From Polynucleobacter sp. MWH-UH19D (GTDB lineage: Bacteria; Pseudomonadota; Gammaproteobacteria; Burkholderiales; Burkholderiaceae), in the NCBI RefSeq assembly GCF_040409795.1, contig NZ_CP099571.1, positions 620,001 to 684,000 of the forward strand: 64,000 nt of DNA, in the 5' to 3' direction. This document shows positions 1 to 64,000 of this stretch, piece by piece (positions within the stretch are counted from its first letter, which is position 1; every line of letters starts with the position of its first letter). Under the pieces are notes generated by a model. It ran no database searches and was not told the origin of the DNA. It worked only from the letters and a program-made list of their open reading frames with translations. The position numbers were made by a program, and so were the translations under genes.

Positions 1-636
1 GGTGAACATCCACAGATTGTCGCAACCGTGATGGTGTTCTTGGAGCCTGGTCAAGCAGCTTCGGTATTAAAGCTCTTCCCAGACGATTTGCGTAACGAAC
101 TGATTTTGCGTATCGCCTTGTTAGAAAAAGTCCAACCTGCCGCTCTGAAGGAATTGAACGAAGTCATGTCACGTTCTGCTGGTCCGGATGCGGACTTCCG
201 CAGAAGTACTGTTGGTGGCGTAGTGCCTACGGCTGAGATTCTGAATATGCTTTCTGGCGGTCTTGATAAGCAAGCGCTTAAAACCATTCATGACTTCAAT
301 GCTGAGTTGGCGGATGCTATTCAAGAGAAGATGTTCGTGTTCGAAGACTTCAACGATATCGAAGATCGTTCTTTGCAAACCTTGCTCTTGGAAGTTCCAC
401 AAGAAACCTTGGTTATGGCACTCAAGGGCGCAAGCCCAAAGCTACGCGAAAAGCTCTTCAAGAATATGGCCAAGCGCGCCGCCGATGGCGTACGCGAAGA
501 TCTCGAGACACGCCCACCAGTCAAGGTGCAAGAAGTCGAAGAGATGCAAAAAGAAGTTATTCGTATCGCACGTACTCTGGCAGAAGAAGGCCGCATGATT
601 ATGGAAAGGGGCAAGTCAGCCGATGCCTTCCTCTGA
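1..636 (+). CDS. fliG: Flagellar motor switch protein FliG, C-terminal part (5' end outside window)
   Basis: The reading frame is open from base 1, so the N-terminal part lies upstream of the window; 211 residues are visible. The EHPQ motif opens the middle domain, and the C-terminal torque domain follows with the conserved LLLEVPQETLVMALKGA helix and an REDL segment matching the charged ridge that meets the MotA stator in E. coli FliG. FliG is the rotor protein that generates torque and binds FliM and FliF in the C-ring at the cytoplasmic face. Its end overlaps fliH by 14 bases, indicating one transcript. The identification is secure. Confidence 0.97.
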   Translation, partial: GEHPQIVATVMVFLEPGQAASVLKLFPDDLRNELILRIALLEKVQPAALKELNEVMSRSAGPDADFRRSTVGGVVPTAEILNMLSGGLDKQALKTIHDFNAELADAIQEKMFVFEDFNDIEDRSLQTLLLEVPQETLVMALKGASPKLREKLFKNMAKRAADGVREDLETRPPVKVQEVEEMQKEVIRIARTLAEEGRMIMERGKSADAFL

Positions 637-1435
637 TGAGGACTCTCTGCTGACGAGGTGGGAGCCACCCTCCTTTGATCCTCCAAAGCCCCCTAAACCT
701 CCCAAGGTTCCGCCCGTCCTTTACCCTACGGTTGAAGAAGTAGAAGCTATTCGTGAGAGTGCCTACAAAGAGGCTTATGAGTTAGGCAACAACCAAGGCT
801 TTGTGGAAGGCCGTGATGCTGGATACAAAGAAGGTAAAGAATCTGGTTATCGCGAAGGTTACGAGCGAGGTTATGCAGATGCCGATCAAGAAACGAGGCG
901 TCTGCAAGATGCCCTTGGTCAATTACTGGAGGCGCTAAGGGGAATGCCCGAAGCCATTGCGCAACCCCTGATTGAATTTACTTATGAAACCGCATCACGC
1001 CTAACTGCTAATGTTTCAATGGAGCGCGCACCATTTGTAGCAGCAGTTCAAGAAGCGCTGATGCGCTTGCCACGTCCTGGTGAAAATCTGTATCTGCGTC
1101 TGAATGCAGAAGAAGTTGAGACCTGGAAAAAAATAGTGGATGATCCTGGCCTGCCATTTAATTGCACGATATTAGTAGATGCCGATGTCAACCCAGGACA
1201 CGCATATGTTGAAGTGAGTGGTGCACGCATTGACGTAGGTGAGCAGGCACGCATTGCATTAGTAAGAGCTGCGCTTGGTTTGGATCGTGATTCAATTGAG
1301 CAAGATTTAAGCGTCCAGAATTTAAGCGAACAAATGTTTAATAATCAAGAAAATGAAGCGGCTCTTGGTTATCAAGATGTTGAGAGTAGTTATCAAGATG
1401 ACTCTGCTGCAGGCGATGAGGTAAAACCAGAGTGA
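623..1435 (+). CDS. fliH: Flagellar export ATPase regulator FliH
   Basis: The product is 270 residues. Residues 14-36 are proline- and lysine-rich. Residues 52-84 contain repeated glycine-x3-glycine spacing (NQGFVEGRDAGYKEG and on), the hallmark helix of FliH. The C-terminal half matches the FliH/SctL stator-like fold. FliH dimers hold the FliI ATPase and tether it to the export gate and to FliN; W13 may be the C-ring contact. The gene overlaps fliG upstream and shares GTGA with fliI downstream. The last 45 or so residues are acidic and Gln/Asn-rich and look lineage-specific. Confidence 0.93.
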   Translation: MPSSDEDSLLTRWEPPSFDPPKPPKPPKVPPVLYPTVEEVEAIRESAYKEAYELGNNQGFVEGRDAGYKEGKESGYREGYERGYADADQETRRLQDALGQLLEALRGMPEAIAQPLIEFTYETASRLTANVSMERAPFVAAVQEALMRLPRPGENLYLRLNAEEVETWKKIVDDPGLPFNCTILVDADVNPGHAYVEVSGARIDVGEQARIALVRAALGLDRDSIEQDLSVQNLSEQMFNNQENEAALGYQDVESSYQDDSAAGDEVKPE

Positions 1436-2820
1436 GTCATTTGCAGCCGGCTGAATTGGCAAATCAGTTAGAGATGCGTAAGCAGCACTTACTCGAAACG
1501 CCATTATCCATTCGTGAAGGGAAGTTAAAACGCGTTTCAGGCATCGTGCTTGAGGTAGAGGGTTTGCCGATGAGTATTGGTGCGGGCGCCACCATCCTCT
1601 CCGAGTTAGGTGGCAAAACCTATGATGCTGAGTGCATTGGTTTTAATGGCGCCATTACTTATCTCATGCCAATCGATGCGATGGAGGGGATTTCTCCAGG
1701 CGCACTTGTTTATCCAACCAATACCCCATTTAACTCGGGTAGTGGTTACACCTCAAATAGCATTGGTGATCCTTTGCCAATTGGTGAGGATTTATTGGGA
1801 AGAGTGGTTGATGGCTTAGGTCGTCCAATCGATGGTAAAGGTTATGGTGAAAAACAACTCACGCCTTATATTCAGAGAACGTTAAACCCGCTAGATAGAA
1901 CGCCGATTCACGAACCCTTGGATGTAGGTATTCAGGCGGTCAATGGATTGCTAACAGTTGGTCGCGGTCAGCGCGTTGGAATTTTTGCTGGTTCTGGTGT
2001 TGGTAAGAGTGTTCTTCTAGGAATGCTCGCACGCAATTGCGTTGCTGATGTGATCGTGATCGGACTTGTTGGTGAGCGTGGTCGTGAGGTTAGAGAGTTT
2101 TGTGAAGATACTCTAGGACCAGAATCATTTAAGAGATCAGTTGTAGTAGCGGCTCCAGCTGATGCTTCGCCACTTGCTAGATCAAAAGGCGCTTCCTATG
2201 CGACTGACGTAGCTATTTGGTTTCGCGATCAAGGCAAGCACGTGGTGTTGATCGTGGATTCATTGACACGTTATGCCATGTCTTTGCGAGAAATTGGCCT
2301 AAGCTTGGGTGAGGCGCCAGTTGCTCGTGGTTATCCGCCAAGCGTATTTGCCAGAATGCCAGAGTTGGTTGAACGTGTTGGTAATGGCGCCAATCCTAAT
2401 GGATCAATCACAGCGTTTTATACCGTTCTCTTGGAGGGAGACGATACAAATGATCCGGTGGCTGATACTGCTCGCGGCATTTTGGATGGCCACTTTTTCC
2501 TTTCTAGGGAATTGGCTGATAGTGGCCACTACCCAGCAATCGATGTGGAGAAGTCTATTTCTCGCGTCATGCCTAAAGTTGTTTCAAAAGAACACTTACT
2601 ATCAGCTCGTCGCTTAAAGCAACTTTACAGCCGCTATATGCGAGGCAGGGATCTAGTTTCTATGGGGGCATATATCGCTGGTACTGACCCAGATTTGGAT
2701 GCCGCTCTAGCTGCTTGGCCCAAAATTCAGGCCTTTTTACAGCAAGATGCTGAAGTGACGATTCCAATCGATCAAACCGAAAGGTTGCTATTCGAGATTG
2801 CTCCGCCAACAAGCCAGTAA
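1432..2820 (+). CDS. fliI: Flagellum-specific ATPase FliI
   Basis: The product is 462 residues with a GTG start that overlaps the fliH stop (GTGA), typical of translational coupling. The Walker A loop GSGVGKS lies at about residues 187-193 and Walker B LIVDSLTR at about 271-278. The overall layout matches the F1-beta-like T3SS ATPases. FliI hydrolyses ATP to unfold and deliver export substrates and chaperones to the FlhAB gate. Length is close to the E. coli protein (457). Confidence 0.97.
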   Translation: MSHLQPAELANQLEMRKQHLLETPLSIREGKLKRVSGIVLEVEGLPMSIGAGATILSELGGKTYDAECIGFNGAITYLMPIDAMEGISPGALVYPTNTPFNSGSGYTSNSIGDPLPIGEDLLGRVVDGLGRPIDGKGYGEKQLTPYIQRTLNPLDRTPIHEPLDVGIQAVNGLLTVGRGQRVGIFAGSGVGKSVLLGMLARNCVADVIVIGLVGERGREVREFCEDTLGPESFKRSVVVAAPADASPLARSKGASYATDVAIWFRDQGKHVVLIVDSLTRYAMSLREIGLSLGEAPVARGYPPSVFARMPELVERVGNGANPNGSITAFYTVLLEGDDTNDPVADTARGILDGHFFLSRELADSGHYPAIDVEKSISRVMPKVVSKEHLLSARRLKQLYSRYMRGRDLVSMGAYIAGTDPDLDAALAAWPKIQAFLQQDAEVTIPIDQTERLLFEIAPPTSQ

Positions 2821-2846
2821 TTTAATTCCAAGTTAATTTCCTTTAA

Positions 2847-3293
2847 ATGTCCGCCATTGAGCTTCTACTCCGCTTAGCAAAAATCCGTGAGGATCAGGCA
2901 ATGGCTAGAGCCAAAAGGGCGGCTGGTCAGGTAAATCAGACAAAAGCCTTTAAAAATCAGGTACTTGAATACGCTAAAGATTATGAAATTCAAATGTTGG
3001 CAGCTTCTAATGGGAGTGTTCCAGTATCTTTTGTGCAAGATGCAAATGCGTTCAGAGAAAAGCTTATACAAAGCTCTGTAGAGATGGATGGGCAGATTCA
3101 GGGGCTCTCAAAAGCCTCTGAGGAGACATTAATGACCGCAACCCAGGCCAGAATGCGCACCCGCGGACTAACAAAATTGGTCGAGAAAAAGCGGCACGAA
3201 GCCAGGCAGAAAAGGGCTAAGGCGGAGATGAACCAGTTTGAGGATAACTACGCCGCCAGACTGAATGTGAATTCTGGCACGAAAGATGCATAG
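2847..3293 (+). CDS. fliJ: Flagellar FliJ protein
   Basis: The product is 148 residues, rich in Lys, Arg, Glu and Gln and predicted to form a long two-helix coiled coil. That composition, length and its place directly after fliI identify FliJ, the gamma-subunit-like stalk of the export ATPase that also escorts chaperones to FlhA. Sequence is poorly conserved in this family, so position carries much of the weight. No alternative function is suggested by the sequence. Confidence 0.85.
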   Translation: MSAIELLLRLAKIREDQAMARAKRAAGQVNQTKAFKNQVLEYAKDYEIQMLAASNGSVPVSFVQDANAFREKLIQSSVEMDGQIQGLSKASEETLMTATQARMRTRGLTKLVEKKRHEARQKRAKAEMNQFEDNYAARLNVNSGTKDA

Positions 3294-3319
3294 TAAGAAG
3301 TGTTCCTTTTGGAGAGGCT

Positions 3320-4909
3320 ATGCCAACAGTAAGTCAAATTCGGATGCAAGCAGTAGCTAATAGCGTAAATAACGCTATGGCGAAGCCTGGCGTTACGCCC
3401 GGTGGTTCTGCTACGCCCGGTGGCTTTGAGGCTTTCTTAGCTGCACTAGATCAAACTCAAATGTCCCGTCTTAATGCAAGGGCTGATTCTGGAGTCTCGG
3501 GAAGCCAAAATACATTGCCTGTTGCTTCTAGAGGGCAAAATTTGCCGCTTTCAGTTCAAAACACGGAAGATACTGCAAAAAATTCCGATCCACTTCAGCT
3601 TTTAATGGCTCAATTGGCGGCACAGAGCTTGGCAGCCCAAAATGCAGCTGTGCAAGCATTTGATGCAAAAAATCAGGTAACGCCTGGTATCGCTTCAAAT
3701 CAGTCTATGAGTGTTGAGGCTTTGATGGCTAACCTCAATGGAAAGGCAAATGGCTCAACTCAGGATTTGGCTGCCTTAATGGGGCAACAAATTGATTCCA
3801 AGCAGGCTGCATTAATCAGTCAGGCATTAACCAAGGCATTAAAGGCTAATGGCCAGGCGCCAGATGCTCAGATCCAAAGTCAGGTTGCAAGCCTACTTCA
3901 AGCTTTGCAAGCTAGTGGAGCGCAAAATCAAGCTTTTGGTCAGTCTGGCGCACAGAGCCCTGCTCAAATTGCTAGTGCTATTCAGGCTTTTGCGCAAAAG
4001 AATGGAATTAATTTGCCCCCAGAGGTTCAAACCCAATTAACGAGCTTGATTAACCAAGGCAATGATCAGTCCTCCGGCATCAAGTTGCTTGGCGTTCAAA
4101 CTGACGCCACCCTTCAGGCTGGAGCAGTTGACCCCACTAAAGCAACAACGATTCAGAATCTCACTGAGGGTAAGCAGACTCCAGTGATGACAACTGCCGC
4201 TGATAAATTACCAAAAGCTAAAACTGCAGATGGTCCGCTCTCTGTTAATACGATTAATGATAAGAATCACGGAGTTAAACCTGGTTCATTAATTGATGAT
4301 GCTGTATCAGCAATGGCCAAAAATCAGGGTGAGTCTGCGAAGTCTGATCAGGTTGATCAACTGACTTCTCAAAATCTTAAAGATCAGCCTGATTTGAATG
4401 CGCTGTCAGCTAATAACAGTGGTCTTGCAAGGATTGAGGGTCATTCATCTGCTGCTCAAAAGATGGAGTTAAAAGCGTCTGAAGTCTCCTTGGCCTCAGG
4501 CCCATTGCATTCCGAAGTCATGAGCGCAGCTAAGTCAGGTGGCGGCAGAATTATGTTGGAATTAACCCCTCCTGAGCAGGGCACTATTCGCATTGATTTG
4601 CGCATTAATTCCGCTGGGCAAGCCCACTTAATTGTTGAGGGTGCTAGCGATGCAACCAAGTCCCGTTTAGATCAGGGCGGTCAAAACCTGAAAAATGAAT
4701 TTGCTCAGATGGGCCTAAATTTATCCCTGGATTTAAGACAGGGCGGGCAGTCACAGCAAATGCGCGACCAAGCCTCTTTTGGCGGGCGTCAGCCTGGTTA
4801 CAACAGTATTTCCTCAAACCCACAATCTTTAAGCCCTTCAATCTCAGTCAATTCCATCGGTTCAGGTGATAATAGGGGCAATAGCAGTGCAGTTCACCTG
4901 TATGCTTGA
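3320..4909 (+). CDS. fliK: Flagellar hook-length control protein FliK
   Basis: The product is 529 residues. Residues 1-400 are low-complexity and Gln/Ala/Ser/Asn-rich, as expected for the disordered ruler region. Residues 408-477 form the conserved core: LELTPPEQGTIRIDLRIN, then an amphipathic helix and LSLDLRQG. FliK is exported, measures hook length and switches FlhB specificity to late substrates. It is longer than E. coli FliK (375). Gene order fliJ-fliK-fliL supports the call. Confidence 0.93.
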   Translation: MPTVSQIRMQAVANSVNNAMAKPGVTPGGSATPGGFEAFLAALDQTQMSRLNARADSGVSGSQNTLPVASRGQNLPLSVQNTEDTAKNSDPLQLLMAQLAAQSLAAQNAAVQAFDAKNQVTPGIASNQSMSVEALMANLNGKANGSTQDLAALMGQQIDSKQAALISQALTKALKANGQAPDAQIQSQVASLLQALQASGAQNQAFGQSGAQSPAQIASAIQAFAQKNGINLPPEVQTQLTSLINQGNDQSSGIKLLGVQTDATLQAGAVDPTKATTIQNLTEGKQTPVMTTAADKLPKAKTADGPLSVNTINDKNHGVKPGSLIDDAVSAMAKNQGESAKSDQVDQLTSQNLKDQPDLNALSANNSGLARIEGHSSAAQKMELKASEVSLASGPLHSEVMSAAKSGGGRIMLELTPPEQGTIRIDLRINSAGQAHLIVEGASDATKSRLDQGGQNLKNEFAQMGLNLSLDLRQGGQSQQMRDQASFGGRQPGYNSISSNPQSLSPSISVNSIGSGDNRGNSSAVHLYA

Positions 4910-4934
4910 TACTATTTAGTAAAGAGGATGAGTA

Positions 4935-5687
4935 ATGGCTGAAGAAGAGCGCGTTGAACCGACCTTAGATCCAAACGCAGCTGCCCCACAGGCAGCTGTT
5001 GCTGCTCCTGCAGGTGGTCATGATTCCGAAGAAGAAGCGCCCAAACCAAAAGGTAAAGGCAAACTATTAATCATCGTTGCTTTAGTAGTTTTGATAGCAG
5101 GTGGTGTTGGCGGTTACATGTATATGAAACATTCTGCCGAAGAAAAGCACCGTCTCGAAGAAGAAGCTAAGCGCCCAGAGAATATTCTCAAAAAACAACT
5201 AATGGAGCGCAAAGAAAACGCGCCTCCAATCTACATTCCTTTGGAAGAAATGGTGGTGAACTTGCCTGGTCGTGGCGGTGAGCACTATTTACAAACCAAA
5301 ATTGTTCTGCGTACTAATGATTCTTCAACTGAAGGCAAGATTAAAAATTTCATGCCTGTGATTCGTGACAAGATCATTACCGTTTTGTCTTCACGTCAAA
5401 TGCAAGAATTGGCAACGGTTGAGGGTAAAGTGATGATGGCTCGTGAGATCGCCTTAGTCATTAATTCCATCATTGCGCCACAGCTCACTGCTATTTATGT
5501 ATTGCAGCAGCAACCGGGCACAGCCGATATGCAAAATCTAGAGCGTATTGGCGCAGTACCTAAAGAAACTTCATCAGGTCAAAAGATTACTGGTGAAGCT
5601 GCTAGAGCGGCTGCAGAGTTTTGGAATGTGACTGAAATGGATTTGCCAGTACAGGCAGTGTTGTTTAGTTCTTTTGTGATGCAGTAA
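4935..5687 (+). CDS. fliL: Flagellar basal body-associated protein FliL
   Basis: The product is 250 residues with a single membrane helix at about 44-64 after an Ala/Pro/Glu-rich cytoplasmic segment. The periplasmic domain contains YIPLEEMVVNLPG and ends with the family-typical VLFSSFVMQ. FliL rings surround the MotAB stator and affect torque. The N-terminal cytoplasmic segment is longer than in E. coli FliL. The start is supported by AAGAGGATGAGT just upstream. Confidence 0.92.
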   Translation: MAEEERVEPTLDPNAAAPQAAVAAPAGGHDSEEEAPKPKGKGKLLIIVALVVLIAGGVGGYMYMKHSAEEKHRLEEEAKRPENILKKQLMERKENAPPIYIPLEEMVVNLPGRGGEHYLQTKIVLRTNDSSTEGKIKNFMPVIRDKIITVLSSRQMQELATVEGKVMMAREIALVINSIIAPQLTAIYVLQQQPGTADMQNLERIGAVPKETSSGQKITGEAARAAAEFWNVTEMDLPVQAVLFSSFVMQ

Positions 5688-5719
5688 TCAACCACTTTAG
5701 AAAGTCCATTTAGGAAATC

Positions 5720-6823
5720 ATGGCGGCAGAGGAAATAAATGTCGAGATGAATATTGACGCTGAAGATCAGCGTGCAATGTTTGACAAATCGAAAATTATT
5801 GCTCGGCGCCGCATGCCGACTTTGGAGCTTATCCATGAGCGCTTTAGTCGTGCGGTTCGCTTAACACTCTTTAATATGATTCGCGCACCGATTGAGGTGC
5901 AAATGCATCTTCCGATCGTGAAGAGCTATCAAAAATTCGTAGATGAATTTCCTGAGCGTACCAACATTAATATTGTTGGTATTCGTCCATTACGGGGTGT
6001 GGGTTGTTGGATTGTTGATCCAGGTGTTGTTTACATTGCCATTGACAATATGTTCGGCGGTGAGGGGCGTTTAGCGCCACGCTTAAACCTGCGTGAATAC
6101 ACTGCCACAGAGCTACGGATTATTCGCCGCTTGGTTGATGCCTTTTTGAATGAATACGAAAAGGCATGGAAGTCAGTCTATGAAATCAAGTTTGACTTCA
6201 TGCGCCAAGAGACAAACTTTGGTTTTGCAAAAATTACCTCACCTGGTGAGATGGTGTTGCACTCTAAATTCACGATTGAAATTAATGGTCGCCCAGGTGA
6301 CATTGATCTGTGTATTCCATTTTGGGTGCTAGAGCCAGTTAAAAGTATTTTGTACAACAATATGCAAGGCTTTGCGACTGAGCCCGATCAGCATTGGACC
6401 GATCTACTCAATGATCAAGTTCACGAAGCTCCCGTTACCGCGGTAGCGGTTCTTGCTCGCAAGCAAATGCTTCTGCGCGAAGTTACCTCGTTATCGGTGG
6501 GCGACATTATTCCGATTGAAATTAATGATCCAGTTACTGTTTATGTTGATGGCTTGCCAGTGATCAAGGGGCAATATGGCACTAAGGATGGGCGCTACTC
6601 TGTAAAAGTGGGCACTATTCAACACCCTGCTGAGTTCCTGAAGAGCCCATTAGAGAGTGCTCGTTTGGGTCCCAGCATGATGCGTAGCGCTGAAAAGGGT
6701 GAGCTTTATGAGCAGTTACCTGAAGGCAGTCAAAGTCACCCAGAAAATTTAGGCTCTATGCCTGCTGGAGATACAATTAGCACCATTGCTGATGGCTTAA
6801 TGCCAGACGGCCCTAACGCATAA
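5720..6823 (+). CDS. fliM: Flagellar motor switch protein FliM
   Basis: The product is 367 residues. The middle domain has PLRG...DPGVVYIAIDNMFGGEGR, containing the GGxG motif that contacts FliG, and the C-terminal SpoA domain resembles FliN (VGDIIPIEI). FliM is the C-ring scaffold and the normal target of phosphorylated CheY. The N-terminus lacks the usual LSQxEIDALL peptide; only a degenerate EEINVEMN is present. An in-frame TAG at 5711-5713 rules out a longer N-terminus. The ribosome site TTAGGAAATC precedes the ATG. Confidence 0.97.
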   Translation: MAAEEINVEMNIDAEDQRAMFDKSKIIARRRMPTLELIHERFSRAVRLTLFNMIRAPIEVQMHLPIVKSYQKFVDEFPERTNINIVGIRPLRGVGCWIVDPGVVYIAIDNMFGGEGRLAPRLNLREYTATELRIIRRLVDAFLNEYEKAWKSVYEIKFDFMRQETNFGFAKITSPGEMVLHSKFTIEINGRPGDIDLCIPFWVLEPVKSILYNNMQGFATEPDQHWTDLLNDQVHEAPVTAVAVLARKQMLLREVTSLSVGDIIPIEINDPVTVYVDGLPVIKGQYGTKDGRYSVKVGTIQHPAEFLKSPLESARLGPSMMRSAEKGELYEQLPEGSQSHPENLGSMPAGDTISTIADGLMPDGPNA

Positions 6824-6849
6824 AGAAGGCGAAGAATAAGAGGATTACG

Positions 6850-7227
6850 ATGGCTGAAAATGACAATGATTTAGCAAAATCGCTTACCAGCACCGACGTA
6901 TCCGGATCATTACGTAAAGCCACCTTTAATAATTTAGAGGATGGCGCTAAGGCAGGCGCTGATTTCAACGAAATTGATTTAGTGATGGATGTGCCAGTTC
7001 AGGTCACGGTTGAACTGGGTCGCGCCAAAATGCAAATTCGTAATTTGCTCAACCTGACTTATGGATCGGTAATCGAACTCGATATCTTGGCAGGCGAACC
7101 ACTCGAAGTAGTGGTCAATGGTTGCTTGGTGGCTCAGGGTGAGGTGGTGATTGTCAACGATCGCTACGGTATTCGTTTAACCGATATCGTTACGCCTGCT
7201 GAACGCCTCCGCAAAATCAACCGCTAA
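6850..7227 (+). CDS. fliN: Flagellar motor switch protein FliN
   Basis: The product is 125 residues. The C-terminal SpoA domain is canonical: LVMDVPVQVTVELGRAKM, then GEPLEVVVNGCLVAQGEVV and YGIRLTDI. FliN forms the base of the C-ring with FliM and docks FliH. Spacing to fliM is 26 bases, with AAGAGGATTACG before the ATG. Length matches E. coli FliN. Confidence 0.97.
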   Translation: MAENDNDLAKSLTSTDVSGSLRKATFNNLEDGAKAGADFNEIDLVMDVPVQVTVELGRAKMQIRNLLNLTYGSVIELDILAGEPLEVVVNGCLVAQGEVVIVNDRYGIRLTDIVTPAERLRKINR

Positions 7228-7232
7228 TTAGC

Positions 7233-7571
7233 ATGGGCTCCTCGGTGGGAGGTATGTTGCTCTTTTCCTTTATTTGGCTTGCCCTTGCTGCAGCGCTCAT
7301 TTGGGTCGTTGCGTATTTGGTGAAGCGCGATTCAGCAATGCGTGCTAGTAATCCCCATGTCAAGATTTTGGCGCAGCAAGCCTTAGGTCCGAGAGAGCGT
7401 GTAGTGGTTCTCAATGTATTGAATCGAATTTTAGTTGTGGGTCATACACCATCGCAAATTTCACTGATTACTGAGTTAGAGCCAGAGGATGTGGCTAATC
7501 TAAAACCACAAACTGCTAGCGTTGATTTTGCAAATAATTTGCGACAGTTTGTTAAAAGGAAATTGGGTTGA
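7233..7571 (+). CDS. fliO: Flagellar biosynthesis protein FliO
   Basis: The product is 112 residues with one membrane helix near residues 7-27, followed by a cytoplasmic domain that includes VLAQQALGPRERVVVL-like spacing (KILAQQALGPRERVVV) and VGHTPSQISLI, typical of FliO. FliO is an assembly helper for the FliPQR export core. It begins five bases after fliN and shares TTGA with fliP. Confidence 0.9.
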   Translation: MGSSVGGMLLFSFIWLALAAALIWVVAYLVKRDSAMRASNPHVKILAQQALGPRERVVVLNVLNRILVVGHTPSQISLITELEPEDVANLKPQTASVDFANNLRQFVKRKLG

Positions 7572-8314
7572 AACGCAAAATATTCTGGTGGTCGTTTGCA
7601 ATCACAGCCCTTATCGGGCTGTTTCCTTTAGTTGCATGGAGTCAAACACTGCCTTTGGTGACTGCCAAGCAGGGCGGCGGCGGCACCATTTATGCAGTTC
7701 CAGTTGAAACCGTTTTAGCATTAACGGCTCTCAGCTTTTTGCCAGCTGCACTTGTCTTAATGACAAGCTTTACTCGGATTCTGATTGTGTTTTCATTGTT
7801 GCGTCAGGCTCTGGGTTTAACAACCATGCCTCCCAATATTGTCTTGATCGGACTCTCATTCTTCCTAACGCTGTTCATCATGAACCCAGTGTTTGAGTCT
7901 ATTTATAAGAACGCATATCAACCATACTCTGCTGGCAAGATGGGATTTCCTCAGGCGGTAGAAGTGGGTGCTAAGCCATTAAAAGAATTCATGCTCAAGC
8001 AAACGCGCCGAGATGATCTGAATTTATTTGCTAAGCTTTATGGAAAAGAAATCGAGGCGCGTGAAGATGTGCCTTTTACTGTTTTGATTCCTGCATTCGC
8101 TATCTCAGAAATCAAAACGGGATTTTTAATTGGCTTTGTTATTTACTTGCCATTTTTGGTTATTGACTTTGCAGTGGCTAGTATTCTGACTTCACTTGGT
8201 ATGGTGATGGTCTCGCCGATGATGTTTTCTTTGCCGCTGAAGTTGATTGTTTTTGCATTGGCTGATGGCTGGGCTCTATTATCTACTTCTCTCGTGCAAA
8301 GCTACATTAACTAA
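7568..8314 (+). CDS. fliP: Flagellar export gate protein FliP
   Basis: The product is 248 residues from a TTG codon overlapping the fliO stop. The first 26 residues form a cleavable signal peptide (KRK, hydrophobic core, AWSQ), as is usual for FliP. Conserved segments follow: LTSFTRILIVFSLLRQALG, PPNIVLIGLSFFLTLFIM, FTVLIPAFAISEIKTGF and MVMVSPMMFSLPLKL. FliP5 forms the export channel with FliQ and FliR. Length equals E. coli FliP (245) within a few residues. Confidence 0.97.
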   Translation: MKRKIFWWSFAITALIGLFPLVAWSQTLPLVTAKQGGGGTIYAVPVETVLALTALSFLPAALVLMTSFTRILIVFSLLRQALGLTTMPPNIVLIGLSFFLTLFIMNPVFESIYKNAYQPYSAGKMGFPQAVEVGAKPLKEFMLKQTRRDDLNLFAKLYGKEIEAREDVPFTVLIPAFAISEIKTGFLIGFVIYLPFLVIDFAVASILTSLGMVMVSPMMFSLPLKLIVFALADGWALLSTSLVQSYIN

Positions 8315-8319
8315 GCGCT

Positions 8320-8589
8320 ATGGAAAGCGGAGTCATTATCGATTTGGTGTATCAAGCTCTGCGCATGGCAGCAGTGTTGGCGGGCCCAATCCTAATGGCG
8401 CTCTTGGTGATTGGTTTGGTGATTGGTATTTTGCAGGCTGCTACATCTGTGAATGAATCAACCGTGGCTTTTGTACCTAAGTTAATTGTTTTTGGCGTTG
8501 TCATTTTACTCATCGGCCCAGTGACTCTTTCATTATTCACTGATTACATAAAAGAGCTTTTTGCTCGCATACCGGGTTTGGTGAACTAA
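8320..8589 (+). CDS. fliQ: Flagellar export gate protein FliQ
   Basis: The product is 89 residues with two membrane helices (about 14-37 and 48-70). LVIGLVIGILQAATSVNESTV and FVPKL match the family's conserved hairpin loop. FliQ packs around FliP/FliR in the export gate. The gene starts five bases after fliP and ends three bases before fliR. Confidence 0.96.
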   Translation: MESGVIIDLVYQALRMAAVLAGPILMALLVIGLVIGILQAATSVNESTVAFVPKLIVFGVVILLIGPVTLSLFTDYIKELFARIPGLVN

Positions 8590-8592
8590 ATC

Positions 8593-9375
8593 ATGCTGAC
8601 CATCACGGGTCTGCAGATTGAGCAGTACATGGCAATCTTTATGTTTGCCTCGCTACGTGTGTTCGGCATGTTTCTCACTACCCCGATGTTTGCTTTTAGA
8701 ACATTTCCGATGCAATTTCGATTATTGATTGCATTGTCATTTGCTTTTTATGTCATGCCTTTGGTTGGGGGCGAAAAGATCCCCAGTCCTGGCAGCATTA
8801 CCTTCTTTGCATCGATGATTGAATTGGCCATTGGCGCGTTTATTGGCTTTGTGATTCGGATAGGCTTTATGGTGGTTGATGTGGCCGCAGAGGTGCTGTC
8901 TTTTCAGGCTGGATTTAGTTTTGCTTCAACCTACTTTCGTGATCCCACGCTTGACTCTGGTTTGGTCGGGCAATTTTTAGGATTGATTGTGATTGCTTTG
9001 GCATTTGCTTTAAACATTCACTTGATATTGATTGACATTATTTTGCAAAGCTTTAAAACAATTCCTGTTGGGGTGTGGCCAAGTGCTTGGTCATCAAAAG
9101 GCGTAGTGGACTTGGTGTCGGCATCGTTTCGATTGGGCTTAATTTTGTCTATGCCCATCTTGTTGGTCTATATGATGTTTAACTTGACGCAGGCTTTTTT
9201 AGGAAGAACCAGTCCACAGATGAATTTGTTCTCTGTAGGCTTTGCTGTTAGCATTCCTCTAGCATTCTTAGTTATATTTATGATTCTTCCAGATTTGCAA
9301 ATTGTTTTGGAGCGTTCCCTTGAAAACCCTATGCAACTTATTCGCCAAGGCGTAGAGACTCCTTATGCAAAATAA
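8593..9375 (+). CDS. fliR: Flagellar export gate protein FliR
   Basis: The product is 260 residues with about six hydrophobic segments. GFVIRIGFMVVDVAAEVLSFQAGFSFA and the downstream FRDP segment match FliR. It closes the FliPQR core complex of the export gate. The ATG lies three bases after the fliQ stop region, and the following gene begins inside its last 11 bases. Confidence 0.95.
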   Translation: MLTITGLQIEQYMAIFMFASLRVFGMFLTTPMFAFRTFPMQFRLLIALSFAFYVMPLVGGEKIPSPGSITFFASMIELAIGAFIGFVIRIGFMVVDVAAEVLSFQAGFSFASTYFRDPTLDSGLVGQFLGLIVIALAFALNIHLILIDIILQSFKTIPVGVWPSAWSSKGVVDLVSASFRLGLILSMPILLVYMMFNLTQAFLGRTSPQMNLFSVGFAVSIPLAFLVIFMILPDLQIVLERSLENPMQLIRQGVETPYAK

Positions 9376-10147
9376 ATCTTTATCTCATCTATTGTCTGTC
9401 AGTCTATTTTGTTTGGCTACAAGCATTAGTGCATTAGTACATGCGCAGGCGAACTCGGAAGTACCGTTGAATGGATCGGTGGAAGAGGGGCTTACAGCCG
9501 CACAAAAAAATAAGTTGAATCAGAATTCATTAGATCAAGCGCCAACTGGTCCCGAGGACTGTGAATTAAAGTATCCATTTCCACCATCTACCTCAAATAA
9601 TCCTTATGCTGAAAACGGTAGCGATATCTGTAAAAAGCTAGAAATTCGTGGCAAAAGAATGATTTGTGAGATCAATGCATTAGTTGCAGAAAAGCCATCA
9701 GGGGGAAGCACAACCGGGTCCAAAATCGAGTTAGCGGCTTGGGCTCGATGTAACTCCAGTGTTGCCAATATTTTGGTCGATGGCTATTACATGGCAGCCA
9801 GTGAAATTGAGCGCCGCCTACAAATCTGTAGTTCAAACTTTTATGCCGATCCAGGAAGAATGCCAAAGCAGGGCTGGTACCAGCGTTTTCTGAGATGGGC
9901 TACGAGTAATGATCTAACCCCACCACCATCAGACGAAGCTTTGGAGATAGCGTTAAAGCAGTCCACCCCACTGGAAAGTAAGCAAGATATCGCAGGGCTG
10001 ATGAAATGCGAGTGGATGTTTTCTCGGAGTCGATCACCCGTAATTGATGTGCTGCCTGGAGGTAGCGCGATGGACGCTGGCTCAGCTCCTGCTGTAGCGC
10101 CTATTAAAAAGACCGCCCCTAAGAAGCCCGCCAATAAACAGCCCTAA
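9365..10147 (+). CDS. Exported protein of unknown function, coupled to fliR
   Basis: I do not recognise this 260-residue protein. It begins with a signal peptide (about residues 1-28, ending LVHAQ), so it should reach the periplasm. The mature part carries six cysteines (in EDCEL, DICKK, MICEI, WARCN, LQICS and LMKCE), an even number that would allow three disulfides. The last 35 residues are Ala/Pro/Lys-rich and probably disordered. Its ATG lies within the last codons of fliR, an 11-base overlap, which suggests that it is made with the export gate. A flagellar or envelope role is inference only. Confidence 0.75.
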   Translation: MQNKSLSHLLSVSLFCLATSISALVHAQANSEVPLNGSVEEGLTAAQKNKLNQNSLDQAPTGPEDCELKYPFPPSTSNNPYAENGSDICKKLEIRGKRMICEINALVAEKPSGGSTTGSKIELAAWARCNSSVANILVDGYYMAASEIERRLQICSSNFYADPGRMPKQGWYQRFLRWATSNDLTPPPSDEALEIALKQSTPLESKQDIAGLMKCEWMFSRSRSPVIDVLPGGSAMDAGSAPAVAPIKKTAPKKPANKQP

Positions 10148-10173
10148 TAACAAGCCTTAAGTATGGGATTAAA

Positions 10174-10195
10174 TTAAGCCAAAAAATTGGCTTAA
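10174..10195. terminator. AT-rich hairpin at the end of the fli operon
   Basis: TTAAGCCAA pairs perfectly with TTGGCTTAA around an AAAA loop. There is no clean T-run on either side, so it could be a weak terminator or an mRNA 3'-end stabiliser between the fli operon and the carbonic anhydrase gene. Confidence 0.35.
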
Positions 10196-10251
10196 GCATT
10201 GATTTATATGGCAATATAAACATTATTAATACAAAAGCCGTTAGCGAACTT

Positions 10252-11328
10252 ATGAAAACTAATAATCTACACCCCCGTTTGATCGCCTTGGTAGGTGCTT
10301 TGTCAGCCACGTTGATTGCAGGTAACGCGCAATCAAGCGACTCACATGACGCTCCTGCAGCGGCGCCAGCTGCGGCTGCACCGGCAGCCCCAAAAGCAAA
10401 GCCGGCAGTGCCAGCTGCTTCAGGTGATGATCAAATGAGTAAAGCCTTATTTGACAAGATCAGTAAGGGATCGGGCGACATTGTTATTCGTACGGGTGAT
10501 TTGCCAGCGGGTGCAGCCCTAAGTGAGACCAAGCCAGCCGATAAGCCAAAAGTTGCTAAAGCAGGAAAGCCTGCTGAAAAAGAAGCCCATCATGACGTGC
10601 ATTGGTCTTATTTTGATGGTCCTGGCGGCCCTGAAAACTGGGGTAGCCTTAGTAAAGCTAATTTGGCATGTTCTTCAGGCAAGACCCAATCGCCAATCAA
10701 CATTAACGTGGATCGGGCGGTAAAGGCAGAACTTCCTCCTTTAGAGTTCCTCTACAGACCATCACCTTTATCGATTGTGGATAACGGTCACACCGTAATG
10801 GTCAATTATGGCGAAGGCAGTAATTTATTAGTCGACGGTCGCCAATATCGCCTTGTTCAGTTCCACTTCCATAAGCCTAGCGAAGAAGCCATTAACGGTG
10901 AGCGCACCGATATGGTGGTGCACCTAGTACATCAACACTACGATGGTAGCTTGGCGGTAGTAGGTGTTTTAATGAACACCAAAACACTTGGCTCAGCCAA
11001 AAAGTCATGGTTTGGCAGTGAGGCTGGCAAAGAAAACCCAATGATTCAGACCCTCTGGAATAACGTTCCATTGGTAAAAGGCAAGACAGAAACCCCTGGA
11101 GTGATGATTGATGTAAATCAGCTTCTACCAAATGACAGAAGTTATTTCACCTACATGGGCTCTCTAACAACCCCTCCATGTAGTGAAAACGTACTGTGGT
11201 TTGTAATGAAGAACCCCATTTACGTAAGCGAAGAGCAGGTGAAGAACTTTGATCGCATCTACCCGATGAATGCTCGCCCATTGCAGCCTAAGGGCGATCG
11301 TCTGATCAAGGAAACCAAGGGTAGCTAG
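10252..11328 (+). CDS. Periplasmic alpha-carbonic anhydrase
   Basis: The product is 358 residues. A signal peptide spans about residues 1-28, followed by an Ala/Pro-rich linker to about residue 60 and a charged stretch. The catalytic domain runs from about residue 115 (HWSYFDGPGGPENWG) to the end. Zinc ligands are H205, H207 (FHFHKPSEE) and H224 (VVHLVH); SLTTPPCSE supplies the conserved Thr. It hydrates CO2 to bicarbonate in the periplasm. The Glu that usually precedes the third ligand by two positions is Val here. It has its own 104-base upstream gap and a strong terminator, so it is probably an independent unit between two flagellar operons. Confidence 0.93.
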   Translation: MKTNNLHPRLIALVGALSATLIAGNAQSSDSHDAPAAAPAAAAPAAPKAKPAVPAASGDDQMSKALFDKISKGSGDIVIRTGDLPAGAALSETKPADKPKVAKAGKPAEKEAHHDVHWSYFDGPGGPENWGSLSKANLACSSGKTQSPININVDRAVKAELPPLEFLYRPSPLSIVDNGHTVMVNYGEGSNLLVDGRQYRLVQFHFHKPSEEAINGERTDMVVHLVHQHYDGSLAVVGVLMNTKTLGSAKKSWFGSEAGKENPMIQTLWNNVPLVKGKTETPGVMIDVNQLLPNDRSYFTYMGSLTTPPCSENVLWFVMKNPIYVSEEQVKNFDRIYPMNARPLQPKGDRLIKETKGS

Positions 11329-11350
11329 TAAAACACCCCAAGCCTTGTTT

Positions 11351-11363
11351 GGCAGCTTTTGCC
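11351..11363. promoter_or_regulatory. Inverted repeat GGCA-N5-TGCC, copy 1
   Basis: The 13-base inverted repeat GGCAGCTTTTGCC lies about 205 bases upstream of the predicted sigma-54 start. A second copy with the same half-sites and spacing lies 43 bases downstream. This could be an enhancer site for a sigma-54 activator; the assignment is inferred from position and form. Confidence 0.4.
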
Positions 11364-11393
11364 CGATAGGTTGGTGGTTGATTCTGATAAAAC

Positions 11394-11406
11394 GGCAAAA
11401 TTTGCC
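11394..11406. promoter_or_regulatory. Inverted repeat GGCA-N5-TGCC, copy 2
   Basis: GGCAAAATTTGCC has the same half-sites as the copy at 11351, and here the palindrome is perfect over 12 of 13 bases. The two centres are 43 bases apart, about four helical turns, so both would face the same side of the DNA. It is a candidate activator site for the flgB promoter. Confidence 0.4.
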
Positions 11407-11412
11407 ACCCTC

Positions 11413-11446
11413 AGTAAAAAAGCCCTAAAAATAGGGCTTTTTTACT
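11413..11446. terminator. Strong bidirectional intrinsic terminator
   Basis: AGTAAAAAAGCCCT pairs perfectly over 14 bases with AGGGCTTTTTTACT around a six-base loop. T-runs are built into the stem on both strands. It ends the carbonic anhydrase transcript and insulates the flg operon. Confidence 0.88.
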
Positions 11447-11535
11447 ATTTAGCCTTGCTATTTTGCTTTTAGGCTTGTGATTAACCAAACCCTCGAGAGT
11501 TGTCTCCGGGATATAAATCCATAAATTGCTAAATC

Positions 11536-11551
11536 TGGCACGGTCTTTGCA
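11536..11551 (+). promoter_or_regulatory. Sigma-54 (RpoN) promoter of the flg operon
   Basis: TGGCACGGTCTTTGCA matches the sigma-54 consensus TGGCAC-N5-TTGCW at every fixed position. The -24 GG falls at 11537-11538 and the -12 GC at 11549-11550, so transcription should start near 11562, about 50 bases before flgB. Class II flagellar operons in Pseudomonas and Vibrio are driven in this way by FleQ/FlrC-type activators; no such activator gene is visible in this window. Confidence 0.88.
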
Positions 11552-11559
11552 TATTCATA

Positions 11560-11586
11560 CCTGAGGACTTTCCCCTCAGGTTTTTT
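11560..11586 (+). terminator. Hairpin plus T6 at the start of the flg transcript
   Basis: CCTGAGG pairs with CCTCAGG around a seven-base loop and is followed directly by TTTTTT. It looks like a terminator but begins at the predicted sigma-54 start site, so it would form the extreme 5' end of the flgB mRNA. It may stop read-through from upstream, or protect the 5' end of the message. Confidence 0.5.
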
Positions 11587-11611
11587 CGTCCCCGTATAGG
11601 GAGGAGATTAG

Positions 11612-12028
11612 ATGAACGCAGTGCCGCAGTACGACCCACTTACTTTTGGCGAAACCGCATTTAAATTGCGGACTTTCCGTCAACAAGTGCTGGGTAACAA
11701 TTTGGCAAATTCTGATACCCCAGGGTTTAAGGCTCGGGATATCAAGTTTGCTGACGTGCTGAAGGCCCAGTTAGCGGGTGTTGCACCTTCTAATGCGATT
11801 AGTTTGGCCAATACTCATTCAGCGCACATTCCAGGGAAAGTGCCACAAGAAGATCCTCGCTTGCTCTATCGCATCCCGAATCAACCATCCATGGACGGCA
11901 ATACGGTTGATGGAGATATTGAGCTAAGTGAATTTACTAAGAACTCTGTATTTACTGAGTCTGCATTAAATATGTTGGGTAGCACGATCCGCGCGCGGAT
12001 GTCAGCGATTACAGGACAAGCCTCATGA
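11612..12028 (+). CDS. flgB: Flagellar proximal rod protein FlgB
   Basis: The product is 138 residues. VLGNNLANSDTPGFKARDI is the conserved N-terminal rod motif, and the C-terminal helix TESALNMLGSTIRARMSAI pairs with it. FlgB joins the rod to the MS ring and export gate. The strong ribosome site AGGGAGGAGATTAG precedes the ATG. It is the first gene of the sigma-54-linked flg operon and shares ATGA with flgC. Confidence 0.96.
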   Translation: MNAVPQYDPLTFGETAFKLRTFRQQVLGNNLANSDTPGFKARDIKFADVLKAQLAGVAPSNAISLANTHSAHIPGKVPQEDPRLLYRIPNQPSMDGNTVDGDIELSEFTKNSVFTESALNMLGSTIRARMSAITGQAS

Positions 12029-12429
12029 GTTTATTGGGCGCCTTTGATATCGGGTCTACTGGGCTGACAGCGCAATCCATGCGTATGAATACCACCGCAT
12101 CCAATATTGCCAACGTCGAGAGCGTGTCGGGTCCTGATGGTCGTCCTTATCGCGCACGTCAGGTTGAGTTTAGTTCTGTATACAAAGCAGGGCAGCCGGG
12201 TGCAGGTGTTGAGGTCAGCAAAATTATTGAGAGCAATGCTCCGATGCGCATTGAATATCGCCCTGGACACCCAAAAGCGAACGCGGCTGGTTATGTAGAG
12301 ATGCCAAACGTCAATCCAGTTGAGGAGATGGTGAACATGATTTCAGCATCACGCTCATACCAGATGAACGTTGAAGCAATGAATGTCTCGCGTCAGTTGA
12401 TGTTAAAGACTTTGGATTTAGGTAAGTAA
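12025..12429 (+). CDS. flgC: Flagellar rod protein FlgC
   Basis: The product is 134 residues. It has the ASNIANVES rod motif, DGRPYRARQVEF and the C-terminal VEEMVNMISASRSYQMNVEA helix typical of FlgC. It is part of the proximal rod. The start overlaps the flgB stop by four bases. Length matches E. coli FlgC (134). Confidence 0.97.
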   Translation: MSLLGAFDIGSTGLTAQSMRMNTTASNIANVESVSGPDGRPYRARQVEFSSVYKAGQPGAGVEVSKIIESNAPMRIEYRPGHPKANAAGYVEMPNVNPVEEMVNMISASRSYQMNVEAMNVSRQLMLKTLDLGK

Positions 12430-12466
12430 TCAGTAGCGCCTGAAAAGTAAGAGATAAGAGGAAATT

Positions 12467-13165
12467 ATGGCAACAAACCCATTAAGTGGAATTAGAGTTT
12501 ATGACCCAGCAACGGCGAATAAGCCTGCTGATGCTACGACAAACTCCACTACAGGTGGAACTGCTGCTGAGCAAACACAAAACTTTTTAAAGTTATTGAT
12601 TGCGCAAATTCAGAATCAAGACCCTATGGCGCCGATGGATGCCTCAACAATGACATCACAGATGTCTCAGCTCAACATGGTGAGCAGTATGGGCAATATG
12701 AATACATCCATGACTGCAATGCTTGCGCAAATGCAAAGTGTGAACTTTATTAATCAGGCCGCATTGATTGGCCATAGCCCGTTAGTTGCTGGTAGCGGTA
12801 TTGCATTTGATGGAACCAATCAGGTGATGTTAGGGGCTAATGCAACAAATCCACTTACCTCAGCAGTTGCAACTATTACTGACTCTAGTGGAAATGTAGT
12901 TAATAGCGTTGACCTCGGTGCGTTAAATGCTGGCATTTCAAACTTTATCTGGAACGGTAAGGATGCCAATGGAGATACAGTTCCCGCAGGAATGTATTAC
13001 TTAAACCTCTCCGGAAAAAATGCTGATAACGCCACAGAGAATCCAACTGCATATGTCGCATCTGCGGTAGCTTCTGTCACAAAGAGCTCAACAGGTGATG
13101 CGATATTGAATTTATTGGACGGTAGAACTGTGAAGTCATCAGAAGTACAGCAGTGGATTAGTTAA
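12467..13165 (+). CDS. flgD: Flagellar hook cap / hook assembly protein FlgD
   Basis: The product is 232 residues. The N-terminal FLKLLIAQIQNQDPMAPMD motif is diagnostic of FlgD, and the Tudor/Ig-like C-terminal half contains NFIWNGKDANGDTVPAGMYY. FlgD is the scaffold cap needed for FlgE polymerisation and is discarded afterwards. The ribosome site AAGAGGAAATT precedes the ATG. Confidence 0.96.
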   Translation: MATNPLSGIRVYDPATANKPADATTNSTTGGTAAEQTQNFLKLLIAQIQNQDPMAPMDASTMTSQMSQLNMVSSMGNMNTSMTAMLAQMQSVNFINQAALIGHSPLVAGSGIAFDGTNQVMLGANATNPLTSAVATITDSSGNVVNSVDLGALNAGISNFIWNGKDANGDTVPAGMYYLNLSGKNADNATENPTAYVASAVASVTKSSTGDAILNLLDGRTVKSSEVQQWIS

Positions 13166-13228
13166 AAGTTATACAAATTAGCAGCGATCAATTAACAGAA
13201 AAAGACAAAGTTAGACAAAGGAAACAAA

Positions 13229-15694
13229 ATGGGATACGGAATCGGACTATCAGGTTTAATGTCAGCCTCACAGGCAATTGACGTAACCAGTAATAACATC
13301 TCGAATGCACAGACCATTGGTTACAAGTCTGGCGAGTATGTTTTTTCTGATCAGTTTTTTAGAGCACAAGATCCCCAATCGGTAGATCGAGCTGGTATGG
13401 GTGCGTACCGAATGGTTATCCGCCGTCCCGGAAACTATGGAACGGTGGTTGCCTCGCAAAATGCATTAGATATGGCAATTACTGGCCCTGGTATGTTTAT
13501 GTTGGCAAAAACTGTAGACGGCACTGTTCCAACAGAAAATCCGACCAAGTTTCAATACACCAGAAACGGACAGTTTGCAGTTGATAGCAAAAATAGGATT
13601 GTTAATGAGAATGGAATGTTCCTTGTTGGATATCCCGCTGACTCATCAGGGAAAATCATTTCCAGCTCAAAATCAGTGTTGATTTTGGATCAAACCCCGT
13701 TGGCCCAACAGGCAACACAGAATTCAACAATCAATCTCAACCTTGATAACCGTGTAGCCCCAGCAACAGGAAATCCATTTAACAAGACTGAGCCAACAAG
13801 TTACAGTCAATCAACATCACAAACGGTTTATGACGATAAGGGTACGGCTCATACCTTATCTATGTATTACAAAAAAACCAACTCCGCTAATTTGGAGTTG
13901 ACTGGTGACGGAAGTGGTACCACTTTTACATTTAACCCACAGCAAGATTTAAAAACTACTTTGCAGGGTGAGCAAACAAATTTAATTGCTACAAGTTCTA
14001 AGCCATTGGCAACGCCTGCGCCTACATCTGAGACCATCTCCAATGCAACCCTTACCTATGTTAGCGGTGGAAGTGAGTTATTGGATACCGAAATTGCCAC
14101 ATTAGGTGGGATTACTGGCGGCAGTAACTATACCACTGGTGTCTATAACGGAGTAGCGCTAAGTGGCGGCTCTGGCACTGGGGCAACAGCAAACGTGACA
14201 GTTAATAACGCTGGCGTAGTAACAGGCGTGACAATTGTTAATCCTGGTGTGGGATACAAGGCTGGAGATTATTTAACTGCGGTTCCTAATGTAATCGGTG
14301 GAACTGGGGCTGGATTTTCTGTGCCAATTGCCACATTAATGACAAATCGTATTGGCACTACTGGGACCGTTACCGGTGGAGCTGGATATGCGAATGGCGT
14401 TTATAACAACGTACCATTAACAGGTGGATCTGGAGCTGGTGCAACAGCTACTGTTACGGTAGCGGGTGGAGTAGTAACAACGGTGGCAATTGCTAATCCA
14501 GGTTCTGGTTATAAAGTAGGTGACTCATTATCGGCGGCTGTGGCCAATATTGGTGGGGGTGCAGGTGCAGGGTTTAGTGTCCCTGTCTCCACGCTCCGTG
14601 CAGGCGTAAAAACATTGGGTGCAATTACAGCTGGTAGCGGTTATGCAGATGGTATTTATACAAATGTACCCTTTACGAGCGGGACTAATACTGGCACAGG
14701 CGCTAAGGGAACCGTCACGATTTCCAATGGGGCCATCACAAATGTCACATTGACTGATGGCGGCTCAGGATATCTAGCAACAGATACATTGAGTGCGACA
14801 GCTAATTCAATTGGCGGAACTGGAGCAGGCTTTTCTGTAGCCATTGGTTCTGTGTACTCTCAAATTGCTGGAGGAAGCGGTACTAAGGGCTCAACATACG
14901 TCATGAAGTTGAAAGATGGAACTAATTTATCGGTCACTCAAACTAGTGAAGCAGGTAATGGAACGCCAAAATATTCAGTGAACGTTGACCGCTATTCAGT
15001 TTTTGCAACATTAGATGGTAATGCGGTTGGTCAAAGTGCTACTGGTTCGGGTATTACCAAGGTAAAAATTGGTGGCGTATTAACGGATGAACAAACTTCA
15101 CTTGGAACTGTGGCCTTTGTAGGCGGCAAGAATTTAGATTCATTGGCCCGTGACCAATTTAATACACCACAATTTGATACCCAATTTAAGATTGATGCTA
15201 GTGGTGGCAAGGGTACTGGATGGGGCACAACTACTAATGGTGGTGTAGTGCAATTTACCCTTAAGAGCACAGATATGACCGCATACTCTTCTGCCGGTCA
15301 AACCTATGCCAACAATCAGGACGGATCTGCTACCTCTCAATTAGCTTCCTACAATATTGATAATAGTGGCAGGCTTGTTGCTCAGTATGACAATGGAAAG
15401 TCGGTAGTTAAGGGCCAGGTGATTCTTGCAAACTTCAATAATCTAGAAGGTCTGATTCCAAATGGCAACAATACATTTGAAGCATCATCAGCCTCCGGCG
15501 ATCCTCTTCTAAGTTTTCCCGGGGATGGTACTTTGGGTGCAATCCGCTCTAAGGCGCTTGAGCAGTCAAACGTTGAGCTTACTTCGGAGTTAGTGAAATT
15601 GATGGTATTGCAACGCCAATACTCCGCTGTCTCACAGGCAACTAAAGTAATGGCAGCAACCTTGATTGACGATGCAATCAACATCGGACGTTAA
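13229..15694 (+). CDS. flgE: Flagellar hook protein FlgE, enlarged by internal repeats
   Basis: The product is 821 residues, about twice E. coli FlgE (402). The N-terminal GLSGLMSASQAIDVTSNNIS and the C-terminal EQSNVELTSELVKLMVLQRQY are canonical and form the D0/D1 core. Residues 291-541 are an insertion of three repeats, each about 85 residues long, with Gly/Thr/Ala-rich beta content and recurring NPGxGYKxGD and GGTGAGFSVP signatures. These should project from the hook surface. FlgE builds the universal joint. The enlarged outer domain is probably lineage-specific; the frame is intact throughout. Confidence 0.95.
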   Translation: MGYGIGLSGLMSASQAIDVTSNNISNAQTIGYKSGEYVFSDQFFRAQDPQSVDRAGMGAYRMVIRRPGNYGTVVASQNALDMAITGPGMFMLAKTVDGTVPTENPTKFQYTRNGQFAVDSKNRIVNENGMFLVGYPADSSGKIISSSKSVLILDQTPLAQQATQNSTINLNLDNRVAPATGNPFNKTEPTSYSQSTSQTVYDDKGTAHTLSMYYKKTNSANLELTGDGSGTTFTFNPQQDLKTTLQGEQTNLIATSSKPLATPAPTSETISNATLTYVSGGSELLDTEIATLGGITGGSNYTTGVYNGVALSGGSGTGATANVTVNNAGVVTGVTIVNPGVGYKAGDYLTAVPNVIGGTGAGFSVPIATLMTNRIGTTGTVTGGAGYANGVYNNVPLTGGSGAGATATVTVAGGVVTTVAIANPGSGYKVGDSLSAAVANIGGGAGAGFSVPVSTLRAGVKTLGAITAGSGYADGIYTNVPFTSGTNTGTGAKGTVTISNGAITNVTLTDGGSGYLATDTLSATANSIGGTGAGFSVAIGSVYSQIAGGSGTKGSTYVMKLKDGTNLSVTQTSEAGNGTPKYSVNVDRYSVFATLDGNAVGQSATGSGITKVKIGGVLTDEQTSLGTVAFVGGKNLDSLARDQFNTPQFDTQFKIDASGGKGTGWGTTTNGGVVQFTLKSTDMTAYSSAGQTYANNQDGSATSQLASYNIDNSGRLVAQYDNGKSVVKGQVILANFNNLEGLIPNGNNTFEASSASGDPLLSFPGDGTLGAIRSKALEQSNVELTSELVKLMVLQRQYSAVSQATKVMAATLIDDAINIGR
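14099..14851 (+). repeat. Three tandem protein-level repeats inside flgE
   Basis: Units begin at about residues 291, 376 and 462 of FlgE. Each contains an xGG-x-Y-xxGVY opening, a TVTV strand pair, VAIANPGSGYKVGD-like turn and an IGGTGAGFSVP end. The first two units are closest; the third has diverged (LTDGGSGYLATD). Identity is clearer at protein than at DNA level, so the duplication is old or under selection for diversity. Confidence 0.85.
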
Positions 15695-15711
15695 TCGAAA
15701 AATAGTTAGAC

Positions 15712-16473
15712 ATGATTAACCGATACGCTTACACCTCAATGACCGGCGCTACTTCTGCTACGCAGCAGTTGGCTGTGACTTCGAATAACCTGGCTAATTC
15801 ATTAACACCAGGTTTTCGTGAGGTAATTAGCGCGTTTCGCGCGGTGCCCCTAAAAGGCGATGGCGAACCTTTTACGGGTAATGGTGCTGACACTCGTGTT
15901 TTTGTTGCTGACACAACACCAGGTAGTAATTTCACTCAAGGTCAAATACAGACAACGGGAAATTCTTTGGATGTTGCGATTAAAGGTGATGGGATGTTTG
16001 CGGTGCGTCGCCCAGATGGCCAGGAAGCGTATACCCGAGCTGGAAAATTTATGACCAATGAGCAGGGAATATTGATGATTGGTAAAGATATTCCAGTGGT
16101 CGGAGCTGGCGGAACAATTACGATTCCAGTTGGTGCTTCCGTGCAAATTGCAGAAGATGGATCTGTATATACACAGATTCCTGGTAATCAGTACCTCAAT
16201 CAGGCGGGTAAATTAAAGCTGGTAAATCCAAATACCAATAGTTTGGTACGCGCTGCAGATGGATTATTTGACATTCCAGGTGAGCAGGCCGCAGCTGATC
16301 CAACGGTTCGGGTGGTGCAGGGCGCTTTTGAAATGAGTAATAACAACCCAGCATTGGCAATGGTGCAAATGATTGACCAGAGCCGTATGTTTGACCTTAA
16401 TACCAGATCCATTACATATGCTGATCAAAATGCAAGATCAGCCACTACATTACTTTCCTTGTCGCGCGTCTAA
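15712..16473 (+). CDS. flgF: Flagellar rod protein FlgF
   Basis: The product is 253 residues. It has the rod N-terminus TSNNLANSLTPGFREV, the TGNSLDVAIKGDGMFAVRRPDG segment, and a C-terminal helix ending in SATTLLSLSRV. FlgF is a proximal-rod component next to FlgG. The gene sits between flgE and flgG as expected. Confidence 0.95.
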   Translation: MINRYAYTSMTGATSATQQLAVTSNNLANSLTPGFREVISAFRAVPLKGDGEPFTGNGADTRVFVADTTPGSNFTQGQIQTTGNSLDVAIKGDGMFAVRRPDGQEAYTRAGKFMTNEQGILMIGKDIPVVGAGGTITIPVGASVQIAEDGSVYTQIPGNQYLNQAGKLKLVNPNTNSLVRAADGLFDIPGEQAAADPTVRVVQGAFEMSNNNPALAMVQMIDQSRMFDLNTRSITYADQNARSATTLLSLSRV

Positions 16474-16497
16474 TAACTAAAAGAAAAAAGAGAAAAC

Positions 16498-17286
16498 ATG
16501 TTACGTTCATTGTGGATCGCAAAAACTGGGATGGATGCAGAGCAATTCAACCTAGATGTCATAACCAATAACTTATCAAATTCACAAACGACTGCATTTA
16601 AGCGTGTGCAGCCGATGTTTCAGGATTTACTTTATACAACCTTGCGCTCTGCAGGCTCTGCAGCAAATGCACAAAACCTTTTGCCAACTGGCTTACAAAT
16701 TGGCGCGGGTGCCGCGGTAACTTCAACTGAACGCAACAATATTCAAGGCACTTTGGTGCAAACTGGTAATCAGTTGGATGTTGCGATTCAAGGTAACGGG
16801 TTTTTTCAAATTCAGTTGGCTGATGGTACATTGGCCTACACTAGAAATGGTCAATTTAGCAAAAGCGCAACTGGCCAAATCGTAACCCAGGCAGGTAACG
16901 TTGTTGCTGGTGCGGGTGTTATTCCAGCCAACGCAACATCTATTACGATTAATCAAGCAGGCGTTGTTCAATATACCTTGCAGGGAAATCAAACAGCGAT
17001 ACAGGCTGGCCAAATTACGATGGCTAACTTCGTCAACCCGGCTGGTTTATTTGCTCTTGGCGGCGGCAACTTTATTCCAACCCCAGCCTCTGGAACAGCG
17101 CAAAATAACATTGCCGGTACAAACGGCATGGGAACGACAAATCAGTACTATATTGAACAGTCAAACGTAAACGTAGCTGAAGAATTGGTTAATTTGATTG
17201 CGGCGCAACGTGCGTATGAAATCAATACTAGAGCGGTGACCGCATCCGATCAGATTTTGCAACGTGTTAGCAATATGGGTCAGTAA
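16498..17286 (+). CDS. flgG: Flagellar distal rod protein FlgG
   Basis: The product is 262 residues, close to E. coli FlgG (260). MLRSLWIAKTGMDAEQFNLDVITNNLSN is canonical, as are QTGNQLDVAIQGNGFFQI and the C-terminal EQSNVNVAEELVNLIAAQRAYE. FlgG forms the long distal rod that crosses the periplasm. It overlaps flgH by one base. Confidence 0.97.
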   Translation: MLRSLWIAKTGMDAEQFNLDVITNNLSNSQTTAFKRVQPMFQDLLYTTLRSAGSAANAQNLLPTGLQIGAGAAVTSTERNNIQGTLVQTGNQLDVAIQGNGFFQIQLADGTLAYTRNGQFSKSATGQIVTQAGNVVAGAGVIPANATSITINQAGVVQYTLQGNQTAIQAGQITMANFVNPAGLFALGGGNFIPTPASGTAQNNIAGTNGMGTTNQYYIEQSNVNVAEELVNLIAAQRAYEINTRAVTASDQILQRVSNMGQ

Positions 17287-18008
17287 TGCTGCGCTTAATT
17301 AGAAACCATCGTCATTTGCTTGTGCTCAGTTTGAGTGCAATCGTACTTTTTGGTTGTGCAAGCGCTGATCGCCCTACCTTATTAACTACACCTGTTACTG
17401 CAAGACCTCGTCCTATCCAAGAGACTTCGGCCAATATGGGCAGCTTATATCCAGCTAACTCTGGTGGACCATATGTCAATGCTGTGAGTCACCGGCCCCT
17501 GTTTGAAGATCGCCGTGCGCGCAATGTTGGCGATACGCTTACCGTGCTTTTAAATGAAACCACTAGCGCTGCTAAAAATACTGGTATGTCAGCTGCACGA
17601 AAAGCCAATGCTGCATCTACATTCTCTAATCAATCCCCAACCTTTAACGGCGCCTACTTTAGCCTGGCCAATGCTGCCAATATTGTTGGAACAGGCGATA
17701 TTAAGAGTGAAGGTACGGGTGCTAGCGCAGCAAGCAATACTTTTGCAGGTACGATTACCGTGACAGTTGTTGAAGTTCTCTCCAATGGCAATTTAGTTGT
17801 TGCAGGAGAAAAGCAAGTTGCCGTTAGTAATGAAGAAGAAATTATTCGATTTGGCGGCGTTGTCAATCCGAATACCCTTGTATTTAACCAAGTTTCATCT
17901 CAGCAAGTAGCTGATGCACGTATTGAGTATCGCGGTAGAGGTGCAACAGATGATTCACAAGGCACGGGTTGGTTTACCAGGCTCATGTTAAAGCTGGCTC
18001 CTTTCTAA
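17286..18008 (+). CDS. flgH: Flagellar L-ring protein FlgH (lipoprotein)
   Basis: The product is 240 residues. The signal peptide ends in a lipobox, VLFGC, with the lipidated Cys near residue 20. The family segments LFEDRRARNVGDTLTVLL and GNLVVAGEKQVAVSNEEEIIRFGGVV are present. FlgH assembles the outer-membrane L ring around the distal rod. It directly follows flgG and precedes flgI. Confidence 0.96.
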   Translation: MLRLIRNHRHLLVLSLSAIVLFGCASADRPTLLTTPVTARPRPIQETSANMGSLYPANSGGPYVNAVSHRPLFEDRRARNVGDTLTVLLNETTSAAKNTGMSAARKANAASTFSNQSPTFNGAYFSLANAANIVGTGDIKSEGTGASAASNTFAGTITVTVVEVLSNGNLVVAGEKQVAVSNEEEIIRFGGVVNPNTLVFNQVSSQQVADARIEYRGRGATDDSQGTGWFTRLMLKLAPF

Positions 18009-18012
18009 TTTC

Positions 18013-19140
18013 ATGATGAAGCCATTTGCCTCTTCGCTCAAAAAAGGCTTGCTATCACTAGTAAGTCTTGCGGTCCTTTCAAGCAATTGTTTTGCAGATC
18101 GCATTAAGGATTTTGCAGATATTGCCGGTCAGCGCTCAAACCAATTGGTTGGCTATGGCTTGGTAGTCGGTTTGGATGGAACCGGTGACCAAACAACCCA
18201 AACCCCATTTACATTGCAAAGCGTATTGCAGATGATTGGTGTTCTGGGGGTTACTATTCCACAGGGCGGTGGCCAAACTCAGTTGCGTAATACCGCGGCG
18301 GTAATGGTTACAGCTGAATTTCCAGCATTAGCGCGCCCAGGTCAGCAAATTGACATCACTGTATCTTCTTTGGGTAATGCCACCAGCTTGAAAGGTGGAA
18401 CATTGGTCATGACCCCTTTAAAGGCAGCTGATGGCCAAGTATACGCTCAGGGTCAAGGAAATATTGTAATCGGTGGATCAAGGGCTGCAACAGGTGGCGC
18501 TGCCACATCGGTGAATCATCTTAATGCCGGGCGAATTCCTTCAGGCGGTTTGATTGAAAAAGCAGTCCCATCACTACTGGCGGATGAGTTTATACAGCTT
18601 GACTTGCATAGAGCAGATTTTTCCTTAATGCAAAGGACGGCAGAAACAATCGGCAAGCGTTTTGGATTGGGAACTGCGTTGCCGGTTGATGCTAGAACTC
18701 TAAATGTACGCGTGCCAGTTGAGCCACTAAGACGTACTGCATTTATGGCAGCTCTGCAAGACTTGGATGTGCCAATGGTAAGTGGTCCAGCTAGGGTGAT
18801 TTTGAACTCTAGAACAGGATCGGTGGTAATGAACCAAGCGGTCCAATTATCGCCATCAGCGGTAGCCCACGGAAACCTTACTGTAAAAGTTCAGCAAACC
18901 CCCACAACCAGTCAGCCACTTCCATTTAGTCGTGGACAAACTACTGTGACAACGCAAGATACCGCAACAATTAGTGATAGCGGCAAAGAAAATAGCTTGA
19001 TATCAGTACCCTCAGGCGCTTCATTGGACCAGGTGGTGAAGGCCTTAAATATGATGGGCGCCACGCCGCAAGACTTAATTTCAATTTTGCAATCATTAAA
19101 GTCTGCTGGCGCCCTTAGAGCAGAGTTAGAGGTTATCTAA
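18013..19140 (+). CDS. flgI: Flagellar P-ring protein FlgI
   Basis: The product is 375 residues with a signal peptide cleaved after NCFA. Mature conserved segments include RIKDFADIAGQRSNQLVGYG, LVVGLDGTGDQT and the C-terminal TPQDLISILQSLKSAGALRAELEVI. FlgI forms the peptidoglycan-level P ring. The ATG codons at 18013 and 18016 are adjacent, so the exact start may differ by one residue. Its TAA overlaps the flgJ ATG by one base. Confidence 0.96.
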   Translation: MMKPFASSLKKGLLSLVSLAVLSSNCFADRIKDFADIAGQRSNQLVGYGLVVGLDGTGDQTTQTPFTLQSVLQMIGVLGVTIPQGGGQTQLRNTAAVMVTAEFPALARPGQQIDITVSSLGNATSLKGGTLVMTPLKAADGQVYAQGQGNIVIGGSRAATGGAATSVNHLNAGRIPSGGLIEKAVPSLLADEFIQLDLHRADFSLMQRTAETIGKRFGLGTALPVDARTLNVRVPVEPLRRTAFMAALQDLDVPMVSGPARVILNSRTGSVVMNQAVQLSPSAVAHGNLTVKVQQTPTTSQPLPFSRGQTTVTTQDTATISDSGKENSLISVPSGASLDQVVKALNMMGATPQDLISILQSLKSAGALRAELEVI

Positions 19141-19583
19141 TGTCTGCAATTAATCCTATTTCCTCACCGGTGGATCAGAGTAGTTTGCGGCTTGTTACGT
19201 CCAATAAAATTGATTTGCCAACATCGAGCAATGAAGAGAAGCTAAAAAAAGCCGCCCAAGGTTTTGAGCGCACGCTAATTCGCCAAATGTTAAGCACAGT
19301 CCGAAGCACCAATTTGCGCGGAACTGATGAAGCGAGCAATACATCAAAGTCCTATTTAGAAATCATGGATGATCATGTGGCCGATATGCTTTCTAAGGGC
19401 AATGGTATTGGTTTTGCAAACAAGATGGCTGAGCAATTAATTCAACAAGCCAATGCAGGAAAACTAATCGGATCGCCAGAAATAGCCGTTAAACCTTTAA
19501 ATGCACCAAGAGAAGCTACGGTGTCCGCTGAAACTCTAAATGCCCTGAAAAGACCAGATGGTTTTATGGGTCCAGCGAAATAA
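19140..19583 (+). CDS. flgJ: FlgJ, rod-binding domain only
   Basis: The product is 147 residues and matches the N-terminal rod-cap domain of FlgJ (AAQGFERTLIRQMLSTVRS, then the GFANKMAEQLIQQ helix). E. coli and Salmonella FlgJ are about 313-316 residues, with a C-terminal glucosaminidase that opens the peptidoglycan for the rod. That domain is absent here, and the frame ends cleanly before flgK. A separate hydrolase elsewhere would be needed, as in other single-domain FlgJ bacteria. Confidence 0.92.
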   Translation: MSAINPISSPVDQSSLRLVTSNKIDLPTSSNEEKLKKAAQGFERTLIRQMLSTVRSTNLRGTDEASNTSKSYLEIMDDHVADMLSKGNGIGFANKMAEQLIQQANAGKLIGSPEIAVKPLNAPREATVSAETLNALKRPDGFMGPAK

Positions 19584-19595
19584 GTAAGGAAGCAA

Positions 19596-22052
19596 ATGGG
19601 TATCTATTCCATCACTGAATCGGCAATGGCTGGCTTGAATATTGCTCAAGCTGGGATTCTGACGACCTCGCAAAACGTAGCAGGCACTTCGGTTGAAGGA
19701 TATTCTCGTCGCAATGCAAATGCATTAATGGATGCGCTTGCACCAAATTCATTGATGTTAAATGGTTCTAGTTTTGCGGTAGAGGGATTTACACGTCAAT
19801 ACTCATCTTTAATTGGGTCTCAATTATTGAGTCAGCAGGCAAAGTCGAGTTACTCTGACACCTTGGTTCAGTACACTAATTCCGTTGATAGTTTGGTTGC
19901 TGATAAATCTGCCGGTTTAAATACGGCTATCAGTGATTTTTTTAATGCTATGGGTGCCTATGCAGCCGACCCAACCAATAAGGCTATGGCTGGTGCAATA
20001 ACTGGAGCAGCAAATGCGGTTGCTCAGCGCATGACTGGTATGAGTAATTTGGTGAGTCAAATAAAAAGCGATGCTCGAAGTGCGCTTGCAGATACTGTTG
20101 CTCAGGTGAATACGCTTTTGCCATCGTTGGCCAGTGTTAATCAAAAAATTGTAGAGGGAAACAATCCAGGCGTTAGCGCGCCTTCTGCGGATTTATTAGA
20201 TGAGCGAGATCGATTGCTGTCTCAACTTCAGCAATTAGTTGGCGGTCAAAGTCTGATTAACTCGGATGGAACTGCAACTCAATTGGTTGCTGGCATGCCT
20301 TTGGTTGAGCGAGCAGTTGCCAATAAGGTAACTGTCAATACTGATCAGCAGCATGTTGCCCTAACATTTAATTTACAAAATGGGCCAACTAAAGGTGTGC
20401 TGCAAACTGTACAGACTTTAGATGGTGGACAGGCGGGTGCCTTGCTGGAGCTTGCTAATAATTTTGTGCCATCTGTCCAAAAGCGTTTAGATACCATTGC
20501 AATGGGTTTAGTTAAAGTTGCCAACAGCGCCGCCCAAAGTGGGTCTGGAATTGCAACTAATTTGGCAATCTTTGGGTTTAAAGTTTCTGATAAAACATAT
20601 TCCAGTCTTGCTACTAACGACCTTACGGGGCAGTTGCCAACAATCAGTAATGAAAATGATTTGCTTGACTTGTATAGCAGTCTTGGCAATGCGATTGCCT
20701 CAGATAGTGGGGTTAAAGTAGCAAATAGTATTGGAACCTACACCAAAGTTAGTTCGCTTACTGCTTCAACAACAACACTGGCTGGCGACTACACTTTAAC
20801 CAAAGTTGGAACAGATCAGTTGCAATTGTCGGATGCTTTTGGAAAGTCGCAAATTGTTTCACTAATTAACAGCGTATCTGGGGGCTTGCAGACTGTAGAC
20901 TTTAATCAGATGGGCATTACGATGCAATTGGCTAATATTAGCCCATCACTCAGTGCCATCAGTACTGCAAGTGTGATTAAAAATAATGCCACCTTGCCTA
21001 TTGGTGGCCCTGCAACACAAACGATCACTGAAGTGGTGGTGCAAAATAATGTTCAGCCCGGGGAACTTAACTTCACTAGTGTAGGCGATAAGCTAACCCT
21101 GACAGCTGCTAACGGCGGAAGTCAAACGATTACGGTTCAACCGGGCGCTGCTGCTGGGCAGGTTTTTAACTTTGACCAAATTGGCGTTTCATTTAAGGTT
21201 ACAGATACTGGTAATCCTGTAAAAACTGCAAGTGACATTGCAAGTTACTTTAGCAACATTCGAGTTTCTACTGGCGACATCAAATCCGGAACAACGTTAC
21301 CAAGCCCAGGTCCAACGCAGACCATATCGAATGTGTCGGTTTTGGGGGGTGTAAAAGCAGGGGATTACACCTTTACTGTTAATGGGGCAGATTTAACTTT
21401 GACTGGAAACGGAAAGGCGCAAACTCTTACTGTGGGCGCTGGATTGGCGGCAGGTCAAACACTGAACTTTAATCAACTGGGCATTTCTTTTGTTGTATCC
21501 GATACAAGTGCTCCGCTTGCAGTTCAAACCGCAGCAACCATTGCTGGTTATTTTACGAATAAAAAGATACAAGTATCCGCAGGAATCACTTTAGATAGCG
21601 CTCAAGATACAAAAGAAAGCATCGCTACAGCACTGAATGGGCAAAAAATTCGAGTCAGCGGGATTTCAAATCCGCTGGTGAACTATGGCCTAAATGCGTC
21701 AAACTTTATCTCATTGGCGCCTAGCAATTTTGCAAGTTACTTTAATGGCAATACCCCGCTGATTAGTTCTGATAAAGCAAACGCAACCCAACAGATGGGT
21801 TCGATATTTGGTACTTCTGTTTCAAATCTCGTAAATGAGGTTGGAGTGCGAGTTGCCACATGGAAAAATAATCAAAAAGCAGATTCTGTCGTGCTTTCAA
21901 ATTTGAAAGCGCAGCGGGATTCAGTATCTGGCGTAAATTTAGACGAAGAGGCTGCTAATCTTTTAAAGTATCAGCAGTTGTATACAGCCTCAACAAAAGT
22001 CCTGCAAGCAGGCAATCAAATGTTCAACACCCTTTTATCAATCATGAACTAA
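19596..22052 (+). CDS. flgK: Hook-associated protein 1 FlgK, enlarged by internal repeats
   Basis: The product is 818 residues against 547 in E. coli. The N-terminal AMAGLNIAQAGILTTSQNVAGTSVEGYSRR and the C-terminal VSGVNLDEEAANLLKYQQLYTASTKVLQ are canonical. Residues about 381-669 hold three repeats with a period of about 100 residues, each with a GDYTxTxxG/LTLT strand pair, an AAGQxxNFxQxGIxFxV element and a SDIASYF-like helix. FlgK joins hook to filament. The repeats should form an extra surface domain, paralleling the enlargement of FlgE. Confidence 0.95.
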   Translation: MGIYSITESAMAGLNIAQAGILTTSQNVAGTSVEGYSRRNANALMDALAPNSLMLNGSSFAVEGFTRQYSSLIGSQLLSQQAKSSYSDTLVQYTNSVDSLVADKSAGLNTAISDFFNAMGAYAADPTNKAMAGAITGAANAVAQRMTGMSNLVSQIKSDARSALADTVAQVNTLLPSLASVNQKIVEGNNPGVSAPSADLLDERDRLLSQLQQLVGGQSLINSDGTATQLVAGMPLVERAVANKVTVNTDQQHVALTFNLQNGPTKGVLQTVQTLDGGQAGALLELANNFVPSVQKRLDTIAMGLVKVANSAAQSGSGIATNLAIFGFKVSDKTYSSLATNDLTGQLPTISNENDLLDLYSSLGNAIASDSGVKVANSIGTYTKVSSLTASTTTLAGDYTLTKVGTDQLQLSDAFGKSQIVSLINSVSGGLQTVDFNQMGITMQLANISPSLSAISTASVIKNNATLPIGGPATQTITEVVVQNNVQPGELNFTSVGDKLTLTAANGGSQTITVQPGAAAGQVFNFDQIGVSFKVTDTGNPVKTASDIASYFSNIRVSTGDIKSGTTLPSPGPTQTISNVSVLGGVKAGDYTFTVNGADLTLTGNGKAQTLTVGAGLAAGQTLNFNQLGISFVVSDTSAPLAVQTAATIAGYFTNKKIQVSAGITLDSAQDTKESIATALNGQKIRVSGISNPLVNYGLNASNFISLAPSNFASYFNGNTPLISSDKANATQQMGSIFGTSVSNLVNEVGVRVATWKNNQKADSVVLSNLKAQRDSVSGVNLDEEAANLLKYQQLYTASTKVLQAGNQMFNTLLSIMN
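20740..21610 (+). repeat. Protein-level repeats inside flgK
   Basis: Units 2 and 3 start at residues 474 and 574, exactly 100 residues apart, with the same TQTI opening; a more diverged first unit begins near residue 381. The strongest shared element is GxAAGQxxNFxQxGIxFxVxDT. Confidence 0.8.
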
Positions 22053-22059
22053 GGAGTAA

Positions 22060-22935
22060 ATGATGACTGTACGATTTAGTTCAAATCAAGTGGTTGATGC
22101 AGGTGTTCAGGGTATGGACAATGCTTTGGCAGATGCAATGTCATGGAATCAAAAGGTTACTTCAGGCAAGCAATATAGCAAGGCCTCGGATAATGCTTAT
22201 GCGGTCTCCAGGGGGGTGCGCTTAGATTTTGATATTTCTCGCCTAGATATGTTTAAGGCCAATCAAAATTTTGTTACCAGCAGTCATGCCAATGCCCAAA
22301 CCCAAATGGATAGCATGATTAATGAAATGAATAGCTTAAAACAGCTATTTGTGCAGTCCCAAAGTGGTGCGTTAAATAAGTCCAATTTTGCCGCCCTAAA
22401 GGTTCAGGCTGAGCAGATTCGCGATACGATCAAAAGCCAAATGACCGCCAGGGATGCCACTGGAAACCCCATTTTTAATAATGATGCAGAAATAAATAAA
22501 GTTCAAATTGAGCCCAATGTCATGGTGGAGTCTGGGGTAAGTTTTCAAAAAGCCTTTGGTTCAGATGGTAACTTGACTTATCCGGAAAGCTCCTCTTTGT
22601 ACAAAAATATCAATAATTTTGTGACCTATTTGGGTGAAATGGCTTCCGGAACAATGCCAACTAAGGCGGCCACAGTCGTTTCTGACGGCCTAAATGCCTC
22701 TTTTGACCAGTTAACCATGGCCGAACAGCGCAGTGGTGGGGTTTCATCCCAGGTCGATAACGCCAGAAACGCCATGACCGCCTTTGGCACCCAAATGGCT
22801 GCTTCACAGTCCGCCCTTTTGGATACCGACATGGCGGCAGCCACAGCGTCTTATACTAGAGCTCAGACCTTACTTAATGCAGCCCAGGCAATGTTTGCTA
22901 GACTGCAGCAAAGTAACTTATTTTCAAAACTATAA
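22060..22935 (+). CDS. flgL: Hook-associated protein 3 FlgL
   Basis: The product is 291 residues. The flagellin-like N-terminus contains MDNALADAMSWNQKVTSGKQYSKASDNAY, and the C-terminus LLDTDMAAATASYTRAQTLLNAAQAMFARLQQ matches the flagellin/FlgL D0 helix. FlgL caps the FlgK junction. It follows flgK by seven bases with AAGGAGTAAATG as ribosome site. FlgL rather than flagellin is chosen from position and from the lack of a flagellin central domain. Confidence 0.94.
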   Translation: MMTVRFSSNQVVDAGVQGMDNALADAMSWNQKVTSGKQYSKASDNAYAVSRGVRLDFDISRLDMFKANQNFVTSSHANAQTQMDSMINEMNSLKQLFVQSQSGALNKSNFAALKVQAEQIRDTIKSQMTARDATGNPIFNNDAEINKVQIEPNVMVESGVSFQKAFGSDGNLTYPESSSLYKNINNFVTYLGEMASGTMPTKAATVVSDGLNASFDQLTMAEQRSGGVSSQVDNARNAMTAFGTQMAASQSALLDTDMAAATASYTRAQTLLNAAQAMFARLQQSNLFSKL

Positions 22936-22954
22936 AAACTGAGTTGATCGAAGT

Positions 22955-23815
22955 ATGAATATTCCTTTAGGGTGGATTATTGCGCTTGCTTGTGCCCTGG
23001 GAGGCTATGCCTTGCACGGCGGCCATATCATGGTTTTATGGCAGCCAACTGAGGTTCTAACCATTGTGGGTGCCGCAGTTGGAACAATGATTGCTTCAAA
23101 CAGCATGATTAACCTAAAGAAGACGCTCTCTGCTTTGGGTGGTGCATTTAAATCAAAAAGCAATATCAAGCAGATGCACTTGGATTTGCTCTGTTTGATG
23201 TTCGAGATTTTGCAAAAGATTAAGCGTGATGGCTTGATGTCCTTAGAAGGTGACATAGAGGAACCAGAGGCCAGCCCTCTGTTTGAAAAATATCCCCTGA
23301 TCATGAAAGACCACCACTTGGTCGATTTCATTACCGATTACCTGCGCATGATGTTAGGCGGCTCCTTGGATGTGATTCAGATTGAGAGCTTGATGGAACA
23401 AGAATTAGACGTGCACCATCAAGAAACTCATATTCCAGTGGCGTCAGTTACGAACGTCGGTGATGGTTTGCCGGCTTTCGGTATTGTGGCGGCGGTTATG
23501 GGTGTGGTTCACACCATGGGATCTATTGGTTTGCCACCGGCTGAATTGGGTAAGTTAATTGGTGCAGCGCTCGTGGGTACCTTCTTGGGTATTTTGCTCG
23601 CTTATGCGATTGTTTCTCCAGTGGCGAAAGTATTGGAGCAAAACGCAGAAGCCGATAGCCGTGCATATATGGCGGTTAAAGCGATTTTGATCGCAAGCTT
23701 GAACAATTTCCCTCCTGCAGCAGCAGTTGAGTTTGGTCGCAAAGTGCTCTTTAGCTATCAACGTCCAACATTTGCTGAGCTTGATGAGGGTACCAAAGCC
23801 GTTAAAGGGAAATAA
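22955..23815 (+). CDS. motA: Flagellar motor stator protein MotA
   Basis: The product is 286 residues with four membrane helices. GLPAFGIVAAVMGVVHTMGSIG and LGKLIGAALVGTFLGILLAYAIVSPVA form the conserved pore-lining region, and the cytoplasmic loop holds charged residues that contact FliG. MotA and MotB form the ion-driven stator. It lies 19 bases after flgL and five before motB, so the stator genes appear to belong to the flg operon rather than to a separate class. Confidence 0.97.
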   Translation: MNIPLGWIIALACALGGYALHGGHIMVLWQPTEVLTIVGAAVGTMIASNSMINLKKTLSALGGAFKSKSNIKQMHLDLLCLMFEILQKIKRDGLMSLEGDIEEPEASPLFEKYPLIMKDHHLVDFITDYLRMMLGGSLDVIQIESLMEQELDVHHQETHIPVASVTNVGDGLPAFGIVAAVMGVVHTMGSIGLPPAELGKLIGAALVGTFLGILLAYAIVSPVAKVLEQNAEADSRAYMAVKAILIASLNNFPPAAAVEFGRKVLFSYQRPTFAELDEGTKAVKGK

Positions 23816-23820
23816 GCAGT

Positions 23821-24855
23821 ATGGCTAAGAACGACGCGCCCATTATTGTCATTAAGCGCGTTAAGAAGGGCGGTCATGGACATCACGGTGGCGCCTGGAA
23901 AATCGCTTACGCTGACTTCGTAACGGCGATGATGGCCTTCTTCCTGTTGATGTGGGTTCTTGGATCTACAACCGCAGGTGACTTGGCTGGTATTTCTGCT
24001 TACTTTCAGAACCCATTACGTGTCTCCTTGTCTGGTGGACAGGGTTCTGGCGATGCCACCCGCATCATCAGGGGTGGTGGCGACAACATTACTAAAACCG
24101 TTGGTGAAGAATCCCGCGCTGATGCCGATACTGAACAGCGCCGTATCAGTGATTCATCGGTAACCGATGTTGAGAACGCTCGTAAAGATAAAACCAAGAA
24201 CGAACAAGTCAAAGAAGATATTCAGAAAAAGATTGAGGCTGATGCTGAGCTAAAAAATGCTAAGGGCCAAGTCTTCATGGATATTAATAGCGAAGGCTTG
24301 CGCATTCAGGTTGTGGATGAAAAAGGTAAACCGCTCTTTAGTAGCGGCGGTACTGTTCCGAGTGTTTCAGCGCGCAGACTATTACGCATTATCGGCAAAT
24401 CGATTCAGATGGCCCCGGGCCCTGTCCGAATTGAGGGGCACTCTGATGGCGCCAAGTTTGGCAATGGCGAGACTGGTTATACCAACTGGGAGCTTTCTAC
24501 AGATCGTGCCAACGTAGCGCGTCGTGAGTTGATCGCGGGCGGTCTTGATCCTGCTTTAATTGTTCAAGTTATTGGCTTTGCTAATACCGTTCCACTTAAT
24601 CCTGAGGATTTGAATGACCCCTTGAATCGTCGTATCTCAATAACTTTGCTCAATAAGAAGCCTAAGCAAGAAGAGAAAAAATCGGTTGTTCGTCCAGTTG
24701 AAAAAGTGCCTGAAACGATTGAAAAAGGCGCTCAGGAAATACCGCCGAACTTGCGTGCACCGGCTCAGTTCCTGTCAAAAGACAATGCACCTAAAGCGCC
24801 AGTAATGGAGATTCCTTCGAAGTTAAGCCCGCCTGCGGATAAGCCTGCGAGGTAA
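23821..24855 (+). CDS. motB: Flagellar motor stator protein MotB
   Basis: The product is 344 residues. The single membrane helix WKIAYADFVTAMMAFFLLMW carries the ion-binding aspartate at D32, and the sequence around it resembles proton-type MotB. The C-terminal OmpA-like domain (RIEGHSDG, NWELSTDRANVARR, PLNPEDLNDPLNRRISITLL) anchors the stator to peptidoglycan. The last 60 residues are Pro/Lys/Glu-rich and likely disordered. Confidence 0.97.
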   Translation: MAKNDAPIIVIKRVKKGGHGHHGGAWKIAYADFVTAMMAFFLLMWVLGSTTAGDLAGISAYFQNPLRVSLSGGQGSGDATRIIRGGGDNITKTVGEESRADADTEQRRISDSSVTDVENARKDKTKNEQVKEDIQKKIEADAELKNAKGQVFMDINSEGLRIQVVDEKGKPLFSSGGTVPSVSARRLLRIIGKSIQMAPGPVRIEGHSDGAKFGNGETGYTNWELSTDRANVARRELIAGGLDPALIVQVIGFANTVPLNPEDLNDPLNRRISITLLNKKPKQEEKKSVVRPVEKVPETIEKGAQEIPPNLRAPAQFLSKDNAPKAPVMEIPSKLSPPADKPAR

Positions 24856-24859
24856 AGCC

Positions 24860-25663
24860 TTGTCCACAATCTCCAGGTTTGGCTTATTTCTGATAATCGC
24901 TTTAATTTGCAAGACGAGCTTTGCAAGTGACGCTCACTCGCCAGCAGAAGCGCCCCATGGAGAAACCTCTAAAGCCAGCTCATCCAATAACGGCGAGCCA
25001 TTCGTAGGCCCTTCATCTGAAGCAAAAAAACTCTACAAGCGCTATAAAAAAGCGACTGATAAAGCCATCATGGCAATTGCTTGTGTTCGTAGTCCTAAGT
25101 GCGTTGAGCCAGAGGATGAGGTTTTGCGCTACAGCAAGGAAGCCTTGCGAATCTTACAAAAGCTTGATGAGTTATCCGCCGAAGGAGATATTCAGGCAAA
25201 TTACTATCGCGGCTTAATCGCTTATGAGCGCGGTATTTATTATGATTCTCAAGCTGAGATCATTACGCACCCTGATTTTATTTTGACAGCCACAGTGTAT
25301 CGTCGCTATGCCAAGCAGCAGTTTTTGCTAGCCGAGAAATATTTGGCAGTACCTGCTAAAGAAAAGAACCCCTTTGCCTGCCAGTACATGGGCAATATTT
25401 ATAGCTCAGATATTCTAGGGCCACCACGCAAAGATAAGGCAACCAATTACTATTACACTGCTGCAATTGAGTTTATTAATCAAGGCAATAAGATTGAGGG
25501 CGCTAAGATGTATAACGCCATGAAAGAGAATGCCAATCCAGCGGATTCTCGTATTGTTCAGGTTTATGCAAAACTGCATAATGAGGAACCGATTGCCTCT
25601 TGGAGAAAATTGCCTAGTGATCTAGTACAAAAGCCTGCAAGTAAAAAAACACAACAGCATTAA
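24860..25663 (+). CDS. Exported TPR-like protein of unknown function
   Basis: This 267-residue product starts at TTG, supported by GAGG six bases upstream. A signal peptide covers about residues 1-22 (ending SFA). The mature part is helical, with tyrosine-rich repeats (QANYYRGLIAYERGIYY, ACQYMGNIY, NYYYTAAIEF) that resemble degenerate TPR/Sel1 motifs. It begins four bases after motB, so it is co-transcribed with the stator genes. A periplasmic scaffold role near the motor is inference. Confidence 0.75.
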   Translation: MSTISRFGLFLIIALICKTSFASDAHSPAEAPHGETSKASSSNNGEPFVGPSSEAKKLYKRYKKATDKAIMAIACVRSPKCVEPEDEVLRYSKEALRILQKLDELSAEGDIQANYYRGLIAYERGIYYDSQAEIITHPDFILTATVYRRYAKQQFLLAEKYLAVPAKEKNPFACQYMGNIYSSDILGPPRKDKATNYYYTAAIEFINQGNKIEGAKMYNAMKENANPADSRIVQVYAKLHNEEPIASWRKLPSDLVQKPASKKTQQH

Positions 25664-25690
25664 TACTGAATACTTTGGAGATTGCATAGC

Positions 25691-26092
25691 ATGAATGAAA
25701 AACTAGAACGTATTGTTGGCCTTCTTAAAAAACTCCTGCTATGGTTCATTTTGCCTTTAGTGCTACTCATTTTTTGCTTTATCTTGGGCGAGCAATTTGA
25801 GGTAGGTAGACTTTCTGCAATCGCTAGTTGCGAAGGTGCGATGAATAACGCTGCATGTATTCGCAGTAAAGGTTATTTGGCAACTGCACCTTACTATCCT
25901 GATCTCAGTCGTCGTTATTTTGGTGCCTATGCCAGAATGATTGGCGGTGATCTTGGGGCGAGCTATCGTGTTGAGCCACCAGCACCCGCTCTGAATTTGA
26001 AGGCTGCTGATGCACCTGCAGAGGATGAGGAAGATTTGGAAGATACCAAGCCTGCTGCAGCTAAAGACAAGCAGGCTCCTGCTAAAAAATAA
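25691..26092 (+). CDS. Small single-helix membrane protein of unknown function
   Basis: The ATG at 25691 is preferred over the in-frame TTG at 25682, because GGAG at 25677 is correctly spaced only for the ATG. The 133-residue product has a basic N-terminus, one strong membrane helix (about residues 15-36), then a domain with two close cysteines (IASCEGAMNNAACIRSKGY) and an acidic/Ala/Lys-rich tail. It lies between two TPR-type envelope genes downstream of motAB. No family was recognised. Confidence 0.7.
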   Translation: MNEKLERIVGLLKKLLLWFILPLVLLIFCFILGEQFEVGRLSAIASCEGAMNNAACIRSKGYLATAPYYPDLSRRYFGAYARMIGGDLGASYRVEPPAPALNLKAADAPAEDEEDLEDTKPAAAKDKQAPAKK

Positions 26093-26103
26093 TTTCGGGT
26101 TTT

Positions 26104-26697
26104 ATGAGATTGGTAAATTGGCACTCCGTGATACGAGTGCCGTTTGTTTTCTTGCTGGCGACTTTATTGATTGCCTGCTCGGATTATCGTAAAGCTAGAT
26201 CAGCTTACGAGGCTGGTGAATACACAAAAGCCTTACATATCTTTGAGCAGCTATCTAATGCCGGCGATAGTCAAGCGCAATACGACTTGTCGCAAATGTA
26301 TCTGCAAGGTATAGGTACAAGCAAAAATCTAGAAAAAGGGTGGATCTGGATGAATCGAGCTGCTAATGGCGGCAATGTTCAGGCTATGCTGGAGTTGGCA
26401 GTTCGCTATCAAAAAAGCCCCTCCTTAGAAAATTCTGAGCAGATGGCATTTATGTGGTTTCAGAAGGCGGCAATGGCCGGCAGTGCGGCTGGTCAATACA
26501 ACTTGGCGCATCTGTATGAAGATGGTAATCAGACCCCAGTCGATTTAACGCAGGCTTATGTTTGGATGGTGCTATCTCACAATTCTGGCAATCCAATGGC
26601 CGCTTCAGAGGCCAAGCAATTAAAGATGAAATTAAGCCCGGCAGAGCTGGATAAAGCCGACGCAATGATTTCTAAGCTCAAGAAGGCTTTACCTTAG
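26104..26697 (+). CDS. Sel1-repeat lipoprotein
   Basis: The 197-residue product has a lipoprotein signal ending LLIACS (Cys near residue 25). The mature part has Sel1-like repeats: AYEAGEYTKALHIFEQLSNAG, AQYDLSQMYLQGIGTSKNLEKGWIW and GQYNLAHLYEDGNQTPVDL. Sel1 proteins are helical adaptors. It closes the small-gene string between motB and flhB, suggesting a role at the envelope near the motor; this is inferred from context. Confidence 0.8.
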   Translation: MRLVNWHSVIRVPFVFLLATLLIACSDYRKARSAYEAGEYTKALHIFEQLSNAGDSQAQYDLSQMYLQGIGTSKNLEKGWIWMNRAANGGNVQAMLELAVRYQKSPSLENSEQMAFMWFQKAAMAGSAAGQYNLAHLYEDGNQTPVDLTQAYVWMVLSHNSGNPMAASEAKQLKMKLSPAELDKADAMISKLKKALP

Positions 26698-26755
26698 GTC
26701 TTTAGTTTCAAATCGTTTATCCTCTACTGGAAACGTATTCTTGAAGAGGTAAGAA

Positions 26756-27889
26756 TTGGCTGAAGGCGGAGATAACGCTCAAGAACGGGAACTAGAGCCG
26801 AGTGAACGGCGAATACTACGTGCCCGTGAACAAGGCCAGCTTCCACAGTCCAGAGATATAGCCACCTTTGCGCTATTGACAGTTTTCATTATCTTTTTAA
26901 TTGCTGCTGGCCCATTGCTCTTACAGCAGTTGGTTTTGATGACTAAGTCTAGTTTTGTTTTTTCTAAGCCAGTAGAGCTTTTGGATCATATTCGTGAGTG
27001 GTTGGGTGGCTCATTCCTGGTGGTCTTACTGTTACTGAGTTTGATTTTCTTGCCGATTTGGCTGGTAGCTGTGTTTGCGCCCTTATCTTTAGTCAATTTT
27101 CGCGCTTACTTTGCGCCCAAATTTGATATGAGTCGATTGGATTTTATTTCTGGGCTGGGCAGGATGGTTTCCTTAAATGCTTTAACCGAGCTCATTAAAA
27201 ATATCCTAAAAACGACCCTAGTTCTGGGAATAGGAATGGCCTATTTATCTGGGTTGTTTGTTTATATTAGATCTATTGTTAGCCAAGATTTTGATGCTGC
27301 GCTTTTACATACCTCTTATTTCATATTAAATGGCTTCTTGCTATTGATGGTGCCCTTGCTATTGATTGCTGTTGGTGATGGTTGGTTGCAATGGTTTAAC
27401 TTTCGCAAGCAAATTCGGATGAGTCCAGAAGAGATGAAGCAAGAGATGAAGGAGTCAGAGGGCTCGCCTGAGATTAAGCAGCGACTGCGTCAACGACAAC
27501 GTCAAATTGCTTCGTCACGCATGATGGCTGCTATTGAACGTGCTGATGTGGTTCTAGCCAACCCAGACCACTACTCCGTTGCATTGCGTTATGACATGGA
27601 GAAAATGTCAGCACCAATTGTGGTGGCTAAAGGTATGGACTTGGTTGCGCTACGTATTCAGGAAGTGGCTAGAGAGCATGATGTACCCGTCGCGCAAATA
27701 CCGCCATTGGCTCGTTACCTATACAGTCAGTTGGAGATCGGTGAGGCTATTCCAATGTCACTCTTTGAAGCCGTTGCAAGGATCCTTGCGTGGGCCTATG
27801 AAGTAAAAGAGTCGGGCGGAGTTCAGGGCGAAATACCCGAAGTCAGCTTTATTCCAGAACAACTCAGGCCAAACAGGCCACTACTTTAA
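26756..27889 (+). CDS. flhB: Flagellar export switch protein FlhB
   Basis: The 377-residue product starts at TTG, supported by AAGAGG six bases upstream. It opens with ERELEPSERRILRAREQGQLPQSRDI, has four membrane helices, and then the cytoplasmic autocleavage domain. The cleavage site reads N269-P270-D271-H272 instead of the usual NPTH; N269/P270 are numbered as in Salmonella. FlhB changes export specificity from hook to filament proteins with FliK. Here flhB stands without flhA, which must lie outside the window. Its stop overlaps the convergent gene's stop by four bases. Confidence 0.95.
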   Translation: MAEGGDNAQERELEPSERRILRAREQGQLPQSRDIATFALLTVFIIFLIAAGPLLLQQLVLMTKSSFVFSKPVELLDHIREWLGGSFLVVLLLLSLIFLPIWLVAVFAPLSLVNFRAYFAPKFDMSRLDFISGLGRMVSLNALTELIKNILKTTLVLGIGMAYLSGLFVYIRSIVSQDFDAALLHTSYFILNGFLLLMVPLLLIAVGDGWLQWFNFRKQIRMSPEEMKQEMKESEGSPEIKQRLRQRQRQIASSRMMAAIERADVVLANPDHYSVALRYDMEKMSAPIVVAKGMDLVALRIQEVAREHDVPVAQIPPLARYLYSQLEIGEAIPMSLFEAVARILAWAYEVKESGGVQGEIPEVSFIPEQLRPNRPLL

Positions 27890-28452
27890 TTCATCACGCT
27901 TTTAGCAAAAGTAGTTCCAACATCTTCTGGAAAGAAGTAAACCAGCATGAGTTCATTGCGATTATTTAGACTACGTCCAATCTGAAAAGCAACTTGACCG
28001 CCACCAAACACATAGGTCTTTGATTTACGAATGCCCGCAGCAAATGCGCTCTCTTGTCCCTCGGAAGGGGTGTAGTCAAGACCATATTTAATGGTGAAGC
28101 GCTCAATAATCGTATCGGCAACTTGCTTGTTGTAGTAACCCAATTCTTTTTTCATCAGAACCAGACGACCAGCCTCGTTGTAAATGAGCCAAATTGCTTC
28201 TTCTTTATCGTCTACCTTTACCTTGCAGCTAAATGACAGTTCATACGCCGTGCAATTGAATTTTTCTTTAGCTTCTTCACGGGTGGTATTAAATGGAATC
28301 CCAGCATAGTCATCCATGGGCATTTTGACTACTTTGGTATCTGGCAGCCAAATCTCTGCTTTTGCCTGCTCTTCCTTATTGCCGCAGGCGGCAAGGGAGA
28401 GCACTAATCCAGTAGCGAATATGAGGTAAATCCAGGGTTTAATAATTGTCAT
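27886..28452 (-). CDS. Putative lipoprotein of unknown function
   Basis: The start at 28452 is chosen because the protein then begins with a good lipoprotein signal (MTIIKPW, hydrophobic core, LSLAACG); the longer frame to 28533 adds 27 unlikely residues. The mature 165 residues contain two cysteines (KFNCTAYELSFSCKV) in a strand-rich region and end in YFFPEDVGTTF. I do not recognise the family. It is convergent with flhB. Confidence 0.75.
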   Translation of the reverse strand: MTIIKPWIYLIFATGLVLSLAACGNKEEQAKAEIWLPDTKVVKMPMDDYAGIPFNTTREEAKEKFNCTAYELSFSCKVKVDDKEEAIWLIYNEAGRLVLMKKELGYYNKQVADTIIERFTIKYGLDYTPSEGQESAFAAGIRKSKTYVFGGGQVAFQIGRSLNNRNELMLVYFFPEDVGTTFAKSVMN

Positions 28453-28687
28453 GGCAGTCTCGGCTCGGTTGACAGGGGTAACGAAGGTTAGGGTTAAGCA
28501 GGGTTTAGGCGGGAATGGGTTAAACGCGTACAAATGACTTTATGTTCTGATAATCATACCCCAGTAAATCTGAAAATTTGCTTAATATGCAAAGAGGCTT
28601 TGGTGCCAAATTTCCCCCTTTAATCGAGATAATCCATGGGATTATTTGTTAATATAGTCCTTAATTCACTTTATTCTGCGGCGTTCC

Positions 28688-28957
28688 TTGGATAAATTAA
28701 ATCTACAGGCTCAGTATTTAAATACCTCTTCTCAGAAGAGCGGGGGCACCATTCACGAGCGCCAAACGACTATTCCTAGGGCCGCTGTGAGTAGATCTCA
28801 CCCAGCCCCCCAAGATTTAAAAGTGGCTGAGCCAGGACCGTCACTAAAATCAGTCAATCTAGATATAAAGGTAAATAGTCCCAATCCCTTGGATACCATC
28901 CCCATGAGTGCTGATAGGCGAATCAGCGCTTACCAAAGAATCACGAAGTTGCTTTAG
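28688..28957 (+). CDS. Possible small basic protein, unknown
   Basis: An 89-residue frame from TTG without a clear ribosome site. It is Ser/Pro/Gln-rich and probably disordered except for a C-terminal helix (DRRISAYQRITKLL). It precedes the next small gene by 41 bases on the same strand. It might be an anti-sigma-type regulator such as FlgM by size and place near flagellar genes, but I cannot see the FlgM C-terminal motif, so no function is assigned. Confidence 0.4.
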   Translation: MDKLNLQAQYLNTSSQKSGGTIHERQTTIPRAAVSRSHPAPQDLKVAEPGPSLKSVNLDIKVNSPNPLDTIPMSADRRISAYQRITKLL

Positions 28958-28998
28958 GCTAAAACACACAGACGCCCATGCGGCACAAAGGAGTGGAG

Positions 28999-29352
28999 AT
29001 GGACGATCTGGTGTACACAAAATATAAAAAGCCACGGCCAAGTCCTAGCGACGATTCAATACCAAGCTTGGCGCAGCTCCAGGAAAAGCAAGAAAGAGAG
29101 CTGATTGATATTGCCCAAGTGCGTTTTGGTATTAAGGGTGGTAGCGTGAGCATCAATCTGACCCCGTTGCAATTCAATATCAGTATGAGTGAGGCGGAAG
29201 TTTTTAAAGTATTACTAGGTGCGCCCGAGCATGAAAGGGCAGATCAGGTGCTCTATGGATTGGCTAAAGGCAATTTAGCTGGGTCAATGGCTAATAAAAT
29301 TTTAGCCAGCCTAGCGCTATTGGGTAAGTTTAAAAAGATGAAGGTTGATTAA
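28999..29352 (+). CDS. Small cytoplasmic protein of unknown function
   Basis: The ATG at 28999 is chosen because AAAGGAG ends five bases upstream. The 117-residue product has a charged N-terminus, a middle strand-rich part (RFGIKGGSVSINLTPLQFNISM) and a helical C-terminus (MANKILASLALLGKFKKM). No membrane segment or known domain was recognised. It may form a unit with the gene at 28688. Confidence 0.6.
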   Translation: MDDLVYTKYKKPRPSPSDDSIPSLAQLQEKQERELIDIAQVRFGIKGGSVSINLTPLQFNISMSEAEVFKVLLGAPEHERADQVLYGLAKGNLAGSMANKILASLALLGKFKKMKVD

Positions 29353-29454
29353 AGCTAAATGCCTAAATAGGGCCTTTAATGCTGAGCCTCTTTAAGCCAA
29401 TTGAAAACTACCTAAGACCTAGCTAAGAACTGATTAAAAATAACCAAGCAATAA

Positions 29455-29664
29455 CTAAGCACCTTTATCTTCGGCTTTGTTTTCTGCTGTAGTGCCTTGT
29501 TTTGAGCCTTGGGTAGTGTTTTTTTCGTGCTCAGCAAGCTTTTGCATTATCCTCTGAGCCATTGGGGATAATTCATTTTGGGCAGAAGAGGCGGTAGGTT
29601 TTGGTGCACTTTCAACCTTTTTTCTTTTCCGCAGAAGGGTTTGAATGACTGTTTGAATAAACAT
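29455..29664 (-). CDS. Small Lys/Ala/Gln-rich protein, unknown
   Basis: The ATG at 29664, with TTGGAAT upstream, is preferred over the TTG at 29697. The 69-residue product starts with a short hydrophobic helix (MFIQTVIQTLLRKRKK), then a Ser/Ala stretch, a helix (MAQRIMQKLAEHEK) and a low-complexity Lys/Glu/Thr/Gln tail. It could be a peripheral membrane peptide. It is divergent from the channel operon. Confidence 0.5.
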   Translation of the reverse strand: MFIQTVIQTLLRKRKKVESAPKPTASSAQNELSPMAQRIMQKLAEHEKNTTQGSKQGTTAENKAEDKGA

Positions 29665-29763
29665 GGGTAATTCCAAAAAAGTTGCAAGGTATTTCAATTA
29701 AATATACAGCAATTAAAAGCGGCATGATAGCTGCAAAAATAAGTAGAGTTTTGGGAGATTGGT

Positions 29764-30324
29764 TTGAGTAAAAAAAGCTATGGAATATTTCGGGGAATGC
29801 GATATTCCGATTTTTTATTCCTATGGGTGTTGTTCGCAAATTTACTCTTGGTTGCATACCTTGGGGTTGGTGACCATCAAAAAGCACTCAAGATTGCTTA
29901 TACCCAAACTAGTGGAGAGCAAATCATTGCTTGGTTTGAGGGGTTTAATCAAAAACTTCAAGAGAAAGAGTCGGTAGCAGAACAAGCCTGCGTTCCCTTT
30001 CAAGAGGGTGCGGCAAGCCCCGAAGGTTCTCAGGTAAACACCTGGAAAGACTGTATTGGTACTCTATTTGCAACTAGCGGCCCCTTTCACGAGTACACCA
30101 ATTTGCTGATGCCCGAAGATCCTCCTTATGCAAATAAATGTGACAAGCATGAGCTTGGCACGAGTGGCGCCTTCATTTTTGAAAAAATGACAATGAATCC
30201 AGCCGGACCTCCATCAGTGAGTCCAATAGAGCCAGGCGAAAAGTTGGTTAGCGGTATGAATATTCGCTTGAGCGTTTGTGACACAGGCTACTACCTAGTC
30301 AAAATCGGGGAGTTCAAATTATGA
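29764..30324 (+). CDS. One-helix envelope protein coupled to the double-sensor channel
   Basis: The 186-residue product starts at TTG, with GGGAG six bases upstream. It has one membrane helix near residues 16-34 (DFLFLWVLFANLLLVAYLGV) and an outside domain with four cysteines (in EQACVP, WKDCIG, ANKCDK, LSVCDT), enough for two disulfides. Its TGA lies inside the ATGA that starts the channel gene, so the two proteins should be made together. That layout suggests an auxiliary subunit of the channel. No known family was recognised. Confidence 0.7.
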   Translation: MSKKSYGIFRGMRYSDFLFLWVLFANLLLVAYLGVGDHQKALKIAYTQTSGEQIIAWFEGFNQKLQEKESVAEQACVPFQEGAASPEGSQVNTWKDCIGTLFATSGPFHEYTNLLMPEDPPYANKCDKHELGTSGAFIFEKMTMNPAGPPSVSPIEPGEKLVSGMNIRLSVCDTGYYLVKIGEFKL

Positions 30325-31952
30325 GCATCAAGATCCCCTTGTTTTCCAGTTTGAATTTGCGTTTGCGCAAGAAGGTATATGACTTACTCTTTAACGCCCA
30401 TTTAAAAAATAATTATCACCATCAGTTTGAGCATTTCATTACTTACATGATTGTGCTCAATATGGCAGGTCTGGTGCTTGAGCATATTCCAGTCATTTAC
30501 GAATCTCGCCAACACCTTTTTCACCTTTTTGATGTCTTTTCTCTAGGTGTCTTCACGGTAGAGTATGCATTGCGTCTATATGTTGCCCCTGAGGATCCTG
30601 CTTTTAAATCGGCAAAAGTTCCGCGCTTTGCATTCTTTAAAAGCCCGTTTGCTTTAATCGACTTGATCTCGATACTGCCGTTTTACCTTGGCGCATTCTT
30701 TGAGGCTGACCTGCGCGTTCTACGGGCATTACGACTTCTTCGTTTATTCAAGTTATTCAGAGCGGTTGCGCCAGCGGTGAGGGATTTTCTGGAACAGAAC
30801 AAAGACAAATCATTTCGCTACAAAATTTACGCCTTAGTAAACGAAACCCCAACAAGCGGTGAGCTCCATCACGTATTTGATCTCACGATTGTGATTTGGG
30901 TGATCATTTCTGTGTTGTGCGTGATTTTGGAATCAGTGCATAGCGTTAACTACTATTTGCATTCTGAGTTTGTGATTCTAGACATCATGGCTGTCGCAGT
31001 ATTTTCAACCGAATACTTGATGCGACTATATAGTTGTCCTGAAGATCCGCGATATAAAGCTTGGTTTACGGGGCGCCTTAAAAATGCGACCAGCCCAACA
31101 AGCATTATTGATTTGTTAGCGATCTTGCCCTTTTATTTAGAGAGCCTACTGCACCACTTATTTGATTTGCGATTCTTGCGAGTCTTTAGATTGATGCGAT
31201 TACTCAAGCTTGCCCGCTACTCAGGGGCTACGCAATCCCTCTTTGTGGTGATCAAGCGCGAGTGGCCAGTGATGAAGGCTTCAGCATTCATCATGATTTT
31301 GTTAGTGATGCTAGCGGCATGTTTGGGTTATTTGTTTGAACACGAAGCGCAGCCTGATAAGTTTGAGAACATTCCGCAATCTATTTACTGGGCAGTTGTA
31401 ACGCTAGCCAGTGTTGGCTATGGAGATATCTCGCCAGTAACGCCTGCGGGTCGTGCGATGACTATCGTACTCGCTCTCTTGGGTATTGGTATCTTTGCAA
31501 TTCCTGCGGCGATTCTGTCATCTGCGTTGAGTGATCAGTTGCGTATTGAGCGCGAAAAGATGATGAACGAGCTCTATCACATGCTAGAAGATGGTGTGAT
31601 TTCTGCAGAAGAGCAAGAGCTGATTGAGGCTGAAGCGAAGCGATTGCATCTATCCAAAAGCGAGTTAGATCGCTTGCTTGAAAAAGCGAGGGTGCAAATG
31701 GGTGTGGAGCATGCGAGTAATAATGGCGCTCATGGAAAATTTCATGAAATTAACCTCAGCTTTTTATCGAAGCATCCAACGGTGGCTGCTGAAGAACTCA
31801 AGATTGCCATCTCTAAGTTGCAGCAAATAATGAGTGTAAGTAATGCTGATGAATTGGTGAAATACTTCTCTGATCCAAATAATGCAACGCCATTACAAGC
31901 TGAGTTGATCAATCTCTTATTAGAAAACGCACACAAGCAAAAACTTAATTAG
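30321..31952 (+). CDS. Voltage-gated potassium-type channel with two voltage sensors and one pore
   Basis: The 543-residue product has two consecutive four-helix voltage-sensor domains. Sensor 1: S1 38-56, S2 66-87, S3 109-124, S4 131-149 with R132, R135, R138, R141, K144 and R147 at every third position. Sensor 2: S1 186-206, S2 217-237, S3 259-274, S4 282-300 with R284, R287, R290, R293 and K296. The pore follows: S5 318-339, selectivity filter TLASVGYGD at 361-369, S6 379-402. The cytoplasmic C-terminus is helical. Both sensors share EYxxRLYxxPEDP and IDLxxILPFYL, so one arose by duplication. Potassium selectivity is inferred from GYGD. Confidence 0.9.
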   Translation: MSIKIPLFSSLNLRLRKKVYDLLFNAHLKNNYHHQFEHFITYMIVLNMAGLVLEHIPVIYESRQHLFHLFDVFSLGVFTVEYALRLYVAPEDPAFKSAKVPRFAFFKSPFALIDLISILPFYLGAFFEADLRVLRALRLLRLFKLFRAVAPAVRDFLEQNKDKSFRYKIYALVNETPTSGELHHVFDLTIVIWVIISVLCVILESVHSVNYYLHSEFVILDIMAVAVFSTEYLMRLYSCPEDPRYKAWFTGRLKNATSPTSIIDLLAILPFYLESLLHHLFDLRFLRVFRLMRLLKLARYSGATQSLFVVIKREWPVMKASAFIMILLVMLAACLGYLFEHEAQPDKFENIPQSIYWAVVTLASVGYGDISPVTPAGRAMTIVLALLGIGIFAIPAAILSSALSDQLRIEREKMMNELYHMLEDGVISAEEQELIEAEAKRLHLSKSELDRLLEKARVQMGVEHASNNGAHGKFHEINLSFLSKHPTVAAEELKIAISKLQQIMSVSNADELVKYFSDPNNATPLQAELINLLLENAHKQKLN

Positions 31953-31985
31953 GCAAAGGACTTAAGCGTAATCCTTGCTGAATCT

Positions 31986-32921
31986 TTACCAGTAAGCAGA
32001 GGGTGGTGCGTAAACCAGAATTTTTGCTGGGTTTAAGTAGCTATTGTTTTGATGAATTTCGTAATGCAAATGCGGGCCAGTGGAACGACCAGTAGAGCCA
32101 GAGTTCGCAATGAGTTGACCGCGAGTAATGGTTTGACCAGGCTTTACAAATATCTTGCTGTTGTGGGCGTATTTGGAAACGAAGCCATCGCCGTGAGCAA
32201 TCTCAATAAAGTTGCCATAGGCAGGATCGGAGCCAGCCTTGATAACAGTGCCATCGCCGGTTGCCACAATCGGGGTGCCTGAAGGCGTGACAAAGTCGAT
32301 ACCAGAGTGCTGAGCAAGCTGTTTGGTAAATGGATCAACCCGAACACCGAAGTTACTTGTCATCCCTAGGCGCGCATCAATGGGTGGCCCAATTGGTAGG
32401 GTGCGCAACCATTGATATTGTTTTTCCCACTCAGGTTCAGATTTCTCAAAAATCTGCGCCATTTCAGTGGACTTAGAAACAAAGTCCTCGAAATTCTCAA
32501 CTAAGGTTTTGGTGGGATCCACTTTAAAGCTCAGTGGCTTGAGAGGCCCGCCAACGCTACTAGCCTCATTGAATTTGTTTTTGATGGTGTAGGGAGTTGA
32601 GATAGCGAGGTAACGGTCTTTAATAGACTTGAGCTCATTAAATTGCATCGAAGCTCTAGCAAGCTGATCTTGAATAGACTTCAATTGTTTTGCGTACTTG
32701 TTATCTAGTGCCATGCGCTCTTTAACGGTCACGACGCCGCTAACTTCTCTCGCAAAGTCTGGGCTAACCTCAAGGGCAATATGAATACCAGTAGAAAAGA
32801 TCAATATTCCCAAGAGCAGGAATGAAGCACCCGTAATCACCGCAACGCGAGTGAGGCGCTCTTTGGTGATATTGATTTGCTTAATGGCCCCTGTAGAGCC
32901 TGATACCCAAAATAATTGCAT
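31986..32921 (-). CDS. M23 family membrane-anchored peptidoglycan endopeptidase
   Basis: The 311-residue product has a membrane helix near residues 26-50, a coiled-coil region at about 65-105, and a C-terminal LytM domain. Zinc ligands H205, D209 (HSGIDF) and H286 plus catalytic H253 and H284 (GPHLHYE) are all present, so it should be active and cleave peptide cross-links. M23 enzymes with this layout often sit near bactofilin genes and shape the cell; three bactofilin genes follow about 1 kb away. It could also supply peptidoglycan opening for envelope machines. Confidence 0.93.
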   Translation of the reverse strand: MQLFWVSGSTGAIKQINITKERLTRVAVITGASFLLLGILIFSTGIHIALEVSPDFAREVSGVVTVKERMALDNKYAKQLKSIQDQLARASMQFNELKSIKDRYLAISTPYTIKNKFNEASSVGGPLKPLSFKVDPTKTLVENFEDFVSKSTEMAQIFEKSEPEWEKQYQWLRTLPIGPPIDARLGMTSNFGVRVDPFTKQLAQHSGIDFVTPSGTPIVATGDGTVIKAGSDPAYGNFIEIAHGDGFVSKYAHNSKIFVKPGQTITRGQLIANSGSTGRSTGPHLHYEIHQNNSYLNPAKILVYAPPSAYW

Positions 32922-33040
32922 TTAGTGAGTATAAGTGCCTGATCTATATAAATTATTTACTAAGTTTTGGTCTCTTAAAGGACCTATAATTGCTAGCTTG
33001 AATCTGACTGCGCATGTGATTTTAGCCTTAATATAGCCCT

Positions 33041-33403
33041 GTGAACAAATTAAAGACCCTTTTGGGTATGTATAAATCCTCTTTTTGGCTATTTGCCCCC
33101 CTCTTGATGGCAGTCGTTTTGCCTGTAAAAGCCGCCATCATTGGCCAAATGCCCTCTTTTAGCGAGGTTTTGTACATTACTTCCGAGCCTTGCACATCAG
33201 AAACGGGCAGGGTGGAGCCCAATTGGTACTTTTCTTATTCGGTCAACGCGGTGGGCACCGTTACTCGCAGTTGTTACGTGCGCTACAACGACCAAATATG
33301 GCTCAAAGGCCCATATGGCTCGGAATCCACGTTTCCGATGAGTTATTTCACTAAACCTGCTGAAGCCAGCAAAACGGATGCCCCTGCAGAGGTCAAGCAG
33401 TAG
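33041..33403 (+). CDS. Small exported protein of unknown function
   Basis: The 120-residue frame starts at GTG; a second candidate is ATG at 33068. A signal peptide ending near VKA precedes an 80-residue mature part with two cysteines (EPCTSE, RSCYVR) and many aromatic residues (NWYFSYSV, YNDQIW). The C-terminus is Ala/Lys-rich. The gene ends 14 bases before its convergent neighbour. No family was recognised. Confidence 0.6.
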   Translation: MNKLKTLLGMYKSSFWLFAPLLMAVVLPVKAAIIGQMPSFSEVLYITSEPCTSETGRVEPNWYFSYSVNAVGTVTRSCYVRYNDQIWLKGPYGSESTFPMSYFTKPAEASKTDAPAEVKQ

Positions 33404-33417
33404 GGGATTTCACCCCA

Positions 33418-33870
33418 TTAGCTTGGAATATTGGGTGGTTTGCAGAAAAACTTGTAGAGCACATAGCTCATGGTGTCGGGTATGACCCTTTCCCAGTTCG
33501 AGTTTGAGGTATCGACTTGATCAACGCTCACGCCAGACCCTTGTGGACCAGAGTAATAACCAATATAGAACTGCTTATAGCTCTCATAGCCCACCCTGCA
33601 GTAATACGAGACGTCCTGAATTACTGACTGGGTAGGCTCGCCATTGGGCGCGGTCAGGGTTTCGGTATAGCTGATGAGCTGCCATGTGCTGACCTGCTCA
33701 TTCCCTGGGTCATTTACTGTCTTGCTATCGTCGTAGTAGTAGGTATTTCCGACATTGTCGTTAGATAAAAACACCCATTTGGCATGGCTGGGGGTAACCG
33801 GATTGAGCAAAAATGCCGTTATGCCTATCAGGGTCAGATTTTTGAAAAATGGCAGTATTTTTAGGCGCAT
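33418..33870 (-). CDS. Exported protein resembling surface-adhesin E-like domains
   Basis: The 150-residue product has a signal peptide (about 1-30, ending SHA). The mature domain opens WVFLSNDNVGNTYYYDDSKTV and continues VSTWQLISYTE, a pattern seen in small periplasmic proteins annotated as surface-adhesin protein E-like, where strands carry alternate aromatic residues. Two cysteines (YYCRVG, KFFCKP) may pair. The family link is from memory of the pattern and is moderate. Confidence 0.6.
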   Translation of the reverse strand: MRLKILPFFKNLTLIGITAFLLNPVTPSHAKWVFLSNDNVGNTYYYDDSKTVNDPGNEQVSTWQLISYTETLTAPNGEPTQSVIQDVSYYCRVGYESYKQFYIGYYSGPQGSGVSVDQVDTSNSNWERVIPDTMSYVLYKFFCKPPNIPS

Positions 33871-33985
33871 AACGAATACAGGGTTTTATTGGTAATTTGT
33901 GCATTTTAAAGCCCAAAAACGAAGATCAACTGATAGAATTGCCTAAATCTTTATTAATGACATTGCGCGCTAAGGAGTGCTAAGT

Positions 33986-34324
33986 ATGGCTGAAGTAAAT
34001 CAACAAGGTTGCCTATTTGTAGGTGAGGGCGTAGTTCTCAAGGGTAACTTTGAGGTACCTGATATCGCGTCAATTTCTGGAACTGTTGAAGGTGAGCTCA
34101 CCGCTAAACAAGTTTTAATTGAAGCCACTGGTACTGTGCGCGGCAAACTCACTGGTGAGTCAATCGATATTCGTGGCGAAGTGAACGAGTATGTTTCCTC
34201 ATCACGTAGCTTAATCATTCGATCTACAGGCAAAGTGACTGGTTCTATTAATTACTCTGAAATTGAAATTGAGAAGGGCGGTCACCTGCATGGTGATTTG
34301 CATAACCTCAATCCGCATTCTTAA
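33986..34324 (+). CDS. Bactofilin (first of three)
   Basis: The ATG at 33986 is chosen over GTG at 33977 because AAGGAG at 33972-33977 fits it. The 112-residue product is a bare bactofilin core: glycine-spaced beta-helix rungs such as DIASISGTVEGELTAKQVLIEATGTVRGKL and INYSEIEIEKGGHLHGDL. Bactofilins polymerise without nucleotide into cytoskeletal filaments at the inner membrane. It heads a string bactofilin-bactofilin-bactofilin-ParA. Confidence 0.9.
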   Translation: MAEVNQQGCLFVGEGVVLKGNFEVPDIASISGTVEGELTAKQVLIEATGTVRGKLTGESIDIRGEVNEYVSSSRSLIIRSTGKVTGSINYSEIEIEKGGHLHGDLHNLNPHS

Positions 34325-34373
34325 TATTTTTCATTCATTTCAACCTATTAATTTCATTACCTAATACATCACG

Positions 34374-34838
34374 ATGTCTATCTTTTCAAAAAATACTCCT
34401 GCTACAGAAAACGAGTCAACCAGCAATCAAGAAGCTGCTGAAGAGCATATTGCATCTGAAGAGCTTGCATCCAGCGCAAGCGTTTCTGAGCAAGTAACAA
34501 GACTCGACTCGTCAGCTCGATCAAGCGTATTGACTAAGCCATCCATCATTAGTGAAGGCTTTACATTTGAAGGCACAATTACTTCAGATGGTGTTCTTAA
34601 TATCGCCGGTACGGTGCGCGGCAAAATTACTGCTAAGTCTGTATTGATTGATTCCAGTGGTCAGGTTGATGGTGAGCTTAATTCAGAGCAGTTGGTAATT
34701 AAAGGTCAGCTCAAGGGTGACGTCAATTGCGATGACCTCAATGTTGGGCCACTGGCTCACGTAGATGGCAACATTAGTTATAAATACATTCATATTCAGC
34801 GCGGTGGTAGAGTGGCTGGAAAATTTATTAAAAACTAA
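34374..34838 (+). CDS. Bactofilin (second of three)
   Basis: The 154-residue product has a Ser/Glu-rich N-terminal tail of about 60 residues and then a core that starts GFTFEGTITSDGVLNIAGTVRGKITAKSV and ends HVDGNISYKYIHIQRGGRVAGK. The long tail distinguishes it from its neighbours and may bind membrane or partner proteins. It lies 49 bases after the first bactofilin gene. Confidence 0.9.
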   Translation: MSIFSKNTPATENESTSNQEAAEEHIASEELASSASVSEQVTRLDSSARSSVLTKPSIISEGFTFEGTITSDGVLNIAGTVRGKITAKSVLIDSSGQVDGELNSEQLVIKGQLKGDVNCDDLNVGPLAHVDGNISYKYIHIQRGGRVAGKFIKN

Positions 34839-34850
34839 CATCCAAATCTC

Positions 34851-35264
34851 ATGGCCATCAGACAAAGTCATGCGATTCGAGTATTAGATCCCTCAAGGGA
34901 AACATTTGGTTCAATCATTGGATCAGATTTAGAGATTTCTGGCCGCATTGTTGCAACTAAGAGTCTGCGTATTGATGGCACCATTATTGGCGATGTTGTA
35001 ACCAAGCAAGGCGCAGATGTGTGTGTGGCGCTTGGTAAGACCGGCCTAGTTCAAGGCAATATATCTGCAGGGCGAGTATTGGTGGCGGGGCGCGTTGAAG
35101 GTAATGTTCGCGCCACCGAAAGAGTGGAATTGCATAGTGGCGCTGACGTGCATGGCGACATTATTTATGCCCAAATCGGCATTGAGCAAGGCGCTCGTTT
35201 AAGTGGGCTGTTATCAAAGATTACCGAGCAGGATATTTTGCTCGATGATCATTCAGATCGTTAA
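34851..35264 (+). CDS. Bactofilin (third of three)
   Basis: The 137-residue product contains FGSIIGSDLEISGRIVATKSLRIDGTIIGDV and a beta-helix core ending QIGIEQGARLSGLL. It begins 12 bases after the second bactofilin. Three different bactofilins in a row suggest mixed or layered filaments, as described for BacNOP of Myxococcus xanthus. Confidence 0.88.
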   Translation: MAIRQSHAIRVLDPSRETFGSIIGSDLEISGRIVATKSLRIDGTIIGDVVTKQGADVCVALGKTGLVQGNISAGRVLVAGRVEGNVRATERVELHSGADVHGDIIYAQIGIEQGARLSGLLSKITEQDILLDDHSDR

Positions 35265-35282
35265 TTTTCATACTAGAAAAAT

Positions 35283-36212
35283 ATGACATCTAGCGAACCG
35301 ATCAAGATACTAGTCACCAATCAAAAGGGTGGCGTTGGCAAAAGCACCATCTCAGCAAATCTAGCTGCCTATTTTGCTTTGCAAGAAGGTTTACAAGTTT
35401 CGCTCGTTGATTTTGATAAGCAAGCATCTTCATCACGTTGGACTAAAAAAGCGCCAGATGTTGGCATTCGGGTCAGTCAAGTAGAGATTAATTATCAAAG
35501 CGCTGGTATGGCATTGCTTAGCGCTCGCGCTGGGGTTCGCAAGTATTCATCTGGCGTGGATATCAGCATCTGCGACTTTACTTGGACTCCTGCAATGTCA
35601 GAAGACTTTATGTCTGATTTTGATATTGTCCTGATTCCAAGCTCTAGCGCCAAGTTTGAAATGGCTAGCACTGAAATTTTCATTTTGGAGTACGTGCAAA
35701 AGAGAATGGCTCGTTTGGCAGCAAGCAAACAAAGTTTGATTGTGGTTCCAAGTAGGGTCGATCCAGGCTATGCAGCAGTTGGTGCGTTTACCAATTTAGA
35801 TTTTTTGGCAAATTGCCATATCGCCCCACCGATACATCGTACGCCCCAAGTCGATAGTTACGTGTACGAGGATTTCTTCTGTGTTTGCCCTGATAAGGCG
35901 GTAGCTGATAATTTTTGTGCCTTTGGTAAATATATTGCCAACAAAATTGCAGAGCGTCGTGAGACCAAAAAGACCTTATCGATTAACGGTCAGTCGGTGA
36001 ATCGCGAGATTGCAAAAAAAGTCAGCGTATTAGACGACTACCGTAAACGTGCTCACAATCTTGGTTTTTATGGTGGCGCCGCAATGGCTGAAGTAAAGCC
36101 AGTAGCAAACCAAACAGTAAGCCCTGAGGCCCCTCAGGAAGCGCCACTCAGTCGCTCAATTGGAGAGCGCTTCATTCCGAGCTTTTTGCGAAAGTCTACT
36201 GAGCAGGATTAA
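35283..36212 (+). CDS. ParA/MinD-family ATPase linked to bactofilins
   Basis: The 309-residue product has the deviant Walker A motif KGGVGKST at residues 15-22 with both lysines, and VSLVDFDKQASSS (D43, D45) as the next ParA motif. It lacks a partner ParB in the window. The C-terminal 60 residues form an extension ending in an amphipathic stretch (SIGERFIPSFLRKS) that might touch membrane. It lies 18 bases after the third bactofilin, so it is likely a positioning ATPase for the filaments or their cargo rather than the chromosomal ParA. Confidence 0.88.
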   Translation: MTSSEPIKILVTNQKGGVGKSTISANLAAYFALQEGLQVSLVDFDKQASSSRWTKKAPDVGIRVSQVEINYQSAGMALLSARAGVRKYSSGVDISICDFTWTPAMSEDFMSDFDIVLIPSSSAKFEMASTEIFILEYVQKRMARLAASKQSLIVVPSRVDPGYAAVGAFTNLDFLANCHIAPPIHRTPQVDSYVYEDFFCVCPDKAVADNFCAFGKYIANKIAERRETKKTLSINGQSVNREIAKKVSVLDDYRKRAHNLGFYGGAAMAEVKPVANQTVSPEAPQEAPLSRSIGERFIPSFLRKSTEQD

Positions 36213-36784
36213 AGACTGCTTGGCAAGGCTAGTAAAGCCGTTTGCAAGTGCCCCAAGATGACTTTGCTCATCTGAATAATCAGCATCAATACCAACGCTG
36301 ACAAATCAAGCCCTGAAATTCTAGGACTGATTTTTCTTAAGGGTTTCAAAAGAGGTTCAACCATTTGGACAAACAATTCTTGTGTGGGAGAGTATGTTTG
36401 TACCCAACTGAAAATGACATAAACCAATAGCAGGCCAATTAAACCTGATAGCGCTAAGTCAAATAGATCAAATAGCGCGATCACTAGTATTTGCACATTG
36501 AGATGCCCTGGGTTTGATAAAGCCTGAAGCAAGAGCACTTTGACTAAAACAAGCAAGTAGCTAGCAAACAAAGAATTGATATCAATGCGGGCGCCAAAAG
36601 GAATGATTTTGCTCAAGGGGCGAATCAGCCAGTTAGTGAGCGGGTACAAAATATGGCTAAAGGGATTGCCCGAGGTGGGTGAGAAATTGATTTTTAAATA
36701 ATGCAAATAAAAACGCAAAAGGCATGCTGCTACCAAAATGGTGGTGCAAGCTTCAATGCAAAGTGAAAATAGTTCGAAAAACAT
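36209..36784 (-). CDS. YggT family membrane protein
   Basis: The 191-residue product from ATG 36784 (an upstream ATG at 36805 adds seven residues) has two YggT repeats: RFYLHYLKINFSPTSGNPFSHILYPLTNWLIRPLSKIIP and a second with IFSWVQTYSP...MVEPLLKPLRKISPRISGLDLS. YggT proteins are small inner-membrane proteins linked to osmotic resistance and division/secretion genes. It is convergent with the ParA-like gene, overlapping at the stops by four bases. Confidence 0.88.
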   Translation of the reverse strand: MFFELFSLCIEACTTILVAACLLRFYLHYLKINFSPTSGNPFSHILYPLTNWLIRPLSKIIPFGARIDINSLFASYLLVLVKVLLLQALSNPGHLNVQILVIALFDLFDLALSGLIGLLLVYVIFSWVQTYSPTQELFVQMVEPLLKPLRKISPRISGLDLSALVLMLIIQMSKVILGHLQTALLALPSSL

Positions 36785-36940
36785 GGCTGTGATTGGCCCT
36801 CTCATTTTCTATATTAAGTCCCATATTAAGCTCTTTAAGCCTTAATTGACATTTCAGTTCAGGCCATCGAAAATGATTTGACTGTGAGATAGAAGGGCGA
36901 TACTAGACCTTCTTCAATCTAAAACTGAGTTAGGGCTAGG

Positions 36941-37306
36941 ATGAGCGATCCCCAAAGACACGATATTTTTGAAGACGAAAATGGCACTCGCGTAGCTGTT
37001 AGGCAGATATTTCCTCCAAATGCGATGGGAATTGCTTATATCGAGTACAAGAATCTTTCAGACTCCAATCTTCGTTTTTTGCCGCATGCAGAGTTTCTAG
37101 AAAAATTTAAGTGGGTGGATAACTTTGGGGCAACGGATACTTTTGCCAAAACAAACGTTCATGCCGCAGTAGTTGCTCCTCCTCATGCTGAAGGGGGTGA
37201 AGAAAAGGGTGCTGAAGAAGCGAAAACGGCGTCTGCAGATTCAGAAAAGCCTACAGCCGAGCAGGCAGAGGAAAATCAGGCCGCAAAGCCTTCTAGAACC
37301 GAATAA
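36941..37306 (+). CDS. Small protein with acidic tail, unknown
   Basis: The 121-residue product has a compact N-terminal part (about 1-75, with GTRVAVRQIFPPNAMGIAYIEY and FLPHAEFLEKFKWVD) and a Glu/Ala/Lys-rich disordered tail. There is no signal peptide or membrane helix. The family was not recognised. AGGGCTAGG lies just upstream of the ATG. Confidence 0.6.
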   Translation: MSDPQRHDIFEDENGTRVAVRQIFPPNAMGIAYIEYKNLSDSNLRFLPHAEFLEKFKWVDNFGATDTFAKTNVHAAVVAPPHAEGGEEKGAEEAKTASADSEKPTAEQAEENQAAKPSRTE

Positions 37307-37414
37307 ATTGGTTGCTTGTGGTTAAAATTGGTGCATCTCAAATATAGTTATTGAGATGTAGCTGCCGATCCTCTGGCTTGGTTTGTCAGAGTTTTTTATC
37401 CCACAAGGAAACCG

Positions 37415-38695
37415 ATGCAAGATACTGCCACCCAATCTCGGGGTCTTCAAGTAGCATTAAAAATTACCGCCATTATCTGCGGGAGTATTTTGTTGCTGGT
37501 TTCCGCGCACTCCGGAAGTGCGTCCTTGGACTTTGGCGTACTTTCTCAGTTTGTTGCAAGCCAAGTGCAAAGTTCACAACAGTTGCAATGGTTATTCGGG
37601 ATTATTTTTGTCACTGCAGGCATTTTCTTTGTGCCAACAAAGGCGAATACGGCAAATCCGCCAAGATCATTTTCTGGCGCCAAAGAATTAATTAACGACT
37701 CTTATGTTTTGTACTTAGTTGAAAAATACAGCATTGAGAAGAATCTAGTGCTGGATCAATTAATAGTAGGCGACAAAATATTTTCTAATGTTGACGATGC
37801 TTTGGCATTTGTACATGCCATTGAGTGCCCAGCTCAAATGCTTGAGCCAGTTGCAAGCTTTGCTTCCTCGGAAATCGTCCCATCGACTCTAGAAGAGCCA
37901 AGTCCTCAGCCAGTCAATCCAAATGGCTTTGCAGATAATCTTAGAAATCCGTTTGCCAATTCTCAATCTTTATATTCACAAACGGGAACATCATCTATCC
38001 AGAGTTCAGCATGGAGTGAGGCTAAGCGCATCAAGGTTACTGCGATCGCTGGAGTTCTGTTATTTGTCATTGTGTTAGGCGGGCTCTTTTATGCCAACTC
38101 CCAAGCTGTACGCAAAGTCGTTCAACCTGTTGCTGTCATTGATCCGGCTTCAGTTAATGCTACTGCTTCCGCTACTGCAAGCGCTAACTCCGATCAAGTT
38201 GTCTCTGGCACTATAACAACTCAAGATACAAATAGTGCGCCTGAAGTAAAAGAGGCTGGTAAGCCATCAGCGACTGTACCAATCAATGAGAGATGGATTG
38301 GTCTGTGGATTCCAGAGGGTGGTGGCAAGCAAAAATTATTAGTTACTGCTAGCACGATGAAGTTTGGTGATGAAGAGTTTTCATGGGCGGGCGTTCGACC
38401 CAAAGGTATCGTGCAATGCTGTTTAGCTTTTTACGAGGGAGCCACTACTAAAGCCGACTTGCTCGCCCGAATTTCAGGGGCGCAAGATTCAGGCGCCACT
38501 TTAAAGCCTGAGGCACAAAAGACACTGGCTTTAATCAATGGTTTAAGTGAGGGTAACTTTAAGCGAATTGTATTTGCGGATCCTTTCCTCAAAAAATACT
38601 TCTTTATCTATGATCAAAATTACGTCTATCGCATTAGTCGAGATCTAGGCGATAAGGTTGATGTAGTCATTGAACAGTTTAAGAAACAAGAGTAA
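37415..38695 (+). CDS. Membrane protein of unknown function with outside C-terminal domain
   Basis: The 426-residue product has hydrophobic helices at about 15-33, 58-74 and 207-227. Between the second and third lies a soluble part with ELINDSYVLYLVEKYSIEKNLVLDQ. After the third helix comes a Ser/Ala/Thr linker and a 140-residue domain starting ERWIGLWIPEGGGKQKLLV, with two adjacent cysteines (VQCCLAFYEG). AAGGAAACCG precedes the ATG. It is followed after four bases by the next gene, so they form a pair. No family was recognised. Confidence 0.65.
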   Translation: MQDTATQSRGLQVALKITAIICGSILLLVSAHSGSASLDFGVLSQFVASQVQSSQQLQWLFGIIFVTAGIFFVPTKANTANPPRSFSGAKELINDSYVLYLVEKYSIEKNLVLDQLIVGDKIFSNVDDALAFVHAIECPAQMLEPVASFASSEIVPSTLEEPSPQPVNPNGFADNLRNPFANSQSLYSQTGTSSIQSSAWSEAKRIKVTAIAGVLLFVIVLGGLFYANSQAVRKVVQPVAVIDPASVNATASATASANSDQVVSGTITTQDTNSAPEVKEAGKPSATVPINERWIGLWIPEGGGKQKLLVTASTMKFGDEEFSWAGVRPKGIVQCCLAFYEGATTKADLLARISGAQDSGATLKPEAQKTLALINGLSEGNFKRIVFADPFLKKYFFIYDQNYVYRISRDLGDKVDVVIEQFKKQE

Positions 38696-38699
38696 GTTA

Positions 38700-39248
38700 A
38701 TGACATCCCCGTCTGAATTGGATACTTCTTCAAGCGCTAAGTTGCAGCCGTATGAGCAATTGCGCCTATTGCGGGAGCAGACTCATATTCGGACCATTAC
38801 CGATGAAATCGTCGGTAGGCAATGCATCTTCTTTTATAGCCGTAATTGGGTGTTTGATTACTCTCTTAATAGCTCTGATAAGCAATGGGACATCACGCAG
38901 CAAGTCTACTTTCGCAACGTGCGCAAGCACAAGACCCTCGCATTTGCTTTGCCGTACATTGTGATTCAGTTGGCTTTTGCTAATTCTCCTGGTTACTTGC
39001 GCGCTATCGTCACTTACGGTGGCGAAATTACCAAAATGATTGGATCTATGGATCACTTCATTAAGCGTGAAGAGGGGATTCGTGCTTGGGTAGAGCAACC
39101 AGACTTTAGTTGGCAGCCATCGAGCATTGCTGAGTTATCTAACCGAATACTGGAAGAAGACAATCAATTTAAAGACATCGAGTTTTATCGATACCACGAG
39201 CCCTTTCATGCGAAATTGAGCGGTACGTGGGAACAAATCACGGTCTAA
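38700..39248 (+). CDS. Soluble protein of unknown function, paired with 37415
   Basis: The ATG at 38700, four bases after the previous stop, is chosen over a longer overlapping frame. The 182-residue product is aromatic-rich (FFYSRNWVFDYSLN, FSWQPSSIAELSNRI) and has no signal peptide. It precedes a small TPR-like gene by 12 bases, so 37415-39611 probably form one operon. No family was recognised. Confidence 0.65.
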   Translation: MTSPSELDTSSSAKLQPYEQLRLLREQTHIRTITDEIVGRQCIFFYSRNWVFDYSLNSSDKQWDITQQVYFRNVRKHKTLAFALPYIVIQLAFANSPGYLRAIVTYGGEITKMIGSMDHFIKREEGIRAWVEQPDFSWQPSSIAELSNRILEEDNQFKDIEFYRYHEPFHAKLSGTWEQITV

Positions 39249-39260
39249 GCTAGCCCCCTT

Positions 39261-39611
39261 ATGTCAATGCAAAACTCTGATTTTTATCAAGCCGAAGAGT
39301 ATCTGAAGTTGGGGCTATACCCCCAAGCTTTTGAGACTTTTATGTCGCTTGAGATAGGTAATTTTGAGTGCACCTTTTTAGCGCCTTGCAAAATGGCTTT
39401 AGATGGCCAACTCAATGAGTCTCAATTAGAAGTGTTATTTCATGAGCTTGAACGCGAGTTAAAGAATAAAAACCCACAAGCGATTTACAACTACGGGGTT
39501 GTAAAAAGCCACTTTGGGGACGTTCATAAGGCAACTGAATTACTGCAATTGGCGATGGATTTAGGCGTTGCCGAAGCCCGTGGTGCCTTAAGTCGTTTGC
39601 TACTGAAGTAG
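39261..39611 (+). CDS. Short TPR/Sel1-like protein
   Basis: The 116-residue product has helical repeat features (AEEYLKLGLYPQAFETFMSLE and AIYNYGVVKSHFGDVHKATELLQLAMDLGV). Its middle part KMALDGQLNESQLE aligns with KMTFDGNLNAEQME in the larger Sel1 protein at 43108, so the two are related and this one is the shorter version. An intrinsic terminator follows 57 bases downstream. Confidence 0.7.
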   Translation: MSMQNSDFYQAEEYLKLGLYPQAFETFMSLEIGNFECTFLAPCKMALDGQLNESQLEVLFHELERELKNKNPQAIYNYGVVKSHFGDVHKATELLQLAMDLGVAEARGALSRLLLK

Positions 39612-40048
39612 TAAAAAGCCCAAAAGCGGGGAGCCAGAGCGTAGCACCAGGGCAGCAAGAACACCGTAAAGGGGCATTTTCTAGCCCCTTTTTATTCAAA
39701 TTATTTAGATCAATTGGATATGAGCCTGATCGCCTTTTGCTACTTTTACTTATATCAAGTCACCTAAATGGGCAAAATTTATATTCTGATCAATAACTTA
39801 AAGATCTATTCTCAAGTAAGTCTTAGTTTTACTGTGCACCCCTTTGTAATCTTTGGGATTAATTGCTAACTGCTTCTTTGCCTAGTTTTTAAGCAAAAAA
39901 ATTGACCAATATATCTAAATAAATCAGATGGTTAGAGCGAGATTTCAACTGGTAAGAAATCCCCTAAAACAAGGGTTTTTCCCTTTGAGAAGACATTGAT
40001 TCCGCCTACGATGTAGCAATCAGCATTGCTTATCTGGATGGAGGTTAT
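39612..40048. other. 437-base intergenic stretch
   Basis: It contains the terminator at 39668-39693 and otherwise AT-rich sequence. I see no convincing gene, RNA or operator in the remainder (39700-40030); it presumably carries the promoter of the short genes at 40049 and 40263. Confidence 0.6.
39668..39693 (+). terminator. Intrinsic terminator
   Basis: AAAGGGGC pairs with GCCCCTTT around an eight-base loop and runs into further T residues. It ends the 37415-39611 operon. Confidence 0.82.
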
Positions 40049-40258
40049 ATGGGGCAAAAAGAGGCACTTAATCAATCGCAACACAAATCAGAACAGGCTG
40101 CGCAGCAGTCTTCAGAGTCTTTTGTGGAGTTGCATATTGAGGACCTCGTTAAGGATCGCCTTTTATGGCAGGCGCAAGTCGGTAGACGCGCCTATCCCAG
40201 TGACACCCTTCCTAGTGTGATTCATATTATTGAATCTAGCCTGACAGCGATTAGGTAA
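40049..40258 (+). CDS. Small hydrophilic protein, unknown
   Basis: The 69-residue product is preceded by GGAGG four bases before the ATG. It has a Gln/Ser-rich N-terminus and a helical C-terminus (DLVKDRLLWQAQVGRRAYPSD, VIHIIESSLTAIR). It lies four bases before the next small gene, so they form a pair. No family was recognised. Confidence 0.5.
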   Translation: MGQKEALNQSQHKSEQAAQQSSESFVELHIEDLVKDRLLWQAQVGRRAYPSDTLPSVIHIIESSLTAIR

Positions 40259-40262
40259 GAGC

Positions 40263-40490
40263 ATGAACCTCAAGAGTTATATTGCCCCCACCGCTTTGGC
40301 TGTATTTACTGCCATCGCTGGTTTTTATCTATTGATGGGATCTAGCCCAGCGAACACTCGCTCGCATTCCGAGGTCAGCACCTTGGATGCGGAAGTTCTG
40401 CGGTATTTTTCAGCAAAAGCGGAACAATACGCTAAAGAAGACGCTGAGGCTAACAGCGCCAAGCCAGTCAAAAAAGCAGACCAGATTTAG
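40263..40490 (+). CDS. Small membrane-anchored protein, unknown
   Basis: The 75-residue product has an N-terminal hydrophobic helix (about 7-26) acting as anchor or signal, then a charged Lys/Glu/Ala helical tail. It starts four bases after the gene at 40049. No family was recognised. Confidence 0.55.
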   Translation: MNLKSYIAPTALAVFTAIAGFYLLMGSSPANTRSHSEVSTLDAEVLRYFSAKAEQYAKEDAEANSAKPVKKADQI

Positions 40491-40516
40491 GTTGCTTACT
40501 TTAGGTTGACCGCCTT

Positions 40517-40882
40517 CTAGTTATACCCGCAAGGATAGAGTTTGCTCAGTTTCTTGAGCAAAATGTCATCAACGTTCGGCTTAACTGGGTTATCAGCAAT
40601 CTCTTTAATGCCAGTAGCAACGATCTCTCGATAGTCGGAGATGCTCAGCTTTAAATAGGGTGGAAAGCAGTACAAAGGCACCTGTTTATTGGCAACCAGC
40701 ACCTTGTTTGCAGTATTGAAGCCAGAGCTAAGGCCCAGTAAATAAGTATTTGTGGTTTGCACTTTACTTTTGTTCTCAAAATCAGCAATGGATAAATCAG
40801 CCCAGGCGTTAAAGGAAGTGAAGGCCCCAATCAAAAGTAACAGGAGTAGCGGGAATGGCGATAGTGGTGATTTTTTGATCAT
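40517..40882 (-). CDS. Exported protein resembling the Rap1a/Tai immunity family
   Basis: The 121-residue product has a signal peptide (about 1-28, ending AWA). The mature part carries LYCFPPYLKLSISDYREIVATGI and ends ILLKKLSKLYPC, echoing the Rap1a/Tai layout: a Cys-Pro near the middle, a VVxxYL-type helix and a closing aromatic-Pro-Cys. No toxin gene is adjacent. The family assignment is tentative; small periplasmic proteins with this fold also occur outside T6SS loci. Confidence 0.55.
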   Translation of the reverse strand: MIKKSPLSPFPLLLLLLIGAFTSFNAWADLSIADFENKSKVQTTNTYLLGLSSGFNTANKVLVANKQVPLYCFPPYLKLSISDYREIVATGIKEIADNPVKPNVDDILLKKLSKLYPCGYN

Positions 40883-41010
40883 GGTCTTTAAGTAAAGCTA
40901 AAGTGAAATGAATGAACGCGTAGGAATAATTTAACAGATGCCTAAGGAAATTCCATGCTTTTTCAAGCCATAGTAAGCTATGAGCAATAGATTATTAACA
41001 AGGATCATTT

Positions 41011-41568
41011 ATGGCTGATATTGACTGGGATTTTTGGTTCTCAAAGCCCTACATATATACCTGGCAAGCTGCCGCTTTGATCCATGGAATTAACCCCAAG
41101 CAAGTGAAGTTTCCGGTGCGCGATGCGGCGGGTGAGCTGCACTTTGATCGCTCCAATTTTGAAGGTCAGTACGATGAATTTAAGGTCAAGCTGGATTTGC
41201 TGACTGAGCATGCTTGGATACAAAACTTTTCTGCGCAAAATATGCGAGTGGATTTCAAGCGGTTTTTGTTTTGGGCGCGCCACATTCGTAAATGGGATAT
41301 GCCACCAAGACTGGCAGCATTTGCGCAAGGGGTTGATCTAGATTCTTTAGATGAGAATGCAGAAGAAAAAGCAAACCTATTAAGAGATGAACGCAATACC
41401 CTACAGCTCATTTGGGCACTAAGGACTTTACTCAAAGAGCATCAGTACGGCAAAACAGATCGTGAGCTCATTTATTACCTATCTAAAACTTACCCAGATA
41501 AACCTGGGTTTAAGCGACTCGCTTTAGAGATGAAATTTGCGGAAGCACAGGTTGCTTCAGAAATCTAA
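41011..41568 (+). CDS. Soluble protein of unknown function
   Basis: The 185-residue product starts MADIDWDFWFSKPYIYTWQAAALIHGINPKQV, a pattern similar to small proteins in which a Trp/Tyr-rich N-terminus packs against a helix, seen in mobile-element and chromosomal hypothetical proteins. The rest is helical and charged. AAGGATCATTT precedes the ATG. It is convergent with the next gene, ending one base before its stop. No function is assigned. Confidence 0.6.
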   Translation: MADIDWDFWFSKPYIYTWQAAALIHGINPKQVKFPVRDAAGELHFDRSNFEGQYDEFKVKLDLLTEHAWIQNFSAQNMRVDFKRFLFWARHIRKWDMPPRLAAFAQGVDLDSLDENAEEKANLLRDERNTLQLIWALRTLLKEHQYGKTDRELIYYLSKTYPDKPGFKRLALEMKFAEAQVASEI

Positions 41569-41569
41569 A

Positions 41570-41941
41570 TTATTTTGGGTAGGCTGTCGCCTTAGGAATG
41601 TCATCAGCCGTCCAAGTCTTGCTTAGATCGCCGGTTGGACCAAACTTCACAAATGAATACAAGACGCCCAGAATCAAAGCCACAATGGCGATGGTTTTTG
41701 TGATCTTGTGATCGTGTTCTTCTTTAATGACATATTTAGCAGCCGGCTGACGCACTTGAAACACTTCAGGAAAGGCATCTTCAATGGCTTCTTTGGCTGA
41801 TTTAATAAAGCGGTAAGGTATTTCTTCAGATTCACCGATTTCAATTGCGCGGGCAGCTTTGAAGTATTGTTCGCTAGCTGCACTCAGTATTTTGGCTTTG
41901 CGAATCAGGTCAGCATGTCTCTCAAGTTCTTCTGGTGTCAT
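41570..41941 (-). CDS. Membrane protein with conserved tail, copy 1
   Basis: The 123-residue product has a helical cytoplasmic part, a membrane helix near residues 83-100, and a short outside tail. It is a clear paralogue of the protein at 49001-49387: PEVFxVRxPAxKYVIKEE and the tail FGPTGDLSKTWTADD then TAYPK are almost identical, while the rest varies. No known family was recognised. Confidence 0.7.
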   Translation of the reverse strand: MTPEELERHADLIRKAKILSAASEQYFKAARAIEIGESEEIPYRFIKSAKEAIEDAFPEVFQVRQPAAKYVIKEEHDHKITKTIAIVALILGVLYSFVKFGPTGDLSKTWTADDIPKATAYPK

Positions 41942-41985
41942 TGTTGTCGTTCCTTATCAAAGACGTCCTTTAGATTGCATGATTC

Positions 41986-42174
41986 TTAGCGCTTATTTTT
42001 GGCTAAAGCCTTATGTTGTTTAATCATTTGATTGCGAAATTTGACAAAAGCCTCGTTAGAGTCAATTGCTTCAATCGCCTCTTTCTCAATCTCACCATTA
42101 CCGATTTTGTAGCTGATCACCCAATACTGGGCTAAATCGCTAGGTTCAATCGAGATAATCTCAAACTTTTTCAC
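41986..42174 (-). CDS. Small cytoplasmic protein, unknown
   Basis: The 62-residue product starts at GTG with AGGAG ten bases upstream. It is predicted to form a small alpha/beta fold (FEIISIEPSDLAQYWVISYKI, then a helix ending in Lys). It lies 44 bases before the membrane protein at 41570 on the same strand, so the two may be co-transcribed. No family was recognised. Confidence 0.5.
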   Translation of the reverse strand: MKKFEIISIEPSDLAQYWVISYKIGNGEIEKEAIEAIDSNEAFVKFRNQMIKQHKALAKNKR

Positions 42175-42228
42175 AGTTGATTTGGCTCCTTACATTTAAA
42201 TGATCATACTCCCAGTAAAATAAACCGT

Positions 42229-42984
42229 ATGGCCTATGAAACCTATCCCCCAGAGCTTGGAAAAATCGATCCTAAATTCGCATTAGACCCACGCTTTATT
42301 TTTAAAAACTTGGAGAGGATGTTATCCCCAGGGCCAGTATCAGCAATCTTTAATGTAAAAACCTCTGAAAAATTTCCGGTTAGTGTTCAGAGTTTAGATC
42401 CCAAATTGGGTATCAAATTCAAAGTAGAGGAGCCGCCCAAGAATGGTGTGGGTTCGTATCTTCAAGAGTCATACTATTTCGTTGCCGGTCTTGAGAGTGG
42501 CAAGCTGCAATTCCCAATTGAGGGCTTAAGATCTGCTGAATCAGGCGCATTGGCTTGCGACGTACCTAAGGGGGTAACACTCATTCAAAGACGGGAAGAC
42601 TTCCGAGCAAAAGCGCCGCCTGACCGCGCTTTTAAAGCGCTGATTTTCTTTACCGTTGGTAAGGAGATGATTGGGGATATTGTTGATATCTCGGACAAGG
42701 GGATGCAGTTAGATCTACGCCTTGGGGCAACCGAGATGGAAGTGGGTACTATTTGGACAAATTGCTCATTAGAACGATTAACCGCAAGAACTGCCAAATT
42801 TGATCTCATCATTAAAAACATCAGGCCAAGCCCCTTGGAGAGCTCCCGAATCCGGGTGGGCTGTGAGCTGCATGAACCAACCAAGCTCAATTTAAATGAA
42901 TTCTTGAGCACCAGAACGGCCATTCAAAGTGCCAGACTAAATCGCCGAATTAACTATTGGTACCAGGATGTTTCATGGAGTTAG
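42229..42984 (+). CDS. YcgR-like flagellar brake protein with PilZ domain
   Basis: The 251-residue product has an N-terminal YcgR-type domain (about 20-115) and a C-terminal PilZ domain. The c-di-GMP-binding residues are present: RRxxFR-type QRREDFRAKAP (R122, R126) and DxSxxG as D153-I-S155-D-K-G158. YcgR proteins bind c-di-GMP and slow the flagellar motor by contacting FliG/FliM or MotA. With the complete flagellar locus 15 kb away, this is the likely role here. Confidence 0.88.
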   Translation: MAYETYPPELGKIDPKFALDPRFIFKNLERMLSPGPVSAIFNVKTSEKFPVSVQSLDPKLGIKFKVEEPPKNGVGSYLQESYYFVAGLESGKLQFPIEGLRSAESGALACDVPKGVTLIQRREDFRAKAPPDRAFKALIFFTVGKEMIGDIVDISDKGMQLDLRLGATEMEVGTIWTNCSLERLTARTAKFDLIIKNIRPSPLESSRIRVGCELHEPTKLNLNEFLSTRTAIQSARLNRRINYWYQDVSWS

Positions 42985-43107
42985 GGTATTAATCGCTAGC
43001 CCCCCTTAAGGTGCAAACCCCCTAATGCACTAGATGTGTGTGGTAACACTCCCATATTACAATCAACTCTTTACCAATAATGGCTTGCAAGAGTCTAGGA
43101 ATAGGTT

Positions 43108-43785
43108 ATGGGATACGGCGCACTAGATTTAGCACAATTGAATATGCAAAGAGGCAAGTATGAGGTTGCCTTTGATATTTTGTTTGATGCTGCAGTTAAT
43201 GATCAAAATGATGATGCGCTCTTTTTGCTGACTAAGATGACCTTTGACGGCAATCTTAATGCCGAGCAGATGGAAAAGTTTTACGAGCTACAAAATGGCC
43301 ATACCAGCTTAGGTAATGGTTATGCTTTATTCAATGTTGGCTTGATGCACGAACGAGGCCTTGGCAAGGTGCCACAAAGCTACAAAATTGCTGTTGAGTA
43401 TTACCAAAAAGCCATTAAGGAAGAAGTAAAGGATGCGTTTTGTAATTTAGGTAATATTTACGCCTTGGGTCTCGGTATGGATCAGGGTGTTCCTAGAAAT
43501 GTTGATCTTGGCATTAAATATCTTACGATTGGTGCTGAAGAGGGCAGTCGTCAGTGCGCATACACCCTAGGATCGCTCTATGGCAAAGGTGAATTTGTGC
43601 CGCTAGATCTCAAAAAGGCTTTCTACTTTTTATCTTTGGCCGCACTGCAGGGTCATGATCAAGCGAAACGCGTACTGCATATTTTTGTGCACACCCATAA
43701 AGAAAATTATGATGCCGAGATGGAGGCTGCTCAGTATCAATTTGGCAAGATTCAAAATCTTCGACTGCTGTATAAGTGCGTCTAA
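43108..43785 (+). CDS. Sel1-repeat protein
   Basis: The 225-residue product has no signal peptide. It holds at least three Sel1-like repeats: ALFNVGLMHERGLGKVPQSYKIAVEYYQKA, DAFCNLGNIYALGLGMDQG and CAYTLGSLYGKGEFVPLDLKKAFYFLSLAALQG. The N-terminal part is related to the shorter gene at 39261. It precedes the single-sensor channel by 47 bases. Sel1 proteins act as adaptors; a partner cannot be named. Confidence 0.8.
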   Translation: MGYGALDLAQLNMQRGKYEVAFDILFDAAVNDQNDDALFLLTKMTFDGNLNAEQMEKFYELQNGHTSLGNGYALFNVGLMHERGLGKVPQSYKIAVEYYQKAIKEEVKDAFCNLGNIYALGLGMDQGVPRNVDLGIKYLTIGAEEGSRQCAYTLGSLYGKGEFVPLDLKKAFYFLSLAALQGHDQAKRVLHIFVHTHKENYDAEMEAAQYQFGKIQNLRLLYKCV

Positions 43786-43832
43786 CTCGCTAACTTAATC
43801 AATTCGAAAATTCAATTTAAGTTAATGACGAT

Positions 43833-45011
43833 ATGATAAAAAAAAGCGTATTCAAAAAATTGAATTTTCCAGCATATGTATTTCACGCTGTTCATACTTT
43901 CGTTGTCAAAAATAAAGGCAGAACCTTTCGTCAGAAGGTTTACTCGCTTTTAAATCCAACCCCAACATCTGGAGAGCTGCATCACATCATTGACCATGTG
44001 ATTGTAATTTCAGTATTACTGTCAGTTGTCTCAATCATTTTGGAGACAGTTCCATGGATTCATGGACCTTTTCAAAAAGAGTTTTATGCCATCGAGTTGT
44101 TCACTGTAGCCGTATTCTCGGTGGAATATATTGGGCGCGTGTATTCTTGCTGTGAAGAACCTAAGTACCAAGAGCCTATCTTGGGAAGACTTAAATATAT
44201 GTTTACGATTGGCGCCTTGATTGATTTGGTAGCAGTGGCGCCATTCTTTGTGGGCCTGATATTCCACGAAACCTTCGACCTGCGCTTCTTGCGAGTCTTT
44301 AGGCTGTCACGATTACTTAAGTTGACGCGCTATACCGGTACGCTCAATACTATGTACAAGGCTATCTATCGTGAGCGCCGTGTTTTATTTGCGGCAGCAT
44401 TTATGATGGTCTTGTTAGTGATTCTGACGGCAAGCCTTGGTTTTGAATTCGAGCATGCCGCGCAGCCCGATAAATTTGACACCATTCCTGATGCAATGTA
44501 CTGGGCTGTAATTACTCTAGCAAGTGTGGGGTATGGTGACTTAACGCCAATCACCCCAATGGGTAAAGCAATGACTGTGGTAATCAGTCTGATTGGAATT
44601 GGTATTTTTGCAATCCCAGCGGGTTTAATGGCATCGGCTTTTACCGATCAGTTACGCATCGATCGCGAAGCATTTGAGAATGAATTCAGAGATGCGATTG
44701 CTAAGGGAAGGCTCTCTCCTAGTGATCGACTTGCTTTAGAGGCTGAGGCAGAGCGCTTGCACTTATCGATGGAAGATGTGGATCGCATTACCGATAAGGT
44801 TAAGAGTGAGATCATGAGTAATACGGGTGCCTTGCCAGAAGGTATTGCTCCAGAAATCGTATTTGAAAAATATCGCCAGCAAATTAGCCACCTCAAAGTA
44901 TTCTCTCTGAGTAAGCAATCTGAGCATGTCGAGTTGATGCTCCAAGAAAGCGGCAATGCAACGGAGTTAGAGCGCCAAATTTGGCTCTTAATCAAACAAA
45001 AATCTAATTAG
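43833..45011 (+). CDS. Voltage-gated potassium-type channel, single sensor
   Basis: The 392-residue product has one voltage sensor (S1 52-72, S2 85-105, S3 126-143, S4 149-167 with R151, R154, R157, R160, K163, R166), S5 186-205, filter TLASVGYGD at 228-236, and S6. The C-terminus has a helical domain (GRLSPSDRLALEAEAERLHLSMEDVDRI) also found in the double-sensor protein at 30321. The junction KVYSLLNPTPTSGELHH matches residues 168-184 of that protein, showing that the two are paralogues. Its end overlaps the convergent neighbour by eight bases. Confidence 0.93.
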   Translation: MIKKSVFKKLNFPAYVFHAVHTFVVKNKGRTFRQKVYSLLNPTPTSGELHHIIDHVIVISVLLSVVSIILETVPWIHGPFQKEFYAIELFTVAVFSVEYIGRVYSCCEEPKYQEPILGRLKYMFTIGALIDLVAVAPFFVGLIFHETFDLRFLRVFRLSRLLKLTRYTGTLNTMYKAIYRERRVLFAAAFMMVLLVILTASLGFEFEHAAQPDKFDTIPDAMYWAVITLASVGYGDLTPITPMGKAMTVVISLIGIGIFAIPAGLMASAFTDQLRIDREAFENEFRDAIAKGRLSPSDRLALEAEAERLHLSMEDVDRITDKVKSEIMSNTGALPEGIAPEIVFEKYRQQISHLKVFSLSKQSEHVELMLQESGNATELERQIWLLIKQKSN

Positions 45012-45312
45012 ATTGCTCAACTTTTAGTAGCTGATAAATCGACTCATGAATTGGGCTAGGCAGATCTTGCTGGCCAGACTCAGTAAGCTCGATACTAATT
45101 TTTCCACGCAAAACGATTAAGCCCTTCAGGGTCTCACGCTTATGAAAATGATCGTGCTCTCGATCAATCTCTTGGATTAAAAACTGGTGCAAAAAAGTGT
45201 GATTGGATAGGTCGAGCTTTAGTGCAAATGCTAAGCGATCAATCTCCTGATTGAGTTCATGTACAACTTTATGCAGCTCGTTATCAAGGTAAGGCTTATC
45301 AATTTGGCTCAT
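45004..45312 (-). CDS. Small helical protein of unknown function
   Basis: The 102-residue product is mainly helical and charged, with a His-rich segment (EIDREHDHFHKRETLKG) and no membrane segment. It overlaps the channel gene's stop by eight bases on the opposite strand. No family was recognised. Confidence 0.55.
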   Translation of the reverse strand: MSQIDKPYLDNELHKVVHELNQEIDRLAFALKLDLSNHTFLHQFLIQEIDREHDHFHKRETLKGLIVLRGKISIELTESGQQDLPSPIHESIYQLLKVEQSN

Positions 45313-45539
45313 ATGATTTCAGTGCTTAGCCAATCCATTTGTCCGGGATCTTTCCCGATGGTGTATTGGCAGTTTCTACAGCCCTCCATTATAGGTAAGG
45401 CCTTGTAAATACGTCATTTTTTGGCCTTATTTGCGACTTATAATGCTCCATGGTGCTCTTGACGATGGGTTTGACCCGTTGGTTAGTAGAGACATATACC
45501 CTTGGTAGTCAGGTTTTACTCAGAAATGTGGATTAAAGA

Positions 45540-46310
45540 ATGAATCAATTATTGAATTTAAGTGGCAAAAAAGGACTCATTCTTGGGGTGGCCAACGATC
45601 AAAGTATCGCTTGGGGATGTGCGCTCATGGCAAAGCAGCTGGGTGCTGATGTGATGGTGACTTGCCTTAATGAGAAAGCAAGAGGATATGTAGAGCCACT
45701 CACTAGGGCAGAGCAAATCGATCTTGAGATCTGCAATGTGGAAGATCCGGGCGCTTTGGAGGCGCTAGTCAATACTGCGGTAAAGAAATTCGGTCAATTG
45801 GATTTTGTAATTCATTCGATTGCGTGGGCGCCACTAGAAGATTTGCATGGACGAGTGGTGGATAGTTCCAGCATGGGATTTGCCAGAGCGATGGAGGTGT
45901 CATGTCACTCCTTTGCTACCTTAGCTAAGTTATGTGCACCTCATATGCCCAAAGGAGGCACTTTGCTAACCATGACGTATTTAGGCGCTGATGAAGCAGT
46001 GCCTCACTATGGTTTGATGGGTCCTGTGAAGGCTGCGTTGGAATCGTTGGTTCGATATATGGCAGTTGAGTTGGGCGGCAATGGAATTCGGGTGCATGCG
46101 GTTTCTCCGGGGCCGATATTGACTCGAGCTGCTTCGGGCATTGATCACTTTGATGAACTGATGCGCGAAGCAGCGCAAAAATCACCATTGGGAAGACCGG
46201 TGCGCTTAGAGGAGATTGCTAGCTTGAGTACATTCTTGTGCTCAGATGCTGCATCCGGAATGACGGGTCAAACGATTTATGTGGATGGCGGTTGCCACGC
46301 CGTTGCTTAA
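45540..46310 (+). CDS. fabI: FabI-type enoyl-ACP reductase
   Basis: The 256-residue product is a short-chain dehydrogenase of the FabI branch. GVANDQSIAWGCA binds NADH, and the catalytic set Y147, Y157 and K164 (TYLGADEAVPHYGLMGPVKAALE region) matches E. coli Y146/Y156/K163 in spacing. It reduces enoyl-ACP in fatty acid synthesis. Some key positions differ from E. coli FabI (HYGLMGPVK for NYNVMGLAK), and it is clustered with a MaoC-Pta fusion and AckA, so it may be a second, specialised copy. A TATAAT at 45439-45444 is a possible -10 element. Confidence 0.88.
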   Translation: MNQLLNLSGKKGLILGVANDQSIAWGCALMAKQLGADVMVTCLNEKARGYVEPLTRAEQIDLEICNVEDPGALEALVNTAVKKFGQLDFVIHSIAWAPLEDLHGRVVDSSSMGFARAMEVSCHSFATLAKLCAPHMPKGGTLLTMTYLGADEAVPHYGLMGPVKAALESLVRYMAVELGGNGIRVHAVSPGPILTRAASGIDHFDELMREAAQKSPLGRPVRLEEIASLSTFLCSDAASGMTGQTIYVDGGCHAVA

Positions 46311-46320
46311 GGAAAATGAG

Positions 46321-47730
46321 ATGAACGCGCAGTTAGACGACAACGATTTAATAGAGAACATCACGTACGACGAGCTTAGTATTGGTCAAAGTGCTCGCTT
46401 ATTGCGTACTCTCACACTTGAGGATATTCAGGCATTTGCTGCGGTCTCTGGCGATACAAATCCAGCTCACTTAGATCCTGAGTATGCTAATGACACGATG
46501 TTTCATGGCGTCATTGCTCATGGCATGTGGGGCGGGGCTTTAATTTCTGCGCTACTAGGCACCAAGTTTCCGGGCCCTGGAACCATTTATCTGCAACAGG
46601 ATTTGCATTTTTCAAAACCCGTTCGGATTGGTGACACCTTAGCGGTTGTGGCAACAGTGCTCTCTAAAGATGATGAGAAAAAGCGGGTTGAACTTGATTG
46701 TGTCGTGCAAAACCAAAACGGTGAAAAAGTACTGCATGGCACGGCTCGCATCATTGCGCCAACGCAAAAAATATCTAGACCTAGATTGAGTACGCCCCAT
46801 ATTCAGATCTTTGACCCTGAAGCCCGGTTCCATGCGCTATTAGAAAAAACACAAAACTTAGAACCTGTGTTTTGTGCGGTAGTCCATCCATGCGATAAAG
46901 AGTCTTTAGCGGGCGCAGTTGATTCTGCGATTGCAGGTTTAATCAAACCGATTTTGATTGGACCAGCTAAGAAAATTTTATCGACTGCAAGTGCTGCTGC
47001 TATTGATATTTCGCCATATGAGCTGATTGATGTTCCGCATAGTCATGCTGCTGCAGATAAGGCGGCTGATTTGGCAGTAGAGCGCAAAGTAGAAATGATG
47101 ATGAAGGGTAGTTTGCATACAGATGAACTCTTGCATGCAATCTTGGCTCGCCCTCAATTAAGAACGGGCAGAAGAATGTCGCACGTATTTCGTTTTGACA
47201 TCCCGATGTATAGCAAGCCTTTGTTGGTAACTGATGCTGCATTAAATATTCATCCAACACTGATGGAAAAAGTCGACATCATTCAAAATGCAATCGACTT
47301 TAGCGTGATCATGGGGGTTACCAATCCCAAGGTGGCGATTTTGTCAGCAGTGGAAACAGTAAATCCCGATATTCCATCAACGATTGAGGCGGCAGCACTT
47401 TGCAAGATGGCTCAGCGCGGACAAATTAAAGGCGGGATTCTAGATGGACCATTAGCATTTGATAACGCTATCTCGACTCATGCGGCGCAAATTAAAGGCA
47501 TTGATTCACCAGTTGCAGGTGAGGCTGATATTTTGAATGTACCTGATTTAGAGTCCGGCAATATGCTTGCTAAACAACTGGAGTATTTTGCTGGGGCAAG
47601 TGGAGCTGGCTTGGTATTGGGTTCCAAAATTCCTGTGGCGTTGACTAGTAGAGCCGATAGTGCTCGCACGAGAGTGGCATCTGCCATATTGGGCCTGCTC
47701 GTCGCCCATGCGCATCGCCAAAAGAGCTAG
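46321..47730 (+). CDS. Bifunctional enoyl-CoA hydratase / phosphate acetyltransferase
   Basis: The ATG at 46321, preceded by AAGGAAAATGAG, is preferred to a frame extending into fabI. Residues 1-150 form a MaoC/hydratase-2 domain with the catalytic D45-x4-H50 motif (DTNPAHLD). Residues about 160-469 form a PTA/PTB domain that transfers acyl groups between CoA and phosphate (ending VALTSRADSARTRVASAILG). The fusion is known in Burkholderiales. With AckA downstream it would convert acyl-CoA to acyl-phosphate and then acid plus ATP; the hydratase part links it to enoyl-CoA metabolism. Confidence 0.92.
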   Translation: MNAQLDDNDLIENITYDELSIGQSARLLRTLTLEDIQAFAAVSGDTNPAHLDPEYANDTMFHGVIAHGMWGGALISALLGTKFPGPGTIYLQQDLHFSKPVRIGDTLAVVATVLSKDDEKKRVELDCVVQNQNGEKVLHGTARIIAPTQKISRPRLSTPHIQIFDPEARFHALLEKTQNLEPVFCAVVHPCDKESLAGAVDSAIAGLIKPILIGPAKKILSTASAAAIDISPYELIDVPHSHAAADKAADLAVERKVEMMMKGSLHTDELLHAILARPQLRTGRRMSHVFRFDIPMYSKPLLVTDAALNIHPTLMEKVDIIQNAIDFSVIMGVTNPKVAILSAVETVNPDIPSTIEAAALCKMAQRGQIKGGILDGPLAFDNAISTHAAQIKGIDSPVAGEADILNVPDLESGNMLAKQLEYFAGASGAGLVLGSKIPVALTSRADSARTRVASAILGLLVAHAHRQKS

Positions 47731-47768
47731 CTGCTAGCATTACTTAAATACCAAACTGTACATTTATT

Positions 47769-48956
47769 ATGGCAATTCTTTCTGTCAACGCGGGATCTTC
47801 AACTTTAAAGTTTTCGATTTATCCCGTTGATCAAGGTGTTGTTCAGCCCTCGGTCTTGGTAGGTAGTTATGAGGGCTTAGAGCCAAATGGTGCGCCAACA
47901 CTTAAGTATGGCTTTGAAGGGAAGTTCAAATCCATTCCGCTAGAGTGCGCATCAGGCGATCCTTTTGCTTGCGCCTTAAATCAACTCAAAGAGTTGGTTC
48001 TCACTCTTCCAAATATTCCAAAGATTCAAGCAATCGCGCATCGTATAGTGCATGGCGGCTCACTATTTACAAATAGCGTGATCTCCACACCATCGATACT
48101 CAATGAGTTATCAAAACTCAATGCATTGGCGCCTTTGCATCAACCGCATAATATTGAAGGGGTGCGCGCATTTGCCACAGCGTTTCCTGATATTCCGCAG
48201 GTGCTTTGCTTTGATACTGCTTTTCATAAGACAGTTTCTGAGATTGAATCTGCTTTCGCCCTGCCAACGGAAATTACTTCTGAAGGCGTGAGGAGGTATG
48301 GCTTTCATGGCCTTTCTTATCAATACATCATTGGCGCGCTCTTAGATTCCAGCAAGCGCGCTCAGGGTAGAGTGCTCATGGCGCACTTAGGCAATGGTGC
48401 GAGTCTTTGCGCCGCTCTTGGTGGTCGGAGTATCGCCACAACAATGGGATTTTCTGCTTTAGATGGACTCATGATGGGAACAAGAGCTGGTTCTTTGGAT
48501 GCTGGCGTTCTCTTGTATCTCTTGGATAAGGGTTATACATCTGAGCAACTAGAAAAATTACTCTACAAGAAGAGTGGCTTACTGGGGGTATCTGGAATTT
48601 CAGCAGACATGCGCAAGCTCAGAGCAAGTCATGATCCATCTGCAATGAAGGCAATTGAAATCTTTACTCATCGAGTAGTGCGCGAGTCAGGCGCAATGAT
48701 TGCCTGCCTTGAAGGTCTGGATGTGATCGGCTTTAGCGGCGGAATAGGGGAGCACGATCATCAACTACGACAAGCCGTTTGTGAAAAACTGTCTTGGTTG
48801 GGCATCAAGCTAGATCAAGATCTCAATTACTACGCGACTAAGGATGAGATATCCAAAATTAGTACAGAGGATAGTCCGATTGAGGTATGGGTTGTGCCAA
48901 CAGATGAAGGCTTAGTGGCTGCACGCGATGCTCAAGCACTATTAGCTATGTGTTGA
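47769..48956 (+). CDS. ackA: Acetate kinase
   Basis: The 395-residue product has the family motifs VNAGSSTLKFS at the N-terminus, HRIVHGG, CFDTAFHKT with the catalytic Asp, YGFHGLSY, GNGASLCA and GTRAGSLDAG. It interconverts acetyl-phosphate and acetate with ATP. It follows the Pta fusion by 38 bases, so the two likely form an acyl-CoA to ATP path. Length matches the family (about 400). Confidence 0.96.
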   Translation: MAILSVNAGSSTLKFSIYPVDQGVVQPSVLVGSYEGLEPNGAPTLKYGFEGKFKSIPLECASGDPFACALNQLKELVLTLPNIPKIQAIAHRIVHGGSLFTNSVISTPSILNELSKLNALAPLHQPHNIEGVRAFATAFPDIPQVLCFDTAFHKTVSEIESAFALPTEITSEGVRRYGFHGLSYQYIIGALLDSSKRAQGRVLMAHLGNGASLCAALGGRSIATTMGFSALDGLMMGTRAGSLDAGVLLYLLDKGYTSEQLEKLLYKKSGLLGVSGISADMRKLRASHDPSAMKAIEIFTHRVVRESGAMIACLEGLDVIGFSGGIGEHDHQLRQAVCEKLSWLGIKLDQDLNYYATKDEISKISTEDSPIEVWVVPTDEGLVAARDAQALLAMC

Positions 48957-49000
48957 GCATCGCCAACAATGATGCAAAAAGACGATTGATTACTAAATAG

Positions 49001-49387
49001 TTAATTCCTTGGTTTTGGGTAGGCAGTGGATTTAGCAACATCGTCTGCAGTCCAGGTTTTACTTAAATCACCAGTTGGCCCAAAGGCAACAAACGAATAG
49101 CAGATCCCCAAAATAACCGCAGCTAAGCCCACAATTTTGAGAACCTTGTAGTCACGCTCTTCCTTGATGACATATTTTGGAGCGGGGTGACGTACCTCAA
49201 ATACTTCAGGGAAAGCTTCTTCGATAAGTTCTTTTGCTGATTTGATATAGCGATAGCGCTCATCCTCAGGCGCCCCAGCCTCAATGGCTTCAGCAGCCTT
49301 GAAGTACAACTCACTAGCAGAGCTCAAAATCTTTGATCTTTGGACACACTCAATGTGTCTTTCTTGCTCGAATGGTGTCATGGCCAT
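49001..49387 (-). CDS. Membrane protein with conserved tail, copy 2
   Basis: The 128-residue product parallels the protein at 41570. It has a helical N-terminal part (ILSSASELYFKAAEAIEAG), PEVFEVRHPAPKYVIKEE, one membrane helix and the tail FGPTGDLSKTWTADDVAKSTAYPK. GGTGA lies seven bases before the ATG at 49387; an ATG six bases later corresponds to the start of copy 1. No known family was recognised. Confidence 0.7.
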   Translation of the reverse strand: MAMTPFEQERHIECVQRSKILSSASELYFKAAEAIEAGAPEDERYRYIKSAKELIEEAFPEVFEVRHPAPKYVIKEERDYKVLKIVGLAAVILGICYSFVAFGPTGDLSKTWTADDVAKSTAYPKPRN

Positions 49388-49598
49388 GGAATATTCACCC
49401 CTTAATTTGAATAGTTCAATTTTACTTTCATGGGGTCAAAAAGTCATCTTTTGGGCATAGTCAAAGTGCTATTAAGTAGGCCAATTCTAGATACGCGCTT
49501 GGATTCTTGTAGACTTACCCAAACCAAATTAAATCGATTACAGTTAGGCATATCGAACTCAATCAGCTAGTCTCTTTAATAGATTAGGAGGGTATCAA

Positions 49599-51197
49599 AT
49601 GCATTACTCAAGGTATTTTGCGTGGCTCTTTACATTGGTATTGGCAACCCTCTTTTTGCCCTACAGCATTCCGCTAGCGATTCTTTTTGGAATGCTATTT
49701 TTAGTTGGTCTTTCTGATGTGATTCAGGGTCGTCATTCGATTTTGCGCAATTACCCATTAACTGGGCATCTGCGTTTTATGTTGGAATACATTCGCCCCG
49801 AGATTCGTCAATACTTCTTGGAAGATGATGAAGAAAAAATTCCGTTCTCCAGAAATCAGCGGGCGATGGTCTACAGCCGCTCTAAACAAGTCAATGATAA
49901 AAGAGGGTTTGGTTCAACCAAACTCATGTATGGTCAAGATGGGGAGTGGCTTGGGCATTCCAATTGTCCGCAGCATCCCGATCCAACAACCTTTCGCATT
50001 CAAATAGGTGGCCCTAGTTGCTTGCAACCCTACTCATTATCAATTTTTAATATATCGGCAATGAGTTTTGGTGCGCTATCTTCCAATGCTATTCGAGCGC
50101 TCAACAAAGGCGCAAAGCTCGGTGGATTTGCGCATGACACTGGCGAGGGCTCGATCTCCTCCTATCACAGAGAATTTGGGGGAGACATCATTTGGGAGAT
50201 TGGTTCAGGTTATTTTGGTTGCCGTAATCCAGATGGAACTTTTTCAGAAACTAAATTTACTGAGCAAGTTGTTGATCCTCAAATCAAGATGGTGGAGATT
50301 AAGTTATCTCAAGGCGCTAAGCCTGGGCATGGTGGCGTTTTGCCCGGCCCTAAAGTCACCGCAGAAATTGCTCTAACGCGTGGCGTTCCCGCTGGAGAAG
50401 ATTGTGTATCACCAGCTAGCCACTCGGCATTTTCTTCGCCGCTAGAGTTAATGCAATTTATTGCGCGTTTAAGAAAATTGAGTGGTGGCAAGCCCGTTGG
50501 CTTTAAGTTATGTATCGGTCAACCATGGGAATTTTTTGGGATTGCAAAAGCAATGCTTGAGACTGGTATCTGTCCAGACTTTATAGTGGTTGATGGCAGC
50601 GAAGGCGGTACTGGCGCCGCGCCAGTCGAGTTTACGGATCACGTGGGCATGCCCTTGCGCGAAGGTTTACGCTTAGTGCATAACACTTTGGTTGGGATTG
50701 GTAAAAGAAAAGAGATCGCGCTAGGGGCCTCCGGAAAAATTATCTCTGCTTATGACATTATTCGGGCTATTGCCCTAGGTGCGGATTGGTGCAATTCAGC
50801 GCGGGGCTTTATGTTTGCCTTGGGATGTATTCAGTCAAGATCTTGTCATACCGATAAATGCCCAACGGGTGTTGCCACCCAAGATCCGCTTCGTCAAAGA
50901 GCGCTGGTGGTCCCTGATAAGGCAGAGCGTGTTCATGCATTTCATAAAAACACCATGCACTCGCTAGCTGAATTGATTGGGGCGGCAGGGCTCAAGCACC
51001 CAAGGGAAGTGACATCGGACTACCTGATGTGCAGGGATGCTACTGGCAAAGCTATTCCATTTTTCTCTAAACTGCCGATCGTGCCTGCAGGCGCTTTATT
51101 GCAAGGGGTGAATAGTCAATCAGGCCTGCCTCAAGAATTTGAGCTGTATTGGAATAGGGCGCTGACTAACCAATTTGGATTGGCGCCTTTGATATGA
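49599..51197 (+). CDS. FMN-binding glutamate synthase-like protein
   Basis: The 532-residue product has two N-terminal membrane helices (about 5-40) and then a GltB-type TIM barrel. GGTGAAPVEFTDHVGMPLREGL binds FMN, and C410-x5-C416-x4-C421 (CIQSRSCHTDKC) is the 3Fe-4S ligand set of glutamate synthases. It lacks the glutamine amidotransferase and central domains of full GltB, so its substrate is uncertain; such stand-alone proteins are common in proteobacteria. AGGAGGGTATCAA gives a strong ribosome site. Confidence 0.92.
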   Translation: MHYSRYFAWLFTLVLATLFLPYSIPLAILFGMLFLVGLSDVIQGRHSILRNYPLTGHLRFMLEYIRPEIRQYFLEDDEEKIPFSRNQRAMVYSRSKQVNDKRGFGSTKLMYGQDGEWLGHSNCPQHPDPTTFRIQIGGPSCLQPYSLSIFNISAMSFGALSSNAIRALNKGAKLGGFAHDTGEGSISSYHREFGGDIIWEIGSGYFGCRNPDGTFSETKFTEQVVDPQIKMVEIKLSQGAKPGHGGVLPGPKVTAEIALTRGVPAGEDCVSPASHSAFSSPLELMQFIARLRKLSGGKPVGFKLCIGQPWEFFGIAKAMLETGICPDFIVVDGSEGGTGAAPVEFTDHVGMPLREGLRLVHNTLVGIGKRKEIALGASGKIISAYDIIRAIALGADWCNSARGFMFALGCIQSRSCHTDKCPTGVATQDPLRQRALVVPDKAERVHAFHKNTMHSLAELIGAAGLKHPREVTSDYLMCRDATGKAIPFFSKLPIVPAGALLQGVNSQSGLPQEFELYWNRALTNQFGLAPLI

Positions 51198-51227
51198 TTG
51201 TTAAGCACTATTAATGAACAATCTTTT
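51196..51227 (+). terminator. Possible terminator after the glutamate synthase-like gene
   Basis: GATTGTT pairs with AACAATC over seven bases around a 14-base loop and is followed by TTTT. The stem starts within the stop codon. It is weak by composition. Confidence 0.35.
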
Positions 51228-51284
51228 GTTGTCCTGACGATCAGCTTTGATATAACGCATATTAATATTGCTAATATTTACAAT

Positions 51285-51683
51285 ATGAAGAGCAAGCATC
51301 TATTTTTATTCGGCATCCTTATATTGGCCAATGTGTTAGCAGATGCTAGTGCTAGCTCAACTGCAAACACTCAAAGCAATCAACCTCAAAGTGCGAATAA
51401 GGCTAAACAAGGCGCAGTGAGAGATATTTCCTACACTTGTTCAAATGAATATGTAAAGCCTCAAAGTATCAAAATCTTATGGTCTGAAGTGAATCACAAT
51501 TTACCGATTTCTGTATTGGATGGATTTAATTTGGAAACGTGTATTGGTAAGGTGACTAAAAATACGTTTACTTGGGATCGGGGCACTAGTCAGGCATCTT
51601 TAGATCGGCGCACAGGGGCATTAACGATTAAGCCTAAAAAAGATGGTATTTCAATTTCTTTGAAATGTACTGTAGTAGAGTAG
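51285..51683 (+). CDS. Small exported protein of unknown function
   Basis: The ATG at 51285 is chosen because it gives a clean signal peptide (MKSKHLFLFGILILANVLA); the frame extends upstream without a good start. The mature 110 residues have three cysteines (YTCSNE, ETCIGK, LKCTVV) in a beta-rich domain containing NTFTWDRGTSQASLDRRTG. No family was recognised. It is convergent with the LysR gene across a strong hairpin. Confidence 0.6.
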   Translation: MKSKHLFLFGILILANVLADASASSTANTQSNQPQSANKAKQGAVRDISYTCSNEYVKPQSIKILWSEVNHNLPISVLDGFNLETCIGKVTKNTFTWDRGTSQASLDRRTGALTIKPKKDGISISLKCTVVE

Positions 51684-51684
51684 C

Positions 51685-51711
51685 ATCAACCCATTTGAGA
51701 GATGGGTTGAT
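51685..51711. terminator. Convergent hairpin terminator
   Basis: ATCAACCCAT pairs perfectly over ten bases with ATGGGTTGAT around a seven-base loop, between two convergent genes. Flanking T content is modest, so termination efficiency is uncertain. Confidence 0.6.
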
Positions 51712-51729
51712 ATTTATCTAAATCAAAAT

Positions 51730-52608
51730 TTATTGCCGAATGATTGCCTCAACAAGAGGATGCTCAATTTTTTTCTCAGACCGAATGGCATAAAAATATT
51801 CGTATATGTCTTCGCAATTACCCAGTAACTCCATGCCGTAGGTATCTTTAAGTTCTTTTTCAATCTGCTTGGCCGCAGGGAATGCGCCAAGACCACTGGC
51901 AGCAAAGGTTTTTAGGAGAGCGCTATCTTCAAATTCACCAACGACATTAGGCGTGATGCCTTGTTTGTTAAACCATTGATCAATGAGTAATCGTACGGTG
52001 GAGTGTGATGTGGGTAAAAGAATGGGTAATTCACTAAGAAGTTCAGGAAAGCGTTTTTTTGAACCCTTTACTAATGACTTTGGGCAATACCAAGCAATCG
52101 ATGTTTTGGTGAGCTCTTCACTATAGACATTCAGATTTTTATTATTCGGTGCAGGTCGATCGGCCAAAACGATATCTAAGCGATGAAGTGCTAGATCGGC
52201 TAATAGATCTTCAAACTCACCTTCATGAGCAATTAACTGAACATCTTGATGCTTGAGAACAGGTTCAAGCAATTTTCTGGTGATGAGTTTTGGTAAACCG
52301 TCAGACACTCCAATCGTAATTTTGGTTTTGGGTGATAGGGCCGCATCACGAACGGCTTCAGGCAGCTTCTCGCCAATGGAGAAAATTTGATCTGCAATTT
52401 TGAGTGCAGCGTAGCCAGATTCAGTGAGGGTAATGCCCCGGCCTGCCGGCTTGAACAACATATAACCGAGCGATTTTTCGAGTTCGTGGATTTGCGCACT
52501 GATGGTTTGGATAGCCATATCCAGGCGCTCTGCAGCCTTAGACATGCTGCCTTCCTTGGCGGCTACCCAAAAGTAATACAAATGGCGGTAGTTATAGGAA
52601 TTGCTCAT
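51730..52608 (-). CDS. LysR-family regulator, NhaR-like
   Basis: The 292-residue product has an N-terminal winged helix (YRHLYYFWVAAKEGSMSKAAERLDMAIQTISAQIHELEKSLG) and a substrate-binding C-terminal part. NYRHLYYFW and the following region resemble NhaR, the activator of the sodium/proton antiporter gene nhaA in E. coli. No nhaA is seen; instead the gene is divergent from the TerC-UspA fusion, with 121 bases between starts, so it probably controls that gene. A repeated 18-base motif lies 25 bases upstream of its start codon. Confidence 0.9.
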   Translation of the reverse strand: MSNSYNYRHLYYFWVAAKEGSMSKAAERLDMAIQTISAQIHELEKSLGYMLFKPAGRGITLTESGYAALKIADQIFSIGEKLPEAVRDAALSPKTKITIGVSDGLPKLITRKLLEPVLKHQDVQLIAHEGEFEDLLADLALHRLDIVLADRPAPNNKNLNVYSEELTKTSIAWYCPKSLVKGSKKRFPELLSELPILLPTSHSTVRLLIDQWFNKQGITPNVVGEFEDSALLKTFAASGLGAFPAAKQIEKELKDTYGMELLGNCEDIYEYFYAIRSEKKIEHPLVEAIIRQ

Positions 52609-52632
52609 ATTCAGATTTTTACGAAATTATTG

Positions 52633-52650
52633 TCAATATATATCTGCTTT
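52633..52650. promoter_or_regulatory. 18-base shared motif, copy 1 (lysR / terC-uspA)
   Basis: TCAATATATATCTGCTTT lies between the divergent LysR and TerC-UspA genes. It matches the copies at 54123 and 60960 except at A/T-ambiguous positions (consensus TCAWTAWAWATCTGCTTT). ATTGACC follows exactly 23 bases later, as in copy 2. It may be an activator site or a promoter element; LysR sites are often AT-rich and placed like this. Confidence 0.6.
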
Positions 52651-52729
52651 TTCCTAAAGACAAATCCTCATAAATTGACCCCATCGGAAACCATGGCATT
52701 TATGCCGTACACATAGAGAGGTCAGTCAA

Positions 52730-54007
52730 TTGGAACTATTTAGCCCCGAGTTTTTCTCAGCCTTAATGGCAATTATTGTGATTGATTTGGTCTTGGCTGG
52801 AGACAATGCCATTGTGATTGCAATGGCCGCCAGAAATTTGCCAGCCCACCTTCAGAAAAAAGCGATTGTTTGGGGCGCGGTTGGCGCTATTGCGGTTCGT
52901 AGCGCCATGACATTAGCAGTGGTGTATTTACTGAATATCCCAGGCTTGATGCTGATCGGTGGTCTGCTGCTAGTTTGGATTGCTTACAAACTACTGAACC
53001 CTGCAAAAGATGAAGACGGCGGTCATGACAATGCCTCAACCAGTTTTTGGGGCGCTATGAAAACCATCGTCATTGCTGATGCGGTGATGGGATTGGATAA
53101 CGTATTGGCAGTTGCAGGTGCATCACATGGAAGTTACTTATTAGTGGTTCTTGGTTTGCTCATTAGCATTCCAGTGGTGATTTGGGGATCGACGCAAATC
53201 TTGAAATTAGTTGAGCGCTTTCCATCGATTACCTATGTGGGTGCTGGTGTGCTCGCATGGACCGCTGCCAAGATGATGACCTCTGAGCCAATCGTGCAGG
53301 AGTGGCAGGTATTGAGTAACCCAGTGGTGGAATATGCAGTTCACGCATTAGTAATCTTGGGTGTCTTAGGTATTGGATTTATCAAGAGCAGACTAGCGCT
53401 TGAAGAGGTGATTGCGCCAGCTGTCGTTGTTCCGGATGCTTCAGAAATATTGCCTCTACAGCAGTCTCAGCAGTCTCAATCCTTAGGAGGAAATGCCATG
53501 AATAAGGTTCTTATTCCAGTTGATGGTTCTAGCAATGCACTATTAGCACTAAAGCATGCAGTCAAGATTTACGGCAAAGATACGCACACAGAGATTCATA
53601 TTTGTAATGTGCAGCCCAAAATTTATCGCCACATTGGTAAGTTCTTTAGTAAAGGCGATATTCAGGAATGGCAAGCAGAGAGAGCGAAGCAAGCTGCCAA
53701 ATCTGCGGCCGACTATCTTGAAAATGCAGGCGTGAGTTTCTCATTCACTTACGTGACTGGCGATAAGGGTGAGGCACTGCGAGATGAGGCCCAGCGTTTA
53801 GGCTGCAGTCGTATCGTCATCGGCTCTGCGAAGAAGAACACGCTAAGCCGACTATTTGAAAACTCAACTACTGCAAAATTGCTTGAGATCAGCGACATCC
53901 CAGTCGAGGTGATTACTGGTAAGTCGATCCCAGCGCTAGAGCGTTGGGGTATCCCAGTCATTGGTGCTGGCGCTGCAACCGCCTTGGTTGCAGCAGTCAT
54001 TGATTAA
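52730..54007 (+). CDS. TerC-family membrane protein fused to a universal stress protein (UspA) domain
   Basis: The 425-residue product starts at TTG. Residues 1-225 are a TerC/Alx-like membrane domain with about seven helices and the conserved acidic motifs DLVLAGDNAIVIA and DAVMGLDNVLAV; this family exports or handles manganese and other metals. Residues 257-395 are a UspA domain (NKVLIPVDGSSNALLALKHAV, CSRIVIGSAKKNTLSRLF), and the C-terminus has a last hydrophobic segment. A perfect ribosome site lies just before M257, in frame, so a separate UspA product may also be made. The neighbouring RND operon suggests a metal-stress locus. Confidence 0.9.
   Translation: MELFSPEFFSALMAIIVIDLVLAGDNAIVIAMAARNLPAHLQKKAIVWGAVGAIAVRSAMTLAVVYLLNIPGLMLIGGLLLVWIAYKLLNPAKDEDGGHDNASTSFWGAMKTIVIADAVMGLDNVLAVAGASHGSYLLVVLGLLISIPVVIWGSTQILKLVERFPSITYVGAGVLAWTAAKMMTSEPIVQEWQVLSNPVVEYAVHALVILGVLGIGFIKSRLALEEVIAPAVVVPDASEILPLQQSQQSQSLGGNAMNKVLIPVDGSSNALLALKHAVKIYGKDTHTEIHICNVQPKIYRHIGKFFSKGDIQEWQAERAKQAAKSAADYLENAGVSFSFTYVTGDKGEALRDEAQRLGCSRIVIGSAKKNTLSRLFENSTTAKLLEISDIPVEVITGKSIPALERWGIPVIGAGAATALVAAVID
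53485..53500 (+). promoter_or_regulatory. Internal ribosome site and start codon within the terC-uspA gene
   Basis: AGGAGG is followed seven bases later by an in-frame ATG (codon 257) that begins exactly at the UspA domain (MNKVLIPVDG). The placement at the domain border, after a Gln/Ser-rich linker, favours real internal initiation. It may also be the remnant of two once-separate genes. Confidence 0.65.
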
Positions 54008-54066
54008 CTAATTGATTCACCAACTGCTTAATTAATAGTCATAACAGTTCAGCGGTACTCCCATTA

Positions 54067-54091
54067 GCCCTCCTCGCGAGGGCATTTTTTT
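54067..54091 (+). terminator. Intrinsic terminator after terC-uspA
   Basis: GCCCTC pairs with GAGGGC around a five-base loop and is followed by A and seven T residues. Confidence 0.88.
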
Positions 54092-54122
54092 AAACAATTA
54101 TCATTAAAAAACAGAATTAAAT

Positions 54123-54140
54123 TCATTAAATATCTGCTTT
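54123..54140. promoter_or_regulatory. 18-base shared motif, copy 2 (hibernation-factor gene)
   Basis: TCATTAAATATCTGCTTT matches copies 1 and 3. ATTGACC follows after 23 bases, the same spacing as copy 1, and the ATG at 54197 lies 57 bases downstream. Confidence 0.6.
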
Positions 54141-54146
54141 ATTAAG

Positions 54147-54166
54147 AATATAGAGATCTCTATATT
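54147..54166. promoter_or_regulatory. Perfect 20-base palindrome upstream of the hibernation-factor gene
   Basis: AATATAGAGATCTCTATATT is a perfect palindrome with no spacer, lying between the 18-base motif and the start codon. It is a candidate operator for a dimeric regulator, or could form an mRNA hairpin near the start site. Confidence 0.55.
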
Positions 54167-54196
54167 GACCACATGAAGTTCAAAAAGGAGATCAAC

Positions 54197-54529
54197 ATGG
54201 ATGTGATTTTGGAATCAAAAGAAGTGGCAGAGCCAGAACTCAAGACCTTTACTGAGAATCGCGTCAAGTGCTCGTTAAAGCGGCTATTTTGGCTAGTGAG
54301 AAAAATCAAGGTCAGCTATAAGGCAGTACCTAGCTCCAAGAACTTATGCAATCAAAATTGCTCGATTGAGTTGCAAACCTTTGATCATCAAAAGGTCGAG
54401 TTCAGCGTTACGGCGCGGGACAAAAAGACTGCCCTAGAAATGGCTGTGAAGAAAGTCTACAAACACGTACAAAAAGTCTTTAACAAGGCGCAAAAATATG
54501 GTCGCTTATCGAGACATGTGTATGTTTAA
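54197..54529 (+). CDS. Ribosome hibernation factor-like (HPF/RaiA) protein
   Basis: The ATG at 54197 is chosen because AAGGAG lies seven bases upstream; an ATG at 54173 lacks a site. The 110-residue product has the beta-alpha-beta3-alpha layout of HPF/RaiA: MDVILESKEVAEPELKTFTE, then strands with CSIELQTFDHQKVEFSVTARD and the helix ALEMAVKKVYKHVQKVFNKA. It is basic, fitting rRNA binding, but diverged from typical HPF. Such factors inactivate ribosomes in stress or stationary phase. It shares an upstream motif with the TerC-UspA and Bug genes. Confidence 0.72.
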   Translation: MDVILESKEVAEPELKTFTENRVKCSLKRLFWLVRKIKVSYKAVPSSKNLCNQNCSIELQTFDHQKVEFSVTARDKKTALEMAVKKVYKHVQKVFNKAQKYGRLSRHVYV

Positions 54530-54870
54530 AACTTCTTCAGTTCAACCTATAAAAGATGATTGTGATCTAATAGATAAATAAGAAAATTAATAAACGGGGA
54601 GTAGCCTGCCCAGCAATGGGTCCCATACATCGACAATCCGACTGTAAAGTCCGGTGTATGGGTAAGTTTTTTAAGGCAAGACCATTTACTGCTGATATAG
54701 AAATGGCCTATTTACACAACATACTCCGTTTTTGGCAATCTAGCCTGATATGGTGCCTTGCTGCCCTAAATTGGGGAGGTTTGCGAGGTTTAGCTCCGCG
54801 TTTGAATATCACCATGTCTACCATGGGTAACATAAAAATCAGCAATGTCAAAAAGCGGGGGATCCAGGTA
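54530..54870. other. Leader region of the RND efflux operon
   Basis: This 341-base stretch contains the putative manganese riboswitch at 54591-54688 and about 180 further bases before the selected start of the first RND gene. An in-frame ATG at 54703 lies within AAATGG, which can pair with the riboswitch's closing strand. ATG at 54814 and 54823 are other possible starts. No separate gene was seen. Confidence 0.6.
54591..54688 (+). promoter_or_regulatory. yybP-ykoY-type manganese riboswitch
   Basis: The leader reads GGGGAGTAGCC near the 5' end and GGCAAGACC near the 3' end, the two invariant parts of this class. P1 forms from TAAACGG/CCATTTA with one mismatch and P2 from GCC/GGC. A CCCA-GCAA-TGGG tetraloop hairpin follows, then the 8-bp helix CCCATACA/TGTATGGG (54622-54629 with 54655-54662) enclosing TCGACAAT and CCGG as in the Lactococcus RNA. 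CCATTT can alternatively pair with AAATGG at 54701-54706, a plausible switch. Mn2+ is the known ligand of this class. Confidence 0.85.
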
Positions 54871-56130
54871 GTGTCTCGATGGTTTGCGGCCATCTTTGTC
54901 AGCAGTATTTTGCTCAATCATGCTGTTGCCCAAAATCAAAAGTCGTATTCACTCAATGAGCTCATCTTGCTGGCGTTGGAGTCAAGCCCTCAAGTTTTGG
55001 CTGCGCGTGATCAGTCCAAAGCGGTAAAAGGACAACTCTCTACAGCAAGAGCGATTCCCAATCCTGAGTTTGAAGTGGGCACTGGTCAGCAACGATCCGT
55101 GACTGGGCCACTCACAGTGGGCAACGTTTCTTCTTGGTCTGTGGTGCAGCCACTTGATATGCCCTACACCCGATTTCCACGAGTCAATGCAGCAGAGGCA
55201 TCGCTAAGATCTGCTGAAGCAACCCGAATCGCATTTGAGATTGAAACGATTTCAAAAGTACAGCAACGCTTTTATGAGTTAATGCGTCGCGAAGCAGAAT
55301 CTAAGGCAACCGAAGAAGATTTAAGTCTGACCAAGCAGATCCGTGATCGTATGCAGGTGCGCTATGACGTTGGTGAGACTGCTCGCTTTGAGTTGATTCG
55401 CTCGCAAACAGAGTTCCTCAATGCGCAAATCGCTGCTGAGTCGAGCAAATTAAGAGTCGAGCAAGCAAGAAGTGCTTTGCGCCAGGCTGTAGGACATGCT
55501 TTGCCAGCCAATTTTGTGGTGCTTGCTGAGCAACCCATAGTAGAGACATTGCCCCCATTAAATATCTTGCTATCTGAGTTGCAAGCTCAGAGCCCTGAAT
55601 TACAAAAAGCAAAAGCAGATGTTGAAGCGAGTGAATCAAAACTCAGTTTTGAGAAAAATGCACGCTTACCAAAGCTGGCATTTAAAGCCTCGCAGTACAA
55701 CGACCCTAACTTTACGGATCGACTCTATGGTCTGCAAATCTCCATCCCGATTTGGGATTTCAAGGGCGGCCAGATAGCAGAGGCCGAAGCCAATGCTTCA
55801 AAAGCCAGAAATCAATTAAATGCCCAGAGTCAAAGCTTGGATCAACAGTTAGAAACTGCTTACAAGCTTTATCAAATGGCCAGCTACCAAGTGAAAATTT
55901 TGGAACAAGAGGTGGTGCAGTTGGCTGCCAGTGCACAAAAGATTGCCGAAGTATCTTATCGCTATGGTGAGAGGGGCATGCTTGAGTATCTCGATGCTCA
56001 ACGAACCTTTCGTGCGGCAAGAAACGACTTAATTAGAGCTAGATTTGATTTAGCTTCTGTGACAACCGAGATTCAACGATTACGTGCAAACCCAGATTGG
56101 GTTGCCAAAATTGAAGGTACAAAGCAATGA
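54871..56130 (+). CDS. TolC/CzcC-like outer membrane efflux protein
   Basis: The GTG at 54871, with GGGGGA eight bases upstream, gives a standard signal peptide (MSRWFAAIF, ending NHAVA). The frame is open upstream to 54616, and ATGs at 54703, 54814 or 54823 are alternatives. The mature part has the paired coiled-coil repeats of outer-membrane factors (SLNELILLALESSPQVLAARDQ, GLQISIPIWDFKGGQIAEAEANASKA, YRYGERGMLEYLDAQRTFRAARNDLIRA). It forms the outer channel of the tripartite system encoded downstream. It lies behind a manganese-type riboswitch and shares ATGA with the next gene. Confidence 0.88.
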   Translation: MSRWFAAIFVSSILLNHAVAQNQKSYSLNELILLALESSPQVLAARDQSKAVKGQLSTARAIPNPEFEVGTGQQRSVTGPLTVGNVSSWSVVQPLDMPYTRFPRVNAAEASLRSAEATRIAFEIETISKVQQRFYELMRREAESKATEEDLSLTKQIRDRMQVRYDVGETARFELIRSQTEFLNAQIAAESSKLRVEQARSALRQAVGHALPANFVVLAEQPIVETLPPLNILLSELQAQSPELQKAKADVEASESKLSFEKNARLPKLAFKASQYNDPNFTDRLYGLQISIPIWDFKGGQIAEAEANASKARNQLNAQSQSLDQQLETAYKLYQMASYQVKILEQEVVQLAASAQKIAEVSYRYGERGMLEYLDAQRTFRAARNDLIRARFDLASVTTEIQRLRANPDWVAKIEGTKQ

Positions 56131-57473
56131 AAGAAAAAATTGCACAACTGATTAAATTCATCAGTCATTGGAAAGCGGTTCTGCTTGAGCAGGCAAAGCG
56201 CTACTCAACAGAATGGTTGAGCCAAGTGACCCAGACACAAAACCAGTATTACCAATTAGCTCATGATTGGTTGGGCACTCGCGTGCCTGTAGTCACTCAG
56301 CGCTATGATGCTGGACCAGCTTGGCTGAAAAAGGGGTTGTTTTATTTGCCATGGGTATTTTTATTCCTGATTACGCTCAATTACTTCAATGTATTTGATC
56401 GCAGCCCTGCAATTAAATCAGTGCAAGATCCAAACGTAGTAGTCGTAAATCCAGATTTGCACAAAATGATTTCCGATGGCAAGGTGCAAATTGCTCCGTT
56501 CGTTGAAGAGCTACGCGCTTCCGGAAGAATTGACTTTAATGAGCTCTTTCTCTCACGGATTGGTGCAAATGTGACGGGCAGGGTTTCTGAAATCCTGGCA
56601 GTGCCTGGCCAAATAGTAAAACAAGGTGATGTACTAGCCAAAATTACTTCTACTGAGCTCACCCAATCACAGCTTGCTTACTTAAAAGCCAAAAGTGCTA
56701 GTCAATTAGCTGATCAAGCTGCAAACCGCGCCAAGATTCTATATAAAGAAGATGTGATTGCTTTAGCTGAGTTGCAAAAGCGTGAAGCAGAATCTAGTAG
56801 TGCTCGGGCAGAGTTTCGCGCTGCGAATGATCAACTACGCGTACAAGGCATGGATCAAGCCAGTATTGATCGCCTGGCTAAATCAGGTGTGATTGAATCA
56901 ATCAACAATGTGATCGCAACCATCCCTGGAGAAATCGTTGAGCGCAAGATTAATAAAGGCCAAGTGGTGCAACCAGCCGATGCCTTATTTACCGTGGCTG
57001 ACCTGAGCACGCTTTGGGCAATTTCTGAAGTTCCAGAAAGTAATTCCTATTTAATTCGTAAGGGTCAAAAAGCTTCCTTATTTATTCCAGCTTTGCGCAA
57101 TCAAGAGATAGAGGGCACGGTTGCGCATGTGGATTCAATCGTCAATCCACAAACCCGTACCGTGGTTGTGCGGATGGAGTTGCCCAATAAAGAAGGGCAA
57201 ATTAAACCAGGCATGTTGGCAACCATGTTGATTGAAAGTCAGCCTGTTGAAAAAATGGTGGTGCCAGTAGGCGCGGTAGTGCGAGAAGATAACCATGACC
57301 ATGTCTTTGTCAGAATCGATGATGATCTCTATCGCATGGTGCCAGTCAAGCTTGGCCCTGAAGGCAGGGGATATCGCCCTGTGATTTCGGGATTAAAAGA
57401 TGGTCAAGAAATTGCGATTTCTGGCGCATACCATCTCAATACCGAACGTAAGCGTCAGCTTAGTGGTGGATAA
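56127..57473 (+). CDS. RND efflux periplasmic adaptor (CzcB/CusB type)
   Basis: The 448-residue product has one membrane helix near residues 75-92 (LFYLPWVFLFLITLNYF) after a cytoplasmic N-terminal segment of about 70 residues that is unusual for the family. The adaptor parts follow: GRVSEILAVPGQIVKQGDVLAKI (lipoyl half), a helical hairpin, ATIPGEIVERKINKGQVV and TLWAISEVPESNSYLI. It bridges the RND pump and the outer-membrane channel. It overlaps the previous gene by four bases. Confidence 0.92.
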   Translation: MKEKIAQLIKFISHWKAVLLEQAKRYSTEWLSQVTQTQNQYYQLAHDWLGTRVPVVTQRYDAGPAWLKKGLFYLPWVFLFLITLNYFNVFDRSPAIKSVQDPNVVVVNPDLHKMISDGKVQIAPFVEELRASGRIDFNELFLSRIGANVTGRVSEILAVPGQIVKQGDVLAKITSTELTQSQLAYLKAKSASQLADQAANRAKILYKEDVIALAELQKREAESSSARAEFRAANDQLRVQGMDQASIDRLAKSGVIESINNVIATIPGEIVERKINKGQVVQPADALFTVADLSTLWAISEVPESNSYLIRKGQKASLFIPALRNQEIEGTVAHVDSIVNPQTRTVVVRMELPNKEGQIKPGMLATMLIESQPVEKMVVPVGAVVREDNHDHVFVRIDDDLYRMVPVKLGPEGRGYRPVISGLKDGQEIAISGAYHLNTERKRQLSGG

Positions 57474-57476
57474 AAC

Positions 57477-60400
57477 ATGATCGAAAAAATCGTTCGCCTC
57501 TCGCTACAGCAACGCCTATTGGTAGTGATTATTGCCATCGTGCTGCTAGTGGCAGGATTGTTAGCAACCAAGCGTTTATCAGTTGACGCATTTCCGGATG
57601 TGACCAACGTGCAGGTGCAGGTAGCTGCTGAGGCGCCAGGTAAATCACCGGAAGAGATCGAACGTTTTGTCACAATTCCGATTGAGCTGGGTATGACGGG
57701 ATTGCCCGGTTTAACGGAGATGCGCTCATTAAATCGCAATGGTATTGCTGTGATCACGCTCGTCTTTACCGAAAAAACCGATATTTATTTTGCCCGCCAA
57801 TTAGTGACTGAGCGCTTAATTGAAGTAGCCTCCAAAATGCCGGTGGGTATTACCCCTGTATTGGCGCCACCTTCTACTGGATTGGGCGAGGTCTATCAAT
57901 ACACCTTAGATCATCCATCTGATCGCCATCGTGAGTTAACAGTGGATGAACTCTCTGAGCGTCGCGCCGTGCAAGACTGGATTGTTAGACCCATGTTGCG
58001 CTCGATTCCGGGGGTTGCAGAAATTAATACTCAAGGTGGCTATGCCAGAGAGTACCAAGTCTTAGTCAATCCAGAGCGCTTAAGACACTATCAAATTAGT
58101 TTGCATGATGTGTATCAGGCTTTAGCCAGAAATAATGCCAACTCTGGCGGTGGGCAGATGCCTAGTTATGCTGAGCGCTATTTAATTCGAGGTCTAGGTT
58201 TAATTACTAAGCCTGAAGATATCGGCAAAATTATTTTGAAAGAAGTAAAGGGTATTCCGGTCTACGTAAAGAACGTGGCCGAGGTCACCATTGGTAGTGA
58301 GATTCGTCAGGGCGCTGCTATCAAAAATGGTTATACCGAAAGTGTTGCCGGTATTGTGCAGATGATTCGTGGAGGCAATGCCCGCGAAGTAGTCAATCGC
58401 ATCAAACTGAAAGTTGCTGAGATCAACGAAGGCAAGTTATTGCCTGATGGCTTACAGATTGTGCCCTTCTACGACAGAACGGATCTCGTTAATGCAGCGA
58501 TGTTTAACGTTGCCAAGGTCTTGATCGAGGGCGTGATCTTGGTGATTATTTTGCTCTTCTTATTTTTAGGGGACGTGCGATCCTCTTTAATTGTGGTGGC
58601 AACGCTCTTGCTAACACCACTGCTGACATTCTTGGTCATGAATCGCTATGGCATTTCAGCAAACCTGATGTCATTGGGGGGCTTGGCCATTGCGATTGGC
58701 ATTATGGTCGATGGCTCAGTCGTAGTTGTCGAAAACACTTTTGCCAAATTGGGTGAGCGCTTAAAGTCAGGCGAATCAAAAAACCGGATTATTTTGGAAG
58801 CTGCAGCTGAAGTTGGTAAGCCAGTACTCTTTGGTGTGGGCATCATTATTTTGGTGTTTATGCCCTTGCTATCTTTAGAGGGTATGGAAGGCAAAATGTT
58901 TGCCCCTATGGCGATTACGATTGCCATTGCGCTAGCGATCTCCCTAATTTTGTCATTTACCTTATCTCCCGTACTTTGCTCATACATCTTGAAGGGTGGT
59001 AGCGAAGAAGATACCAAGATTGTGAAAAAACTGCGCACGCCATATGACCGTTGGCTGAACTGGAGCTTGAGCAATCCTAAATTGGTCGTTAAGCGCTCTT
59101 TAATCGCTTTGGGTCTGAGCTTAGTTGGATTTATGTTCCTAGGAAAATCATTTATTCCAGTCATGCAAGAGGGCTCGATTACGCCGGTGATTGTGCGCGC
59201 TCCGAATATTTCATTAGATGAGTCGATCAAGCTCGAGTTTGAAGCGATCAAACGCATTATGACTATTCCAGGCGTAGAGATGGCGGTATCGCGCTTGGGT
59301 AAGGGAGAATCTCCTGCCGATCCTGGTCAGCCCAATGAATCCGATCCAATTGTGACGCTCAAGCCTTTAGGCGATCGAGATCACACGCAAGAAGAGATTG
59401 CCCAGCAAATTCGTGACAAGTTAAAAACACTGCCAGGTATTGAGTTAGCAATTTCTCAACCGATTGCTGCGCGGGTTGATGAGATGGTCTCGGGAGTGCG
59501 CTCACAAGTGGCAGTGAAGATTTTTGGTGAAGATCTGGCTACCTTGCAAAAGCTGGGTTCACAAATCGGACAAATTCTCACCAAGATGAAAGGTAGTAAC
59601 GATTTGCGCATAGAGCAAGCATCAGGTCAAAATTATCTCAATATCAAAATTGATCGAGATGCGATTGCAAGGTATGGCATAAACGTCTCTGATGTGAATG
59701 AGGTGATTGAGACGGCAATTGGTGGCAAACAGGCCAGCACAATTTATGAGGGCGAGCGGCGCTTTCCATTGGTGCTGCGCTACCCCAGCACCTATAGAAA
59801 CAATATTGATGCTATCGAAAATATCATTTTGCATTCAGCAGATGGCGCGCAGGTTCTGCTACGAGATCTTGCTGAGATTACCTTAGTAGAAGGCCCAGCA
59901 CAAATATCGCGTGAGTCTGGAAGGCGTCGCCTAGTAGTTGGCGTAAACGTTGAAGGCCGAGATCTTGGTGGCTTTGTCAAAGAGGCGCAAGAGCTTATTG
60001 CAAAAAATGTGGAGTTGCCACAAGGCTATAACTTGCAATGGGGTGGTCAGTTTGAAAACATGCAAAGAGCGATGGCGCGCTTGATGATCATTATTCCGCT
60101 AACGATTTTGGCCATCTTCTTCCTGCTCTTTATGTTGTTTAAGTCGCTACGGTTAGCTGCACTCATTATTTTGGTGCTGCCATTCGCTTCAATTGGTGGC
60201 GTATTTGGCCTATTCTTTGCGGGCGAGTATTTGTCGGTCCCGGCGGCAGTTGGGTTTATCAATCTGTGGGGTATTGCAGTCTTAAATGGAGTCGTGCTGA
60301 TTTCGTTTATTAAGCAATTGCGTGAAGATGGCTACAGCATGGAAGAAGCGTTACTGCATGGCTGTGGACATCGCTTTAGGCCTGTGATGATGACTGCATC

Positions 60401-60572
60401 GGTTGCGATGCTGGCATTAGTGCCAATGTTATTTTCTGGTGGCCCTGGATCGGAGGTGACTCGTCCTTTGGCTGCAGTGGTGATTGCGGGCTTGATTACA
60501 TCAACAGCGCTGACTTTATTGGTGCTACCAGTCTTGTATAGGTGGTTTGAGGAGAGGGAGGTGGAAGCATGA
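57477..60572 (+). CDS. Heavy-metal RND efflux pump (CzcA/CusA family)
   Basis: The 1031-residue product is a full-length HME-RND pump with 12 membrane helices and two large periplasmic loops. SVDAFPDVTNVQVQ near the N-terminus and the helix-4 motif AIAIGIMVDGSVVVVEN are typical. That motif differs from the DFG...DGA form of CzcA and the DAA form of CusA, so the metal cannot be read from it. The riboswitch upstream suggests manganese. It pumps metal from periplasm or cytoplasm out through the TolC-like channel, driven by protons. It overlaps the next gene by four bases. Confidence 0.95.
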   Translation: MIEKIVRLSLQQRLLVVIIAIVLLVAGLLATKRLSVDAFPDVTNVQVQVAAEAPGKSPEEIERFVTIPIELGMTGLPGLTEMRSLNRNGIAVITLVFTEKTDIYFARQLVTERLIEVASKMPVGITPVLAPPSTGLGEVYQYTLDHPSDRHRELTVDELSERRAVQDWIVRPMLRSIPGVAEINTQGGYAREYQVLVNPERLRHYQISLHDVYQALARNNANSGGGQMPSYAERYLIRGLGLITKPEDIGKIILKEVKGIPVYVKNVAEVTIGSEIRQGAAIKNGYTESVAGIVQMIRGGNAREVVNRIKLKVAEINEGKLLPDGLQIVPFYDRTDLVNAAMFNVAKVLIEGVILVIILLFLFLGDVRSSLIVVATLLLTPLLTFLVMNRYGISANLMSLGGLAIAIGIMVDGSVVVVENTFAKLGERLKSGESKNRIILEAAAEVGKPVLFGVGIIILVFMPLLSLEGMEGKMFAPMAITIAIALAISLILSFTLSPVLCSYILKGGSEEDTKIVKKLRTPYDRWLNWSLSNPKLVVKRSLIALGLSLVGFMFLGKSFIPVMQEGSITPVIVRAPNISLDESIKLEFEAIKRIMTIPGVEMAVSRLGKGESPADPGQPNESDPIVTLKPLGDRDHTQEEIAQQIRDKLKTLPGIELAISQPIAARVDEMVSGVRSQVAVKIFGEDLATLQKLGSQIGQILTKMKGSNDLRIEQASGQNYLNIKIDRDAIARYGINVSDVNEVIETAIGGKQASTIYEGERRFPLVLRYPSTYRNNIDAIENIILHSADGAQVLLRDLAEITLVEGPAQISRESGRRRLVVGVNVEGRDLGGFVKEAQELIAKNVELPQGYNLQWGGQFENMQRAMARLMIIIPLTILAIFFLLFMLFKSLRLAALIILVLPFASIGGVFGLFFAGEYLSVPAAVGFINLWGIAVLNGVVLISFIKQLREDGYSMEEALLHGCGHRFRPVMMTASVAMLALVPMLFSGGPGSEVTRPLAAVVIAGLITSTALTLLVLPVLYRWFEEREVEA

Positions 60573-60892
60573 TGGAAGTGAAGGCGGTTATTCGCCCCAA
60601 TAAATTAGCTGCACTGAGAGCCGCGCTGCTAGATTCACCAGGCTTTCCTGGAATGACTGTTTCCAAAGTAGAGGGTTGTAGTGCGCCTTCTAAATCTGGA
60701 AAAGCCACCATTAAAGATGAGCTAACCGATTACTCGGCTAAGGTTCGTATTGAGATTGTTTGCAATGCTGAAATTGCCCCTGCCTTAATGGACAAAATTG
60801 TTTCGGTTTGCCAAACAGGGCAGATGGGTGATGGCGTTGTCTGGTGTACCCCGGTGCCAAAAGCATTTTTTATTGCTAAATCATCAACTTAA
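60569..60892 (+). CDS. PII-like signal protein linked to the metal efflux pump
   Basis: The 107-residue product has the PII ferredoxin-like fold: MMEVKAVIRPNKLAALRAAL, GMTVSKVEGCSAPSK with a shortened T-loop, YSAKVRIEIVCNAEIAPALMDKIVSV and GDGVVWCTPV. The uridylylation Tyr and full T-loop of GlnB are absent. PII-like proteins of this type (the PII-NG group) are known beside CusABC pumps and probably sense a small ligand or the metal. It is translationally coupled to the pump gene by overlap. Confidence 0.85.
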   Translation: MMEVKAVIRPNKLAALRAALLDSPGFPGMTVSKVEGCSAPSKSGKATIKDELTDYSAKVRIEIVCNAEIAPALMDKIVSVCQTGQMGDGVVWCTPVPKAFFIAKSST

Positions 60893-60959
60893 GCGGTCTG
60901 TAGGATGATTTGACGCATGTATTTGAAAGGCTTTTATTCAGTAAATAGATGAATTAACA

Positions 60960-60977
60960 TCAATATAAATCTGCTTT
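60960..60977. promoter_or_regulatory. 18-base shared motif, copy 3 (Bug-protein gene)
   Basis: TCAATATAAATCTGCTTT matches copies 1 and 2. At the spacing where they have ATTGACC this one has ATCTACA (61001), a partial match. It lies 102 bases before the ATG at 61079. Confidence 0.55.
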
Positions 60978-61033
60978 ATACGAATGATTTGAGTAGTAGT
61001 ATCTACATAGAGTCATATTAGAAGTAAATAAGC

Positions 61034-61055
61034 AGCAACTGAGAAGCAACTGAGA
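61034..61055. repeat. Tandem 11-base repeat in the Bug-gene leader
   Basis: AGCAACTGAGA occurs twice in direct succession, followed by a partial third unit (AGTAAC). It lies within the leader, 24 bases before the start codon. No function is apparent. Confidence 0.6.
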
Positions 61056-61078
61056 AGTAACCTCAATAGGAGAAAAGA

Positions 61079-62089
61079 ATGTTCATGGTTAAACGATTTT
61101 TAAAAAGTAGATCTTGGTTGCGAGTTGCGGCCGTCTCACTTTGCTCATTGGGTATCACCGTTACCGGTGCTCAAGCTGCTGATTTCCCTGGTGATCGTCC
61201 AATCACTTTGGTTGTGCCATTTGCAGCAGGCGGCCCAACTGATAAAGTAGCTCGCGAATTAGCGCTAGCCATGGGCAAGCAATTAAAAGGTCAAGTGATT
61301 GTTGATAACAGCCCTGGTGCCGGTGGAACGATTGGTGCTAAAAAAGTCATCAATTCTAAAAATGATGGCTATACCTTGTTGATTCACCACATTGGTATGT
61401 CTACTGCTCCAGCACTCTATAAGAATCTAGGTTTTGATCCCCTCAATGATTATGAGTACGTGGGTCAGGTGGCAGACGTACCAATGGTACTAGTGGGTAA
61501 CAAAGATTTGCCTCCTAAAAACTTCCAAGAGCTGCTCCCTTATATGAAAGCCAATGTAAGCAAAATTTCTTATGCCAATGCAGGCGTTGGTTCAGCTAGT
61601 CACTTGTGTGGTTTGTTATTTATGAGCCGTATTCAATTAGATCTCACTACCGTGCCATACAAAGGTACAGCCCCAGCTTTAACGGATTTGATTGGCGGTC
61701 AGGTGCAATTAATGTGTGATCAAACAACCAATATTTCTGGTCAACTTGCTACTGGGTCTATTAAGCCTTATGGCACAACCACCATGCAACGCATAAAAGC
61801 GTTTGACAAGATTCCGACTCTGAATGAGCAGGGCTTAAAGAATTTTGAAGTAAAAGTATGGCATGGTGTCTACGCACCTAAAGGTACGCCTAAAGCAGAG
61901 ATGGATAAATTATCTAAGGCATTGCAAGGCGCTATTCAAGATCCGCTTTATAAACAGCACATGGCTGAACTCGGCGTTGAAATCCCATCTCAAGCCAATG
62001 CTAGCCCAGAGGGGTTGAAAAAACATCTCAAGGCGCAAATTGATTTATGGTCACCCATCATCAAGGCTGCAGGTGTTTACGCAGACTAA
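61079..62089 (+). CDS. Bug-family (TctC) tripartite tricarboxylate transporter substrate-binding protein
   Basis: The 336-residue product has a signal peptide ending AQAADFP. The mature protein opens with PITLVVPFAAGGPTDKVARELA and has GAGGTIGAKKV and the downstream YKGTAPALTDLIGGQVQLMCDQ, all typical of Bug proteins that bind carboxylates in the periplasm. No tctA/tctB membrane genes are adjacent, as is common in Burkholderiales with many orphan Bug proteins. The ribosome site AGGAGA is five bases from ATG 61079. A strong terminator follows. Confidence 0.95.
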   Translation: MFMVKRFLKSRSWLRVAAVSLCSLGITVTGAQAADFPGDRPITLVVPFAAGGPTDKVARELALAMGKQLKGQVIVDNSPGAGGTIGAKKVINSKNDGYTLLIHHIGMSTAPALYKNLGFDPLNDYEYVGQVADVPMVLVGNKDLPPKNFQELLPYMKANVSKISYANAGVGSASHLCGLLFMSRIQLDLTTVPYKGTAPALTDLIGGQVQLMCDQTTNISGQLATGSIKPYGTTTMQRIKAFDKIPTLNEQGLKNFEVKVWHGVYAPKGTPKAEMDKLSKALQGAIQDPLYKQHMAELGVEIPSQANASPEGLKKHLKAQIDLWSPIIKAAGVYAD

Positions 62090-62142
62090 GCGGGATTCAA
62101 CAAACGACATCTATTAGTCTATAAGACTGAAAACAACGTAAT

Positions 62143-62165
62143 AAAACCGCCTTCGGGCGGTTTTT
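62143..62165 (+). terminator. Intrinsic terminator after the Bug gene
   Basis: AAAACCGCC pairs perfectly with GGCGGTTTT around a TTCG tetraloop, followed by T. Confidence 0.92.
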
Positions 62166-62234
62166 CCTTATTTGAGTTAACCATATGGGTCTTTGATAAA
62201 CTGATGCGACCCTATGACCTTATTTACAAATACT

Positions 62235-63029
62235 ATGAAAACGTCATCAAAAACTATCTTTTTTCTTAGCTTAGGAATTTTTGCCGGTTTGGTTCAGGCG
62301 CAAACTACTAGCGAAGCTTCTCCCATTCCTAAGATTGCCGATAGTTGGCGTTATGAAGTAACTCCATACGTTTGGGGTCCTGGCATCAAGGGAACATTGA
62401 ACTTTAACAATAGCCTGGCCAGGTCAGCCGATATGAATACGAGTAATGTTCTGAGCGCTCTGAAGTCTGGCGGAATGATTGCGGCTGAGGCTCATTACGG
62501 ACACTGGGGGATCATGGGTGACCTGGTTTCTGCAACCTTGCAACACTCTGGCTCAGTTCCGGTTTACGGGGGGCAAGCCACTATTGCTGATAAGGTCACT
62601 TTGCAGCAGACTGTTTTGACAGGCGCGGCAACATATACATTAGTTAACAACATAGATGCTTACCTTGATGGATTGCTGGGCGTTCGAGCGATTGATATTA
62701 CTGCTACATTGAACGGCAACTTGGACGGCACTAACATCTCTAAAACGATTTCTAGCAAAACTTCCACAGTAGACCCCATCATTGGTGCCAAAGGGCGCTA
62801 TCGTATTGCAGACTCTAGTTGGTATCTTCCAGCTTATGCTGATATTGGTAGCGGGGGCGGTACTACTAATCTGACATGGCAGGTAGCTGCCGGCATTGGT
62901 AAAACTTTTAATCAATTAATTGATGCATCTTTGACTTATCGTGCACTTTACTACGATATGAAATCAAGCGCTGTGCTACAAAAGACCACAATGCAGGGCC
63001 CACAGCTCTCCGTGACATTGAAGTTCTAA
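62235..63029 (+). CDS. Predicted outer membrane beta-barrel protein
   Basis: The ATG at 62235 gives a standard signal peptide (MKTSSKTIFFLSLGIFAGLVQAQ); an in-frame ATG at 62214 adds seven residues. The mature 240 residues show alternating polar/hydrophobic strands (WRYEVTPYVWGPGIKGTLNF, HWGIMGDLVSATLQ, LIDASLTYRALYYDM) and end in Phe (LSVTLKF), as outer-membrane barrels do. The substrate is unknown. Confidence 0.75.
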   Translation: MKTSSKTIFFLSLGIFAGLVQAQTTSEASPIPKIADSWRYEVTPYVWGPGIKGTLNFNNSLARSADMNTSNVLSALKSGGMIAAEAHYGHWGIMGDLVSATLQHSGSVPVYGGQATIADKVTLQQTVLTGAATYTLVNNIDAYLDGLLGVRAIDITATLNGNLDGTNISKTISSKTSTVDPIIGAKGRYRIADSSWYLPAYADIGSGGGTTNLTWQVAAGIGKTFNQLIDASLTYRALYYDMKSSAVLQKTTMQGPQLSVTLKF

Positions 63030-63057
63030 TTTTTTTACTTATCACCGATTGCCAATT

Positions 63058-63930
63058 ATGATTTTGAAATACATCAGTGTCGCCTTAGCTTTTGCAACCT
63101 TATCTAGCATTACATATGCTCAAGACGTTCCAGCGCGTGCCGGTACTGTTGCTGTAGAGAATTCGGGCGCTTTAAAGCCTGCAAAAAAAGAAGTGGATAA
63201 GGAAGACATTGCAAAGAAATTAGCAAATCCGATTGCGAATATGATTTCTGTACCATTTCAATATGAATTTAGTCGTGGGGTAGGTTTAAATCAGGGTGGC
63301 TCAGAACAAACGCTATTATTTCAACCGGTTGCCCCATTTGACTTGGGTGGTGGCGATATCTTTATCGTGCGTCCGATTGTTGCTGGTGCGCGTGAGACTA
63401 GTATTGAATATGCGCCAGGCAAATCCTTCTCGGGGTACGGTATTGCAAGTGTGACACTCGAGTCCTTCTATGCCCCCAATACGAATTCATCATGGATCTG
63501 GGGTATTGGCCCTTATGCTCAATCGCCTTCAGGAAATAGTGGTAGGTTTGGCTCACAGCAAACTGGCGCTGGCGTAACTGCAGTGGTACTGAATCGTCAA
63601 GGACCATGGACTTATGGTCTATTGGGTTACCAGTCTTGGAATGTGGGTGGTAATCCAGCTTTTGGCACGCAGAACAACCTTTATGGTCAACCATTTGTTG
63701 CATACACCACCAAAGATGCTTGGACTTACACAGCCAACATGGAAGCGCAATACAACTACGATACGCATCGCACTACCAATCCGCTGTATGTTGGCGTTTC
63801 GAAGTTGGAAGTCTTTGATGGCGTACCTATTTCCTTTGGGGCGGGCCCAATCTATTACGTTAGCAATACGCCTGGCGGCCCTTCAGGATGGGGTGGTCGC
63901 GCTACGGTTACCTTAGTAGTGTTGAAATAA
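63058..63930 (+). CDS. Exported transporter/neuromedin U-like outer membrane protein
   Basis: The ATG at 63058 is preferred to TTG at 63049, giving a signal peptide that ends TYAQD. The mature part contains ANPIANMISVPFQYEFSRGVGLNQGG and repeated glycine/aromatic strands (WIWGIGPYAQSPSG, GPWTYGLLGYQSWNVGG) seen in proteins often annotated neuromedin U or 'transporter' in bacteria, thought to be outer-membrane barrels. It follows the barrel gene at 62235 by 28 bases, so the two may be co-expressed. The exact function is unknown. Confidence 0.78.
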   Translation: MILKYISVALAFATLSSITYAQDVPARAGTVAVENSGALKPAKKEVDKEDIAKKLANPIANMISVPFQYEFSRGVGLNQGGSEQTLLFQPVAPFDLGGGDIFIVRPIVAGARETSIEYAPGKSFSGYGIASVTLESFYAPNTNSSWIWGIGPYAQSPSGNSGRFGSQQTGAGVTAVVLNRQGPWTYGLLGYQSWNVGGNPAFGTQNNLYGQPFVAYTTKDAWTYTANMEAQYNYDTHRTTNPLYVGVSKLEVFDGVPISFGAGPIYYVSNTPGGPSGWGGRATVTLVVLK

Positions 63931-63948
63931 TTCAATTTATATAAAAAC

Positions 63949-63988
63949 GCTGGGGGATTGTATTGGAAAGTCCAAGAAGTCCCCTAGC
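63949..63988. other. Nested inverted repeat at the end of the window
   Basis: GCTGGGGGA pairs with TCCCCTAGC (one wobble/mismatch), enclosing a second stem TTGGA-AAG-TCCAA. There is no T-run. It could be an operator, part of an RNA leader or a terminator remnant; the context beyond 64000 is not visible. Confidence 0.4.
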
Positions 63989-64000
63989 TCTCGTCATGCT

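Follow-up and report, generated by a model that had tools for sequence, protein, structure and literature searches.

Two conserved voltage sensors in series precede a single pore in a predicted potassium channel of Polynucleobacter

Voltage-gated channels are taught as having one voltage sensor per pore unit, and accessory subunits of the KCNE type have a single transmembrane segment. As described in part of one source (PMC7576140), the repeated unit of two-pore channels and of tandem Kv-like channels comprises a sensor with its pore, and fungal TOK channels combine a six-transmembrane (6TM) with a 2TM unit. Here, we analysed a gene in a 64-kb window (the whole stretch of DNA that was analysed), which encodes two sensors in series ahead of one pore. 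As far as its sequence tells, the channel belongs to the Ion_trans superfamily and would work in a Kv-like manner, and its VSD-VSD-pore layout appears to be new. The first-pass annotation of the window had known of no described channel of this layout, and the papers listed in searches of one open-access library include none, which is a weak argument as most subscription journals lie outside that scope; the available parts of three further papers (PMC12652588, PMC10377628, PMC13095418) mention no tandem sensors before one pore.

The channel gene is an open reading frame of 543 aa with an ATG start at positions 30321-31952 of the window and, like all of its parts, lies on the + strand. Its first sensor, VSD1 (residues 34-148, positions 30420-30764), comprises S1-S4 with F78, E81, R85 and D114 and was delimited by an Ion_trans match, the helices of a structural model and conservation; its S4, as read from the sequence, has six basic residues (residues 130-147, 30708-30761). 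A linker seen in the model, with a similar stretch in the single-sensor relatives L002, L042 and L112 (residues 149-183, 30765-30869), leads from this S4 to the second sensor, VSD2 (residues 184-300, 30870-31220), with F228, E231, R235 and D264, which is covered by an Ion_trans match at residues 183-406 and by PDB matches and likewise has an S4 with six basic residues in its sequence (residues 282-299, 31164-31217). The S4-S5 linker and the pore with S5, filter and S6 follow (residues 301-405, 31221-31535), with the conserved selectivity filter TLASVGYGD at residues 361-369 (31401-31427), and a C-terminal region that is helical in the model completes the protein (residues 406-543, 31536-31949). 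The Pfam profile Ion_trans matches the channel in two stretches (162.4 bits in total, cut-off 25) and Ion_trans_2 in a single one (residues 325-403), so that the two S1-S4 sensors before a single TLASVGYGD pore, as described in the first-pass annotation, are borne out at these coordinates and on this strand; the motifs EYxxRLYxxPEDP and IDLxxILPFYL, which it had listed as common to both sensors, are present. The filter carries the K+ signature (T/S-V-G-Y-G-D). No family above cut-off was found for the C-terminal region, the channel scores below threshold against the NCBIfam family K_channel_Meth (hyperpolarization-activated K+ channel; 58.9 bits, curated threshold 300), and promoters and terminators were not in excess over shuffled sequences.

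Comparison of both halves with the Ion_trans profile, as had been suggested beforehand, gave two matching stretches with VSD1 exceeding the cut-off by itself: residues 1-164 match at 35-149 with 66.1 bits (E 3.5e-18, cut-off 25), covering profile positions 3-112 of 241. The same residues match the voltage-gated sodium channel 4bgn (E 9.4e-9), a NaChBac chimera (6vxo) and Kv4.2 (7e7z, E 1.3e-6) in the PDB, and VSD1 and VSD2 align with each other at 36% identity over 134 aa (E 2e-25). The S4 of VSD1, DLRVLRALRLLRLFKLFR, has the basic residues R132, R135, R138, R141, K144 and R147, and that of VSD2, DLRFLRVFRLMRLLKLAR, has R284, R287, R290, R293, K296 and R299; an earlier count of six and five S4 charges is thus correct for VSD1 and has to be raised to six for VSD2. 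When all stop-to-stop open frames of at least 60 aa in the 64-kb window (35,209 residues) were scanned for six basic residues in register at every third position, just three such runs appeared in the whole window, namely the S4s of VSD1, VSD2 and a second channel, and an origin of the ladder by chance was rejected on these grounds.

In an AlphaFold2 model of the monomer, built from a 76-row alignment, VSD1 consists of four helices (residues 33-54, 64-91, 109-124 and 131-159; block pLDDT 76-90), which speaks against the earlier caveat that no four-helix sensor might form there. A structure prediction from the single sequence was discarded (pLDDT 41.8). The modelled VSD1 S4 helix runs on to residue 159, and the pre-S1 helix of VSD2 covers residues 165-173. 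Fold matches of the whole model reached TM-scores of 0.22-0.35 by query length at an rmsd of at least 5 Å, hence the domain packing of the model is not trustworthy, and since a fifth or more of the fold-search rows span solely residues 160-471, the fold of VSD1 rests on the model together with the sequence.

We hold with moderate confidence that the protein, predicted to be a subunit of a K+ channel, has its two sensors in series and likely assembles into a tetramer with eight sensors, in which the VSD1s would likely bias the pore-gating VSD2s. Four two-sensor subunits would form one homotetramer, in which depolarisation would move the S4 of VSD2 and thereby pull the S4-S5 linker as in Kv channels. 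The S4 of VSD1 would move too and, via the continuous helix 131-159, may shift or delay VSD2. Opening would then need two voltage steps, with a shifted, steeper or multi-step voltage dependence; as the charged S4s of both sensors are kept in hundreds of relatives, the channel likely reads the membrane voltage twice before it opens.

Relatives were collected from the best 120 matches of each of three protein searches (254 proteins including the queries). According to profiles built here, 253 of these 254 have the VSD1-VSD2-pore layout, the lone exception being P0242 (323 aa), with one sensor in the available piece. With 43 ORFs from the loci added, the double-sensor set comprises 296 reading frames, 274 of them distinct. 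Among 402 channel-domain proteins and ORFs, these 296 combine two sensors with one pore, 105 combine one sensor with one pore, and one, trimmed by the end of its locus, has two sensors and zero pores; two pores in one chain were found in none of the 402 examined. Members of a long clade (mostly 540-555 aa, 65-97% identity to the query among the matches listed) come from Polynucleobacter where named and from one MAG labelled Rhodoferax, and those of a short clade, the 507-aa type (mostly 505-520 aa, 39-44% identity to the query), from MAGs labelled Gammaproteobacteria, Steroidobacteraceae and, once, Actinobacteria. Their source names read 'ion transporter', 'voltage-gated potassium channel' or hypothetical protein. 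By the same profiles, the long open frames L061, L071, L075, L139 and L140 have a single sensor only. Two metagenomic relatives of 705 aa (P0040 and P0044) continue behind the C-terminal region with a GGDEF domain, in which the RWGGDEF motif is intact (Pfam E 3.1e-41 in P0040). One double-sensor match (L038, genome G177) has an in-frame stop near its start, from either gene decay or an assembly error.

Within the genus, which is Polynucleobacter judging by its named members, the double-sensor layout occurs in 29 of 186 genomes at 31 places, counted as rows spanning both sensors, one of them partial. In overlapping samples, with scoring limited to the three or four best candidates of each genome, it was found in 11 of 398 genomes of the family, all of the same genus, in 1 of 369 of the class (the source's own) and in 2 of 398 of the phylum, and the search across Burkholderiales proposed in the first-pass annotation brought few further cases (3 of 399 genomes of the order); at the E-value of 1e-30 used for class, order and phylum, divergent cases such as that of Gemmobacter could escape. 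This case is a plasmid gene of the alphaproteobacterium Gemmobacter aquarius (WP_159082572.1, RefSeq; L144, 2743-4218), which encodes the same layout, with basic residues (by eye) at three of six S4 positions in VSD1 and four of six in VSD2. Phage and plasmid records contained no match covering more than 80% of the query, and among the matches listed the Gemmobacter gene is the one reaching into VSD1. The sole relative on viral contigs is a double-sensor channel truncated by the end of an IMG/VR contig (L143, 1-1434); the other genes of this contig are phage-like by eye (lysozyme-like, spanin-like), and it may represent a prophage edge.

Both charge ladders are conserved across the 274 distinct proteins. 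Six basic residues are found in the S4 of VSD1 in 267 and five in 7, of which 6 result from an alignment gap and 1 from a serine; in VSD2, 270 have six and 4 have five. Where aligned, E54 (S1), F78, E81 and R85 (S2) and D114 (S3) of VSD1 show zero substitutions, as do F228, E231, R235 and D264 of VSD2, in which E204 is once replaced by Q. By our own correspondence, these S1-S3 residues appear to match the aromatic residue and the counter-charges of known sensors, as described in part of PMC7059764. Each filter residue is identical in at least 271 of the 274 proteins. Over 3000 random pairs, the VSD1 core has a mean identity of 0.61, the VSD2 core one of 0.57 and the pore one of 0.71. Median dN/dS (Nei-Gojobori, 25 genes) was 0.052 for VSD1, 0.099 for VSD2, 0.036 for the pore, 0.079 for the linker and 0.081 for the C-terminal region, with 96, 112, 157, 129 and 58 of 300 pairs kept, respectively, after pairs that were saturated or had dS outside 0.05-2 were dropped. 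By this measure VSD1 is under purifying selection, and the identity and dN/dS values indicate that it is kept at least as tightly as VSD2. The suggestion in the first-pass annotation that both sensors are functional gains weight from their conservation, which argues for a functional VSD1. We give practically no credence to the doubling being an artefact of assembly or annotation, a reading refuted by the data: the double-sensor frames come from many contigs, one-contig genomes among them, both halves are under purifying selection, and an annotated RefSeq protein, that of G. aquarius, has the same layout.

Conservation can also be read in another way. Counter-charges and S4 charges serve folding as well, and the maturation of Shaker needs pairs of them, according to the available part of PMC7059764; conservation of VSD1 therefore does not prove that it moves. 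VSD1 might thus be a structural or assembly domain, with its charges engaged in folding or in contacts within the tetramer or with a partner, and with VSD2 as the only gating sensor; the apparent loss of VSD1 in the L002 and L094 lines, in which the channel persisted, would suit such a role. We nevertheless regard this as rather unlikely, because a purely structural VSD1 would be expected to lose some charges, whereas all six in its S4, the outer ones included, are kept in 267 of 274 proteins as a ladder like that of VSD2.

As to the origin of VSD1, the VSD1s of all proteins fall into a single clade (100/99), and VSD2 is placed together with single-sensor channels. The 507-aa type is separate in VSD1 (100/98) and in VSD2 (100/96), as expected if both sensors travel together. 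A quicker tree placed VSD1 weakly nearer to five single-sensor rows than to VSD2, and a joint clade of VSD1 and VSD2 was not rejected (AU p 0.323). The duplication that the first-pass annotation had deduced from the shared motifs is, within this gene, just one possibility: VSD1 may be a copy of the VSD2 beside it or may come from a different sensor within the family.

The second channel in the window (43833-45011, + strand; 392 aa) is a single-sensor channel of the VSD2-pore type with a linker remnant and without VSD1; it lies 12 kb from the two-sensor channel and shares 48% identity with its residues 149-529. In a tree of VSD2 and pore, in which the L099 and L115 rows are the same gene and one gene of a tandem pair is absent, the second channel with its relatives (L002, L042, L112) and L094 are nested among double-sensor channels (98/91 and 97/90), all inside one clade (100/99). 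In the L002 group the linker is still present at the N-terminus (NKGRTFRQKVYSLLNPTPTSG, compared with NKDKSFRYKIYALVNETPTSG), in L094 less clearly, and it is absent from the distant single-sensor channels shown. We read this tree as suggesting one gain and two losses of VSD1; a single clade of all double-sensor channels was not rejected (p 0.187). The second channel looks like a relative that has lost VSD1 and retained the linker helix, and since the L002 group and L094 nest among double-sensor channels, VSD1 appears to be dispensable. Neighbouring sensor genes show how a fusion could start: G1211 and G1155 each have two single-sensor genes in tandem, and in G1097 (L092, 24-3057) a single-sensor channel, a partner gene and a double-sensor channel stand in a row. 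With a related single-sensor gene so close by, the two-sensor protein might mix with the single-sensor channel of its genome, and the pore would then carry fewer than eight sensors. We consider such mixing very unlikely, and it cannot be general, because an intact close single-sensor match is listed for only 7 of the 29 two-sensor genomes, an eighth, G144, has just a fragment, and in G095 the single-sensor type occurs although the double one is absent.

The homotetramer with eight sensors may have a further component. Adjoining the channel gene on its upstream side lies a partner gene (29764-30324, + strand; 186 aa, TTG start), whose stop and the start of the channel lie together in a shared 4-bp sequence, ATGA (30321-30324, + strand), an overlap present in 27 of 29 distinct cases. 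The partner protein begins with a basic stretch, followed by a single hydrophobic helix (by eye) and a domain with four cysteines, which are kept in 27, 29, 29 and 29 of 29 distinct partners, one protein being trimmed by a contig end. Each long-clade double-sensor locus with its upstream side covered, including L092, has a related gene directly upstream (partial at a contig end in L005 and L018), with partner relatives down to 23% identity, while genes further out differ. A profile of 17 members found the partner in 27 of 186 genomes of the genus at 29 places, and a comparison of coordinates by eye puts every one of these immediately ahead of a double-sensor channel. It is missing in two double-sensor genomes of the genus, G013 and G176, both of which carry the 507-aa type. 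The partner gene is absent at the two 507-aa-type loci covered (L040 and L041) and from the Gemmobacter plasmid stretch read, hence the layout as such does not need the partner. The window's partner protein belongs to no Pfam or NCBIfam family, the 17 members gave two chance-level Pfam matches only, and the best PDB match of the profile had E 0.63. We propose the partner as a likely dedicated accessory subunit; probably facing outward and carrying disulfides, it would be held by its one-helix anchor and would bind the sensors from the periplasmic side with its outer domain. The partner gene and the second channel without VSD1 are additions beyond the first-pass annotation. Shortly upstream of the gene pair lies what we take to be a flagellar run (13229-27889; hook, rod, ring, MotA/MotB-like, FlhB-like), and at 33977-35264 there are three small neighbouring, presumably bactofilin-like genes followed by a presumed ParA-like gene.

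A dedicated partner gene, together with the two relatives with intact GGDEF, would also be in line with a VSD1 that has its own output, onto the partner, onto the C-terminal region or GGDEF, or as a proton passage, instead of taking part in K+ gating; in Hv1 and VSP, a sensor functions on its own, as described in part of PMC12332018. Such an output appears improbable to us, as the 507-aa-type loci covered keep VSD1 without a partner and GGDEF fusions are just 2 of the best 120 listed relatives. Keeping to a VSD1 that biases VSD2, we tentatively suggest, a little short of thinking it probable, that these proteins form a separate Kv class with eight working sensors per pore, the outer sensors forming a ring that would gate an inner one, and the inner ring gating the pore. 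In one clade, a dedicated single-helix partner from the same operon would tune this arrangement, and some relatives would be wired to a diguanylate cyclase. In P0040 and P0044, membrane voltage might thereby be linked to cyclic-di-GMP, with a possible role in signalling.

A second conserved sensor in series would offer a tool for asking how sensors add up and whether one of them can be gated by another, and the channel could help to separate the share of the charge ladder in sensing from that in folding. Close relatives that seemingly lost VSD1, including the one encoded in this genome, provide natural deletion controls, and the linked partner gene offers a candidate accessory subunit dedicated to a Kv-type channel of bacteria. 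These are small bacterial proteins, suited to expression and cryo-EM.

Among described systems, homotetrameric Kv channels (Kv4.2, Kv1.3, Kv2.1, KCNQ and bacterial or archaeal 6TM channels) resemble the protein in VSD2, S4-S5 linker, filter and S6 by sequence and fold. In contrast to these, an extra full sensor stands before the usual six helices, giving ten predicted membrane helices per subunit instead of six; the every-third-residue S4 and the K+ filter of Kv channels are present, but the rule of one sensor per pore is broken. Like the KCNE type, the partner has one membrane helix (by eye) and is encoded together with a channel, although it has a larger domain with four cysteines. Two-pore and tandem 2x6TM Kv-like channels likewise have two sensors per chain, yet with a pore after each, whereas here no pore stands behind the first sensor and there is one Ion_trans_2 stretch. 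In TOK channels, sensor and pore numbers are unequal as well, but with one sensor and two pores instead of two sensors and one pore, and no TOK-type 2TM pore unit follows S6 of the channel. Taken alone, VSD1 is a pore-less sensor like Hv1 and the voltage-sensing phosphatases, as far as these are described in the available part of PMC12332018; unlike in those proteins, the pore-less sensor is fused before a complete Kv-type channel.
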